A stretch of DNA of 64,000 nt, from contig NC_088717.1 of assembly GCF_963576615.1 (NCBI RefSeq), positions 32,177,324-32,241,323 on the forward strand, given 5' to 3'. This DNA is from Watersipora subatra. Taxonomy: Eukaryota; Bryozoa; Gymnolaemata; Cheilostomatida; Watersiporidae. Numbering within the stretch: position 1 is the stretch's first letter; the number at the start of each line of letters is the position of its first letter. Position numbers and translations under genes: made by a program. Of this stretch, positions 1-64,000 are shown in pieces. A model generated the notes under the pieces. That model had not been told where the DNA came from and searched no databases. It saw only the letters and a list, made by a program, of their open reading frames with translations.

Positions 1-30
1 TATATATATATGTATATAAGTTATATATGT
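1..30. repeat. (TA)n-rich tract at window edge
   Basis: Alternating TA with a few interruptions. It is cut by the window edge, so its true length is unknown. Confidence 0.7.
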
Positions 31-95
31 AAATCAAGTTCTCTATTTAGTTGCAGTGCATTATTTGAAGGAGTTGGGAAGGGGGGAATTTCTGT

Positions 96-138
96 CTTTA
101 GGTTTGGAAAAAGAGCAAAAAAGGTTAAGAACCACTGA
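96..138 (-). mobile_element. terminus of a hAT-like DNA transposon
   Basis: Read on the minus strand the segment begins CAGTGGTTCTTAACC and runs into a T-rich stretch, the classic terminal inverted repeat of many hAT elements. The rest of the element lies to the left, outside the window. The end abuts LTR-like DNA (139 onward) at a point that is internal in the two related copies, so the hAT appears to have jumped into that LTR. The 8-bp target duplication would be AATTAAAC (139-146), but its partner copy is off-window. Confidence 0.55.
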
Positions 139-965
139 ATTAAACCTACTAAGCACCGTCACCAGAAAAACATTAGAGACTAATCAAATGAGTACACATA
201 TATGGGTCTGCCAGCCCTGTCAAACAATACCTAGATACCAGGAGTAAGTCACGAGCTCCACCCTACATGTCTACAACACGTACACCAGCTGAAGACTAAC
301 GCAAACAAGATATCTTTACACGCCTGACGTAAAGCATTGACCCTTAACACTCAACCTACTGCCACAGGCAAACCATCCCACATGCCAGACATCTATAAAA
401 GAGAACAGCTCTCTCTCTCTCTTCCCGAGGGCCTCCTTGGATGCTCCCCTTCTGTCTGCTGAGGAGCCTTTTTCCCCATTTGTGGAGCCTCATTCTCCTT
501 CATCAGCTGAGCCTCTTCAACGCCACTATTTCAACTGCCGCAACTATCTACCTATGGACTGTCACGAATCACATTTGACTGTCGAGACTCACTGCTGTAC
601 GGGACTGATCAAACAAGCATGGACAACCGTTCGAGTAAGGATGTAACTATCATTAGCTATTCTAATTTTTTGTCATTAATATTATAGTTTTAGAAATTTA
701 TTAGTTATGTAGCCTATTTCTTTGTTTGACATAGAATAAAGAAGTAACTTTTACTGGTAAATATCAGTATTGCTTACAATAGCTTAACACCTTCACTAAT
801 ATCTGAACCAGTAATAATAAAATTAGTTTCCTTAAGCTAAGCAAAAGTGCACAAACTAAACATAGTCAAAATATAATAAAATGACAAAGCAATTTCAACA
901 CTGATGTTGTGTGTGGATTCGGATTAGTTATGCATTACATACTTACTCCACATCCACCTACAACA
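139..965 (+). mobile_element. LTR-like repeat, copy 1 (5' part cut off)
   Basis: This matches copies at 4093-5124 and 6677-7838 over its whole length. It has a TATA box (TATAAAAG near 397), a CT-rich tract just downstream, an AATAAA signal near 735 and a terminal CAACA, the layout of a retrotransposon LTR read on the plus strand. The first roughly 250 bases seen in the other copies are missing because a hAT end interrupts it at 138. The short reading frames inside are not conserved between the copies, so I call no protein. Confidence 0.5.
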
Positions 966-3900
966 TTTCTGGTGAAGATGCCTTTTCGATCTCAAACTTT
1001 CGCATTCCAATCTTAAATCTACCTTCACTAGTGAATTCCCTTTTCATTCCAGCTCTTAATAGCATCTACTAGTAGATCTAACATCTATATCTGTATTCAT
1101 ATCTAGTTGCTTAGCTATCTAAAATATTGATTTAGTCACTATATTCTACTGGGCAAGTAGATAATTAATGTATCTATTGTAAAACCCATCAGTCTATGTT
1201 AGCTGAGATGTTACTGAATAATCTATATCAATTAGCCAAAGCATGTTCATTTAGCTGAGTGGGTATTCTCCATCGCTTTATCTTTCGTAACATTTCTGCA
1301 ACGCCTACCTTTGGATTGATCACCCACCACATAACTGTAGGCTTACGGATCCTGATTTATTTAAAGGAAAATTGAGGTCACATTTACACTTGCATAGAAG
1401 AAAGCTTGAGTTCATTCACCTTTTCTGACTGCTCCACTTGCAGGGAAAGCATAAATCCATTTATATAGTTGAGCTCCAATACATTAAATTTGCAAAACCG
1501 GTCTACCAACCTCTGACTATTTCGCTTGCAGAGAAAGTATTGATCCACATTTCACATTGATTTACCAACCTTTCCAACTGTTTCGCTTGCAGGGAAAGTA
1601 TAAATCCATTGACATGTTGGCAACATTCCATGTGTGCACAACTCTGCAGATTTACTCAGCCACATGCTCACACTACATATCTTTCTGACTGTTTTGTTCA
1701 CAAGGAAAAACCCACGTGATAAGTTTTGGAATTCCAACCAACTACACAAAGAAAACTAATTCATGGTGATTATAGATATATTGAGGTCAAGGTTTTAACA
1801 TCTAACCTAAACATGTAGCCTAAGACCATAAAAACCAATCTACTTTATGTTGAAGCATATCATAGCAACATGTATGATCAAAAACTACGAAATAGAAGTA
1901 ATTTACCCTAGGCGTAATAGCTAAGAGTCAGTTATTCGTTTACTGGATGGATAGGAATATGTGCACAATGTTCTTATTATGAGATAGCTATATTGTATAT
2001 ATAGCAATTAGCTGAAGTGAAATACAGAATCACCATTTTATTAAAACAATAAAACCAAGTTAATTCTGAGGTAAACGTAATTAACTTTGCTCAATATAAT
2101 AAGTTTTGGCAGCGTTCTTATTTCTGCAGCTTGCATTTCTTAAAGAAAATAATTATGTTTCATCTGCTGAGAGCTTGCGGCTATAAAAGAGAGCTTAATC
2201 ACGAATAAATGACAGATTAATGCATGAAGAACTACTACTTCTTATTGTCTTGACTACGTGTTGTGCTATGTGAGGATAGATTAACTGTGCAGGTGCTAGG
2301 CAATTTTAACGACTTGAAAAACCTTTTTCCTTCCATTACAGCGCTTATGCTTATGCTTAAAGCTCTCATAATTGAAATGATTTTAATACTCGCTTTCCAT
2401 GCTTTACTCTCCTACATAGCGTACACAGCGTTAGACAAATTAAACTTTTATTTTTGGTAACTAAAACTTAAAGTTAAATGTATTAACTTGCATGTTAGCT
2501 GAGAAACAACCTTTTGATTGCCTTGATTGATTTGATTGCATACTTATAGAAGCTTGAAATAACTATGCTACTAGCAAATATTAATGCTATCCATTGATAG
2601 CATTATTATATGATAGTCATTACTTAAACTGAACAAAGCGTAAGTAATATTAAGACTTGTCTTCGCAATTTGTTTAAACAAGAATGAGTGAAAACTCCGA
2701 AAAAAAGATGAAACTTCTGAATAGTGTACATGTAGCTTATTTGAGAAGCAGTGACTCCAACTTATGACATTTTTCAGGTCTTGAAAAAAGAACAGATTAA
2801 TTGTATTTGATGTACTTATGACTTTCGCTTAATAACTAACTGGTGGCTATGGCTTACAACTAACATACTTCAACAAGACATGAAAGAACACCATAGAATT
2901 TCTGCATGTGCTTCTCTAACCAGTTACCAACCTAACATTACCTATGACCGGTGACAACTAACTTTATCACTGATGTGACTTCACATGCTTGACATTTATT
3001 TGCTAGACTTTCTAATTTAACACTGGTTATGATCAGCTCTGACTCGAATTCCCATACATATCTATGTTAATTAAATGGTTCCACACACTCACCTGACCCT
3101 GAAAATACCTCGCTATTGAGCTGAATCTTTGTTAGTCACTTTTCACTTCCAATTAACTCAAGTCATTTGCACAGATTATTATTCAAAGCCGCAACTGATG
3201 TATGTTTCGGGTTATTATTTTGGAAGTGTCTAATTGATTGTAACTGAAAATTTCACTCTTGATAAATGGCCTCTGAAAAAATATACTTTGCCACACTAAA
3301 TTTAGCGGCACGCCTCACAACAATGTTATAAAAATTCAGTTTCCAAGTTTTTAGAATAGATTTTGTTGTAAGTAGATCAGCACATAGCAAAATAATATGA
3401 TCACTCTATTATAATCTTTCCGCTTTGAATTTTTAGCAACTTTCCATTTTTTTAGGATAAAACAGGCAAGCCAAAAACATGCATGTGTGTGTTTTAAATA
3501 AACCTTCAAGTAGCACAAAAAAAAACAAACTTGCGGAATAAATCTTTCATTTAATGACTACTGTTATGTTTTTTTCATTTTTTTTGAGGTACACCGATTT
3601 GTCTTTGGATTGCATGAAGTTTCCGTTTTATGTATCATCTTCATTTCCTCTACAACTGTTACCCGAACGACCACTGCAATGCTTTCAGCCCCCCGCACAT
3701 ACCGATATACGGAGGGACCCGTTTTCTTTACTAAGTGTGGTACAACACAAATGGCAGGATAGTAACACTCGACTCTGAAATGAAAATAGACCAAATCGCT
3801 TGACAAACTACCAACCATATTCATACATGAAATTTCTCCTCGGCCTTAATGTTTGAAAATTATTCACTATTACGATTTTGGTTTTTATCAATCATGTTTA

Positions 3901-4092
3901 ATTTTATTATTGATGGTGCAAGGTTTTACAAAATTTGCTATCATTTTAGTCTTACTTTCATTCAATAGCTAGATGATTTTTTCATTTTGCTATGTATATT
4001 CTTTCACCTTTATATCCCTACACCAGTGTCAACCCCACCATGGAACGCCGACACCGACATGAGGACATATCGTTCTTTCATAACAGGAGAAA
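966..4092. other. no recognisable gene; degenerate repeats
   Basis: Three kilobases of AT-rich DNA with no conserved coding segment that I can recognise on either strand. It holds a degenerate tandem repeat around 1418-1715. An isolated TATAAAAGAG with a nearby AATAAA (about 2180-2210) might be an old LTR promoter, but no partner copy is visible. Confidence 0.4.
1418..1715. repeat. degenerate tandem repeat, about 4 units
   Basis: A motif resembling TTTCGCTTGCAGGGAAAG followed by TATAAATCCATT recurs near 1435, 1524, 1585 and, more diverged, 1690. Spacing is irregular (60-105 bp), which suggests an old, decayed array. Confidence 0.45.
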
Positions 4093-5124
4093 TGTTGTAT
4101 GGAAATACTGCGAAAACAAAATACCAACAGGGAATGCAGCCAGACCACAGAATAAGCAGATAATACGTAAAAGCAGCAAGATGCTCAAGGTCATCAAAAG
4201 ATCCAATAATTAGAAAATTTCAAAAGCAAATTACAAACTTCAAAATTGGAGGAATCAATCATAGAAATTGCGTCAGCACCAGATGGAGAGCATTTCAAAG
4301 GAAGCTTGAAGCAATTAAACCTACCAACCAGCATCATCAGAAAACCACCAGAGAAACATTAGAGACGAATCAAATGAGTACAAAATGGATCTACTACTCC
4401 TGACAAATATGACCTAGATACCATGAGTAAGTCACACGCTCCACGCTGCATGTCTACATCACACGCACCAGCTGAAGACTTATGCAAACAAGATATCTTC
4501 ACACTCCTGACATAAAGCATTGACCCTTAATACTCAGCCTACTGCCACAGGCTAGCCATCCCACATGCCAAACATCTATAAAAGAACAGCTCCAATGAAC
4601 CAGTCATCTATCTCTCTCTCTTTTCCTGAGGGCCTCATTGGACGCTCTCTCCCCTCCGCCTGCTGAGAAGCCTCTCTCTCCCCGCCTATGGAGCCTCATT
4701 CTCCTTCATCAGCTGAGCCTCTTTTACGCCACTATCTCAACTGCCGAAACTATCTACCTATGGACTGTCACAACTCTTGTTTGCCTGTCAAGACTTACTG
4801 CCGTACGGGACTGATCAAACAGGCGTGGACGACCGTTCGAGTAAGGATGTAACTTTCATTAGCTATTGTAATTGCTTTTATTAATATTATTGTTTAGAAT
4901 TTTGTCCGTTGTGTATTTCATTGTTTGACTTATGTAATAAAGAAGTAACTTTTACTGGTAAATATCAGTATTGCTTACAATAGCTTAAGACTTTCACTAA
5001 TACTTGAACCCTTGATAATCAAATTAGTTCCCACAAGCAAAGCAAAAGTGCGAAAACTAAACATAGTCAAAATAGAATAAAATAATAATAGAGAATAATA
5101 ATTTCTCCACATCCACCTATAACA
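4093..5124 (+). mobile_element. LTR-like repeat, copy 2 (near full length)
   Basis: It begins TGTTGTA and ends TATAACA, a short terminal inverted repeat of the TG...CA kind typical of LTRs. A TATA box lies near 4576, a CT-rich tract follows, and AATAAA lies near 4938. Copy 3 matches from the same TGTT start to the same AACA end. No 5-bp target duplication is visible at either end, and no primer-binding site follows. It is probably an old solo LTR; a large non-autonomous transposon with short inverted ends is the alternative. Confidence 0.5.
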
Positions 5125-5676
5125 GCCTTATGTAATAGAAAAAATTCTCATTTTATGAAAGCTGTTTTCAGAATTCAAATCAAAGCAATTTAACCTGAGA
5201 TACAGTTTTTATTGACGGTGGTGTTACTCAATATGATCAACATAACAAGCTGAAAAATTTGTCTTTTATGATGGTGGATTGGATTTTAAACAGTATTATT
5301 TGCTGTCGTTTAGGAAGGTCATAGCAGCTCAACGCTACAAACATTACATTTTCATGCATGTTGGAAATGACTTGGCTTCACAAAAGTACAAGTCACATCG
5401 ACAAGTTTCAACTTGGGATCCCATTGTGAACCATAGAAAATGCCTTATTTGTGTTGAAAATGATACGAACTGTTACATATGATTAAAAGTAGTCGTGAAA
5501 TGAACTTTACATTCCACCCTACTCCAGTAATTATTATGTCTCTTGTAGACTTATTAATTTGCTTTAAAACTAGAGAAAAACATGACATTAATTTCTAACC
5601 AAGGTCATAACGGCTGCAGTAAGCATTTGATGCACAAATCGGTCTTACTGCGATGTAAGAAGCGTATAAACTGTAC

Positions 5677-5732
5677 CTGGTGAATTCTTGTAAACCTTTA
5701 ACGATAAAAACTGAATTCCTAATAAAATTCAT
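5677..5732 (-). CDS. orphan first coding exon of a second DHRS12-like gene
   Basis: A 56-nt exon with ATG at 5732-5730, followed directly by a GT donor at 5676-5675. It encodes MNFIRNSVFIVKGLQEFT plus two bases. The true gene's first exon (44911-44966) encodes [18 protein letters not shown], also 56 nt and also ending in the same phase. The shared length, phase and residues make chance unlikely. No matching exon 2 (the FEKAAKGF-to-TGSNTG region) could be found on the minus strand between here and position 1. The remaining exons must therefore lie off the left edge, or this is a partial duplicate. The synonymous and conservative differences suggest an old duplication under some constraint. Function would be as for DHRS12 if the gene is complete. 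Confidence 0.6.
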
Positions 5733-6082
5733 TTTGGCTCAAAAGAAGTCCTTCCTTAAAAAGACAGGTAATCTCAATGTTTAGTTTCTATACATCGATG
5801 TCAGCAATACATGTAGGTAGTTACATAATATCTCGAGCGTAGTTTTAGTTTGTTTTGCCAATGATTGATTGGCGAATTATCGACGTTCTTGTTTACGATT
5901 GGTCAATCTAAACAACTGAGAGATTAAGCAGTAAGAACTAGCCTGTGTTACAGTTGACAACATTTTGAAAGAAAATATGGTCTCGTAAAATTTTCTTTCT
6001 AAGCATGAAGGTCTGCGCTTAAAAATAGTTTTCAACGAACGATTGTCCAGTTGGCATTAGTAAAATATTAAAGACCGGTGCG

Positions 6083-6501
6083 CCATTTGCGATTTGCCAG
6101 TATAATAGTTATACATACCACATACACTATTTAATTTTTTTCTGAAGTGCCTAATCATTCATTTCTTTCGAATTATTTCTTAGACATTCTCATCAATCTG
6201 AATCAACTCAAATTTCTATCATTCTTTTACTCACTATTACTTTGAAATATACTTACATCTGTCCATAAACACAGGACATAGACACAGGAGTTAATAGTGG
6301 ATTATGGTGATGATGAATTCGAGGGCGTTTATGGACAGATGTAAGTATATTTCAGAGTAATAGCGAGTAAGAGAATGATAGAAATTTAGGTCAATATTGA
6401 ATGATTGATGAGAATGTCTAGAAAAGAATTAGAAATAAATGAATAAACACTTCAGAATTAAAATAGAGACTATAACTTTAGTACTGGCAAATCGCAAATG
6501 G
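6083..6501. repeat. large foldback palindrome (MITE-like)
   Basis: Outer ends are CCATTTGCGATTTGCCAGTA at 6083-6102 and its exact reverse complement at 6482-6501. The inner arms, about 6166-6270 and 6328-6440, are also near-complementary, with a loop of about 55 bases. The whole 419 bp can fold into one long hairpin, as expected of a foldback or MITE element. There is no coding potential. It lies about 350 bp upstream of the orphan exon start at 5732. Confidence 0.75.
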
Positions 6502-6676
6502 TTCACTGTACTATTGGGGAGAGATCTAGTAAGATGTTTAGCTTCATTATCTGTTCGTCGTATTTTTGTTGTGTAGAGCAAAATGAACCGAACGCCAATA
6601 AACGAGAGAAGCCAACTCTAGCAAAAAGTGAATGCATATTTTAGTGATGAAGGAATAGAGCAGATAAGCTTGCCGT

Positions 6677-7838
6677 TGTTCTATGGGAATACTGGCCAAT
6701 ACTGCGAAAACAATATACCAATAGGGAATGCAGCCAACCACCGGATAAGCATATAATACGTACAAGCAGCAAGACGCCCAAAGACATCAAAAGATCCAAT
6801 AATTAGAAAAATGTCAAAAGTAAATTAGAAACTCCAAACTTGGAGGAATAAATCATAGAATCTGTGGCAACACCAGATGGCGAACATGCCAAAGGGAAGT
6901 CGATGCAATTAAACCTACGGTTACCTACCAACCACCATCACCAAGAAACCACTATAGAAACATTAGAAATGAATCAAATGGGTAACATACAGATCTGCCA
7001 CTCCTGTCAAACATGACCTAGATACCATGAGTAAGTCATGAGCTCCACCCGACATGTCAACATCACGTGCACCAGCTGAAGACTTACGCAAACAAGATAT
7101 CTTCACACTCTTGACAAGAAGCATTAAGCCTTAACACTTAACCTGCACCCACAGGCTAGCCATCCCACATAACAGACATCTATAAAAGAAAATAGCTTCA
7201 TTAACTCGGCATCTCTATCTCCATCCTTTCTCTCTTCCCGAGAGCCTCATTGGATGCTCTTTCTTCTGCCTGCTGAGGAACCTCTCCGAACTCCTTCAGG
7301 AGCCTCCTTCTCTCTCTTCCCTTTGCCTCTGGAGCCTCTAACCTTTCCCTACCTACGAAGCCTCCTTCGCCATCATCAGCTGATCCTCTCCTACATCCCT
7401 ATATTACCTACCAAGTCTCTACATATAAGAACTGCCATGACTCTCATTTGACTATCGAAACTCACAGCCGTATGGACCGAGCAAGCAAACATGGAGGACC
7501 GTTCGAGTCAGTGTGTAACTTTTATTAGCCATTTGAACCTGTTGTCATTAATATTATTGTTTAGAATTTTGTTAGTTGTGTATTTCAATTGTCATGTTGG
7601 ACTTATAGAATAAATAATTAACTTTTACTGGTAAATATCAGTAATTCTTACGACAACTTAACACCTTCACTTGTACCTGAACCAGTAATAATTAAATTAG
7701 TTCCGACAAGCTAAGCAAAAGTGCACAAACTAACCATAGTCAAAATATAGTAATATGACAAGCAATTTCAACACTGATGTTGTGCATGGATTCGGATTAG
7801 TTATGCACAACATAGTTTATCCACATCCACCTATAACA
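6677..7838 (+). mobile_element. LTR-like repeat, copy 3
   Basis: Homologous to 4093-5124 from TGTTCTATGG at the start to CTATAACA at the end. A TATA box (TATAAAAG) lies near 7182 and AATAAA near 7609. It differs from copy 2 by many substitutions and small indels, so both are old. Copies 2 and 3 are in direct orientation 1.55 kb apart. The DNA between them holds no retrotransposon proteins, so I do not call them one element. Confidence 0.5.
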
Positions 7839-7989
7839 AAGTACTTATTTACGTACCAGTATATATACTCACGCTACATATGTTCCTATATATACAAGTA
7901 TATAGGAGCATATGCAGCTGTATATATGTTTCTGCGTGTATATATTTTCTGTGTGTGTATGTATGTACATATACATATATACAGCACCT

Positions 7990-8151
7990 GCGCATAAAGT
8001 TTGGCTTGCCTAGATACCGGCTGCCATCCACTCAGTGAGTTGTAGAAAGGTGCGCTAGTGGGAACAGGTAAGATCTTGAGGCCATAAATAACCAATATGG
8101 GTAGTAATTTTTGCTCAAACTCCCAGGTTTTTGGTAGGAGACCCAAGTTAG
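7990..8151 (+). mobile_element. R4/Dong-like LINE, 3'-end fragment
   Basis: Matches the 3' end of the element copy at 52310-53072, from GCGCATAAA through the segment GGTAGGAGACCC. It is heavily 5'-truncated, has several indels and is non-coding now. It faces the oppositely oriented copy that starts at 8152, so the two 3' ends meet tail to tail. Confidence 0.6.
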
Positions 8152-8735
8152 ACTCGCCTCAAGATCTTAGCTGTTCCCAGTAGCACCCTTTTCTGCAACT
8201 CACTTGAGTTGACGGCAGCCGGTATCTGGGCAAGTCAAATTTTATGCGCAAGTGTTATTGCTCACAGTGCCCCAATGATTACTGGAATTACAGTTGTTCT
8301 TACATCTCAGCATTTTTCAATCTCTTCACCAAGAAGGAGATATTTCTCCACCTTTTTAGTTTTCTTTGCTGGCTATATTGTAGTCATTGGGTACTGCTAT
8401 ATCTATTATAGTAGCTCTTTTGTTCTCCTTGTCCACCACCACTATATCTGGTTGGTTTGCTAGGACATACTTGTCAATCCGGATGTAGAAGTCCCAGAGG
8501 ATCTTAGCGCGATCATTCTCATTGACCTTACCAGGAGCTTCCCACTAGTGTTGTGGTTTATTAAAGCTATACTAATCACATAGACTTCTGTACATAACAC
8601 CTACAACATGATTATGCCGCTCAGTGTATGCGTTTCCGGCTAGCTACTTGCATCCCCTGATGATGTGTTGTATGGCCTCAGGTGCATCTTGGCAGAGTCT
8701 GTATCTAGGATCATTTTTAGTGTGATATATATATT
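8152..8735 (-). mobile_element. R4/Dong-like LINE, 5'-truncated copy
   Basis: Reverse-strand copy of the C-terminal third of the LINE: a CCHC-type knuckle region, then the restriction-like endonuclease segment with an IDIAVPNDYN-like motif. It matches 8851-10209 closely. The 5' truncation point at about 8735 sits on a (TA)n tract. Confidence 0.65.
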
Positions 8736-8850
8736 TATTATATATATATAATAAACATATATATATTATTATATTACATATATTATATTATATATATTAT
8801 AAATATATATATTTATATATATATATATTATTTATATATATATATATAAA
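8736..8850. repeat. TA-rich microsatellite
   Basis: An interrupted TA/TTA tract separating two LINE copies in the same orientation. Confidence 0.8.
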
Positions 8851-10209
8851 TTGTTTCCTCACCCTGGATACCCCGTATGGGTGGTAAATTCTGCTCTAAC
8901 TCGGGTCTCCTACCAGAGACCTGGGAGTTTGAGCACTCGCCTCAAGATCTTAGCTGTTCCCAATAGCACCCTTTTCTGCAACTCACTTGAGTTGACGGCA
9001 GCCGGTATCTGGGCAAGTCAAATTTTATGCGCAAGTGTTATTGCACCCAGTGCCCCAATGACTACTGGGATAACCGTTGTTCTTACATCCCAGCATTTTT
9101 CAATCTCTTCTCCAAAAGGGAGATATTTCTCTACCTTTTCTTTTTTTTTGCTGGCTATATTGTAGTCATTGGGTACTGCTATATCTATTATAGTAGCCCT
9201 CTTGTTCTTCTTGTCTACCACCACTATATCTGGCTGATTTGCTAGGACATGCTTGTAAGTTCGGATGTAGAAGTCTCAGAGGATCTTAGCGCGGTCCTTT
9301 TCATTGACCTTACCAGGAGCTTCCCACCAGTGTTGTGGTTTATTAAGGCCATACTCATCATATAGACTTCTATACACAACACCTGCAATATGATTATGCC
9401 GCTCAGTGTATGCGTTTCCTACTAGCTGCTTGCATCCACTGATGATGTGTTGGATGGTCTCAGGTGTATCTTTGCACAGTCTGCATCTAGGATCATCTCT
9501 AGTGTGATAGATTTTTAATTGGAGTTGCCTTGTTGGGAGCACTTGCTCCTGGGCTGCCATGATTAGCGATTCTGTATTGGCCATTAGGTTTCCTTTGTTC
9601 AGCCACATATATGTCTGGTGAAGATCGCCAATCTTAGATATTTGTTGGTGGTAAGCACCATGAAGAGGTTTCGTGTGCCAGTCAATTTCCTCATCATCAG
9701 GGCGTAGGTCCATTGTCAGAGCAGCCGATTGAAATTCAGCTAGCAACTTATCTGAAATGGCCATGGAGGCTGCATATGCTTTGATGCTTTGCTCCTCCTC
9801 TTTCACTGTCTGCTGTACACTTTTGAGCCCCCTACCGCCATCTTTCTTATCAAGATACAATCTAGTAGTATCAGATTTTGGGTGGAGTGCTCCATGCATG
9901 GTCAGCAGTTTACGAGTTGCTATATCTGTTTCTTTGATGGCTTCCTCAGTCCACTTTATTATGCCTGCTGGATATCTTATTACTGGCAGTGCGTAGGTAT
10001 TTATTGCCATGACTTGGTTTTTGGTATTGAGCTGGCTCCGTAAGACCTGCCGTAGGCGTTTCTTGTATTCGGTAATGGCTTTGTGATGTACCTCAGCTTC
10101 GTGGTTGATGTTGCTTTGCATAATCCCCAAGTACTTGTACCCTTCTTCTATATCTTTGATGGTACCATTTGGCATTCTTAGGCTATCTGGCCTAAGAGGC
10201 CATCAGGCC
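8851..10209 (-). pseudogene. R4/Dong-like non-LTR retrotransposon, C-terminal half of ORF
   Basis: The largest coding remnant of the LINE family in the window. A 299-residue stretch (10175-9276) covers the region after the RT domain: YKYLGI, the thumb-like region with TRKLLTMHGALHPKSD, then the knuckle CRLCKDTPETIQHIISGC (C-X2-C-X7-H-X4-C). A TGA then replaces an expected Trp codon. The frame resumes with a QPDIVVVD...IDIAVPND segment, the PD-D core of the restriction-like endonuclease used by R2/R4/Dong-type elements. The 3' end, at the low coordinate, is a GAGGAAACAA-type tail next to TA repeats. 5'-truncated and dead. Confidence 0.75.
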
Positions 10210-10255
10210 ATATATATATATATATACATGTATATATATCGATATATATATACAC

Positions 10256-10310
<55 letters not shown>
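10210..10310. repeat. (TA)n microsatellite
   Basis: Almost pure TA with a few ATGTAT and CGAT interruptions. It abuts the 5' truncation point of the LINE copy at 10209. Confidence 0.9.
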
Positions 10311-10313
<3 letters not shown>

Positions 10314-10390
10314 GATCTATTCTTCAGACCTGAACCCTTGTATATAGTACATATCAATCAATTTATCTTTGTATAAGTTATCCTGCATTA

Positions 10391-10395
<5 letters not shown>
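10308..10395. repeat. left arm of an 88-bp perfect inverted repeat
   Basis: The exact reverse complement of 11243-11330 by direct comparison. The arms flank about 850 bp containing a (TA)n tract and a LINE copy. Perfect identity implies a recent duplication or inversion, or an active foldback structure. Confidence 0.85.
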
Positions 10396-10437
<42 letters not shown>

Positions 10438-10520
10438 GTGGTAGACAGCCACCACTATATATATATATATCTATAGTGGTGTATCTATAGTGGTATATCT
10501 CCTTGTCTACCACCACCAGA
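10396..10520. repeat. (TA)n with nested small palindromes
   Basis: TA repeats broken by TAGTGGTGG...CCACCACTA hairpins. These use bases found in the adjacent LINE (GTGGTGGACAAGG), so they look like slipped or snapped-back copies of the LINE 5' junction. Confidence 0.6.
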
Positions 10521-10905
10521 TATAGTGGTGGTGGACAAGGAGAACAAGAGAGCTACTATAATAGATATAGCAGTACCCAATGACTACAATATAGCCAGCA
10601 AAGAAAAAGGAAAAGTAGAGAAATATCTCCCTCTTGGAGAAGAGATTGAAAAATGCTGGAATGTAAGAACAACTGTAATCCCAGTAGTCATTGGGGCACT
10701 GGGCGCAATAACACCGGCGCATAAAATGTGGCTTGCCCAAATACCAACAACAATCAACTCAGGTGAGTTGCAGAAAAGTGCGCTATTGGGAACAGCGCAC
10801 TGGCGAGGCGAGTGCTCAAACTCCCAGGTCTCTGGTAAAAGACCCGAGTTAGAGCAGAATTTACCATCCATACGAAGTATCCGGGGTGAGGAAACAATTT
10901 TATTA
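10521..10905 (+). mobile_element. R4/Dong-like LINE, 5'-truncated copy
   Basis: Begins inside the endonuclease segment and reads through IDIAVPNDYNIASKEK and VIPVVIGALGAITPAHKMW to the 3' tail (GGGGTGAGGAAACAA), followed by TATTATATATA. The reading frame is open for about 135 codons, but this is only the C-terminus. Confidence 0.7.
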
Positions 10906-11242
10906 TATATATATAATAATTATATTAAGAACTGAAAACTTTTAAAACTGTTTACTACTTAAAGTTTCATGGTTGTTACCATTCATCAGGTAAAACAAAA
11001 ATGATCTGGAGCTCATGTAACTGTATGCAATAACACATCAAGTAGCCTAAAGATGTTAGTTAGTAATCTTTTATTTTGCTGATAACAAATTAACAAAAAG
11101 CCTCTATTTGCAGGCATATTATCCAATAAAACGGAAACTGTAGAAGAATCCTGAATGCAAGATAGTAGTGAACAATTCATATTTAGTTTGAGATTATTTG
11201 TGTAGAAGTTAAAAGAAAATTTACCTGAGAGGATGACTTCAA

Positions 11243-11330
11243 ATAAGTAATGCAGGATAACTTATACAAAGATAAATTGATTGATATGTACTATATACAA
11301 GGGTTCAGGTCTGAAGAATAGATCCTCTAT
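11243..11330. repeat. right arm of the 88-bp perfect inverted repeat
   Basis: Reverse complement of 10308-10395 without mismatch. Here the flank is ordinary sequence, while the left arm is embedded in TA repeats, so the right arm is probably the source copy. Confidence 0.85.
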
Positions 11331-11375
11331 GAGTATTGATTGTGGCAAGATTGATTGTTATTAATAATTGAATGA

Positions 11376-11975
11376 CTATAATATGGTCTGTACCATCTGT
11401 CTGTACCATTGATGTTTACTTCTATGGTTTATCTGCAGTGGGTTAATTATGCTTTCAATTAAATCGGCGCTTTCATGTACAAATTCTAGCAGGTGTTGAT
11501 AGTTGTCAGTGTTAGGGAATATTTTCTTTCTTAGGTTAGTGTAATTGCTATATCTGTATAGGTAATGGTCTACTGTTTCGTCCTCATCCAGGCATGTGCA
11601 TGTTAGTGTATATGTTAAATTGAGTTTGTATAAGTGATATTGTAAGGTTGTGTGGCCTGTGAAAAGCCCAGTTAAAATTGATATTTGTCTCTTTGGTAAT
11701 ATAAGTGGAGTAGGGTTTTTCTCCAGATGATCTGATTCTAGGTCCTTTAATAAACCAGTGGAACATCGTCCTGTTATGAGATGAGTTTTCCATCGGCGTT
11801 GTCGATCATTAATTAGTTGCTTTTGAATAGTGGATCTTTTAAAATGACTTGCTGACATGTCGGCTATAGTTGTGTTTCTACCATTTAAACTTACAATGTG
11901 GGAATGTATTTTTTTCTGAAGTTTGCTTTTTGTAGATAACAAAGTTTTTGCGAAATATCTTTGTCCTATTGCCAT
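11376..11975 (-). pseudogene. C-terminus of a second non-LTR retrotransposon (RNase-H-bearing type)
   Basis: A 199-codon open segment with features of the tail of I/Jockey/R1-group LINE ORF2 proteins. A Trp-X-Thr-rich stretch is followed by LTGLFTGHTTLQYHL, then a zinc-knuckle-like CTCLDEDETVDHYLYRY, in which the usual final Cys is Tyr. The consensus of such tails, recalled rather than searched, is TGH...L..HL...C.C...EET..H...C. This element is unrelated to the R4/Dong-like copies nearby. No RT is attached, so it is a 5'-truncated relic. Confidence 0.6.
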
Positions 11976-12040
11976 TCTACAGTATGTGTATATGTCTCTG
12001 GAGCTTAAAGACTCAGCTGTAGGTATGTAGCCTAAAGATT

Positions 12041-12070
12041 AAAGCCAGCTATATATAACTAGCTGGCTTT
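12041..12070. repeat. 30-bp perfect hairpin
   Basis: AAAGCCAGCTA, a short TA-rich loop, then TAGCTGGCTTT. It lies just beyond the LINE fragment ending at 11975. It could be a terminator-like RNA structure or a random palindrome. Confidence 0.5.
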
Positions 12071-12329
12071 TAATAGTACAACTGTATTTTTAACATTTTT
12101 ACTAGAAATGGCAAGTTTTCAGTTTTCAAGAGCTTTAGTTTAGTTAATTTATGCTACATTATTAATTTTGAAGTAACCAAAAAAACTTCTGCTGGCCGTT
12201 TTCTGCTATTTTACAATTCAGCATCACAGGCACCGGACTAATAGGCTGATAAACTGTGTACCACATTTTCGTACCTGTAAATCGGTCTACGCCTCAAATG
12301 GTCTACGACTCTTAGTTAATTAAAGAAAC

Positions 12330-12960
12330 CTTCGGCAATTAGACAATGCAATCATTATATACTTCGATGTTGTAAATTCTAATGATTATTCTTATAATTA
12401 GATATTGTAACAATTTTTTTTATAAAATAAAATAATTAATTCGAATAATAAACTCGGTCAAAAAGAAACAATCACTTTTCAGTTTTTAAGTTAATTACAG
12501 AAACCTTCGGCAATTGAACAATTCCATAGACTGGTGAAATGTGCACGTTTTCTCGTGAAATTTGGACGACTTAATAGTTATACTATCTGTCGCACAGCCT
12601 TATTGACGTTTTGTTGGCCGGTCTTAATTTTGATTAAAAAAGGCTTCTCAAGTTTCTATTTCGATTTTAGGCCGAATTAATCTGTCTTTTTATGTATCAT
12701 ACGATCAGATGGGTTAGTTTTAGGACTTTGCAGTAAACTTTCAAAGACTTAGTAACATATTTAAATCGGTTTATATGTGTTTTGTATCATTATTATACTT
12801 GAACGACTCTACACAAAAATGGTTAAATTTGTTGAGGAAATTTTGGTACAAGGGTTTGATAATTTTTCGGGAGTTGTGTGCACATATGCATTTATCATAA
12901 ATCTCCCAACCAATCGCTTTGCTCGTGTTTGATTGCGGGACAATTTAATTGGTTCATGTC
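12330..12960 (+). repeat. dispersed repeat of unknown class, copy 1
   Basis: Shares about 600 bp with 53440-54330, including the segments AAACCTTCGGCAATT, GACTGGTGAAATGTGC, TTGGCCGGTCTTAATTTTG and GATCAGATGGGTTAGTTTTA. No long frame is open in either copy and no transposon ends are obvious. Confidence 0.7.
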
Positions 12961-13021
12961 ATGTCACAGCATTGCAAATCAAGTACTTATTAGAATGCCT
13001 GCACTTTGACACAAGCTCGTT

Positions 13022-13310
13022 TTATGAGTTTAAACTTGCAAGCTCAGGATTGTATAGAATGAAGTACGTCTCCCAAATGCACAAATTACAGCGTTTACTG
13101 GTCTTATTGTAACTACTCGCTTTCTTCAATATTCTCCACTTGATGTTGTACTGGATGGACTGATCTTTAAGCTGCCAAATATAACTACTTAGCTCTGTTG
13201 GTGTTCGTTTTGATGGATTGTTGAAGCTGCTACGATGGTTGAAGTATCTTTTCTTGAATGTTCCCTCTGTCAGGCTAACATATTTTTGTTTGGCAGCATC
13301 AGGTTTGTTG
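13022..13310 (-). pseudogene. Penelope-like element, GIY-YIG endonuclease remnant
   Basis: The minus strand from about 13310 reads KYVSLTEGTFKKRYFNHRSS, then ELSSYIWQLKD, a CNLCIWE motif (C-X2-C) and NPELASLNS before a stop at 13024-13022. This is the signature of the C-terminal GIY-YIG domain of Penelope-like retroelements: K-Y-(V/I)-G-L-T-E-G-x-F-K-x-R, N-H, S-F, ELS-Y-(I/V)-W, and C-x-L-C-x-E-K. The conserved Gly of Y-x-G is Ser here. No RT domain precedes it. There is no ATG, so the segment is a fragment of a larger ORF. Confidence 0.7.
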
Positions 13311-13314
13311 GTCT

Positions 13315-13490
13315 TAAAGGTTGATTTGCAACAAAATTCACATTACAGTTATTTGGTATCATAAGATTCACCATGTCTTACTCTGTTCTGTTGTAGGTGC
13401 AAAATATATGGGAATGTGATTACAAGCTCTTAAAAGTTAAAAAACGAACAATTAATTGCAGCCATACGGGACCGCTGTAGTTTGGATTCG
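13315..13490 (-). repeat. dispersed repeat, inverted copy
   Basis: Reverse complement of the sequences at 14046-14200 and 48503-48680. Shared blocks include CAGAGTAAGACATGGTGAA, GTGAATTTTGTTGCAA and AGCTTTTAAAAGCTT. It abuts the Penelope fragment. Confidence 0.75.
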
Positions 13491-14045
13491 CTTTCCAAAA
13501 CGGCTCAAACGGGACGTAGTTGTTACAGGATGGTTTCTGTTTACACTTTCATGCAATCTCATTTGTCAAAATATTTTCACAAATATACTCCACACATTCA
13601 ATAAAACCATGTCTATTGTTCTTACGCATCTGTTTTATCGTCATATTAATGCTGTCACTTTTAGCACTGATATCTTATAACTTACCATAAAAAATCGTTA
13701 AACTTTTTAACCTCACCTCGAAGGAGTACATATCATTGTCTGATAATCATGACAAGCCTGTTAGTTACCTGTGATAATCGAAAAGTGCCGCAAAAATTAT
13801 TTTTGAAGTATTGGGTCACATGATCAGATTACGACTTGACGATTAGTCCAAGCCGAAACAAAACTGTAAAGTAGCGAGCATCTATATTTGATACGGGGTC
13901 TTCGGTACAACCCGAAGTGTTTGTCATAAACTACTGCTACAATAAGTTTTATATTGAGCTTTTTATTGGCCTTTCAATTCACGTGAGAACATCACGTGAC
14001 AAGGCGATAACCAAACTGTAATGACAACGTCAGATAAATAAAGAG

Positions 14046-14200
14046 ATTCCAATCTACGGCGGCTTTTCGTTTTTGAGCTTTTAAAAGCTTGTAATCACAT
14101 TTCCACGTATTTGGCACCTACAAGACAACAGAGTAAGACATGGTGAATCTTTTGATACCAAATTACTATAATGTGAATTTTGTTGCAAGTCAACCTTTAA
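14046..14200 (+). repeat. dispersed repeat, direct copy
   Basis: Same family as 13315-13490 but in the opposite orientation, so the two form an inverted pair with a spacer of about 555 bp. A third copy lies at 48503-48680. Confidence 0.75.
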
Positions 14201-14245
14201 TTGTAGCCTGATAGATGACAGAACTAAACGACAGATAGACTACAG

Positions 14246-14357
14246 ACCTGCTATATATATAGCAGGTCAACTATATATATATACATGTATATTAGTATAT
14301 ATAAATATAATTTATATATATATTATAGGTATATATATATTATAGGTATATATATAC

Positions 14358-14456
<99 letters not shown>

Positions 14457-14475
14457 GTATATATATATAGCAGAT
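14246..14475. repeat. (TA)n microsatellite with hairpin
   Basis: Starts with the palindrome ACCTGC-TATATATATA-GCAGGT and continues as TA repeats with a few ATGTAT and ATTATAGG interruptions. It immediately precedes the 5' boundary of the LINE copy at 14480. Confidence 0.9.
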
Positions 14476-14479
14476 ACCC

Positions 14480-16690
14480 TGCTTTCATATGATTATGAAA
14501 CAAGGTACCACTACGCAGAGTTAACAAGGCCATACCTAAGAAGCTGTTAAAAGGCATTACTTGGCACTGGACTTTATCTCAACGGGATCGATCAATGAGA
14601 CTAATGCTCTAATCTGCAGTACGACAACCATCGTCTTAGAGGAGATGGGTAATACACCACTGTCAACAAGGCTTCAAACCAATCCGTTTTGGCAGATGAG
14701 GCTGCAAAATAAGATCAAGGACTTGTGCAAGAAACTTAGTAGGCTTGGTGAGAGATCTAACCACATTTTGCAGCATCTAAAAGGGAAGCCACAATGGAAG
14801 CTCTAGAATCTGCCAAACAGCAGTTAGTAGCACTTTCGGCGCGACCGAAGTGCTACACCAAAGAGCGGGATAACAAGAGAAGGAACAAACTGTTTACCAG
14901 TAATTTATCGAGAATGTATTCCCAGTTCAAGGGTGAACTACAGAGGCCAATGCCAGACCCTTCCAAATCCTGTACCTCAAAGTTCTGGAAGGACATCTGC
15001 AAAAACGAGGCTACTCATAACACCACTGAAAATTGGCTGAAGAGGCTCAAAGAGCGCCACCAACACACTGTGGCTCAGCAAAGACTCACCATCAGCAAAT
15101 TGGACATCAAGTGCAGAGTGCAGCGTATGAAGAACTAGGCAGCACCTGAACCTGACATGGTTTCAGCCTCCGGTTGTAGAATTTGATATCACTTTACAAT
15201 GGAATGGCAAAGTAGATGGAATGCCAAATGGAAGAAGGTGATTATCCAGAATAGTTGACCAAAGGACAAACTATACTTCTGATGAAAGACGCGAAGCAGG
15301 GGTCGATTCTCAAAAACTATCGGCCAATAACATGCTTGCCCACTACATGGAAACTGCTCTCAGAAATAGTTGCAGAGAAACTGGAATAGCACATGATTCA
15401 CTATGTGACCAGTGCTCAGATAGGAGTTGGATGCAACACCCGAGGAGCCAAACATCAGTTGCTGGTTGATCGAACGGTCTGTCAAGACAGCAGGAGAAGG
15501 CATACAAATTTTGCCATGGTTTAGATTGACCAAAAAAAGGCCTATGACTCAATTCTCCAAAGTTGGATACTTGAGTGCCTAAGGTTGTACAATGTTCACC
15601 CTGCCCTTGTGACGTTCATCAAGATGCCAATGACCAAATGGAAGATGGAACTGGAGACTAATGGTAAAAAGCTGGCGAGTGCCAAAATCAAGCGAGGCAT
15701 CTATCAAGGTAACTCCTTATTACCGTTGCTCTTTTGCATATGCCTAAACCCTCTAAGCGATATGCTGGAGAAGACTCAATATGGGTACCAGTTTAGAAGT
15801 GGCACCAAAATAAACCACATTTTTTACGCGGGTGACATCAAGCTGTACGCTAAGAAGGAAATTGACACCGGTTCACTAATACATCTTACTCAGGTCTACA
15901 GCAGGGACATCGGAATGAAGTTCAATATTGAAAAATGCGGAAGGCTACTTCTAAAAAAACATTTTGTGCACATAAATGGCCTAGAAATGCAAATTGGTAC
16001 CATCAAAGATATAGAAGAAGCGTACAAGTACTTGGGGATTATGCAAAGCAACATCAACCATCAACCGAATGCAAAAAACGCGTTCGGCAAGTCCTACGAA
16101 GTCCGCTCAATACCAGAAATGAAGTCATGGCAATAAATACCTACACACTGCCAGTAATAAGATACTCAGCAGGCATAATAAAGGAAATAGATATAGAAAC
16201 TCGTAAACTGCTGACCATGCATGGAGCACTCCACTCAAAATCCGGTACTACTAGATTGTATCTCGGTAGGAAAGATGGTGGTAGGAGACTCAAAAGTGTG
16301 CAGCAGACAGTGAAAGAAAAATAACAAATCATTAAAGCCTATGCAGCCTCCATGGCCACTACAGATAAGTTGTTAGATGAACTTAAATTGGCTGCTCTTA
16401 CAATGGAGCTTCACAGTAATGGTGAGGAGCTTGACTGGCACATAAAACCTCTTCATGGTGCTTACCATCAACAAATATCTAAGGTTGGCAATCTCCACCA
16501 GACATATGTGTGGCTGAACAAAGGGAACTTACCGGCCAATATAGAGTCACTACTCATGGCAGGCCAGGAGCAAGTGCTCTCAACAAGGCAACTCCAAACA
16601 AAGATCTATCACACTAGAAACAATCCTAAATGCAGACTGTGCAAAGATGTACCTGAGACTATCCAACACATCATCTGTGGATGCGAGCGT
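14480..16690 (+). pseudogene. R4/Dong-like LINE, longest copy, with RT domain
   Basis: The only copy that includes N-terminal and RT parts. Open blocks at 14561-14806 and 14794-15138 are a basic N-terminal region; 15585-16136 is RT; 16352-16690 is the C-terminal region up to the CCHC knuckle. RT features: KIKRGIYQGNS with LLPLLFCICLNPLSDML (motif B), then FYAGDIKLYAK at motif C, where the family has F/YADD, so a catalytic Asp is Gly. Frameshifts separate the blocks and stops interrupt 15140-15580. The 3' part, including the endonuclease, is missing because the copy ends at about 16690 next to unrelated DNA. It is clearly dead. Confidence 0.75.
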
Positions 16691-16699
16691 CTAGAGCAA

Positions 16700-18730
16700 A
16701 GGTTTCCAATTAGGTTCGCTGGTTTTCCCCCTTTCCAAACTACAAAAATTCTCTCCCCCTATTCTATCAGGCTTCGTCGTGCTTTCAATCTGTATACTTC
16801 TTCATATTTGGTCATTTCTGCATTTAACAGTGCCAAATATTACGGTAACTATCTCAGCATTTAGTAGTTTACCTAAAGTCTAGTTAAAAATTTTGTAACA
16901 CATTTTATTTATGATTCTAACAAATTGTGTTAAGTATATACATGCTGTGCAAATGAATAAAATACATATGAACAAAATAGGAATTCATAATAGTGTGATG
17001 TGTGACATTTTTTCTCCTCCACCAGTTTGTTTATGCGTGGGTTGGTTGATGATATTGCACACCTGAGATCTGGCTCAACTTTCAGTTTGTTGCACTGCTT
17101 CATTTTGATATCTAGTAGCATTGAAAAGTCGGATTCACATAAATAAGTAGAAACAAATGGGAGCAAAGTTTGAAATGCAAGCTCTACCACTTTGGGTAGG
17201 AATGCTGCATAAGAGCCCAGAGTTCCGTAGCCTCTTTCTCTTTCCATACATCTTTAGCCGTCAAATAGTTTTTCAGTTCAAGGAACTCATCTTGACATGC
17301 ATCAGACAGCCTTTGTGTTGAAAACATGAATGGGTTTCAGACCATATCTAATTTATCACTACTCACTTCAGCGAAATAACTTCTAAACTCCTCTTCAAGT
17401 TCTTTTAGATGAGCTGTGATGTCACGTTGGATAGAACTGGGCATTTGATTACTGTTCTCTGCCAAAATCATATCCAAGTTCTCAAACATGCCTACATTCT
17501 TCACTGCCACTTTCCACTTTCAGTTTCCCATCTTATTTATAAAGGCTTTAAGGCAGTCTACAAACTTAAAATGTTAGCATTTCTGCCTTGCATTTGTAAG
17601 TTGCAAGCTTGCTTAGCTGTCCAAAGATGTCAGTAAAGTAGCCAAGGTGCATGATCCACTCAGCATCATTGAGCCAAGACAAAAATCTCAATTCACTTCA
17701 TTCTTGGAAGAATAACTTCAGCTCATCTCTCAGTTCAAACACTCTTTCTGTGACATTTCCTTTTGATAGCCAGCGTACTTCGGAGTGATACAGGAGAACC
17801 TGGTGACTTGCATCCATACCTCCACAGAGCTGCTTGAAAAGCCTTGAATTCAGAGCACTTTCTTTGATGAAGTTCACAATCTGTATAATTTCATCCAGTG
17901 TGCCCTGTAGTGATGTTGGGGAGTATTTTGGAAGCTAAAGCCTGGCAGTAACTCATACAGTACATTCGGTTTACCTGCGGTGATTTTTTCTTCACAAGAG
18001 CATGAAAGACTGACTTTGAGCCAATCATACCTGGGGCACCATCCGTACAGCAACCACATAGCTTGTACAGCAACCACACAGCTTTGCCCAGTCAAGGTTG
18101 CCTGCTTTAAAAAACACTTCTACTGCTCTGAGAACATCTGCCACTTTTGTTGTTGTTTGAAGTGAGGTACAGAGAAGAAACTCCTCCTTACCCTTACCCT
18201 GGAGTGCACATACCTCGCGAAAACTAGCAGTTGTGAGCAGGAAGCAACATCTGTTGACTCATCCAATTAGATTGAAAGTAGGCCAAACACAGCGGATTTG
18301 ATCTCATCAATTACTTGAGCTTTCATACCTTCACACAATTTACCAATCCTTCTCTGTACAGCGTTATTTGACAGCGCAATGGATGCTATCTTTGTTTCAG
18401 ATCCTTTTCCAATCTCAGCCATTTTTGTGCACATGGTTTAATTAGGTTTTCTCCAATTGTGTGTGGCTAATGTTGTCGAGCGATTTCGAGGGAAACGACA
18501 TATGAGGCTTCTGTAACTTTTTTATTTGTTTGGCTGAATGACCCAGATGAATTCAGTTTCATTCGTTTCGATGCTTGCCCATGAAGCTCCAAATGATTTT
18601 TCTTTGTCCTTATGTTGCGCATGACCATTCTGCAAGTGTCCCTTCAGTTTTGTAGGCTTCATAGAATCATTTGATAGTATTTTTGTACAAAACACACACT
18701 GTGGTCTTTCATCCCTATCCACTGTGGTAG
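16700..18730 (-). pseudogene. BED-finger hAT transposase relic (ZBED5/FAM200-like)
   Basis: The minus strand shows the pieces of a BED-zinc-finger hAT protein in order. At 18722-18522 is a BED finger with CVFCTKILSNDSMKPTKLKGH. At about 17900-17650 is the conserved core NSRLFKQLC, SEVRWLSKGNV, FELRDELKLFF and WLNDAEWIMHLGYFTDIF. At 17247-16930 is the C-terminal dimerisation region with ESDFSMLLDIK, KVEPDLRCAIS and NPRINKLV. An in-frame TGA after FFQE and several frame changes break it. It sits where the LINE copy at 14480-16690 ends, so the hAT may have inserted there, though I could not identify a clean pair of inverted ends. A domesticated gene is unlikely given the breaks. Confidence 0.7.
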
Positions 18731-18984
18731 AAATAAATCCATACTGGATGTAGGATTTCTCATAATTTTTTTTACTTCTACTCTACACGGAAAAATCTGT
18801 AGTAATGAAATTTAATTATACATTTAATATAGTAAACATAGTAATACACTTAATTCCAGCCACCAAAGTAGAGGTATTTACTATTCACTGTAAAGTATTT
18901 TTAAATAGTACTGGCTTACCTAATGGCACAGCCCTTGTATCCACTGAAAATATCAACACCTTGCTTCCTCCCAGTGCTGCACAT

Positions 18985-19223
<239 letters not shown>

Positions 19224-19289
19224 ACCGCTAGGTTAGTAGGGAAAATGTGGACAAGAGTTTGAGGTTGACCTCCGCTAGACTCTCTTGTT

Positions 19290-19362
19290 GAACAAAGGTG
19301 AACTGAAAACAAATACAGAGTCGCTAATCATGGCAGTATAGAAGCAAGTGCTCCACACACTA
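19290..19362 (+). mobile_element. short R4/Dong-like LINE fragment
   Basis: Matches the element near ACAGAGTCGCTAATCATGGC, followed by GAAGCAAGTGCTCC, as at 52340-52390. It is only about 70 bp long and diverged. It again lies near a TA tract. Confidence 0.5.
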
Positions 19363-19512
19363 GCCACATAAGCTACGCTAGCCATGTCATCAATATTTCT
19401 TGCCAATTATGCTATGTTTAGAAACAATGATATCATGCGAGACTATGACTTTAGAACCTATGTCTATGACTATACAATACAACATTACCACTAATAAAGC
19501 AATATTCTTCTT

Positions 19513-20027
19513 TAGTGCTGTGCGATAGGGCACTGCATGCTAAAACGATATAATTATTGTCCCTGTGAGTTATCGATATCATTCAGTATCAAAACTTTGG
19601 AGTTATGCTCTCTCGATACAGATTATTGTGATGTTTCACAAAAAAAACAGCAATACAAGGGCGATGATCGTGTCCAAATGCAAAAAAATTAGGAGTTGTC
19701 TTTTCCCGCTACCTTTATTTAAGAGACTTTTATGAAACTTTTTTCTATTTTATCGGTTCGTTTCTAGAAGATTCTCAAAGATAAAACAAATGCGCTGGCT
19801 CGCAAATAAGTTTTTAGGAACTAATGCTGTACCGGTATTGAGTCATGAAAGCCGGCAATAATCGATGTTGGTTCTGCCAATTAAACACAGATATTTATCG
19901 TCTTGACATGATATCGAGAACGTCGATATACCCCATTATAGAATTGACCAACAAAACATCCCAAAATAATATCGTCCCACACAAAATCGACACCTATCGT
20001 CCAGTATCGTTTTATCATTCAGCACTA
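19513..20027. mobile_element. hAT-like MITE, 515 bp
   Basis: Ends are TAGTGCTGTGCGATA and the inverse of TAGTGCTGAATGATA. The flanks TTCTTCTT (19505-19512) and TTCTTCCT (20028-20035) look like an 8-bp target duplication with one mismatch. The interior is rich in ATCGATA and TATCG motifs and has no convincing ORF. The CAGTGCTG...CGATA ends match a hAT end type found in many animals. Confidence 0.65.
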
Positions 20028-20232
20028 TTCTTCCTATGACAGTATGCAGTAGTTACTACTGCCTAGTATGCAATATACACACAGTACAACTGTTTTCTAA
20101 TGTGTAGTTAACAGTATTGGTAGTGATGGTATTACCCACTACACAGTGTGCAGTGCTGGATGCCGTGGGAGTGTTGCTAGTGCGCATTTCGTAGTGCTAA
20201 ATGTAGTAGCAGCTTTTGCATTATAATGCTTA

Positions 20233-20617
20233 CTGAAATATTGAGTTGAGTTGGATGGGACTGAAATATTGAGTCGAGTTGGATGGGACTGAAATGTTGA
20301 GTTAAGTTGGATGGGACTGAAATATTGAGTTGAGTTGGAGGGGACTGAAATATTGAGTTGAGTTGGTTGGGACTGAAACATTGAGTTGAGTTGGATGGGA
20401 CTGAAATATTGAGTTGAGTTGGAAGGGACTGAAATATTCAGTTGAGTTGGATGGGACTGAAACATTGAGTTGAGTTGAATGGGACTGAAATATTGAGTTG
20501 AGTTGGATGGGACTGAAATATGAAGTTGGTGGGACTGAAATATTGAGTTGAGTTGGATGGGACTGGAATATTGAGTTGAGTTGGATGGGACTGAAATATT
20601 GAGTTGAGTTGGATGCT
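20233..20617. repeat. 28-bp minisatellite, about 14 units
   Basis: Unit TGGGACTGAAATATTGAGTT plus GAGTTGGA, with point variants and one shortened unit near 20522. The serine- and asparagine-rich peptides it can encode on the minus strand in several frames are artefacts of the repeat. Confidence 0.9.
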
Positions 20618-21488
20618 ATCAAAACACAATTTTGAAAAATGGGAATGCTACTTAAACTTTGAGTATGAGTGGGCAAACAAATTGATCACAATGAGCCTGT
20701 TGTGAATAATTGAAATGAGAATCTATGATGGTACTAATATATAATGTTAAGAAGAATACAATACAAAGCCCCAATTTAATCTGAATGGTTATAATGCTCA
20801 ACTCCCTATTTGATGATGATGATGGGGGGGCTAGAGCGGAAGTTCAATTAGTTGATGGCACTTACTACAAGCAATCAAAGTTGAAGCTGTGTAGGTCATC
20901 ATTTCCGTTGTTAACTTTCAAACACTATTGATTGTGGTGAGATCTTGGGGCAGTGTGAAGTAACAGTAAAATATCAGTACAGATGCTTGTGAAGCTAGTA
21001 GTGTCAGTTGATTCACAGTATCAACTTCATACTAGTGAGCAGTTTTAACACACATGCAGCTTCAAGTTTTGGAGAATGCGCATTCACAGTATGCATGAAG
21101 TGCCGGGCTTCAAAAATTTCATGATGGAAGTAAATGCGCATTACATCACAGTAGTCAGTTTTCAGTAGATACATACATAGTTTCATTAGAGGTAAATGTC
21201 TATTACACATTAGAAAGTTGTAATGCACTGCAAAACCACTGCGCACTTCAATGACACAGTGCAACCCAGCGATGTGTGAACGAGAACAAACAACCTTACT
21301 ATAGTTGATATTGAAACCAACATTACATTACAAATATTCACAATATGTATCAAATCAGATCGTTTACAGAACTGAAATGCTGTATTACAATGAGGGCAAT
21401 ATGAATACAATACGGGCATCCCACATGCTTTAAAAAGAGGTCTAATTTGCAAGTTGAATAAATTGTTGTACCAGAAAATGTTGCCAAG

Positions 21489-21715
21489 TTTTCATTTCTC
21501 TGGCACACACTCGATAAAGCATTGAGGTTCTCTGGCACACACTCGATAAAGCATTGAGGTTCTCTGGCACACACTCGATAAAGCATTGAGGTTCTCTGGC
21601 ACACACTCGATAAAGCATAGAGTTTCCCTAGCACACACTCGATAAAGCATAGAGTTTCCCTAGCACACACTCGATAAAGCATAGAGTTTCCTTGGCACAC
21701 GCTCGACGAAACAAA
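21489..21715. repeat. 32-bp minisatellite, 7 units
   Basis: Unit TCTCTGGCACACACTCGATA plus AAGCATTGAGGT. It is exactly 32 bp between the first copies (starts near 21501, 21533 and 21565); later units change to TTTCCCTAGC. Confidence 0.9.
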
Positions 21716-21774
21716 GAGGTCTTTTGACGGACAAGCTACTTTCTTTACTCTGTGATCAAACAACTTCAGATGTT

Positions 21775-22950
21775 ATGAAAGGTGAAGGTTATGAGAGGTG
21801 GAGCTTATGAGAGGTGGAGCTTATGAGAGGTGGAGCTAATGAGAGGTGGAGCTTATGAGAGGTGGAGCTTATGAGAGGTGGAGCTTATGAGAGGTGGAGC
21901 TTATGAGAGGTGGAGCTTATGAGAGGTGAAGATTATGAGAGGTGGAGCTTATGAGCTGTGGAGCTTATGAGAGGTGGAGCTTATGAGAGGTGAAGATTAT
22001 GAGGTGAAGCTTATGAAAGGTAGAACTTATGAGAAATGGAACTTATGAGAAATGGAGCTTATGAGAGGTGAAGCTTATGAGAGGTGGAGCTTATGAGAGG
22101 TGGAGCTTATGAGAGGTGGAGCTTATGAGAGGTGAAGATTATGAGGTGAAGCTTATGAAAGGTAGAACTTATGAGAAATGGAACTTATGAGAAATGGAGC
22201 TTATGAGAGGTGAAGCTTATGAGAGGTGGAGCTTATGAGAGGTGGAGCTTATGAGAGGTGGAGCTTATGAGAGGTGGAGCTTATGAGAGGTGAAGCTTAT
22301 GAGAGGTGAAGCTTATGAGAGGTGAAGCTTATGAGATGTGAAGCTTATGAGAGGTGAAGCTTATGAGAGGTGAAGATTATGAGAGGTGAAGCTTATGAGA
22401 GGTGGAGCTCATGAGAGGTGGAGCTTGTGAGAGGTGAAGCTTATGACAGGTGGAGCTTATAAGAGGTGAAGCTTATGACAGGTGGAGCTTATGAGAGGTG
22501 AAGCTCATGAGAGGTGGAGCTTATGAGAGGTGGAGCTTGTGAGAGGTGGAGCTTATGAGAGGTGGAGCTTATGAGAGGTGAAGCATATGAGAGGTGGAGC
22601 TTTTGAGAGGTGAATTTATGAGATGTGAAGCTTAGGAGAGGTGGAGCTTATGAGAGGTGGAGCTTATGAGAGATGGAGCTTATGAGAGGTGAAGCTTATG
22701 AGAGGTGAAGTTTATGAGAGGTGAAGATTATGAGAGGAGGAGCTTATGAGGTGGAGCTTATGAGAGGTGGAGCTTATGAGAGGTAAAGCATATGAGAGGT
22801 GGAGCTTTTGAGATGTGAATTTATGAGATGTGAAGCTTATGACAGGTGGAGCTTATGAGGTGAAGCATATGAGAGGTGGAGCTTATGAGAGGTGGAGCTT
22901 ATGAGAGGTGAAGCTTATGAAAGGTGGAGCTTATGAGAGGTGGAGCTTTG
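21775..22950. repeat. 16-bp minisatellite, about 70 units
   Basis: Unit TATGAGAGGTGGAGCT with GGTGAAGCT and other variants, spanning nearly 1.2 kb. A block around 21990-22060 recurs at 22130-22200, showing that multi-unit blocks were copied (higher-order structure). It is purine-rich on this strand. It lies just past the 3' end of the DHRS12-like gene. Confidence 0.92.
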
Positions 22951-23065
22951 TTTCACATGAGTAAGTGAATTGATGTGCAAATGCAAAGCTCAACAATGTT
23001 AGACAGAGACTGCCTGGACAGTGACCTTTTCTCATTAAAACTTGCTGCTTCATGCTATTGCTGCA

Positions 23066-23071
23066 TTTATT
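23066..23071 (-). promoter_or_regulatory. poly(A) signal of the DHRS12-like gene
   Basis: AATAAA on the minus strand, about 290 nt downstream of the TAG stop. It is the first perfect signal I see after the last exon and lies just before the large minisatellite. Confidence 0.5.
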
Positions 23072-23357
23072 TTCATATCACAATAAATATGAATCAACCA
23101 ATATGAATAAAAACAGTTGAAAATGTAGGATAACTCACTTCATAACAGATTTGATCTTTATCAATCAGCTGAGAGCATCATGGGTGATAGAGTTAGTCCA
23201 AACAGTAACTATACATTTGATTGTTCAACAAAATGGGATAAAATGCACAATTTTATCCCCACAACGATTTATAAGTGTTGTTATCTGTTCAAAATAAGTT
23301 GAAAGTGTCCGATCAGAAACTAATTCATAAAACATTCACACGTAACCTCAGCATATA

Positions 23358-23479
23358 CTACGCTAGCGAATTCTTGACCTGGTCCAACATCTCGTCTAAC
23401 ACTTTCATAAACCTCTTCCTATCTGACTCAGACTCTTGTGTGCAGCATAGCGGTAGATGAGTGGCAACTGGCTGACGGT
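23358..23479 (-). CDS. DHRS12: DHRS12-like exon 8 (last coding exon)
   Basis: 122 nt encoding [20 protein letters not shown] through KNSLA and a TAG at 23360-23358. The acceptor is GTTATAG|ACC. The preceding intron is only 128 bp, in contrast with the kilobase-size introns elsewhere in the gene. Confidence 0.92.
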
Positions 23480-26400
23480 CTATAACATGTACTAGTATTG
23501 AAAGCACCTGCATCAGCTGCCATGCATACAACAACCCTTTCTGTACTAAACTTCATTTTCAGATCCTTTTTAGTTCATATTAATATGCACAAGATTTTCA
23601 GACACACCTTGAAAGAATTGTCCACTTTTGACCAATTTAGCTGCAGGAGAAAGAGCTAACCAGACGACTGTATCAGCACCTTGCACAGGGCTCCTCAGCG
23701 TTGATTTCATAGCTCTATAGAAAGCTGGCATAGCTTCCTTAACACCTGCATGTACAGTGCATATCGTATGTTCTAAACTGTATGACTACTGCGGCATACC
23801 AAATATGAGATTGTTAGGAAGGTTTTTTGGGTGAACCTAGAATAGGTAGGTAAGAACTAAAAGACGTACAGAGATTAACATGTATAGCTCCTAAATTCCT
23901 AAAAATGGCAAGAGGGCAGACGACAAATGGCAAGAGGGCGGAAAACAAATGGCAAAAGGGCGGAAGACAAATTTCAAGAAGGCAACGACAAATGGCAAGA
24001 GGGCGGAAGACAAATGGCAAAAGGGCATCGCTCAGTCTTTCCCGTTGGATCAATTTAAAAAATCAGACTGAAAGTGAATGTGAAAGAGAATCAAAAAGTG
24101 AGTTAAAATGAACCAAGCCGGAAGACAATAATAAAAAATTAGAACGAAGACAAAATTAGAATTAAGTTGTGTGAAAGATTACAACTTATTTCAAGTGTGT
24201 GCTTAGCAAGCTAAATTAATTTAAGTTTCAAGTTTATGTGATGTTGGCGTAAAAAAATGTAGCGTATCGAACATGTTGCTGGCAAATATTTCCCACACCG
24301 CTGTTAGCCGCTACATCTGTCTGGAATGTAAAAACTTCCTACAGCACCTACATAAAAATAATAGATTTTATTCCAGATCGCAACCACTAAATAGGCATCC
24401 GTTACTTTGTGAGCATAGGTGGGGAATTAGTACAATTAAATAAATATGTTGCTTTTAGATGGTTTATTTCAAAGGGTTGAGGATGCATTAATTACTAATT
24501 GAATTAGGAACTGACATCGCTTTATAACATTATACGACCTACATAGAGACAGACATAGAGACAGACAGAGAGAGAGAGAGATAGACAGAGAGACCTACAT
24601 GTAGACAGAGATATTCACCGACAACTTATAAACAAAATTCTCAACACTATATCTTGTTGCGACGGTTTATTCCTATGCCTACATCTATATATAAGTCTAA
24701 GTGTTTGTTTGTCATCCGTATGTCCTGTTATCGTGATAAAGTTTTAGGAATCACTATGTTTCCATGATGCGCAGTGCTTCGGAGTTGCGCTATCTCCGAA
24801 TCGTGGAAACGGCGTCTTCGCACTGAAATCACTGCGCACTGATCAGTGCGAAGCCAGTGCGAATTCGCAGCAAGGAAACAGCGACTGCGCAGTGGCTGCG
24901 CATAGCTCTCATGCCGTGAAGACGGATTCTTCGAGGGCCATAAACTAGTACAAAGGTTGTCCTGCTAATCTTGTTTTTTACTATTCTTCCGATCTTCTTT
25001 CACCTAAATTTAATTATGGTCTGCATTCACGAGGATGATGAGGTGATTACTTTCCTGGACTTTGTTATCGATGCCAACACTTTTCGAAAAATAGGTGGCA
25101 AGTACTAAATAAACGTTTAAATAATATATTACTTAAAAATACTTATTAAAAATACATTACTGTGTAAAAAATGTGTTAAGGTTTGTAAAATCTTGTGAAT
25201 GTGTATTGTAAATAAAAGTATAATGACGACAGAATCATAAAAAGACCGTTTATGACGTTCGGTATCCGTGATCGATTCTATTTCTCCATCAGGCGATTCG
25301 ATTTATACAATTTCTCTTCTCTGGCTAATTTGCGGTATTTGCTGAAAACCACTGCGCAGCATAGAAACGTACAATCCCCTCGACTTCGGAGGGGGCTGCT
25401 TCGCAGTACTGCGCACCATGGAAACATAGTGATTGAAAAACCTCTTCGCACTGGAATTGAACTCGAAAACCCCAGTTCTGCAAACAGGTGTGCTATCCAC
25501 TATGCCACAAAACCGACTTGCCATACTATGGAATAATTGTGCACATTATTTGACTTGCCATTCTTTAATGGTAATTGGTTAAAATATGAACGCTTCACGC
25601 TAGCGCACTTGAACTACTGGAGAAAAAAAATGTGCCCAGACTTCTATAAAATTCTATAAATACATAGGTATACAGTGCACCCCTGAGTTACGATTCCCTG
25701 TTTTATGGTTTTTTCACTTTACGATGGAGAACACGGTGTCTTTCCTTCCCCTCATCATGGTATTTTTTCGCCATTCGACATCAACAAAAATGTCACTCGA
25801 AATTCAGATTTGGCGACCGGTGTGCTGAATACATCGCAATAACAAAAAAGCTATTGTAATATGCTATCCGCCAAAATCCCTCCTACAATGCCTGTAAGAG
25901 ATACCGATGTTCGCTTTCTCTCACTTCAGCATTCTTCGTGTTTCGTAAATGCTTGATATTACGTGAGTGAAATGAAAATTAGTGAAAAGTAAAGGAAAGG
26001 GAAAATTTACTGCACATTTTAGTGTTTAATATAATATTTACTTTAAACTTTAATTCATTATACATATTCAACTATATAACTACATATATAACTTTAATTC
26101 ATTAGCCATGGGCCCTAAGATTAATAACGACAAAGAAGGACCATAATCGTAATCATAACCATAATCATAAGCAAATCATAACCACTAAATACACTAAAGT
26201 TCTTATAGGTAACTATAATTACTATAATATATATATAGTATTTAGGTTTATATACTATTTTGTTGCTAATTTTTAATATGTACAGTATGTATATAAAATT
26301 TTGATGTTTTTTACCAGGGAGTGTTTGCATTAGATAATTATTATGGGTTTCTATACCCCTCTATACAACATTTTCACCTTATTATGCCAACACAGGAATG

Positions 26401-29400
26401 AATTACAGTGCACCCTCAGGATACGATTTTGATCCGTTCCATGGTTGGCATCATATGGTAAAAAAATCCTATGTAGGGATATAGAAACCAAAGTAATTAT
26501 ATAATGCAAACATCCCCTGGTATATAAGAGCTGTACATATTGAAAATTATTAACAAAATAGTATGCTAACTTTGGTAACTATAGTTACCTACAGTAACTT
26601 TATTACATTAAGTGAATTTATTGGTTATGATCCGCATTAAAATGTAACGTTACAATGTGCTATGAGGTACGCTACTACATACCGTACCAAGTTCTTACCT
26701 TCAAGATAGAAGTACGTATAACAAAAACTTTGAATTCACTTTGAATAAGTTTAGCTTACTAAACACATACACTTGAAGCCAAGTTTTAATGTGTATTTTT
26801 AACTATTTCACTGAATTTCAACTTTTTATCATTAAAATTTTATCCCTTATCAGTTTTTGTTTTTGGTTTCACTATAACTTTAATCGGACCTGTTTAAAAC
26901 ATTTTCAACCTAATTCAGCAAATAAACCCGAATGATGCTGTGGATGAAGTGGAATTTTGTTAACAAAGTAATTGAAGTTGTCTGTCTACTAGAAGCTGTA
27001 TGAAAAGGATTGCAACTCCAACTTTGCTACTGGCTTTGAAGGGAAAATATTACCGTTTTACACACGAGAACTGCTGAACTGAGAGAAATCGGTCATCATG
27101 TCTCTTTCAGGCGTTGTGAAAATATTTTTGACAAACAGCATCGGTGTCTTGTTTATTTTGACGTACGTAACAAGCACACCGAAAATAAGCAATTTGAACT
27201 CGAGGGAAAATTTTGTTGAATTCTTATAGTGAAATAAGATTCGTATGGTTCACCTCACCAATAAGTATGGTTCACCTCACCAATAAGTATGGTTCACCTC
27301 ACCAATAAGTATGGTTCACCTCACCAATAAGTATGGTTCACCTCACCAATAAGTATGGTTCACCTCACCAATAAGTATGGTGAGGTGAAAAAATCATCAC
27401 GTTCAACTTCGTAAGGTAAAAAAATTGCATGTCAGGGTTTTATCCTGATTGTGCACTGTTATGTCCTATGGCAGGGTAATCATATCCTGAGGGTGCACTG
27501 TAATGTCCTATGGCAGGGTAATCATATCCTGAGGGTGCACTGTTATGTCCTATGTCAGGGTAATCATATCCTGAGGGTGCACTGTTATGTCCTATGACAG
27601 AGGTCCACTGTATATAGCATAAACTGTCCTATGGCAGGGGTCCACTGTAATGTCGTATGGCAGGGGTCCACTGTATATAGCATAAACTGTCCTATGGCAG
27701 GGGTCCACTGTATACAACATAAACTGTCCTATGGCAGGGGTCCACTGTATATAGCATAAACTGTCCTATGGCAGGGGTCCACTGTAATGTCGTATGGCAG
27801 GGGTCCACTGTATATAGCATAAACTGTCCTATGGCAGGGGTCCACTGTATACAGCATAAACTGTCCTATGGCAGGGGTCCACTGTATATAGCATAAACTG
27901 TCCTATGGCAGGGGTCCACTGTATATAGCATAAACCTTCCTATGGCAGGGGTCCACTGTAATGTCGTATGGCAGGGGTCCACTGTATATAGCATAAACTG
28001 TCCTATGGCAGGGGTCCACTGTAATTTCGTATGGCAGGGGTCCACTGTATATAGCATAAACTGTCCTATGGCAGGGTTCCACTGTAATTTCGTATGGCAG
28101 GGGTCCACTGTATATAGCATAAACTTTAATTCAACTTATAGCACAAGCAGAAATAAACAACCACCTTAATTTAAAAGTTAGATGGGTAAATGTTGTATAT
28201 ATCGATTAAAAATAATTTTTTTTGCAAAAAACAAATTTTATTACCCATGAAATGCTGGGCATTCACCTAGCATTATAATTGTTAAACGAAATTTTACGTA
28301 AAATTTTTAAGCATTTGTTTAAGAAATATTTGGAATATGAGGCATGGTTATATGGAAGACATAATACAGCTGCTAAGATAGAGGTTTGTCACATCTAATA
28401 TGTGTCTATAATAATACAGCTGCTAAGATAGAGGTTTGTCACATCTAATATGTGTCTATAATAATACAGCTGCTAAGATAGAGGTTTGTCACATCTAATA
28501 TGTGTCTATAATAATACAGCTGCTAAGATAGAGGTTTGTCACATCTAATATGTGTCTATAATAATACAGCTGCTAAGATAGAGGTTTGTCACATCTAATA
28601 CATTGTATGTGTCTATAATAATACAGCTGCTAAGATAGAGGTTTGTCACATCTAATATGTGTCTATAATTTAGCATTAACTCCATACATCTACCCAGTTC
28701 TGCATTTAAGCTTGGTGATCTGATTATATATCAAATATATATGTGATGTACATATATCATATATATATATAAATATATATATAAATATATATATATAGAT
28801 ATATATATATATAAGTTTCGGCTAAATATATATATATATATATAGCCGAAACAGTACTATCTGTAGCATGAGCTTATACATATATATATATATATACATA
28901 TGTACTACATGAATACCTGGCGTTGCACAGATTATAAAAACAACTTACAGTGGCAGGTAATGTAGTTGCTACTGGTTAATTTGAGTAAGATAATATACGT
29001 ATTGCTAAGCTTATTAATAAAAGCCATTAAAGCAAGCTTTAGTGACACAGGAGCATAACACAGGAGCATTTTAACCCAGATAATGCCTATCTGCTAAATG
29101 AATCCAATGTATCCCATGTAGCTTAATGGGCAGCTTGTCACCTTGTTAATGGCCCAGATGAAATTTTCTGCGATGCGGACTTTTCAATGCTATATTTAAA
29201 TCGCTATAGCTGGACACAGGGATGAAAACGAAAAGACAAACAAACGCTGAGATTCATATAGACGTATATACTCGCTGAATGCCCGAGTAATAAAAAGTCT
29301 TCGCACAGAAAACCTATTTTTATTCAACATATAACAACAGTTACCATTCTAACTTTCAAACTACATATCTTGAGAGAAGTGTTTTGTGCAGTTCAAATGA

Positions 29401-32400
29401 ATTAATAGAAAATATAAAAGAACTGTAAAGGTGTTTAAATGTGAAAGAATTAGTAAGTAATGGCTACATAAAGTCTGTTTTGCTAGGATTACAATGGAGT
29501 CTGTTTTGCTAGGATTACAATGGAAAATCATTTGGTAATGATACAATTAATATGAACTGAGAAGCAAAATAAAAATCATGAATATGTTGAATTAATAATA
29601 ACAATTTGTGCATAGAAGTGTGGGTGTGTATAAAAAAGGTTACTGTTCTAGCAAAAGCTATCCATCAAAACTTTGAATACGACGATACTGGTACCTCTCG
29701 ATACTGGTACCTCTCGATACTGGTATCTCTCGATACTGGTACCTCTCGATACTGGTACCTCTCGATACTGGTACCTCTCGATACTGGTATCTCTCGATAC
29801 TGGTATCTCACGATACTGGTATCTCTCGATACTGGTACCTCTCGATACTGGTATCTCTCGATACTGGTACCTCTCGATACTGGTATCTCTCGATACTGGT
29901 ACCTCTCGATACTGGTACCTCTCGATACTGGTATCTCTCGATACTGGTACCTCTCGATACTGGTATCTCTCGATACTAGTATCTCTCGATACTGGTACCT
30001 CTCGATACTGGTACCTCTCGATACTGGTATCTCTCGATACTGGTACCTCTCGATACTGGTACCTCTCGATACTGGTACCTCTCGATACTGGTACCTCTCG
30101 ATACTGGTATCTCTCGATACTGGTATCTCTCGATACTGGTACCTCTCAATACTGGTATCTCTCGATTCTGGTACCTCTCGATACTGGTACCTCTCGATAC
30201 TGGTACCTCTTGATATTGGTACAAACGCAAAAATGATTTATCGGACTGTCTTTGTCCGACCGAACGAAGAGAGAATGTGGAGGTGATTCCTACTCGAGAT
30301 TAAGCAAATGTCTGCGTGAAAAGTATAAAGCCTTTACAGATTTAGCGATTGAACCTTGAGAAAAACTGAAAATAAGTGTAACGCCATATTTAAAATTGAA
30401 ACGGCACGTTTGAAAATTACAAATTGAAAAAATAAGTAATGTTAAAAAATTAACTTTAAAAATTTTTTAAAGGTAATATTAATTAATATCAAAGAATTGC
30501 ACCTTTAGCGAGTGCAATTGAAAAAAGAATACACATTATACGGTGAGAGCGATGGGCATGATAAAAACGGCTTAGCCTTTATGTTACACACGCTTGTTAG
30601 TAGATTTGCGATTTTAATGTCGCGAGTTTAAATCTAGTATGAAGGTGATTTTTCATTGCTATGACGTTCTCGCCATAAAAGGACAGACAGATGACAGACA
30701 AATACTGAGATTTCTATGTATAAATAGATATATATATATATATATATAATATATGTAATTTTAATATAATAATTGTAAAATGTTACTTTTATGTCACACT
30801 TTAAGCTTTTGGTTAAGAAAGATTTGGAATATGGGGCAAGGTCATATGAAAATCAATGTGCAACGCAAGGGCTGAACTTTAGTTTATACCCCTTCAGCAC
30901 AAATGGATTCACATTTATTAACCCTTTCAAAAGGAGGGTGAGAAAACCATCACATTCAAAGACTACGCACACTAAAAACCTTTCAATACATGTAGAATAC
31001 TGCTGTACGTTGCTGAAATAATAGACATATTTATAGCAGTGTTGAGATGTGTATGCTGCAGCTACAGCACAAGTACCTGTAGTGTCGGCCCATCCAGGAT
31101 GCATAGTACTGAAGTGAACAAGCGGATGCCTGGAGGCATACATCTCAGACATGACAACTTGCTGTCTTTTTTGCTGTGCGGGTGGAGTGTAAGCAGATGT
31201 AAAAAAGTTCGCCTTTTCACTCTGCGCGTCATCTGCATCCAATTTCTGTGTCAGCATTCCAGCAGATGACACTGTGACCTGACATTGGAGCAAATGCTGT
31301 TTAATAAACAGACAGACGATAATTATCACAGGTGTTACCTGGAGATACTAATAACTGACATTCTATCAACTAGCCACAACTAGTCACACTGACAACTGGG
31401 CATCCTATCATCTAGCCAAAACTAGTCACACTGACAACTGACCATCTTATCAACTAGCCAAAACTAGTCACACTGATAACTGACCATCTTATCAACTAGC
31501 CAAAACTAGTCACAGTGATGACTGACCATCTTATCAACTAGCCAAAACTAGTCACACTGATAACTGGGCATCCTATCAACTAGCCAAAACTAGTCACACT
31601 GACAACTGACCATCTTATCAACTAGCCAAAACTAGTCACACTGATAACTGACTATCTTATCAACTAGCCAAAACTAGTCACACTGATAACTGGGCATCCT
31701 ATCAACTAGCCAAAACTAGTCACACTGATGACTGACCATCTTATCAACTAGCCAAAACTAGTCACACTGATAACTGGGCATCCTATCAACTAGCCAAAAC
31801 TAGTCACACTGATAACTGACCATCTTATCAACTAGCCACAACTAGTCACACTGATAACTGGCCATCCTATAAACATGTGACCTAAGCAACAACTCATCAG
31901 ACAACTAGGGTGAAGGTATTTGTCAAAAATAACATTACTGAGAATGCAAATAAAAAGTGACATAGTGCTGGTACACTCCCTATATATAGCAAGAGAACAA
32001 ATTTTAAATTTCAAAATCATACCGAATACCAAATTTATATTTTTCATTTCTTTTCTGCCACCAATGCAACATGCAACAGACACACGAAGAGGGCAATAGT
32101 CTACAGGCCAACTTTTAAGCAACTTTTTGCATCTGTTTAAAAGTGTGTACGCCTTATAGACACACTCTGTACACCATTTTATATGCATATACAAAGAAGT
32201 TACCGTTTTCTTTGTCACAGCTTGTAAAATGGGCATGACAACAGAGTTGTTGGGGTGGTTAGGGGCATTACTAAATCTGATCTTTATCAAACGACAACCC
32301 ATGAGAGTTAGGAAAACATTCCGAGCAGTTGGCAATACCTTATCATGTAATGTTTTGTGATGAAAGACAAGAGACACAATGGACACAAAGACACAGCAAA

Positions 32401-35400
32401 CACTACAGATGCAACAGACACTACAGACACAACAACTTGTACAGAGTGTTCCAGTTGGCGTATTCAAGCCCTAGATAAAAACAAATACCACTCTTGCATC
32501 TTTAGACTCCTCAAGCAATGGCATAAACGTCTTTGTGAGAAGGTGAACAGCCAAGGTGTTTGTAGCGAAGTTAGTTTCAAAGCCGAGGTCATCTATTGTC
32601 CTCTTTGGTATTATGCAACCCGCATTGTTCACCTGCAATCAGTCAGGTAGACAAGGCGCCTATCACTACGTTTCATTGTTCACCTGCAATCAGTCAGGTA
32701 GACAAGCGTCTATCACTGAGTTTCATTGTTCACCTGCAATCAGTCAGGTAGACAAGGGCCTATCACTAAGTTTCATTGTTCACCTGCAATCAGTCAGGTA
32801 AACAAGGGCCTATCACTAAGTTTCATTGTTCACCTACAATCAGTCAGGTAGACAAGCGTCTATCACTAAGTTTCATTGTTCACCTGCAATTAGTCAGGTA
32901 GACAAGCGTCTATCACTAAGTTTCATTGTTCACCTGCAATCAGTCAGGTAGACAAGCGTCTATCACTAAGTTTCATTGTTCACCTACAATCAGTCAGGTA
33001 GACAAGGGCCTATCACTAAGTTTCATTGTTCACCTACAATCAGTCAGGTAGACAAGGGCCTATCACTAAGTTTCATTGTTCACCTACAATCAGTCAGGTA
33101 GACAAGCGCCTATCACTAAGTTTCATTGTTCACCTGCAATCAGTCAGGTAGACAAGCGCCTATCACTAAGTTTCATTGTTCACCTGCAATCAGTCAGGTA
33201 GACAAGCGCCTATCACTAAGTTTCATTGTTCACCTGCAATCAGTCAGGTAGACAAGGGCCTATCACTAAGTTTCATTGTTCACCTGCAATCAGTCAGGTA
33301 AACAAGGCGCCTATCACTAAGTTTCATTGTTCACCTGCAATCAGTCAGGTAGACAAGCGCCTATCACTAAGTTTCATTGTTCACCTGCAATCAGTCAGGT
33401 AGACAAGCGCTTATCACTAAGTTTCATTGTTCACCTGCAATCAGTCAGGTAGACAAGGCGCCTATCACTAAGTTTCATTGTTCGCCTGCAATCAGTCAGG
33501 TAGACAAGCGCTTATCACTAAGTTTCATTGTTCACCTGCAATCAGTCAGGTAGACAAGGCGCCTATCACTAAGTTTCATTGTTCACCTGCAATCAGTCAG
33601 GTAGACAAGCGCTTATCACTAAGTTTCTATTCTAAAATGCTGCATCAAACATTTGCAAAAACTTGTCATACACATCTGTTGTCAACGTAGGCTTGAGGCA
33701 TAACCAAAGATTCATTTAGATTTGAACTTACACAGTTGAAGTGATGCAAATGAAATGATATCAATATGAAACAAAGACATCAAGCTTCAGTTTGATACAA
33801 TTTTTGTCTTTGTAGACTTACTCAGTCCAGAGATATAATAGTTTGAATAAGATCTTTTCTTGGAACACTCAGATTCAAGCACTTCGGTAAAGAGACCGAC
33901 AGAATTGAATATGACACTGCAATTTGAATGAATTAACTGATATCAATAACAAGAGGGACTGGTAGCCAAGCTACTAGTGACATCATTTTGGCACTTTTTT
34001 TTAAGTGCTTTAATCGGAATAAAGTGTTATTATGGCAGTCAGATTACCTCAAATATCAAAAACAATTTCGAATGATAGAGAAATACTGATGCTCTCTGAT
34101 AAAATCTACTAAGATTTTGCGTAAGTTTATCATTAATAACAGTTTTAATTACAACACAGAGACACAGAGTTTGGGCCCTTGAAAAAAATTTGATATCAAA
34201 TTATTTTAATATTTGTCCTGTACTCTCATTGTTATCCCCTAAGTCGACCAAGGTTCATGAAAAACTTAAAATGCATCGATAATGCTTTGACACACACCAA
34301 ACAATTATAACACGCCAACAAGCACTCACTCATCTCCATATTGTGATGAAACAACGAACTAACATACCGCCACCTCTTAGCGGCTAGTAGCCACAGCTAT
34401 TACGTCTGTTCCTATGCACAAGCTTCCCAAACACAATCTATAAAAATTGAATTTGACCTTTGAATTTGACCTAAGACCTATCTCTAAAAAGATAGAATAA
34501 ACAAGACATCAGATCTTTGCATCCATAGCCGCTCTACCAACATGTTTAGCTTGCCACATCTCTCAACTTAGTCGTGAACAAAGTGCTTAGATAATCATGG
34601 AACATGTCTGAGCACAGTTCACCTACCAATACATCCAGCCCTTCTCCCTTGGCTGCAAAATCACAAGCAAACTTGTAGACCTCTCGTGGTTTAGCCAGAT
34701 CCACCACATGTAGGAACACAGACTACAAACAATAGAACCTTCATACAAGTATTTACATGTATCACATGCTGGATGACCAGAGTAATACTATTGACTGGCA
34801 TAAGTAGCACTCTGCTATTTAATTTGAGTAAAATATTCTGGAAAGAAAGAAGACTTGGTAAAAATTCAAGAGTTCGGTAGAACATTCTGGAAGGGAAGCT
34901 GACTCAGATGGGTATTATCTACAGGTACTACTAATACTTTCCATTTGCGCTTCTCTTGTTGGTCGAAGTCACAAGTATGAAAATAGTTTATTCTGAAAAG
35001 ATATAGCCCATTAAAATAATATGAAAGAACAGAGCTCAGTAGAATACTCTGTGGGAACAGATGATTCATGAGAATATTCTAAAAGGATGATGACCTACTA
35101 GAACCGCCTACAAGGAAAGAAAAATTAGAAGGAAATTCTGGAAAAAGGTGACTCGGTCAAGTCTTAAAAAGAGAGTTTAGTAGGACATTTTGGAAAAAAG
35201 AAGGCTCAGTAAAATTCTAGGACAGAGTACTAAGTTTAACATTCTAGAAGGAAAGAAAAATTAGAAGGAAATTCTGGAAAAAGGTGACTCACATTATTCT
35301 TAGACTCTTCTTTAATCTCATTGAGAGCGGCTTCACCTCTTTCTGGATTTCTGCAGACAAGATGTACTGTACCACCAGCCTTAGCTAGCTCTGTAGCCAC

Positions 35401-38400
35401 TACCTTGCCTATACCTTCATTTAAGTAAAACATATACAAAGATAGAGACTACACACGCAATCATCAAATACAGGATAATGAAATCTTTAGAATATAACTG
35501 GCATTCATACAATTTTAATTATTAACACCGATGAGTTTCCATTTCCAGCTACCGTAATACCTTTACTTGAACGCAGTAGCGTTCTATTTTTCAACCCGTC
35601 CCAGATAATGGCACTTTATTAGAAGTGATGTTCAAAAAGAGGGTAGCATTGAATTTTTCGAATAGTTGGTCAGAATTTTGGAAAGATAAATTTAACCCTT
35701 TTACTGGCAAAGTGAGTGTCGCCTATATTTTGCTCTCTCCTACAGGCAGAGCCCAAGTAATCTTTCGGGATGCAAGAAATCTGCTATAGACTCACTACCA
35801 ACTTGCCATATATCTCTAAATAAATGTGCATTGAGAAGCTGAGAAATACCTCTACCAGTTGATATCTATTGCCTGCAATTACCCTACAGTGATCTTATAA
35901 CCTGTGTTGCAATTTGTTGGAGCTTTCAACTTTTCATTTTATCATCAATTTGAAAGCATATTTTTATTTGATAACTATATTTAATGTGATGCATCAAAGC
36001 TCATTGCATTAATTGATATCTTTGCTACAATTAGCAACAAAAAACTGGCTTTTTATGTGCAATAGAGCAGTTATGAGCGTCGATTCATTGAAAGCCGAGT
36101 TTAGATAATGGCAATGATGATATCAAATAATAATCTTAATCTATATATTTCTCAAAGTATGCCCATGTGTCATCGTATGTTGTGTGTCTGTCGGTTTTCC
36201 GGCTATAGATCTTAAAGTCTAGGTTTTCTGCATTCTGATGGATTTGAACTCTCGACAATATTTTAATCGACAAGCATTTAATCCGGATGTTCTACCACTG
36301 AGCTAGAACACCATAGCTATCAGATACGTTTTCATATAAAGTATACAGCATGCGCACGCTAACCATTTTAGCCTTAGGTTTTCACCAAAGGTTTTGAGAT
36401 TTGTTTGCCTCGGAGCTTGAACATAAATTCGGTTCTCGACTAAACTGAAGCATGCGCATTGCAATTAGCAAAGCTTCGGAAACGCTTGGAAATCGATAAG
36501 CATTTCACGCTTCATAAATTCTTTACAAAAAGGGAGAAACCAGGTGGGACGACGTCTCCTCTACCGAAGAAATTTGCTAGGGAGTTAACTCTTCCGGTCA
36601 AGTCACCCTAAACTGTTTTGAAGGATGAGTCTCCTGTAAAGATGTAAAGTAAACAGGCCATTGCTATTTAGATTTTCTTTTTTCTTCGATTTTTGATTTA
36701 ACTATCTGTTGCATTTTTTGCTATTTCATTATCTATTTTTGCAATTTTTAGTAGTGTATTTTAACCTTTAATGCTTTAGATGTTGTAAAAGCCAAACGTA
36801 CGAAATGTTTACTTTTGCTTTCTTTTTCCATGATCATAAATATGAAACATTTTGTTACAATTAAACACGATCTATATATATATCTGTTTCAATTAATAGT
36901 ATCCAGTATACAGTACAGCTTATGGTGTAAAATGTTGAAAACATACTTTACCGAAGTATATCTCCGAATTAACCCAAGTTTTTTCTCATCTTGGAATCTA
37001 TTAAATACATGTATTCTCAGAAGTTACACATTGTCTAATACCTCCAAAGAAAAGAACCTGTTCTGCACAAAATCATTCCCTCATGATATAAAGTTTGAAA
37101 GTTGCAGTTGTTTGACAAAGTTTGAAAACTTTTACAGTTGTTTTTATTTTCTCTCCTAAATTATTTCAACTATAAAAAGACTTCCCTCATGGTATGTAGT
37201 TTGAAAGTTAGAATGGTAAATGTTGTTATATGTTAAGGACAAATCAATTTTCTATCCAAAGACTTTTTTATTACCCAGGCAACGCCGGGTGGTACAGCTA
37301 GTATGCTATAAATCTACAAAATTATAAGTTATATAGACTAATAATTTATAAAATGCTACAAACATATATTCAAAAGCAAGTGACACAGACAAACTATATT
37401 TATCTATATATATATATAAACTTCTCAAAATATGTGTGTTGGTACGCATTCCGGCTATAAATCTTAAAATCTTGGAATAAAGATTCCGTACCAAAGAAGA
37501 TTCGATGTCGGACCCTGCCGTTAGTCAGTCCGACCCCCGACCCACTAGACCACAGAAATTGAATTGCTAGCTTGCCAATATAAGTCATTATATGAGAGCA
37601 AATACCCAACAGATTTGCGTACGGAGCGGGTCATAGCATAACGTCACGAGAAGCTGTTTGCTCACATTATTAAAAGTACTGGCTGATAGCGCAGGCTAAT
37701 AGCGAGCAACTCTCACTACTTCGCATTGTTTATAAGACAAAACACTTTTCTCATGATATGTAGTTTGAAAGTTAGAATGACAAATTTTGTTATATGTTGA
37801 GTACAAAAATCCCTTTTCTGTAAAGACTTTTATTACCCGGGCAACGCTGGGTAGCCAGCTAATATGTATATATATATCTCAAAGTTTGTCTTTGTGTCAG
37901 TGTATGTACGTACTTCAGCATGTCCGGCTATAGCTATTAAAATATTGGAATTAAAAGCTCGCATTCAGCTGGATTTGAACTCGCAAAGATCACAACCACA
38001 AATTTCAAACCGTGCATTTAGCCACCAAGCTGCGCTGTTTTTACGACTTTATCACTCTATCAAACAACTTATACCCTTTTCTTTGCACACGTTCTCTATG
38101 AACTTTATTAACTCTATGAAACACGATGCTTTCTTGTGTTTTCGTGAACTTCTATATCCGAATTTTCCTTAAGTTCAATTGCTAAATCTGTAAAGGCTAA
38201 TACTTTTCACGCGAACAATTGTATTATCTCGATTAGGAATATCCTCTACATTCTCTCCATTCGGTCAGACAAAGACAGTCCGATATCTCATTTTTACTAG
38301 TATCAAGAGGTACCAGTATCGTCGTATTCAAAGTTTTGATGGATAGCTTTTGCTAGAACAGTAACCTTTTTTATACACACACCCACACTTCTATGCACAA

Positions 38401-38651
38401 ATTGTTATTATTAATTCAACATATTAAGGATTTTTATTTTGTTTTCTCAGGTCGTATTAACTGTGTCATTACCAAATCATCTTTTATTGTAATCGTAGCA
38501 AAACAGACCTAAATTAACTATTACTTGCTAACTATTTCACATTTACATTTAAACACTTTTATAGTTGTTTTATTTTGTTTCTTTGGTCAGCACAAAACAC
38601 TTTCCTCATGATATGAAGTTTGAAAATTACAATGGTAATCGTTGTTATATT

Positions 38652-38683
<32 letters not shown>

Positions 38684-38845
38684 CGTGTATATACGTATAT
38701 ATACATGTATATACATGTATATATATATAAATATATATGTATATATATGTATATATATGTATATACATGTACATGTATATATATACATGTATATACATAT
38801 ATATACATGTATGTATATATATATGTATATATATGTATATACATG

Positions 38846-38901
<56 letters not shown>

Positions 38902-41900
38902 CATGTATATATATAAATCTCAAAGTTTGTCGTCGTCTGTTCAGATGTCTGCCTGTCCAGCTATATAAAATATATGTATAAATGTATATCAAACTCAAAG
39001 AGTGTCATCGTCTGTAAGGATGTCTGCCTGTCCAGCTATAGCTATTAAAATCTTGGAATAAAAAGCTCACTGCTTGCTGGGCTTAAACTCACAGTGATTG
39101 CAACCGCAGGTTAATATCTGATTGTCTAACTGCGAGTCTACGAAGGCTCTTACCATTCATAGCTCTTACTATATATTGTATACAGTCTTTTCTCGGTGCT
39201 CACGCTAAATGATGTATTACTTGAAACTCTATTAGCTCTATGAAACACAATGCTCTATGACGATGCTTTTTTGTCCCCGTCGTACTAGGGCTAATTTGTT
39301 TCCCGCAAAACTATATCAACAATAATGTCTCTCAAAATTAAAACTTGGCGATTATATCTCAGTTCAGTGTCATCCGTTATGGTAAAATCGGGTTCGCGAA
39401 CAGATTAGTGATAAAATTTTAGTTCAAAGTTTGCTAAAATGCGTACTAAAACTTCCTTCAAGTATGTTTTCAGTAAGCTAAATTCATATAGGTTAGATTT
39501 AGCATTTATGTTACACGCCTGTCTCCAAGGTAAGAACTCTGCACGTTGTACATTGTAATGTTACATTTTTTGCAGATCATACCTACAAAATGCGCTAAAG
39601 GTATTGTAGGTACATGTAACTATATTTAGTAAGGTTAACATATTGTTTTGTTACTATTTTTTAATGATGATGATTTTTAACAGACAGTGATTGCACTAGA
39701 TAATTAATATGGGTTTCTATAGCACTCTACACGTCTATATGATATTTCCACCTTATGATGCCAACACTGAAATGAACTAAAATCATATAATCGTATACCA
39801 AATAATTTTTCATTGTAATCGTAGCAAAACAGACTGTATTTAGCCATTACTTGCTAATAATTTCACATTTACATTTAAACACCTTTACAGTTTTATTTTT
39901 CCTCCTAATTTATTTCAACAAACCACTTCTTTCATCATATGAAATTTAAAAGTTGCAGATTTTAAAAAAGTTTGAAAACCTTTACAGTTGTTTTCTTTTT
40001 TTTCTTAATTCATTTGAACTGCGCAAAAAACACTTTTTTCATGGTATGAAGTTTAAAAGTTAAAATGGTAAATGTTGTATATATATATATATATATGTTA
40101 AATAAAAATAAATTTTCCATCCAAAGACTTTTGTATTACCCAAGCAATGCCAGGCATTCATCTAGGAATACCTATGAAAACAAGAATTAAAATTTTTGAA
40201 ACAACAATATTGACATCGTTTGCTCGGCCAGCTGCGTTCTGATTGTTGCTTGTGTTTGGAACCATTTCATCTTCTTTTGGCTGTTCAATACTTCCCACAG
40301 TATATGTGACCTCAATTCTTTTCCTGCACTGCTGAGCTAGTCGATACTTACACATTGCCGTTTAGTATACACTTTTCACGCAAATAAACAGAAACTCTTA
40401 GCCATGTGTAAGCTTGCGCACGTGTGCTTAACAGAAGTTTTAGCCTCAAAATATTCATACAGATTCCATTGTAATTGCTGACCCATTTTTTACATACGGC
40501 GGAGTATCAAGACCGTGTTGGACAAGGAACTACTATTCAGTCTCATACATTCATTAATTATTTTTATGGTGTTGCTTTAGAAGCTTTAACAAAAAAATTA
40601 TAAAGCTTTGAAATAAGAAAACGGACTTCAATACGAACAGCAACAACAAAGGAATTAATTGTTATTGATGTAACCAAGTCATTATTAGCACAATTTTGTG
40701 AACACTTTCTACTGATCACTTGCTATTATAGGTTCCTAAAGATCAAAGAATGTCGAAGTGGCGGTCAAATAGAGGTGGCGTTCAAATAGAGGTGTTGGGG
40801 TAATTCGTTTCAATTCTCTATAAATGCAGTATTACTAGAAGATTAATAATGTCAAGAACAAACAAGTGTATCAAGTATTAAGGTATAGTCTTCCGACTGC
40901 CACAATGCCTGTACGACTAGACCAGACATAGTCTTCAACAGTGACAAATGCTTAAGCTTGCTCACCAGTGTTTGATCCAGTCACCATGTAATTTCGACCA
41001 TGAGCTTTTACATTTTCCAAATCAGCGGCGACAAAACCTTTGGCAGCTTTCTCAAATCCACTTCTAAAATTGGCAATACACCACGATTTTTATATGCTTA
41101 TATCTATTTAGAATCAACTATGTTTTATGCTATCATTTTACCACACAATCTTACAGTACGAACAGAAAAATAATTTGCTAATTTGACCACCATGGAGCTA
41201 TGATAGACCAATGTCAAGGTTACAAATAAAAACCAAAACCAGGATGCTGCTTATGAACTAATAACACCATATAATTGTTACAACTCCACAATTAGGTGCA
41301 TATTTTAGACTGGATTTCGAGCATTTTAGAAAATGTGATTGAACATAGAAATTTATACAAAACGAAAACCCTCAGACGAGGTAGTAGGGTAGATCTACAA
41401 CCAGCGGTTTTGACGCATCAAAGAGGACTATCAAACATTTACTTATTTCAGACAACCGGGATAACTTTCAGTGACACTGTGGTTGATAAAGTCATAGTGA
41501 CACCGTGGTTGATACAGTCATAGTGAAAGTGACACTGGTTGATACAGTCATAGTGATAGTGACACTGTGGTTGATACAGTCAAAGTGATAGTGACACTGT
41601 GGTTGATACAGTCATAGTGACACTGTGGCTGATACAGTCATAGTGATAGTGATACTGTGGTTGATAAAGTCATAGTGACACTGTGGTTGATACAGTCATA
41701 GTGACACTATGGTTGATACAGTCATAGTGATAGTGACACAGTGGTCGATACAGTCATAGTGATAGTGACAATGTGGTTGATAAAGTCATAGAGACAATGT
41801 AGCTGATACAGTCATAGTGATAGTGACACTGCGGTTGATACAGTCATAGTGATAGTGACACTGTGGTTGATACAGTCATAGTGACGCTGTGGTAACACTT

Positions 41901-44900
41901 TTACATCTACATGTAGGTAACTAGAATAGGTGTGAAGGTATTTATTACCATCCACACATCTCCATAGATATTAGGAAGTATCAACTTCACAGATAAACCT
42001 ACATTATCCATAACATTTCCCAATGATGAGCAGTGACAATGGGGGATGCGGACTAGACCCAACATCTTATCTAAACATCTCGTCACCACCCTTGATATAT
42101 ACATTAAGTAAGAAAATACTCAAGTCCAGCCATCAACGTTGGCCTGCAGCATTCACTGACTAACGTTCAGGAATAATGATGTTGCACAATTACAGCTTAG
42201 AGCAAATATTACAATTGCTAATGGTAGAAAAGCCAAATATATAAAAATTGTAGTTTCATGAGCCAATTATGATATAAGCAAAGGTGCCTCTCACAGTGTC
42301 CCAGGCTGACAAAGTATTTTCCACAGTGTCCCAGGTTGAAGAGGCATCAATAAATACAAATATAATAAATAATTAAAAATACCCTTTTTGATATCTCCAT
42401 CCTCTCCTTAATATATAACAGTTTTTGTCGTGGAAACATTGCAGGTGTGATTTCTCTATTTTGTGTTTATAAAAATGGGCTCATTAGTAGTCCTTATTTA
42501 GAGATTACCACTCCAAAAATATGCCGACAACACAGACCCCACATATTTAGGCTAAGATAGACCATCTGTAACTTACAAGCTGTAAGGATCAGCAACTGTA
42601 AACTGAAGGAGTGCAGACAGTGAAGAACTTTTTAAAGCCGAAATGCTGTGACTTAACCAAGTTCGAATGTTCCATTCTTACGCTCTGCCTAATATATTTT
42701 CTGGCCTAAATGTAATCCTGTCAAGAGTGGTTGGAATTGCTCATTGGCATCTCAGCCATGTAAGCATATGTCCTAGTGATGGATATCAGAGATTCGCTTT
42801 CTACAGTTTCCCAGTCCATGATACCAGAGTCATAAGGGTAACCACATGGCCTTGAATGCTTTGTCAAGGATTTGTTGTACCACATCTCGTTCACTTCACT
42901 TCACCATCCATCTCGTTCACTTTAGTAAGCTTGCTTGTAGTATTTTGCTAACCTGGTGTATTGTATAATCATGCAACCTGAGTTTAATTTGATTACTTCT
43001 TCAATAAATGAATACAACTCCCCCATCCTTAAACATAGATTAGAGCGTTCTAATACTCTTGCATCTGTAATAAAAAAGCGGACAGTAAGTACGACACTGA
43101 GTTTCCTCTATTGTCATCGCAGAACAAAACCCTTGAAATGGAAATGGTGGCCCTGAAAAGGGCCGAAGAGGTTGGTGGGACTACTGGCACTCAGTAGTCG
43201 ACTTTGACTGGTGAGTCCAGTAGCCCGAGAGGATCACTGTCGTCACCGATAGGGTCTACCGGCGGGCGAACTATCTTGGACTCCACTGCATGCCATGGAG
43301 TAGGGCAAGCGTTACGGGCTGGCCTCCAGTACGGTCGTCAGTCTTGTTGTGGCCTTGTGTAGTGTTGCCCTCGGTGATGGTGTTGGCCGCGGGGTGAGCA
43401 CGCTCTTGGTCTCTGAGGTTTGATCTGGGTAAACTGTGTTCTTCGGTGCTCAGCAGAGATGAGCGTTTGCAGGAGAGGCTGGGTTGTGAACACTTTGTCA
43501 CAGGAGGAGCAGCGGTGTTTGTGAACACGAGCATGCCTCTGTAGGTCACGCTCCTCGTTACAAGAAAAGTCGCAAAAAGTATACGAGTACTTCATGCTCG
43601 TAAAGGCGAATGAAATGTCAATCAGTGTGCACCAGTATTTATAGACTGTCAGCATGCGTAAGATAGTTGGTGATGTCTTTTCTAAGCCTATAATCCGACA
43701 GCTTCAAATTGCTGACTCAATGAATCTATATTACATTCGTAGCAAATGCAGTCAAATTTGAATAGTCATTTATAAGGCGAATGCTTAACACTTGTTCAAT
43801 GTAGTGTATATGTATGTGTTATACCAGCAGTTTTTTATGTTAACCATTTATTACCATATTGTTCCAAGATTCGCATGTTACTAGACAAATACTCGAAAAA
43901 TTATTAATACTCGTCTTGCGTGATTAGTTAGTGACAAATGTTATCATTTTTGTATTCAAATATGTGATTGTGGCAACGGTTGACCTAATTACTGTGCAGC
44001 CAATCAACTGTAGATTTTCTCTTGATTTGCTATATAACCTTCCAGTTTTATCATTGCTGGTGTATTACTGCTTGGTGCTGTGAGATATAACACCAATAAA
44101 TATACTGCGTTCTTTACAATAGCTCTGCTTGATTTTCTAAAGCAAATAGTGCATAAAATTTTTGTCACTGTTCTGGCTTTAGCATTGTGATATTAGCCAG
44201 CATATCATAGCTGCATTCACTATAAGTGCTATTGACCGAACATCAAGAATTATTGAGATTGGCTTACTAGAGTGTAACAGTTGAGAAAAGGCACCATCAA
44301 GTCTGTTTATCGGCTCACCTTCGAATCTGTTTATCGGCTCGCCTTCGAGTCTGTTTATGGGCTCACTCACGAGTCTGTTATCGACTCATCGAGTTTGTGT
44401 GAACTTGCTCTTGAGTTGGGAGTCGTCTATCATTTTCTAGTAAAATTTACTTCACATCCCGTAAGCTAAACTTACGTAAGCACCACTTAGCAATTGATAT
44501 CGGACCTACTATTTTTTGTGGTTCGCAATCAAGTTTGAACAATTAGAAATTGCACTCTTTTGCCGATTTCTCAAATCCTACGTGTTCTGCATAAATACTA
44601 AAAGAATAATTCAATATTTTCGTCAGGACGCCTAGGAGCAACCCATTTCTTGAAACGTTATTTGCTCAACTTGGTTGAGTACAACTTTAGTTTATTAAAA
44701 TCGTACCAGTAGGATTCCATTGTAATCCAAAGGACAGTCTTAAAATAAGTGTCGCCTGAAACGTTATTAATAGATAATTAGAATGAGTTTGGTTATCACT
44801 GCCATACCATTATCATAATTTATTTTTCTCGCGAACACAACCCTTGTAAAACATTTCAAATCAAGCAAAACTTAGCGAGAAGAGAAATGCGTCTTTAGTA

Positions 44901-44966
44901 AAATACATACTTTGTGAATTCTTGGAGACCTTTTGCTACAAAAAAGGATTGTCTAATGAGATTCAT
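23358..44966 (-). CDS. DHRS12: DHRS12-like short-chain dehydrogenase/reductase, eight coding exons
   Basis: The only complete host gene in the window. Coding exons: 44966-44911, 41063-40966, 35414-35293, 34722-34627, 32632-32489, 31278-31077, 23745-23608, 23479-23358. The total is 978 nt, 325 residues plus TAG. All junctions are GT-AG and all phases agree. The protein shows the SDR fold: cofactor loop TGSNTGIG (47-54), the VDL strand after it, NNAG (126-129) and catalytic-Ser region VTVSSAG (173-179). It also has the DHRS12-type features [30 protein letters not shown] and a C-terminal VATHLPL. Family members are NAD(P)-dependent oxidoreductases of uncertain substrate. The usual YxxxK is disturbed here (Y202 and K209 are seven apart). 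A hydrophobic N-terminus ([13 protein letters not shown]) may form a membrane anchor. Length is close to that of vertebrate DHRS12 as I recall it (about 317). The identification rests on recall of the family, without a search. Confidence 0.92.
23608..23745 (-). CDS. DHRS12: DHRS12-like exon 7
   Basis: 138 nt encoding [20 protein letters not shown] and then [18 protein letters not shown] through [16 protein letters not shown] is a strong family signature. The acceptor is TGCAG|GTGTT and the donor CAAG|GTGTGT. The intron before it is over 7 kb and is full of tandem arrays and transposons. Confidence 0.93.
24541..24600. repeat. GA-rich simple repeat
   Basis: CATAGAGACAGA grading into pure GAGAGA and back, within intron 6 of the DHRS12-like gene. 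Confidence 0.7.
24750..25431. mobile_element. DNA element with inverted ends AATCACTATGTTTCCATG
   Basis: The left end AATCACTATGTTTCCATGAT (24751-24770) recurs inverted at about 25405-25431 (CATGGAAACATAGTGATT). Inside the ends are GC-rich palindromes built from CACTGCGCA and TTCGCAGTGC. CACTA-type ends suggest an EnSpm/CACTA MITE, but no clean target duplication is seen. It has no ORF. Confidence 0.5.
25432..25530 (-). repeat. tRNA-derived SINE head
   Basis: The minus strand carries a tRNA-like A box (TGGCATAGTGGATAGCAC) and B box (CGAGTTCAATTCC) with tRNA-like spacing. The T-stem does not pair properly, so it is a pol III promoter relic rather than a working tRNA. Confidence 0.5.
26406..27500. 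mobile_element. pogo/mariner-like element with TA target duplication
   Basis: The left end TA|CAGTGCACCCTCAGGATACG and the right end CATATCCTGAGGGTGCACTG|TA are near-perfect inverted repeats flanked by TA on both sides. It has no transposase. The 22-bp minisatellite at 27240-27378 lies inside. Sequence just left of the element (26230-26395) is an inverted diverged copy of 26440-26590, and a third copy lies at 39600-39790, so this is a multi-copy MITE family. A related end (CAGTGCACCCCTGAGTTACG) is at 25673. Confidence 0.6.
27240..27378. repeat. 22-bp minisatellite, 6 units
   Basis: Unit TATGGTTCACCTCACCAATA plus AG; the copies are identical. It ends in GGTGAGGTGA, which is complementary to the unit and can form a hairpin. 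Confidence 0.9.
27440..28125. repeat. compound minisatellite derived from a transposon end
   Basis: The first part repeats CCTGAGGGTGCACTG with ATGTCCTATGGCAGGGTAAT, so it consists of tandem copies of the right terminus of the pogo/mariner-like element. From about 27600 it becomes GTCCTATGGCAGGGGTCCAC plus TGTATATAGCATAAACT (37 bp), alternating with a shorter GTCGTATGGCAGGGGTCCAC plus TGTAAT form. Confidence 0.85.
28361..28668. repeat. 50-bp minisatellite, 6 units
   Basis: Unit ATAATACAGCTGCTAAGATA plus AGGTTTGTCACATCTAATATGTGTCTATA-type remainder. Unit starts are exactly 50 bp apart (28361, 28411, ...). One unit has a 9-bp insertion near 28601. The copies are otherwise almost identical, so the array is young. 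Confidence 0.92.
28735..28890. repeat. TA-rich block with GTTTCGGCTA hairpin
   Basis: GTTTCGGCTA (28815-28824) and TAGCCGAAAC (28843-28852) flank TA repeats. The sequence after the hairpin, ACAGTACTATCTGTAGCATG, is the inverse of the start of the duplicated unit at 51665, so this is the end of the same repeat family. Confidence 0.65.
29271..30710 (-). mobile_element. Helitron-like non-autonomous element hosting a minisatellite
   Basis: An inverted relative of the element at 37877-38650. Read on the minus strand it starts TCTCAGTATTTGTCTGTC and includes a tRNA-like B box (the inverse of GCGAGTTTAAATC near 30625), then the minisatellite flanks. It ends near a hairpin-type segment TTACTCGGGCATTCAGCGAG. 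The flanks of the array (29580-29690 and 30220-30350) match 38180-38430 closely. Confidence 0.45.
29690..30222. repeat. 16-bp minisatellite, about 33 units
   Basis: Unit CGATACTGGTACCTCT, with CCT/TCT alternation in the last triplet. Because 16 is not a multiple of 3, all frames of a strand read the same periodic peptide, which explains the long overlapping ORFs here; none is a gene. The homologous element at 38 kb has only one to two units at this place. Confidence 0.95.
31077..31278 (-). CDS. DHRS12: DHRS12-like exon 6 (active-site exon)
   Basis: 202 nt encoding [20 protein letters not shown] through [13 protein letters not shown]. It holds the catalytic Ser region and the active-site Lys in QQKRQQVV. 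The expected Y-x-x-x-K reads P-A-Q-Q-K here; the nearest Tyr is three residues further upstream (AYTPPAQQK). The acceptor is TGTCAG|GTC and the donor ACAG|GTACTT, phase 1. Confidence 0.93.
31360..31870. repeat. 42-bp minisatellite, about 12 units
   Basis: Unit AACTAGCCAAAACTAGTCAC plus ACTGATAACTGACCATCTTATC. Variants alternate GACCATCTT and GGGCATCCT, giving a two-type pattern. It lies in intron 5, ending about 80 bp from the exon 6 acceptor. Confidence 0.92.
32489..32632 (-). CDS. DHRS12: DHRS12-like exon 5 (NNAG exon)
   Basis: 144 nt in phase 0 encoding [20 protein letters not shown] and then [20 protein letters not shown] through KDARV. NNAG is the SDR structural motif and NFATNTL is the conserved helix. 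The acceptor GATTGCAG|GTGAACAATG is the last of about 20 near-identical copies, the rest lying in the tandem array upstream (32633-33625). The donor is GTG|GTATTT. Confidence 0.93.
32621..33625 (-). repeat. 50-bp minisatellite made of splice-acceptor copies, about 20 units
   Basis: Plus-strand unit TTTCATTGTTCACCTGCAAT plus CAGTCAGGTAGACAAGCGCCTATCACTAAG. On the minus strand each unit reads ...CTACCTGACTGATTGCAG then GTGAACAATG, the 3' splice site and first ten bases of exon 5. The true acceptor (32632) is the last member of the array. Units differ mainly at GCGCC/GCGTC/GGGCC. Confidence 0.93.
33640..34600. other. intron 4 remainder, no gene seen
   Basis: AT-rich intronic DNA. The segment near 33790-33900 (TTTGTCTTTGTAGACTTACTC) resembles part of the MITE at 62123-62420. 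Otherwise I see nothing. Confidence 0.4.
34627..34722 (-). CDS. DHRS12: DHRS12-like exon 4
   Basis: 96 nt in phase 0 encoding [20 protein letters not shown] and then [15 protein letters not shown] is the third-strand motif whose Asp contacts the adenine in SDRs. The acceptor is TTTGTAG|TCT and the donor TTG|GTAGGT. Confidence 0.92.
34800..35291. repeat. degenerate tandem repeat in intron 3
   Basis: Variations on AGTAGAACATTCTGGAAGG and AAGGTGACTC recur about every 40-60 bp. One 43-bp block (35111-35153) is repeated almost exactly at 35249-35291, ending four bases inside the exon 3 donor. Confidence 0.6.
35293..35414 (-). CDS. DHRS12: DHRS12-like exon 3
   Basis: 122 nt. It completes TGSNTGIGK and continues [19 protein letters not shown] to EESKNN. 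The HLVCR segment after the second beta strand carries the Arg that usually indicates NADP preference. The acceptor is GAAG|GTATAGG and the donor AAT|GTGAGT. The intron just past the donor repeats a 43-bp block also present at 35111-35153. Confidence 0.92.
36150..37301 (+). mobile_element. Helitron-like element 1 with tRNA-like segment
   Basis: Starts TCTCAAAGTATGCCCATG and ends with the hairpin ACCCAGGCAACGCCGGGT followed by CTAG|T, the terminal form (5' TC, 3' hairpin plus CTRR) of Helitrons. On the minus strand 36305-36240 carries a tRNA-like A box (TAGCTCAGTGGTAGAAC) and B box (GAGAGTTCAAATCC). A tRNA-derived SINE inserted at the 5' end is the alternative reading. Confidence 0.5.
37423..37862 (+). 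mobile_element. Helitron-like element 2
   Basis: Starts TCTCAAAATATGTGTG and ends ACCCGGGCAACGCTGGGT then CTAA|T. It is the most compact complete copy (440 bp), with a degraded tRNA-like part (the inverse of TGGTCTAGTGGGTC) near 37530-37570. It has no ORF. Confidence 0.5.
37877..38650 (+). mobile_element. Helitron-like element 3 (3' end lost in microsatellite)
   Basis: Starts TCTCAAAGTTTGTC. Minus-strand tRNA-like boxes are at 38035-37965 (B box GCGAGTTCAAATCC). Around 38290-38330 it holds one or two units of the 16-bp repeat that is expanded at 29690-30222. The 3' hairpin is missing where the ATGT-rich microsatellite begins. Confidence 0.5.
38640..38917. repeat. TA/TATG-rich microsatellite
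   Basis: TATATG and TACATG units over about 280 bp. Reading frames of Tyr, Ile and Met on both strands are repeat artefacts. Confidence 0.9.
38992..40165 (+). mobile_element. Helitron-like element 4/5, composite
   Basis: Starts near ACTCAAAGAGTGTCATCG and ends with CCAAGCAATGCCAGGCATTCATCTAG. The interior contains a copy of the pogo/mariner-like MITE sequence (39540-39790), so it is nested. A short 5' fragment of another copy is at 38918-38965. Confidence 0.4.
40166..40960. other. intron 2 near exon 2, no gene seen
   Basis: AT-rich, with no recognisable repeat or coding segment apart from a short direct repeat (GTGGCGGTCAAATAGAG / GTGGCGTTCAAATAGAG) near 40758-40790. Confidence 0.4.
40966..41063 (-). 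CDS. DHRS12: DHRS12-like exon 2
   Basis: 98 nt encoding [20 protein letters not shown] and then [12 protein letters not shown]. It ends inside the Gly of the cofactor-binding TGxxxGxG motif. The acceptor is TTTTAG|AAG and the donor CACTG|GTGAGC. Confidence 0.9.
41460..41892. repeat. minisatellite of 23-32-bp units in intron 1
   Basis: Unit GTGACACTGTGGTTGATACA plus GTCATA, with an optional extra GTGATA. The unit length therefore switches between two forms. About 16 copies. Confidence 0.88.
43149..43164 (-). promoter_or_regulatory. histone-type 3' stem-loop
   Basis: The minus strand reads GGCCCTTTTCAGGGCC followed by ACCA, matching the replication-dependent histone mRNA 3' hairpin (GGYYCTTTTCAGRRCC then ACCA): six base pairs with a UUUC loop. 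It starts 26 nt after the stop of the zinc-finger pseudogene. No clear U7-type purine box follows. Confidence 0.75.
43191..43595 (-). pseudogene. intronless C2H2 zinc-finger gene copy with histone-like ends
   Basis: ATG at 43595. The first frame encodes [20 protein letters not shown] with HARVH, then [20 protein letters not shown] with SAEH. Two C2H2 fingers are recognisable, but each has lost one ligand by what looks like a single base change (Cys to Tyr in finger 1; His to Leu in finger 2). Downstream, coding character moves to a second frame (ending GGQP) and then a third, which ends acidic: [20 protein letters not shown] with KVDY and TGA at 43193-43191. Two frameshifts and two lost ligands make this a pseudogene. 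It is GC-rich against an AT-rich background, intronless, and sits in intron 1 of the DHRS12-like gene on the same strand. The intact family member is not in this window. Confidence 0.65.
43636..43643 (-). promoter_or_regulatory. TATA box of the zinc-finger pseudogene
   Basis: TATAAATA on the minus strand, 41 nt before the ATG. Such a compact promoter and leader is typical of histone genes. Confidence 0.55.
44290..44375. repeat. short tandem repeat, about 4 units
   Basis: TTCGAATCTGTTTATCGGCT and variants every 23-24 bp. Confidence 0.7.
44911..44966 (-). CDS. DHRS12: DHRS12-like exon 1
   Basis: ATG at 44966-44964 in the context GAAATGA. It encodes residues 1-18, [18 protein letters not shown], and leaves two bases (AA) completed by exon 2. 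The donor is AA|GTATGT. The start is chosen because the family begins with this M-x-L-x-R...KGL-x-E-(Y/F)-TK block and the orphan exon at 5732 starts identically. Confidence 0.88.
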
Positions 44967-45380
44967 TTCCGCAGCTAGAATAAGGTTCAATTAAGAAAGT
45001 TACTAGAAGTCCAGGACAGCCATGCTGTAAACTTACTATTATTACTGTTATACGTAGCCTGCGAGTGTAATATTAGTTATGCAACTTTCTGGTGGCTGCC
45101 TTTCGCTCATGGCATTTGATTGGCTGGATTAGCAAAAGCTAATAGAGGATTGGAGACAACCAATGACCGAGTTTCTAGATTCAACTCTTAAAATTCGACC
45201 TGGTACTAAAAACAAAGCATTTTCATTGGACATCATGTCTCCACTTCGCAGATCGTTTACAGCCTTTAATGTTTCGCTAGCGCTATAACAACATCGGAAC
45301 AGTGTGGTAGAAAGTTGCGCGACCAATCGAAGAATGTAGGGAGATGGCTAGTTTCCAAACAAACAGGGCACGCCCACTAT
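44967..45380 (-). promoter_or_regulatory. presumed 5' flank of the DHRS12-like gene
   Basis: No TATA box is evident. An inverted CCAAT box (plus-strand TGATTGGC near 45117) and another CCAAT at about 45160 lie 150-200 bp upstream of the ATG. The flank of the orphan exon at 5732 also has ATTGGC motifs (about 5866-5874), so CCAAT may be a shared promoter feature. The transcription start is not determined. Confidence 0.3.
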
Positions 45381-45716
45381 TTTTCATATACATGTACATG
45401 TATCTGTAATCTCAAATGGAGAGATCACAACATTATCAAACAAAAATAACTCTTATTAACAGTAGCTGCAAAATTGATTGTTGTAAGTATAGTATACACC
45501 ATGTGAAAGAGGACAAAATTCCCTATAAGACATGGTCAATAGTTTTAGACATTTTAATAATAATAATTTTAATAAGAAGATAACCCTTTTAAAGCTCAAT
45601 TCAAGGCACAAGTCTTACCTAAATTGGTATATAGCTCAAATTCTGATAGGTTTTGTATCTGCAACCATCTGTAACATCCCTGTATGCTAATCATTAAACA
45701 GATATAACAACATAGT

Positions 45717-45835
45717 GGCTGGTGGCGATCTTCATTTGAATACTGTATGTGGTTGCCTTTCCTTACCCTGTCCGTCTCACAAGCGCGCAAGATACTTACC
45801 AACTATAGCAAGAAACAGCGGCAATTGCAATTAAA
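45717..45835. repeat. inverted repeat, left arm
   Basis: Near-identical inverse of 46556-46680; shared block TTACCCTGTCCGTCTC, then AAGCGCGCAAGATACTTACC. The spacer is about 720 bp. On the minus strand the arm reads TATAGTTG|GTAAGT, a perfect-looking splice donor, and so does the other arm on the plus strand. Confidence 0.8.
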
Positions 45836-46555
45836 GCAAGTGACGTGCAAAAAAAAACTTCTCTGCTTACATAGCTCCAACATACATCGACAAAGGTTCT
45901 TTCACATAATCAAAGTAGATTTACAAGCAGAGTTAAAGGTGGAATATTAAAAATAATACCACTTGCACGTGTCAGTTATTAAGCATATTACATATGCAAA
46001 ACCAGACTCAGATCAGCAGTTACAGATATTAAGAACGCCTGCATGCGAGTAGATAAAAATATAATTTAGCAGGAAAGTGGAAAAACAGAGCAAAGGATGC
46101 AGTCAAAAATGTTATTCTGTTAAATAGTTCCCCTGCGTTTGCAACACTGAGTTCAGGTCCGTTGGATACTAATAGTGTTTTGACAATATATTAGCATGAA
46201 AAATATTAAGCAAAAGAAGGTGTAAACACAGAGTAAGTTACGAAAAAAATTCTGCTTAGATGGTGAACTTTGGTTATGCTCCTTGACACAAGCTTTAGGC
46301 TAGGAGTTACCTAGTGACACTAACTCATTGCACCGCATATCTCATCAATATTGAGGCACTAGTCAAACTTACTGAAGAATCATTTTTGAATTTTCGGCCC
46401 ATGAAGTGTAGACGTACTATAACAAACTTCTTTGCCAGACGATGCTCTAGCTGATGGCGGCAGCTTGACGATGCCAGTTTGAGATATGTAAGCGAAGCAG
46501 TTTTTGTATTTGAAATTGTAGTGCAATATATACAGAAAACCTTTTAAGCTAACGC

Positions 46556-46680
46556 TTTAATTACAGTTGCTGCTGTTTCTTGCTATAGTTGGTAAGTATC
46601 TTGCGCGCTTGAGAGACGGACAGGGTAAGGAAAAGCATCACATACAGTATTCATATAATTATTGCCACTAACCACCCTTG
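46556..46680. repeat. inverted repeat, right arm
   Basis: Partner of 45717-45835. In this arm a hydrophobic frame, LLLFLAIVGKYLARLRDGQG, stays open for 34 codons. The left arm has a stop in the same frame, so it is probably not a gene. Confidence 0.8.
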
Positions 46681-46719
46681 TGTTATCAGGGTTGAAGTGA
46701 TGGCAAAACTTGCAATTAA

Positions 46720-47300
46720 ATTTATTAATAATTAAATTGTAGTTGAAAATCACATTAATAATTAAATTGATTATTTTTGGGTTTGTAAACATGCATTAAC
46801 AGTTGAATCAACAGATTGTTTTTTGTTTAAATTCAATTAAGCATTAATTCAGCAAATTAGTTTGAAGATTAATTGTATTATTATTAAATTACCAAGTAAA
46901 CTTTGATATAATTAAAATTAAGCATTAAATTAATAAATTGGTTTAAAAAATAAATGTGTTGATTAAATTATTAAATTTTGCATAAAATTTAATTATGTTT
47001 TAACAAAATAATTTGTAAAATATTTTCATTAATAATTAAATCGACTAATTAATTCATTTTCAAATTAAATTTTGCATTAATTTAATAAATTAATTTGTGA
47101 AGTTATTGCAATAATCATTGAACCAACGAAGTAAATTGTGATTAAGTTGAATTATGCGCTGAATTAACAAATTGATTTGTCAAGTAAGTGCATTTATAAT
47201 TGAATTAATGAATTAACATTTCTCAAAAGCTGAATTGCTCACTAAATTATCAAGTAAGCATTTGATTAAACTGTCCTAATAGTTAATTTGATATGTGCAA
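46720..47300. repeat. AATTAA-rich low-complexity region
   Basis: Roughly 80% AT, dominated by AATTAAAT, TTAATAATTAAAT and ATTAATAAATTGGTTT-like phrases at a loose 40-60-bp rhythm. It continues weakly at 47790-47930. It is either a decayed satellite or a matrix-attachment-type AT island. Confidence 0.6.
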
Positions 47301-48500
47301 AATTAGTATACCTGATTAGCACATAGAAACAAAGGACTACAAATTATACATAGTAGGCTATAGCTAACGCAGTTACCCTTCCGAAACAAAAGCCACGATT
47401 CATGACTGGCATATCCTATGAACTAAGTATTACCATCTAATTATACATACTTCAACGGAACCAATGCTGATGTAAGAATGAATAATTTAACCTTGAAAGA
47501 CACACAGCATTGGATCCCTTATGGCTCAAATAAGGGTAAAGACAGCCTACCAGTTTCTAGATACTGCCTCTGAGTGGTTGATTTTAGAATAAGAAATCTG
47601 AAGCTCCCAATCTCAGTGAGCTCCAGGGACTTGAAGTTGGACAACACTCAGAGGTAGACGTACCGACGAGTCCTGCAACAAGTCGCAAGCCTAAGTACTT
47701 TGGTGAGTCAATGTGCTCTCTAGTTGTCTTTGATTTATAGCTTGTAAATACTTATCATAACTAATTAACAGGATAACTAGATAGAGCAAATTTAATAAAT
47801 TATTTACAGTATTAAATATTAAAAGTTTGAATTAATAAACCTAAGAATTTGACATTAAATTAAATTGCTAACTAATAATTTAATGACTAATTTAATGCTA
47901 TGATTAATTTACATTATTAATTGACATTAACCCGAGTTTTTATATCTGTTGACTGTTTAGTAGCAGCAATTGAGGTTTTTACACAAGCATCAAAACATAT
48001 AATTCTCTAAAAGCACAAACCATAAACTGGCTGTAGATACAAGCCCTATCAGAATATAAGCTACATATATGCCAATTCGGGTATGACTTGTGCTTTGACT
48101 TGAGCTTTAGAAGGGTTATAGTATCATATATTATAAAATTATTAGCATTAACTTGTAGAGAGTTTTGTCTTTTTTTTAAGTGGTCTATAATACAGCAATC
48201 AATTTTACAGCAACTGCATATTAAATATACATATTTTTGTTCTTTAATGTTGGGCCTTTCCATTGAAAATTATATAAAAATAGCGAGCATTGCCTGTTTG
48301 TTTGAAAACTAGTGTATTAGTTGTCAATTTGGGTCATGCGACATCCTACATGGCATGGAACAATGTACAAAAATGTAGTGGCCCTGAAGGCCATAATTTC
48401 ACATAATTGTATTAATCTGAATGTTTGTCTGTCCGTCCATTCTTCCGTCTGTTCCGCTATAGCGATAAAATATTAAAAATGAGTAATCCGCTGCTAACTA
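47301..48500. other. no gene recognised
   Basis: AT-rich. The short frames on both strands (for example 48263-47979) have no family features. Around 48420-48470 a TGTCTGTCCGTCC segment resembles the start of the Helitron-like or SINE-like repeats. Confidence 0.4.
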
Positions 48501-48502
48501 AA

Positions 48503-48680
48503 TTCCTAACTACGGCGGTTTTTTGTGACGGCTGCGATTAACTGTTCGTTTTTGAGCTTTTAAAAGCTTTTAATCACATTTCCACATATTTGGCACCTAC
48601 GACACAGCAGAGTAAGACATGGTAAACCTTATGATACCAAATAACTGTTATGTGAATTTTGTTGCAAGTAAACCTTTAAA
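48503..48680 (+). repeat. dispersed repeat, third copy
   Basis: Same family as 13315-13490 and 14046-14200 (ACTACGGCGGTTTTTTGTGA, AGCTTTTAAAAGCTTTTAAT, CAGAGTAAGACATGGTAAAC). It ends at CCTTTAAA as the others do. Confidence 0.75.
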
Positions 48681-48689
48681 CTCATACAG

Positions 48690-50257
48690 CCAACAAAACT
48701 ATTGCAATCAAGATAAATCTGTAGTAGCTGGTATAGTATGAATTACGCAGAAATCAACTGAGTTAAATTGTATAACACTATCTATAATAATCTTTTTAGA
48801 TTATGAATAATTGCTTAAAATGTGAAACCTGAACAATCTAAAAATAAAAGAGCACGATTTTTCTATTTGGAGATGAGTGAATGGAAATCTCATACGAATA
48901 CATGTAAAGGTTTTATGGTGACCATATTACATTTCCTTATGCATAATGGGGAAAATTTCAGACAAGGTCTAGTCTACACATGGTGTTTAGCAACATTGTG
49001 GAAAGTTTTTGACAGTTTCGCCCGTAGTCATTCGAGGTGCGCATGCAATTTAGTCTGTGCAAAGATGCTGAACAAACTAGTAATATGAATTTCTGGTCAC
49101 AGTAACTAATGAGGATCGTCTTGCAACTGATCCGACTAATCAACTTAACTGCTTACTGTTGCTGATATTAAACCAAGACTAAGCTGCCGCTGTTTAGGTG
49201 AGCAGCCTTTGTAATCCCTTTGAACTCACAGCAAGTTGTTGAAGTTATTTGCCTCTGATTAGCTCACTTTTGTAGCATCCATGTTGCAATGTTTGAGTGC
49301 ATAAAGCATAACATAATACTACCTCCTATTTGAAGCAAAAATGTTTAACATGCCTTCCACCAATTAAATTACCTTTTGAATAATTTCTGTTAGTCAGTCA
49401 ATAAATAAATGTCTAGCGCAATTCGCAAGAGGCAATTTTGGTATGTTTTCAATTATCTTCACCTCTTTTTCTTTACCGCCACCAACATTTTGGACCATGA
49501 CTGTCACACACCTCGGTAACCTGCTTTACCTTCTTTTAAGGAGGCTCGAATGACACTGTTTTCTATAAGGGTCAACTAAGTTGGATTTGCTAAATCCTTC
49601 TTTAAAGAATTCAACCCTACCTCTCAATATATACTGCACAAAAAACTTCTAGTATGAAATCCTAGCTTTTGGCATGGTGAATCATTTTCCTTGTCATGGC
49701 GTCTCCCCCATTTTAGATTTGATTGTTCGATGACAAGTCTAAAACTGTAATACATAATATAATACTAGATTGAACAATGCAAGCCTTAATGTTTAGTTAT
49801 TTTCTCTTGAGAAACAAAGTTACCAAGAGAAGATAACTACTTCAAGATTTGCTAGGTGTGATTTGAGATGGCATACATGTACATGTAGTTCGTGTTCTAT
49901 TTCTGTATGATCGCATCATGTTACGGTAATCAGAATGTAACATTATGTCTACTAAACCTTTTTAAACAAAATATGGACTTCACACTACATATCACAGTTG
50001 AGACTAACATCTTGATTCTACATTTTGAACAACAGTCTTTATTGCTAAGGCTCATTGTCTACATGAGCGTCTTACAAAAATATTTAATTTATTTAAAGTT
50101 GTAAACTTGTTTTACATTTATGAAGCTTTGTATGAAGACACATATGTGGGTCAAACTGCATGACTGGTTATTGAGTAGAGTGATAGTGGTAAATACAATA
50201 CACCTATGGTTTATGTAAATACTTTGAATATTTACAAATATTTCTATATATGTAAAT
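48690..50257. other. no gene recognised
   Basis: An 88-codon open frame at 48822-49088 (+) has no recognisable motif. The area 49480-49620 has slightly elevated coding character on the minus strand but no frame I can anchor. Confidence 0.35.
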
Positions 50258-50677
50258 TTTCAAGTTTGTGTGTGTGATTCATTTTGTCCAGCTAAAGCTA
50301 TTAAAATCTTGGAATGACGAATCTGTATCGCAGAAGATTTGATCTTGAACTTCCCTTTCCCTGTACGACTCGCTAAACCCATAGACCTATTAACTATGTA
50401 TAGTTAATTGGTCTATGGCTAAACCATTGAGCTACACAAAATTGACGGATTCATTGAGCGATATATGTCGCTATGTGAGCGGAAATACGCATACCGCTCT
50501 CCATTATAGCACAACATCCTTTTATGCTTGCTCTCACGGCTCTTATTAGTAAGTCTAGCTTACTCAAATTAGTCATTGGCAATGTGATAGGCTAATGGCG
50601 AATGGCAAGCAACTACATTACCTGTCACAGTTTATAAGCTGATTTTTAACACCCGTGCAACACCGGTCATTCTGCTA
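50258..50677 (+). mobile_element. Helitron-like element, isolated copy
   Basis: Same order as the 37-kb elements: TCAAGTTTGTGTG, GTCCAGCTAAAGCTATTAAA, a degraded tRNA-like part containing a 19-bp palindromic insertion (ATAGACCTATTAACTATG with its inverse), GGCTAATGGCGAATGGCAAG, then ACACCGGTCATTCTGCTAG. The terminal hairpin is reduced. Confidence 0.4.
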
Positions 50678-51600
50678 GCACACTCATACAAATAATCATA
50701 TACATATATACACAAAGAATATCGAATACTATTTATTAAAAGAATAAAAACACCATATTTCTAAATACACAAAGAATACTTTGTAAAGCTACTGGAACAC
50801 AGTAATAATATCTATGGAGGGCATAGATAACAGTTTATAATAGCTTTGTGAACTGACAAGGCAGGTAAAGCATAGCATTTGTGAAAACAATTCGCAATCT
50901 CATACAGTTGATGTATATTGCTAGAACTGCACTGATATAATGATCAAACGGGCAATCCTTGTAAGTGCCAAACTCAATGAGTACAAAAATGCAGCAAAGC
51001 AAGAGTAGCTATAGCTATATATCGTATTGTTAGCAATATAGTTAACAGGTACGGTAAGTTATTTCGTGCTATTCATGAGAAATTCAAGAGTAACTATCAG
51101 TAATTACTTGAGGAATTCACCGTTTTTAGCACAGATTACTTGTACAGAACTTGTTTAAGAAAACCATAGATTAGAGCAAATCAAAGGAGAGCTGAAAGCT
51201 CTTTTATTTGGTTAAAGGTTGACTTGTCTCCATAAGTCGACTATTTAATCAACTAGTATGCATCATACTTGCTTGACTTTAAGTGCTGCCTGAGTTCAAC
51301 GTTCTGATTATTGGACTTCATGCAAACAGTCAGCACCACGAGTAACTCACAGGGAAATTTCTAGAAATTCCCCTGTCATACAGCTCACAACCAAAGTGAT
51401 AATGGAAAAAGAAAGGGTACTGCTGGTTGACAAATGCGATATTAGCACTCAAATGGCAGTGCAATAGGAGAACTGCAATGGTAGCTGAAATGATCTGGGA
51501 GTTATTATGTACAACAAACAGCAATAATGAAAGAAAAAGATGATATGTTTATATCTCTCCCTGCAATAGGAGAAATGCAATATTAGAAGTAAAATGGCAA
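50678..51600. other. no gene recognised
   Basis: AT-rich unique-looking sequence. A partial duplication (CAATAGGAGAACTGCAAT... / CAATAGGAGAAATGCAAT...) occurs near 51461 and 51564. Confidence 0.4.
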
Positions 51601-51607
51601 GCTGCTG

Positions 51608-51608
<1 letters not shown>

Positions 51609-51668
<60 letters not shown>
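51609..51668. repeat. (TA)n microsatellite
   Basis: About 60 bp of pure TA directly preceding the 259-bp tandem duplication. Confidence 0.95.
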
Positions 51669-51669
<1 letters not shown>

Positions 51670-52169
51670 TCATGCTACAGACAGTACTGTTTTGGCTATT
51701 GAAGCCTCATCAGTGCAGCTCAGAGCTTACGCAAGGGACACAAATCCCATTACCAATGAGAGTTGATTTTCTGCCATAAAACAACTAGGTTGCCTCACAG
51801 ACTTTAAGAAAATCAATGTGCTGGCACCAGAGTGCTCAAATCACAAAAGTGATGAGCTTTGCACAAAGGCTAATAGTGCCACACCTCTCACAGAGTGCTC
51901 AACCAAACCGAAGTAAGGGAGCATATACTCATGCTACAGACAGTACTGTTTCGGCTATTGAAGCCTCATCAGTGCAGCTCAGAGCTTAGGCAAGGGACAC
52001 AAATCCCATTACCAATGAGAGTTGATTTCCTGCCATGAAACAACTAGGTTGCCTCACAGACTTTAAGAAAATCAATGTGCTGGCACCAGAGTGCTCAAAT
52101 CACAAAAGTGATGAGCTTTGCACAAAGGCTAATAGTGCCACACTTCTCACAGAGTGCTCAACCAAACCA
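51665..52169. repeat. 259-bp tandem duplication, two units
   Basis: Units 51665-51923 and 51924-52169 are almost identical. Each starts TACTCATGCTACAGACAG and GTTTCGGCTATTG and ends AGAGTGCTCAACCAAACC. They are bounded by TA tracts on both sides. The start of the unit recurs inverted at 28843-28880. A tandem core next to a microsatellite recalls the pearl-type or Helentron-type repeats of molluscs, but I cannot confirm this. Confidence 0.85.
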
Positions 52170-52309
52170 AAAAAAAAAAAATATATATATATATATATAG
52201 TGTATATATATAGCCAAAACATGGTATAATAATTAACAGTTTTGGTATATACCAAAACTTTGGTATATATATATACCAAAACCAAATATATATATATATA
52301 TATACCAGA
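52170..52309. repeat. A-tract, TA repeats and TTTTGGTATA palindromes
   Basis: A 12-base A run, TA repeats, then TTTTGGTATATACCAAAA and TTTGGTATATATATATACCAAA hairpins up to the LINE junction. Confidence 0.8.
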
Positions 52310-53072
52310 CATATATGTGGCTGAACAAAGAAAACCTAACGGCCAATACAGAGTCGCTAATCATGGCAGCCCAGGAGCAAGTGCTCCCAACAAGGCAACT
52401 CCAAACAAAAATCTATCACACTAGAGACGATCCTAAATGCAGACTGTGCAAAGATGCACCTGAGACCATCCAACACATCATCAGTGGATGCAAACAGCCA
52501 GCAGGAAATGCATACACTGAGCGGCATAATCATATCGCAGGTGTTGTGTATAGAAGTCTATGTGATGAGTATGGCCTTAATAAACCCAACACTGGTGGGA
52601 AGCTTCTGGTAAGGTAAATGAAAATGACTGCGCTAAGATCCTCTGGGACTTTTACATTCGGACTGATAAGCATATCCTAGCAAACCAACCAGAGATAGTG
52701 GTGGTGGACAATGAGAACAAGAGGGCTACTATAATAGATATAGCAGTACCCAATGACTACAATATAGCCAGCAAAGAAAAAGAAAAGGTAGAGAAATATC
52801 TCCCTTTTGGAGAAGAGATTGAAAAATGCTGGGATGTAAGAACAACTGTAATCCCAGTAGTCATTGGGGCTTTGGGCGCAATAACACCGGCGCATAAAAT
52901 GTGGCTTGCCCAAATACCGACAGCAATCAACTCAGGTGAGTTGCAGAAAAAAGTGCTATTGGAAAGAGCTAAGATCTTGAGGCGAGTGCTCAAACTCCCA
53001 GGTCTCTGGTAGGAGACCCGAGTTAGAGCAGAAATTACCACCCATACGGGTTAACCGGGGTGAGGAAACAAA
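52310..53072 (+). pseudogene. R4/Dong-like LINE, C-terminal copy with intact 3' end
   Basis: 5'-truncated at a TA tract. It begins in TYMWLNKENLTANTESLIMA and continues through the knuckle CRLCKDAPETIQHIISGC. It shifts frame near 52610, then encodes the endonuclease segment with IDIAVPNDYN and VIPVVIGALGAITPAHK, ending at VLKLPGLW and a stop. The 3' UTR ends GGGGTGAGGAAACAAAG next to TATATG repeats. It is the best reference in the window for the element's 3' terminus. Confidence 0.75.
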
Positions 53073-53439
53073 GTATATGTATTTATACATACATATTATA
53101 TATAGTATATATATTTTGTATATATATATATATAGTTGGGAGCTGTATATAGCAACCATAGCATACCAGGTCATAGCAACCGATATCAAGAGGTTGTGAT
53201 ATTTGTCTAGATTTCTGTATTTATATCTAAAACATTATGCTGAATTTAAAAAAAATCTCAACAGATTTTAGCTTGTTGTCATAGAAATGGATGTATATTT
53301 ATAAAAAAAATGTAGGCCTATTACTTAATTTTGCAGATATTAAAAACGGCTTAGCAGTACCGCAAAATTGGGCACAGCATCAACAAGTACTTTAGAAAAG
53401 AATCAACAGTAACATATTGCACACCATCGGTCACTATTT

Positions 53440-54330
53440 ACTTCGATCTTGTAAATTCGAATGATTATTTTTATAACTAAATCTTATAAAATCGAATAAT
53501 CATTCTTACAATTAAATATTGTAATAATCTTATAAAAATTGTTAGAAAAATATCATTGTCATTTCCTTTACGTTCACTGCTTTGGACATCAGTTGGAATA
53601 CCGCATTACTCATTATAAGTATCCAAAATGTCAGAGTCTCGTAGAACCGGCAAAAAGAAACAATTATTTTTCAGTACTTCTACATTAACTATATATTGTA
53701 TCGTTATAAATCGTTAAAATAGAAAAATAATCGTTAGAAAAATAACATTGCCATTTCCTTTACTTTCACTGCTTTGGACATCAGTTGGAATACCAAAGTA
53801 TTCATTATAAGTGTCTAAAATGTTAGAGTCCAGTAGAATCGGCAAAAAAAATGATTACTTTTTAGTACTTCAACGTTAATTACATAAACCTTCGGCAATT
53901 GGACAATGTGATAGACTGGTGAAATGTGCGCTTTTTTCATGAAATGCGCACGACTTAATAGTTCTACTCTCTGTCGCACCGTCTTATCGGCGTTTCGTTG
54001 GCCGGTCTTAATTTTGATTAAAATAGGCTTGGCAAGTTTTTATTTCGATTTTAGGCCGAATTAATCTGTCTATTTATGTATAATCCGATCAGATGGGTTA
54101 GTTTTAAGATATTGCGGTAACCTTTCAAAGACCTGGTAACATATTTAAATAGGGTTATATGTGTTTTGTATCATTATTATACTAAAACGACTCTACACAA
54201 AAATTGTTAAATTTGTTGAAGAGATTTTAGTACAAGGGTTTGGATAATTTTTCGGAAGATGCATGCACATATGCATTTATCATAAATCTCCCAAACAATT
54301 GTTTTGACCATGCTTGGTCGTGGGAAAATA
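53440..54330 (+). repeat. dispersed repeat of unknown class, copy 2
   Basis: Homologous to 12330-12960 and longer. It also contains an internal duplication: the block TCATTGTCATTTCC...TTTGGACATCAGTTGGAATACC near 53552 recurs near 53746. There is no ORF. Confidence 0.7.
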
Positions 54331-54953
54331 TAATTGTACAACTGCTTCGCTTATATATTTGAAATAAGGACAAAAAGAGAATTAATTTAACATATAATTT
54401 ATGGCCATAGACTAAATTTGCAGTGGATAACAAAGTTTGTAAATGAGAATTTTAGTTTCCCAGAAAAGAGGTCCAGTTTATTTTGCACACTACTGTATAT
54501 GTCATAAGTTTGTGAGAATGTTTCTTTACACGGATCAATAGGACTCAAATGTTCAATAAACACGCGCTTTACACACTGTCTGTACCATTGAGCATTGAGC
54601 TAAATGTTTAACTGCTGTATAGTAGATGGCAAACACCATAATTGATGCGATCAAATGGGCTCCTGTAGTGTGAGTTGATGTACATCAAATATAATAATAA
54701 TTCATCAAACCATGACTGTACCGTTGCTTGACAGATCTATAACATACGGTAAGTGATTCTCCTTTACTACCGGTACTACAAAAGACAGTCTTAGCTATGC
54801 TCACCAAACTACACACCAACTATGGAAAAATTTTTAAAATGATTGCAATTATTGGTATCACCGTACACAAATTGCTGATGAGAAATGTCAGAACACAAGA
54901 GATGAATTTCAAGCAGCCTAGTTATAAAATGCTTTAAATTAAGCTTACCTGTA

Positions 54954-56127
54954 TCATTGTGACAATGCGTACTCTCTCTGCCACCAGACTGCTCCATCCT
55001 TGTTGAGATAATCACAGTACTGTTCCCAAACCATCCTAGCAGCTTCAGTTGGTCTAATGGGGCGAGCTTCAACACTATGCATAGTGTCCGCTAGATTAGA
55101 CGGTTCTCGAAGTAATGGTGGCACTGTTCCTTCAGGAGGATGGCAAGAACTACGAATGAGATTGTGAAGAGTGCAGCAAGCCAATACAAGACTTCTAGTT
55201 TTATCTGGTTGAAGGTCAATGCGACGAATTATAATTCTCCATGTCGAAGAGAGAAATCCAAAAGAGTTTTCGATTAGCCTTCTAACCCGTGATAAATGGC
55301 AATTAAAAATCCTTCTCTCACTTGTCAAAACCCTTTTCGGATATGGTCGCATCAAGTGAGATTTTAATGAAACGCCTCCTCGGCTAATATTACATAAGGT
55401 AAAGGTTCTTTACACCCTGACAGCAAGCGGGCAGGCGGTACATTAATATTATTGCTGGTTAATGCTGCCTGCAGCGTACTCTCTTCAAAAACACCCCCTC
55501 TGAAGCTTGACCTTGAGCCAAAACATCAACTTACGTAAAGGAGTAGTTTGAGTCATACATAGCCAGCAAGATAATTGATTCCTGCCCCTTGTAGTTATGG
55601 TACTCAGACCCAGCATGCCAAGGCTTGTTCATCATGACATTTTTGCCGTAAAGGGCACCAACGGTATTTGGGAAATTCCATTTCTGTTTCAAATCAGTGG
55701 AGATGTTAAACCATTCTTGCACACTAGATGGACTTTTAATAAAGTCAGCTTTTAAAAAAGTGTAGATTGCTCTTGAAGTTTTAGAAATTATTTGTGATAA
55801 GCTATCAACTGAAATGTACCATTCATAATGCAGCTGAGTTAAACTAGCGCCGGTAGCAAAATATCTCTGTGTTACCATCAATCTTTCTTCTGCAGTAATA
55901 GCTTCTCTATTATAGTGGGTATCTAGTTTCTTTATTTGTAGCTCAACTTTTGACAGAACTAAGCGAAACTCTTTAGACAATCGGAAGTAATTTTGGAACA
56001 TGCCAACTCGGTTGGATGGTAGCTGGTCATCGCCAGTAGCATCAATAAGATTTGGCACAGTTGAATAAGCGCCATGTATGATATGTAATCCAGTAATTAA
56101 ATGGACCCATGGTTTACCCTTTCTCAA
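54954..56127 (-). pseudogene. PIF/Harbinger (DDE_4) transposase relic
   Basis: The N-terminal part, 56127-55531, shows MVTQRYFATGASLTQLHYEW, the helical region before the nuclease, then NFPNTVGALYGKNVMM. In the family that last segment reads GA-x-D-G-K-H, so the first catalytic Asp is Tyr. After YSFT a TAA interrupts the frame. VDVLAQGQASEGGVFEES and ILAEEAF follow (second Asp region, Asp to Glu), then a frameshift. The last part, 55355-54954, has LMRPYP, RRIFNCHLSRVRRLIENSFG and FLSSTWRI (third acidic residue, Glu, present) with the typical CCTLHNLI. It is dead at several points. No Myb-like partner gene is nearby. Confidence 0.8.
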
Positions 56128-56428
56128 ATCTTCCTACAAATACACAGAACATGCGGTGGTAGAATCATGTGAAAAGTCGGTTTGGGTCACAAATGGAGGA
56201 AATATTTTCCAGAATAATAATAGGCAATATTTCTTGGCCGGTTTTTAACGGTTGGCCTAACCGGGTATAGTGACAATAAATAAAATTATGTGAATTCAAA
56301 ATATTGATAAAAAAATCACAAACAAAATTGTTAAATTGAATGTTCACAATATGAATAGCATAAACAATAGACATATTTCAAAATTAAAATATTCGAACGC
56401 ACCTGTTTTTATCTGACTTCATCTAAAG

Positions 56429-56892
56429 CAGGGGTTCTCATCCTTTTTCATTCAATTCCCCCTTTTGCCTTTTCTTAAATTTGATTCCGACCGCACTTTT
56501 AACTCACATGACTAAAAACAACCGATACAAATTATAATCCCGTTTTATTGTACACATCTAAACATATAACAACATAATACAAATATTTATACAGCATGCA
56601 TACGACAAAACATCACCTTCGGCATGGTGGTGATTTGGTTTATGACTAGCTTAACCTACTATCCAATTAAAATCTGGATGGATGTGTTCACATATATTTG
56701 GGTTCTGACTAGTAGCTCATTATTAGCAACCAGTGTTATAGATAAAACCATAATGCTAAATAATGAAACCCAAACTCACTCGGCACTGCAAGACATAAAT
56801 TAGAAATTTATTAAATCAGACACTTCTTTGGTCCCCTCTTGTATATTCAAAATTCCTCCTAGAGGGAATTCCTCTCTGGTTGGGAACACCTG
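56429..56892. mobile_element. hAT-like MITE, 464 bp, with perfect 8-bp target duplication
   Basis: Starts CAGGGGTTCTCATCC and ends GGTTGGGAACACCTG, imperfect inverted repeats of the hAT kind. It is flanked by ATCTAAAG at 56421-56428 and again at 56893-56900. It has no ORF. The exact duplication gives the element borders unambiguously. Confidence 0.85.
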
Positions 56893-56900
56893 ATCTAAAG

Positions 56901-57960
56901 CTATAACGACTGCAGCACAACATAGTAGTAAATCGTCGTTGTATTACTCCATCATTGCAAAAAACTACTTTAGACGAACTAAATTATTACTATTATTACT
57001 AATTACTATAAGAATTACTGTAAGAAGCAGAGTGGGCGTGATATGGATCAATGGCGAGGCTTTAGTTTACGTTTTTGGTGATAAGCGGTAAAAATGGAAT
57101 AGGGATCGATGTTGTATTGGTTTATATTGGTTAAAAATAGTGACCCATTTTGTATAATCGGAGTTCGAGTTGGTAGTTCAAAAACGTAGTTCAAGTCGTA
57201 AACAAGCTCGAAGTGGTTCCAACTCTATCGTAGTTGAAGCAACTCCGATAATCGGCCAGGTGTAAACACATCTTTAGTATAATAAAAATCTATCAAAACG
57301 AAGAAAAAGACAAGCGGCTCGATGAGCTCGACGCATTGACGAAATATTTTGGAGTAGCGCTTGGGCTAAAATCTAAGCGCTGAGGTTAAAGGTCATCCTT
57401 AGATCGCGCAAGTCTTTTTTCGCTGCAAAAAGTTTACACAAAATATTACACTCTATTCTTGTTTTTTTTACGTAGCGCTTTCTCACACTATGACATCACC
57501 AAATCGAAATCTGAATATTGAGTTTACTAAGGTAATTTCAAATGAAAGGCATAGTAATTGGATGTTAATGTTATTATTTACAAATATGAACAAGGTGCTC
57601 AGCATCTTTTTAGCGACAATACCCGTAATAATAATATCTTTGCCACAATTTAATTTTTTAAATCGTCAGTGTCTCGTGATCAAAAAGATGCCTTCGATGT
57701 AATGGCTGTTATCTTGTTCTTGAAATTCGCCATAAAATGGTTTGAATGTTGTCGTTTGGTAACTGTTGCAAACCCTATGTAGTTAACTACAGTTGGTTGT
57801 TGCAAAACATGAGCGTTTATTTGGCGCTGCGTTACCTTTTCAAGTGTTGGAATGAAAAGAACTGTTGAGTTTATAAATGTGCATGGTTGAAGCTCAGACA
57901 ATCGTATTGTTTTATGCAAACGTAATTGTCATGAGATTATGATCAAGTTGAAGTGATTTT
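56901..57960. other. no gene recognised
   Basis: Mixed AT-rich sequence with small direct repeats such as GTTCGAGTTGGTAGTTCAA and GTTCAAGTCG near 57160-57200. The frames at 57490 and 57919 have no family features. The last part (57905-57960) is repeated at 61997-62045. Confidence 0.4.
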
Positions 57961-58215
57961 TGTAGTTAAACTGTCAGTAGTTAACAGTCACTTTGATATA
58001 CATAAACAATCAGCTAATTCGTCAGTACTATTTTATTGCACTCTCTCAATAATCCAATTAGTTCACGGTCAAAACGTGTACAATACAAAAACCGTGCTCG
58101 CTAGATCCTGTCCAATGCGCTAGATCCTGTCCAATGCGCATGTCTCCACAGGTCAAGGTTAGCAACACTTAGTTAGCATGACAGCCTTGCGTAAAGTTAC
58201 ATGTATAAAACAACA
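57961..58215 (-). mobile_element. 3' LTR of the Ty3/gypsy-like element
   Basis: On the minus strand it begins TGTTGTTTTATACATG right after a purine-rich tract (AGAAGGGAATGTGGTGAAG, 58216-58234) and ends AGTTTAACTACA, giving TG...CA termini. It contains GCAATAAAAT as a likely poly(A) signal and a 20-bp direct duplication (GCTAGATCCTGTCCAATGC). Its last roughly 50 bases match 61876-61927 at the other end of the element. Confidence 0.6.
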
Positions 58216-58257
58216 CTTCACCACATTCCCTTCTGATCTCAAGATCACTTAACAATA

Positions 58258-61025
58258 TCAAAAAAGATGATAATCTGCCAAGTTTAGGGGAGGCCTTCTA
58301 TCCCAGACTGGTCTCATGTGATTGTCATTGTCAATATCATCAACATCTACTACCGGATTGTCAATATGGAACTCCATCTCAATGCCTCCAGCACCACACC
58401 ACGTCTGCACCACATCATTCTCGGAGCTACATCTCTCACCATCAGCGCATCTTACATCAGCGGCATGTCGATTCACACCATTCACTTCCAGAGTATGTTC
58501 ACCGACAATATTTGCGACATGTCCAATCTTTCATTGGGAGTCACATCTGGCATTTCTGGGTTTGAAAAAAACCATGTCTCCCACTTTGAAAGGGTTATAT
58601 TTTGCATTCCTTGACCCCACATCTGTCTTGCTCGCACCTGGTAGTTTGGTCTCATACTGAAACAGGGCTTGCATCGGTACCGTGCCGCCTGAATTGGGAG
58701 AGAATTGTACCAATATACCATGGCTTCTACTGATCCTCCAGAACGCGCAACCATCCGTTTGATTGTACGATGATTTCTCTCTACAATACCGTTCCCTGAG
58801 TGCCTGTATGCACAACAATACACTGGCACGACTCCCCACCTCTGTAGGAACTCTTTAGTCTGAGTGCTTGAGAAGCATGGCCGGTTATCCATCAATAACT
58901 CTTCAGGCGCTCCTCTCTCACGAAACGCTCTCATTAGCTGCTTTGTCACTGCATCTGCCGTCTCATTCTGCAGTGGCATCCATATGGCATATCGACTGGG
59001 ACCGCAATCAACAAGTGTTAAATATGGTTTTCCTGTCACAAAGGCAACATCTACTGTCAGCCGAAACCATGCTGTGCTTAAAGACAGCTGCCCATGTTCT
59101 CAGCGCACTGGATGTGGATCAATACTTCTACATTTCTGACATGCGTTAACCACTTGTTCTACTACATCATGAGTGAACGCAACTTCTGTCATTTTCTGTA
59201 CCAGGTACAGAGTTCGCGCAATCCCGAGGTGATGTCGCTCATGATTATTAATCACCACTGATTTCATATCTTTCCCCTCACTGTCATCAAACAACACACT
59301 CAAGCACACCTTTGACTCCTTCAGCCATTTCTGCGGCACCCGTGTTAGTTTGTCTGCTAAGTTCCTCTCCGAGGGCACCAGACTTACATGAACATCTTGC
59401 TGATAATCTGCAATGATCTGTGCTATGGTCCTGAGCTTCTCTTAATAACCATTTCACTTAATCTACTAACCTTCGGACGCTTGGTGCCTGCTAGTATTGA
59501 CTTCACCCACGCATGCGCACTAGCAGAGTCAGTAACTACTTCGGCTCTCCTCTGCCCCCCAGTGCAGCATCAAATTTATACCTTTGATCACAGCTTCTAA
59601 TTCTGCTAGTTTAATGTGGGCCACATCATTCTTTCGTAGCCATGACGCATTTTCGACTATATCCTTATCTATCTGCAGTGCACACCCTATAGCTATGCTA
59701 CTGGCATCACACCATACCACAGCTTCTTTGTTACACATCACACTCTATGTTCCCTTCACAGTATCATGATTGCCCAGTCTCCAGGCCAAGTTTTCAACTT
59801 GTGATGTAACGTAAGAGGGCAATGCATCATCCCACTGAATCGCATTCGTCTGGCGTTTTATGTAACTGCAGGCCACTCGTAACCAGCCTGCTACAGGATA
59901 ATGGCCGGTTAGCTTGCCACAAACAGAGAACAAGTCTCTCTTGGTAGGTGCTTTCTTCGGATCAGGTAACAGCCCGTCTCGCTTCCACTCTAACTTTGCT
60001 ATAGGCCCAGATACAACACGAAAACTGAGCACTCGAGTATTTCCATAACTGAGCAGGTGTTTTTGCACACTCTCTGATGATACCACTTCCTCAATAACCC
60101 AGATATCATCAATGTAGTGATCTGTCCCCTCCTTCACTTCTTGGTTTAAAGCAAAAACTGCACAACTATCTAAAACCCCTAAATCTATCCCAAAACCCAT
60201 CCTAGTCATCACATATAACCTCCCCTTGTACTTTACAGCTTGAAACTTTCTTAGCTCATCTGTGATGTGAACCTGGAGATAGGCTTTCTTCAGATCTAGA
60301 ATAGAAGCCTGGCTTTTTCTTTTACTCCAAGCTCTCAGCTTTTTCTGGCACACAGCAGTGTCTTGACCTGGAAAACTTCTAACATGCTGGTTAAGGTCCC
60401 GATAGTCCATCACTGGTCGCACTTTCTTTGGTTTATTAGGTTGTGCCGCCGCCATCAGAGGGATTATGCCACTAATATTTCTATGGACACTACTATCATA
60501 CGCCTGCAACCAACCATCTTTTATCCATCGCTCTGCCTCGTTACAGAACTCCTCTCGCTGTTCTTTGGAAACAGAATATTGGGGACACGTATTTCTCAAC
60601 TCTGGTTCTCTATCCTTCCATTTCCACTCTGGGATGCACTTTCCACCATCAAATACAGCTGTAAAATCATTGTCTTCAACTCTCAGAGCTCCGTCTCTAT
60701 CTGAAGTCACCATCCCAGCTGCACAACATTGATAGCCCCAGGTCACGCTGCTGTCTTTACCAATCAACACGCCTCCCATCTTAGTGATAATATCCATCCC
60801 CAAGATAACATGAGCGCTAGACACCAGCGCTGGTGCTACCAGGCACCTATTTGTTACTTCCAGTCCATCAACAAATAGGTCTACATCTGCCTCACCAATG
60901 CACAGTGTCTTCTCGCCATTTAGCATTGTCACAATTCGTAGTGGTCCTAATGCAACAATGTCATTATCTGCACACATCCTTTTAGTAACCACCTATTTCT
61001 GACACCCCGAATCAACTAAAGCTTT
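58258..61025 (-). pseudogene. Ty3/gypsy-like pol: protease, RT, RNase H, integrase (broken)
   Basis: Domains run in Ty3 order on the minus strand. A protease DSG active site near 61010 is followed by an in-frame TAG. RT (60992-59745) has RPVMDYRDLNQHV, the catalytic LDLKKAYLQVH and YIDDIW, then GKLTGHYPVAGWLRVACS. RNase H is at 59741-59529. The integrase zinc finger is HH-CC within 59378-59100. The integrase core (59039-58482) has TLVDCG, LLMDNRP and GNGIVERNH, so the D, D and E residues are present. A C-terminal VNGVNRHAADVR follows at 58485. Frame changes and stops between domains show it is inactive as one polyprotein, but the catalytic residues persist, so it is not very old. Family known: LTR retrotransposons of the Metaviridae. 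Confidence 0.8.
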
Positions 61026-61244
61026 TAATGGCCTTTGATTTTTTGATATGATAGTGATAAATAGTAACACCTCGTCAGCTATTGTTGACTGAGGTAGGCA
61101 TCCGGTGCTGATGCTCCTCTTCTATGTTTTCCGTCTGACCCTGTTTTGGTACAAGTTTCTGGGGGCAACTTCTCGCTATTTGGGACTGATCACCAAAGAT
61201 ATAGCATGCTCAGATTTCACTGGGATTAGCACCACTATTTGGTT

Positions 61245-61856
61245 TCACCCCCTTTTCTGTGAACAGTCTCGAGCGAAATGAGAACCTCCACATATATAAC
61301 AACTTAGTTTTGGTTTGTGTCCATATTGGCTGTAGCCCACAGCACAGGCTTGACTACCTGATCTACTGGACAACATCAGTCTGGCGTGTGTGACCAAATC
61401 AGTCAACTCCAGGGTTTCTACCGAAGCCATTGATTTCAGTTGAACAGATATGTTCAATAGAAGGCCAGTCATAAATGCACATTTCAGCAAGGGGTCTGCA
61501 TGTGTCCGTCCAATTAGATTAACCAGCTTTCTCAAATTAGATAGATATACATCTACAATCTCACCTTCTTGTAGGACGCGTCTCTGAAGCTGGTCGTAAG
61601 CAGCATAGCAGTTGACACCAAACGCCTGGAGCATCGCAGGCTTCAGCTTCGCATAATCATTTTTAGTTTCATCTCCCAGCTGCTTATAAACAGCAAACGC
61701 TGGCCCATTCAGAAACAAAGGCAAGAATGCTGTTAGATCGTTGATCTTTTGTATCTTTGCTACCAGTTCAATTTTCTCTAGCCAGTCAGCAAAATCTCCA
61801 CTCATTTGTGAATCCTCATATCTTAAAATTACATCCGATAACTTAAGTGTCGCCAT
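61245..61856 (-). CDS. Ty3/gypsy-like gag
   Basis: 204 codons starting ATGGCGACAC, 19 nt inside the 5' LTR end at 61876. The N-terminal half resembles retrotransposon capsid proteins: FADWLEKIELVAKIQ, LPLFLNGPAFAVYKQL, and the QEGEIVDVYLSNLRKLV and FMTGLL helices. The C-terminus has a zinc knuckle CYICGGSHFARDC (C-X2-C-X4-H-X4-C). The frame is intact. It would form the particle of the element; without an intact pol and 5' LTR it is probably not mobile by itself. Confidence 0.75.
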   Translation of the reverse strand: MATLKLSDVILRYEDSQMSGDFADWLEKIELVAKIQKINDLTAFLPLFLNGPAFAVYKQLGDETKNDYAKLKPAMLQAFGVNCYAAYDQLQRRVLQEGEIVDVYLSNLRKLVNLIGRTHADPLLKCAFMTGLLLNISVQLKSMASVETLELTDLVTHARLMLSSRSGSQACAVGYSQYGHKPKLSCYICGGSHFARDCSQKRG

Positions 61857-61875
61857 TTTTATTGCCGAAATAGCC

Positions 61876-61927
61876 TGTAGTTAAACTATTGTCACTTTAA
61901 TATACATAAACAATCAGCTAATTGTTA
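61876..61927 (-). mobile_element. truncated 5' LTR remnant
   Basis: On the minus strand only the last part of the LTR, ending AGTTTAACTACA, is alike in both ends. The TATA-bearing part present at 58200 is absent here. It is replaced by ATTGTAACAATATTCAG-type short repeats and by a segment (61997-62045) that lies outside the LTR at the other end. Confidence 0.5.
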
Positions 61928-62122
61928 TTCATATTGTAACAATATTCAGTATTGTAACAGTATTGTAACAATAAACAATATTCAGCTAATCATATTGTTT
62001 GATGCACACGTAAATGTCATGAGATAAAGTTGAAGTGATTTTCAGTTTTGTTCTGCAACTTTTACATTATACCTGAAACTAGAGAAAGTAGAAAAAGTAC
62101 TGCAATAAACAAACGCAAGTAT

Positions 62123-62420
62123 TTAAAGATGTGGTTGCGTCAAAAAGGTCAATTTAATGAAATTAAGACCAATAAAAAGCTAAAACATTAGCTACAATTT
62201 GGTGTCATGTTTGTCTTTGTAGACTAACCCTGCCCAGAGATATATGCACTTAAATGAGGTAATCTTTTAAAAAGCTCACATTCCAGCGGGTGCTTCATTC
62301 GTGACATAACTCGTGATACATCTAAGATCGCCTAACACAACAAACAACATATCGACTGATAGACAAAGAAAAATACTTTCTTTTAAAATCAACTCAATTT
62401 TGACGCAACCACATCTTTAA
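62123..62420. mobile_element. MITE with long inverted ends
   Basis: TTAAAGATGTGGTTGCGTCA at 62123-62142 is repeated exactly inverted at 62401-62420. The borders can be read as TTAA duplications (piggyBac-like) or TA duplications (mariner-like). It has no ORF. Its middle resembles 33780-33900. Confidence 0.75.
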
Positions 62421-63720
62421 TACAATTATGCTTTAATTTGCTCTATGAAGCAAGGATTGCAGTCTTGAGTCATACAAAAAATTAGTAAGGCTCAATTTAG
62501 AAATTATGCAGACTGTAACCTTGGTGGATGATACCAATAAGGGTAGAGATTACAATAGCTGCAACAAAATAATGCAGTATGTATTTTAGCCATCAAATGA
62601 AAGTCCCTATTTATATATTTTGTATGTCACAAAGTGAATTTTAGATATGGACACAAACGATTATCATTCAATAACATGTTTCTAGTGCAGCTGCTTGATT
62701 CCTTGATATACTAACCATGCATGCCTAATGCCTGCATAGTCTCAAAACGATGAAATATATATATATATATATATATCTCAATGTAAGCATATCTTTTCAA
62801 AACGTAATAGAAAGAAGCACGCATTGAATATGAGCACAAATACTGTAAAGACTGGTTCATGTTGATTTGGAGAATAACTGGCTTGGATTGTTAGATATCT
62901 TTCAATTTATTGAATTCAAGGCGTAAAAACTAAAAATGTATAAACAATGAGTAGTACAATGTTCTAATAATACATGGAGAGCAGAGAGAGAGAGAGAGAG
63001 AGGGCACAGGTAATAATAAGGACCCTGCGCAGCAGATTGCAAAGGCAGCGCAACGGATCGCATCACACAAAGCGAGGCTGGGCTCAAACGATCACCCCAG
63101 CCAATGCGTGGGCCCATGCTGCCACAATAACTAGGCAAAACACAAACAACTACATGCTGTCACAGTATCTGAAGATTCAATTAATGCAAGGCAATGTCCT
63201 GGTAGCTATAAACAATTATCACTTTGTTTACAAATACCGTATTCATAATGCTACCAAATGACTATTACAATATGCAATATAAACAACATAATACTACTCA
63301 TGGGTAGATAAAAAAGGTACGTAGACTATTCCACATTGTCAGTATTTAAACATGAATAGATGGAAAGAATATTAAACAATTGTTACAATGCAGACAGAAT
63401 ATCCAGGCTCTTTGAATTAATTAAAAGACTCAATCGCTTCAGTCTTGGAGTACGTTTAGAATTTGGTTTTTTAAAGATGCTTGAACGTACAACTATTCGA
63501 AAGAGCATTTTTTGAGTCAGCTCCTACAAAAGAACAGCAGTGGTAGCCAAACCAACGCACATTCGCCAACAAACTGTACCAACCCTAACAACTATTTCAA
63601 TTCTGAAATCATTTTTGGTTTTAAGCTGGCAACATTTATTTTCCTTTAGAAGGAAATACCATCGTTAGACAGAGATTACATCACCTAGAAAATTTATAAA
63701 AGACAACTCAATGCTACATT
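62421..63720. other. no gene recognised
   Basis: Contains a TA microsatellite near 62757-62776 and a GA microsatellite at 62985-63003. The slightly GC-rich piece around 63020-63130 has open frames on both strands but no family features. Confidence 0.4.
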
Positions 63721-63732
63721 TAGAAATATTTT

Positions 63733-64000
63733 ATGTTAGACAACACTTGGAAAGACGAGTCTCAACTTGCAGCAAACGTTCTCTATGCTCTCAACACTCC
63801 TAGCAAAAGTTTTGATATCATCTGCCAGATTCAAAACCCCACTCAGACCATTGAAAACCTTTTGGATAGTTTACTGAAATACTTTGTGTGCTGCAGTTAT
63901 ACCCATCACAAGTCTTTTCATTTGAAACAAACCAACATGACTGACAAAAGTAGCTATATCTCTAGAAAATGGTTCCATTTCACACTGGATAAATTTCAGT
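63733..64000 (+). CDS. unidentified reading frame open to the window edge
   Basis: From ATG at 63733 the frame stays open for 89 codons to the end of the window. It starts MLDNTWKDESQLAANVLYAL and continues with FDIICQ, TIENLLDSLLKYFVCC, HHKSFHLKQTNM and SRKWFHFTLDKF. An in-frame TAG lies three codons upstream, so the ATG is the earliest start unless an exon joins here. The composition (charged and hydrophobic residues alternating, no low complexity) is protein-like, but I recognise no family. It could be a terminal exon, a transposon piece or chance. Confidence 0.3.
   Translation, partial: MLDNTWKDESQLAANVLYALNTPSKSFDIICQIQNPTQTIENLLDSLLKYFVCCSYTHHKSFHLKQTNMTDKSSYISRKWFHFTLDKFQ

Follow-up and report, generated by a model that had tools for sequence, protein, structure and literature searches.

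Tandem repeats that extend over exon-intron borders, at the 5' or the 3' end, with AG/GT splice signals in many of them, have been described as mirages in amphioxus, where the genes concerned include Adh3, the globins BflGb6 and BflGb9, TnC and PGBD5 (PMC3087553, PMC3902484). According to these reports, their length is unstable between haplotypes and somatically (PMC3087553, PMC3902484), and RT-PCR points to regular splicing (PMC3087553). Related arrangements have been reported in other organisms. Minisatellite growth at exon-intron boundaries is described for internal tandem repeats of human segmental duplications, where new introns and alternative transcripts are associated with it (PMC2812944), and reported intron gains include a potato RdRp case with a duplicated intron 3' end and exon start, and a fission yeast case with tandem AGGT units (PMC4974935). 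The ratchet points and recursive exons of Drosophila also combine an adjoining acceptor and donor (AG/GT), and are reported to lie mostly in long introns and to carry conserved motifs (PMC8605326).

The array considered here comes from a bryozoan, Watersipora subatra, and lies on its chromosome 10. It shares with the amphioxus mirages a repeat that spans an intron-exon border and bears AG/GT units, yet its host is not a cephalochordate, and it consists of 20 x 50 bp, compared to 6 and 3 x 150-160 bp reported for the BflGb6 haplotypes and 10-72 bp for Adh3. It resembles the human case in the growth of a minisatellite at an exon-intron boundary. Its unit recalls the potato duplication and its AG/GT series the fission yeast one; unlike both, it lengthens an existing intron and creates no new one. 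Its decoy "exons" of about 50 nt are similar to the Drosophila recursive exons, yet the bryozoan site is a repeat, and a second array in a sister gene has no donor after its AG. A search of titles and opening lines of abstracts, with most subscription papers outside it, found no mirage reported from a bryozoan. The array is most fittingly classed as a mirage from a phylum new to the phenomenon.

The window, meaning the whole stretch of 64,000 nucleotides that was analyzed, is C10:32177324-32241323 in a genome of 783.7 Mb. A DHRS12-like gene of eight exons lies in it on the minus strand, with its coding part from 44966 to 23358. A human protein served as the guide for exon placement, after which the borders were read and the exons joined; the product is identical over 325 aa to the NCBI W. 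subatra protein P0001 (dehydrogenase/reductase SDR family member 12-like). The following features, in window positions, are based for the exons on this identity of the joined protein.

44911..44966, minus strand: exon 1 (coding part)
40966..41063, minus strand: exon 2
35293..35414, minus strand: exon 3
34627..34722, minus strand: exon 4, with donor TTG/GTAGGT (the slash marks the border) and phase 0 exit
33627..34626, minus strand: the portion of intron 4 that precedes the array (total intron length 1994 bp)
32623..33626, minus strand: the array, 20 units, of which the last holds the real acceptor and the other 19 are decoys (TRF and unit-by-unit reading)
32623..32673, minus strand: last unit, 51 bp, containing the genuine acceptor of intron 4, with the first base of exon 5 at 32632 (joined exons match P0001, 325 aa)
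32489..32632, minus strand: exon 5, 144 nt, starting GTG AAC AAT (VNNAG motif)
31077..31278, minus strand: exon 6
23608..23745, minus strand: exon 7
23358..23479, minus strand: exon 8 (coding part and stop codon)

TRF reports a 50-bp unit in 20.0 copies with 96% matches at 32623-33627, and reading unit by unit resolves 16 units of 50 bp and 4 of 51 bp, 1004 bp in all, from 33626 down to 32623. A preceding sequence-only reading had placed the array at 32621..33625; the array is real, and its ends shift by 1-2 bases to 32623-33626. That reading had also proposed about 20 units with the genuine acceptor in the last, which agrees with the 20 units counted and with the junction to exon 5 in the annotated protein, and its placement of the end of exon 4 at 34627 and its assignment of a DHRS12-like exon 5 are borne out by the border reading with the joined protein and by the 325-aa identity, respectively. 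Each unit combines 40-41 intron bases with the 10 bases that open exon 5, and follows on the minus strand the pattern AAAC...CAG/GTGAACAATG or a close variant. The exon part is exactly GTGAACAATG in 19 of the 20 units and GCGAACAATG in the remaining one, and the last unit continues into the remainder of exon 5. The acceptor triplet is CAG in 16 units and TAG in 4.

The tandem unit spans an intron-exon border of the gene, and most units carry both splice signals: AG is kept in 20/20 and is followed directly by GT in 19/20, including 18 of the 19 decoys. The tandem-copied border in the window is a confirmed observation. From -23 to +10, 11 of the 19 decoys (12 of 20 units, counting the real one) are identical to the real site. 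Within the array no clear lag signal of a higher-order repeat was seen. The branch-point-like region that had been attributed to the unit is doubtful: close to the real AG, yUnAy is matched twice, at -11 and -7, nearer to the AG than branch points usually are. A mobile or dispersed repeat is ruled out, as the core is matched nowhere else in the genome: a 24-mer core has 14 genome-wide matches and a 38-mer, at up to 3 mismatches, has 19, all of them inside the array.

The exon bases taken up into the unit code for the V/I-NNAG motif, which is present in 130 of 135 fetched proteins. Because this motif is conserved, the gene was the source and the array the copy, and the earlier proposal of growth by tandem copying of the border gains support together with a direction. 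A 50-bp segment across the border of intron 4 and exon 5 may first have been duplicated in tandem and then have grown to 20 units, in a genome with minisatellite-rich introns where repeats seemingly arise regardless of splice junctions. When the repeat grows on the upstream side of the exon, the last border stays intact and the gene thereby survives. The array is very probably such a mirage minisatellite, a tolerated repeat growth of which the last acceptor is used. The annotated protein supports a join of exon 4 to the last unit, although this NCBI model may derive from homology and not from reads. As the local sequence of many decoys does not differ from that of the real site, the choice would have to depend on position or on the sequence downstream, which at the real acceptor is a true exon equipped with a donor and enhancers. 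Any decoy joins should be removed by nonsense-mediated decay. The donor of exon 5 is itself weak in a model of U1 pairing (-4.2 kcal/mol), which counts against simple exon definition. Local RNA structure that exposes the real acceptor is likewise unsupported: its CAG is buried like that of most decoys, with a predicted probability of being unpaired of 0.004 (decoys 0.003-0.325), and in 19 of the 20 units the value falls below the median (0.122) of 200 random AG sites.

Births of repeats irrespective of splice sites roughly account for the border arrays. In the window gene, blind seeding gives P=0.165 for at least one array straddling a splice site, an estimate that uses 9 arrays hand-picked from the TRF output, and random placement of whole arrays instead would put 1.3 of them over a splice site on average. 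The nine minisatellites, the border array included, cover about 18% of the gene. Other minisatellites of the gene lie at 23903-24027, 27243-28669, 29683-30222, 31347-31874, 41470-41884 and 44292-44388. A derivation of the array at 27243-27381 from the donor of exon 4 was considered and rejected: 15 bases match with one gap, but 9 of 40 shuffled windows do equally well.

A tandem sister gene, whose protein P0002 is 74% identical, occupies C10:32161.0-32167.9 kb excluding its first exon. Its intron 4 measures 135 bp and has no array. It carries an array at another border:

C10:32162378-32163335: sister array over the intron 6/exon 7 acceptor, 53 bp x 18 units (unit reading)

This array comprises 17 decoys and the real acceptor, with 36 intron and 17 exon bases in each unit. 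AG is kept in 15 of the 17 decoys, all 17 lead to a stop at codon 10, and the AG is followed by CT, hence there is no donor. The chance of a straddling seed in this gene is about 0.22, with approximate exon edges. Arrays of different sequence at different introns of the two sisters point to independent births.

A survey of Myosin_head exon matches extends these observations to other parts of the genome. The search found 75 such matches, and 70 were read, as 30 loci and 40 stretches, the 5 weakest being left out; several loci overlap within one gene, and the exon edges are those of the domain matches. Duplications of about two copies occur over the border of at least 3 of the 70, two at donors and one at an acceptor. 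The donor-spanning cases are tandem duplications of 43 bp x 2.0 at 100% (L063, 522-620) and of 31 bp x 2.3 at 89% (L068, 362-431). The acceptor-spanning case (L065, 597-868) consists of a 129-bp and a 143-bp copy, each ending in TTTGCTGCAG and then 24 exon bases, and equal except in the length of a TA run. In L088 (562-630) an array of 18 bp x 3.8 starts exactly at the donor GT, with no exon bases inside. TRF missed L065, which was found by BLAST self-comparison; the latter did not find L063, L068 or L088, and an ungapped scan gave the reverse. As no single search method is complete, 3/70 is a lower bound. The ungapped scan also yielded L102, which is a dispersed 25-bp repeat pair and not tandem. 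By eye, and with approximate edge placement, the arrays near L042, L047, L056, L059, L060, L065, L074, L088, L089, L097 and L100 end outside the exon, leaving aside the cases named. Blind placement predicts 1.66 edge-straddling TRF arrays in the myosin stretches and 3 were counted (L063, L068 and L088), with L065 in addition. The myosin edge arrays are somewhat above the blind expectation, with small numbers that show neither clear enrichment nor strong exclusion.

Mirages are hereby extended from lancelets to a bryozoan, at high copy number in two sister genes and as two-copy cases elsewhere. Their occurrence in sister genes, and at donors and an acceptor of myosin, suggests that they may be widespread among animals with repeat-rich genomes, and perhaps not a peculiarity of cephalochordates. 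The array also offers a natural test of splice-site choice, in which 11 decoys match the real site at each of 33 bases and only position and surroundings differ. RNA reads at such an array could tell apart first-come choice, exon definition and the removal of wrong products by decay.

An alternative view gives the decoys a function, whereby transcripts spliced to them stop early and decay, and the length of the array sets the mRNA level. The anatomy of the array accords with such poison splicing. Read on from exon 4 in phase 0, 18 of the 19 decoys reach a stop at codon 6 and one at codon 7, with the peptides VNNET-stop (17/19), ANNET-stop (1/19) and VNNETQ-stop (1/19); the sequence-only reading had predicted a stop within six codons, which fits all decoys except the one at codon 7. 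Nonsense-mediated decay is expected for joins with such early stops. The identity of 11 decoys with the real acceptor over the stretch already given is a further point in favor, as is the comparison of donors discussed below. Against this, the splice core is under no detected constraint: 3 of its 24 columns vary, versus 7 of 27 elsewhere in the unit (Fisher P=0.30), so that no selection on the decoys was seen in a comparison of the core with the rest of the unit. Furthermore, the sister gene manages without an array in intron 4, and undisturbed splicing is reported for the mirages of amphioxus (PMC3087553). A 129-aa query for the decoy isoform returned 15 hits in protein databases, none near-identical and the best at 81% over a third of the query; this is a weak point, because decayed RNAs rarely reach protein databases. 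The earlier suggestion that the array tunes expression accordingly lacks support from the column test, from the arrayless sister intron and from the blind-seeding value of P=0.165, and the support for a regulatory reading would be limited to anatomy. Regulation by decoy splicing is quite unlikely. If it did operate, each extra unit would raise the share of decoy-taking, decayed transcripts, and DHRS12-like output would differ between colonies, or even between zooids if the array were somatically unstable. It is quite unlikely, moreover, that minisatellites at splice borders belong to the permanent make-up of a repeat-rich animal genome and that the AG/GT array is at the same time a rheostat of variable copy number.

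The AG/GT units could also act as recursive splice sites, a wrong choice being re-spliced until only exon 5 is left and the product is seamless. Donor strengths bearing on this possibility come from a model of U1 pairing energy only. Predicted pairing with the U1 5' end is -8.4 kcal/mol for the CAG/GTGAAC of 14 of the 19 decoys, -6.8 for the TAG/GTGAAC of 4 and -4.5 for the single CAG/GCGAAC, compared to -8.3 to -1.8 kcal/mol for the seven real donors of the gene. In this model 14 of the 19 decoys are CAG/GT sites with U1 pairing equal to or above that of any real donor, a feature new here. Of 1247 GTs elsewhere in the introns, 8 reach -8.4 kcal/mol, and CAG/GTGAAC thus ranks with the strongest intronic donor sequences. 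With AG/GT and strong U1 pairing in 18 of the 19 decoys, the sequence of the array is not splicing-inert. If exon 4 were spliced to a decoy, the regenerated donor would be TTG/GTGAAC; it is predicted at -5.4 kcal/mol and is stronger than 3 of the 7 real donors, which also favors recursion. In skipped recursive exons, however, the regenerated donor is reported to be generally stronger than the downstream one (PMC8605326), and here the order is opposite, -5.4 against -8.4 kcal/mol for the CAG/GTGAAC of the next unit. Decoy exons would consequently tend to be kept and not ratcheted out, and it is for this reason that the donor-competition rule (PMC8605326) counts in favor of poison splicing. Steps between neighboring units would in addition be introns of 50 nt, and the shortest intron of the gene has 128 nt. 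Finally, the sister array, with AG/CT and no donor, indicates that mirages persist without ratcheting. Recursive splicing is therefore a very unlikely account of the array.

Tandem repeats are generally error-prone, but an assembly artefact, or a collapsed or expanded repeat, is hardly credible in view of the scattered distinct variants of the units, the independent second array in the sister gene, and a HiFi assembly reported with a primary QV of 63.2 and with 13.30 Gb in 2.20 million reads, or about 6 kb per read, which exceeds the 1-kb array (PMC12902671). An alternate haplotype assembly is listed as GCA_963576605.1 (PMC12902671).

Some minor features accompany the locus. Exon 3 (35293-35414) encodes the same 40 residues in both sisters despite their overall identity of 74%, and may be a gene-conversion tract. 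At the thresholds used, no RNA family or tRNA appears in the window. Remnants of transposable elements lie at 9276-10202, 15525-16136, 54954-55409 and 58482-60992, with matches to zf-RVT (below cut-off), RVT_1, DDE_Tnp_4, rve, and DUF7047 with RVT_1 (below cut-off). A 259-bp unit x 1.9 at 97% (TRF) occupies 51664-52168, just ahead of an ORF at 52237-52617 that resembles, by eye, the reverse-transcriptase ORF at 9276-10202.
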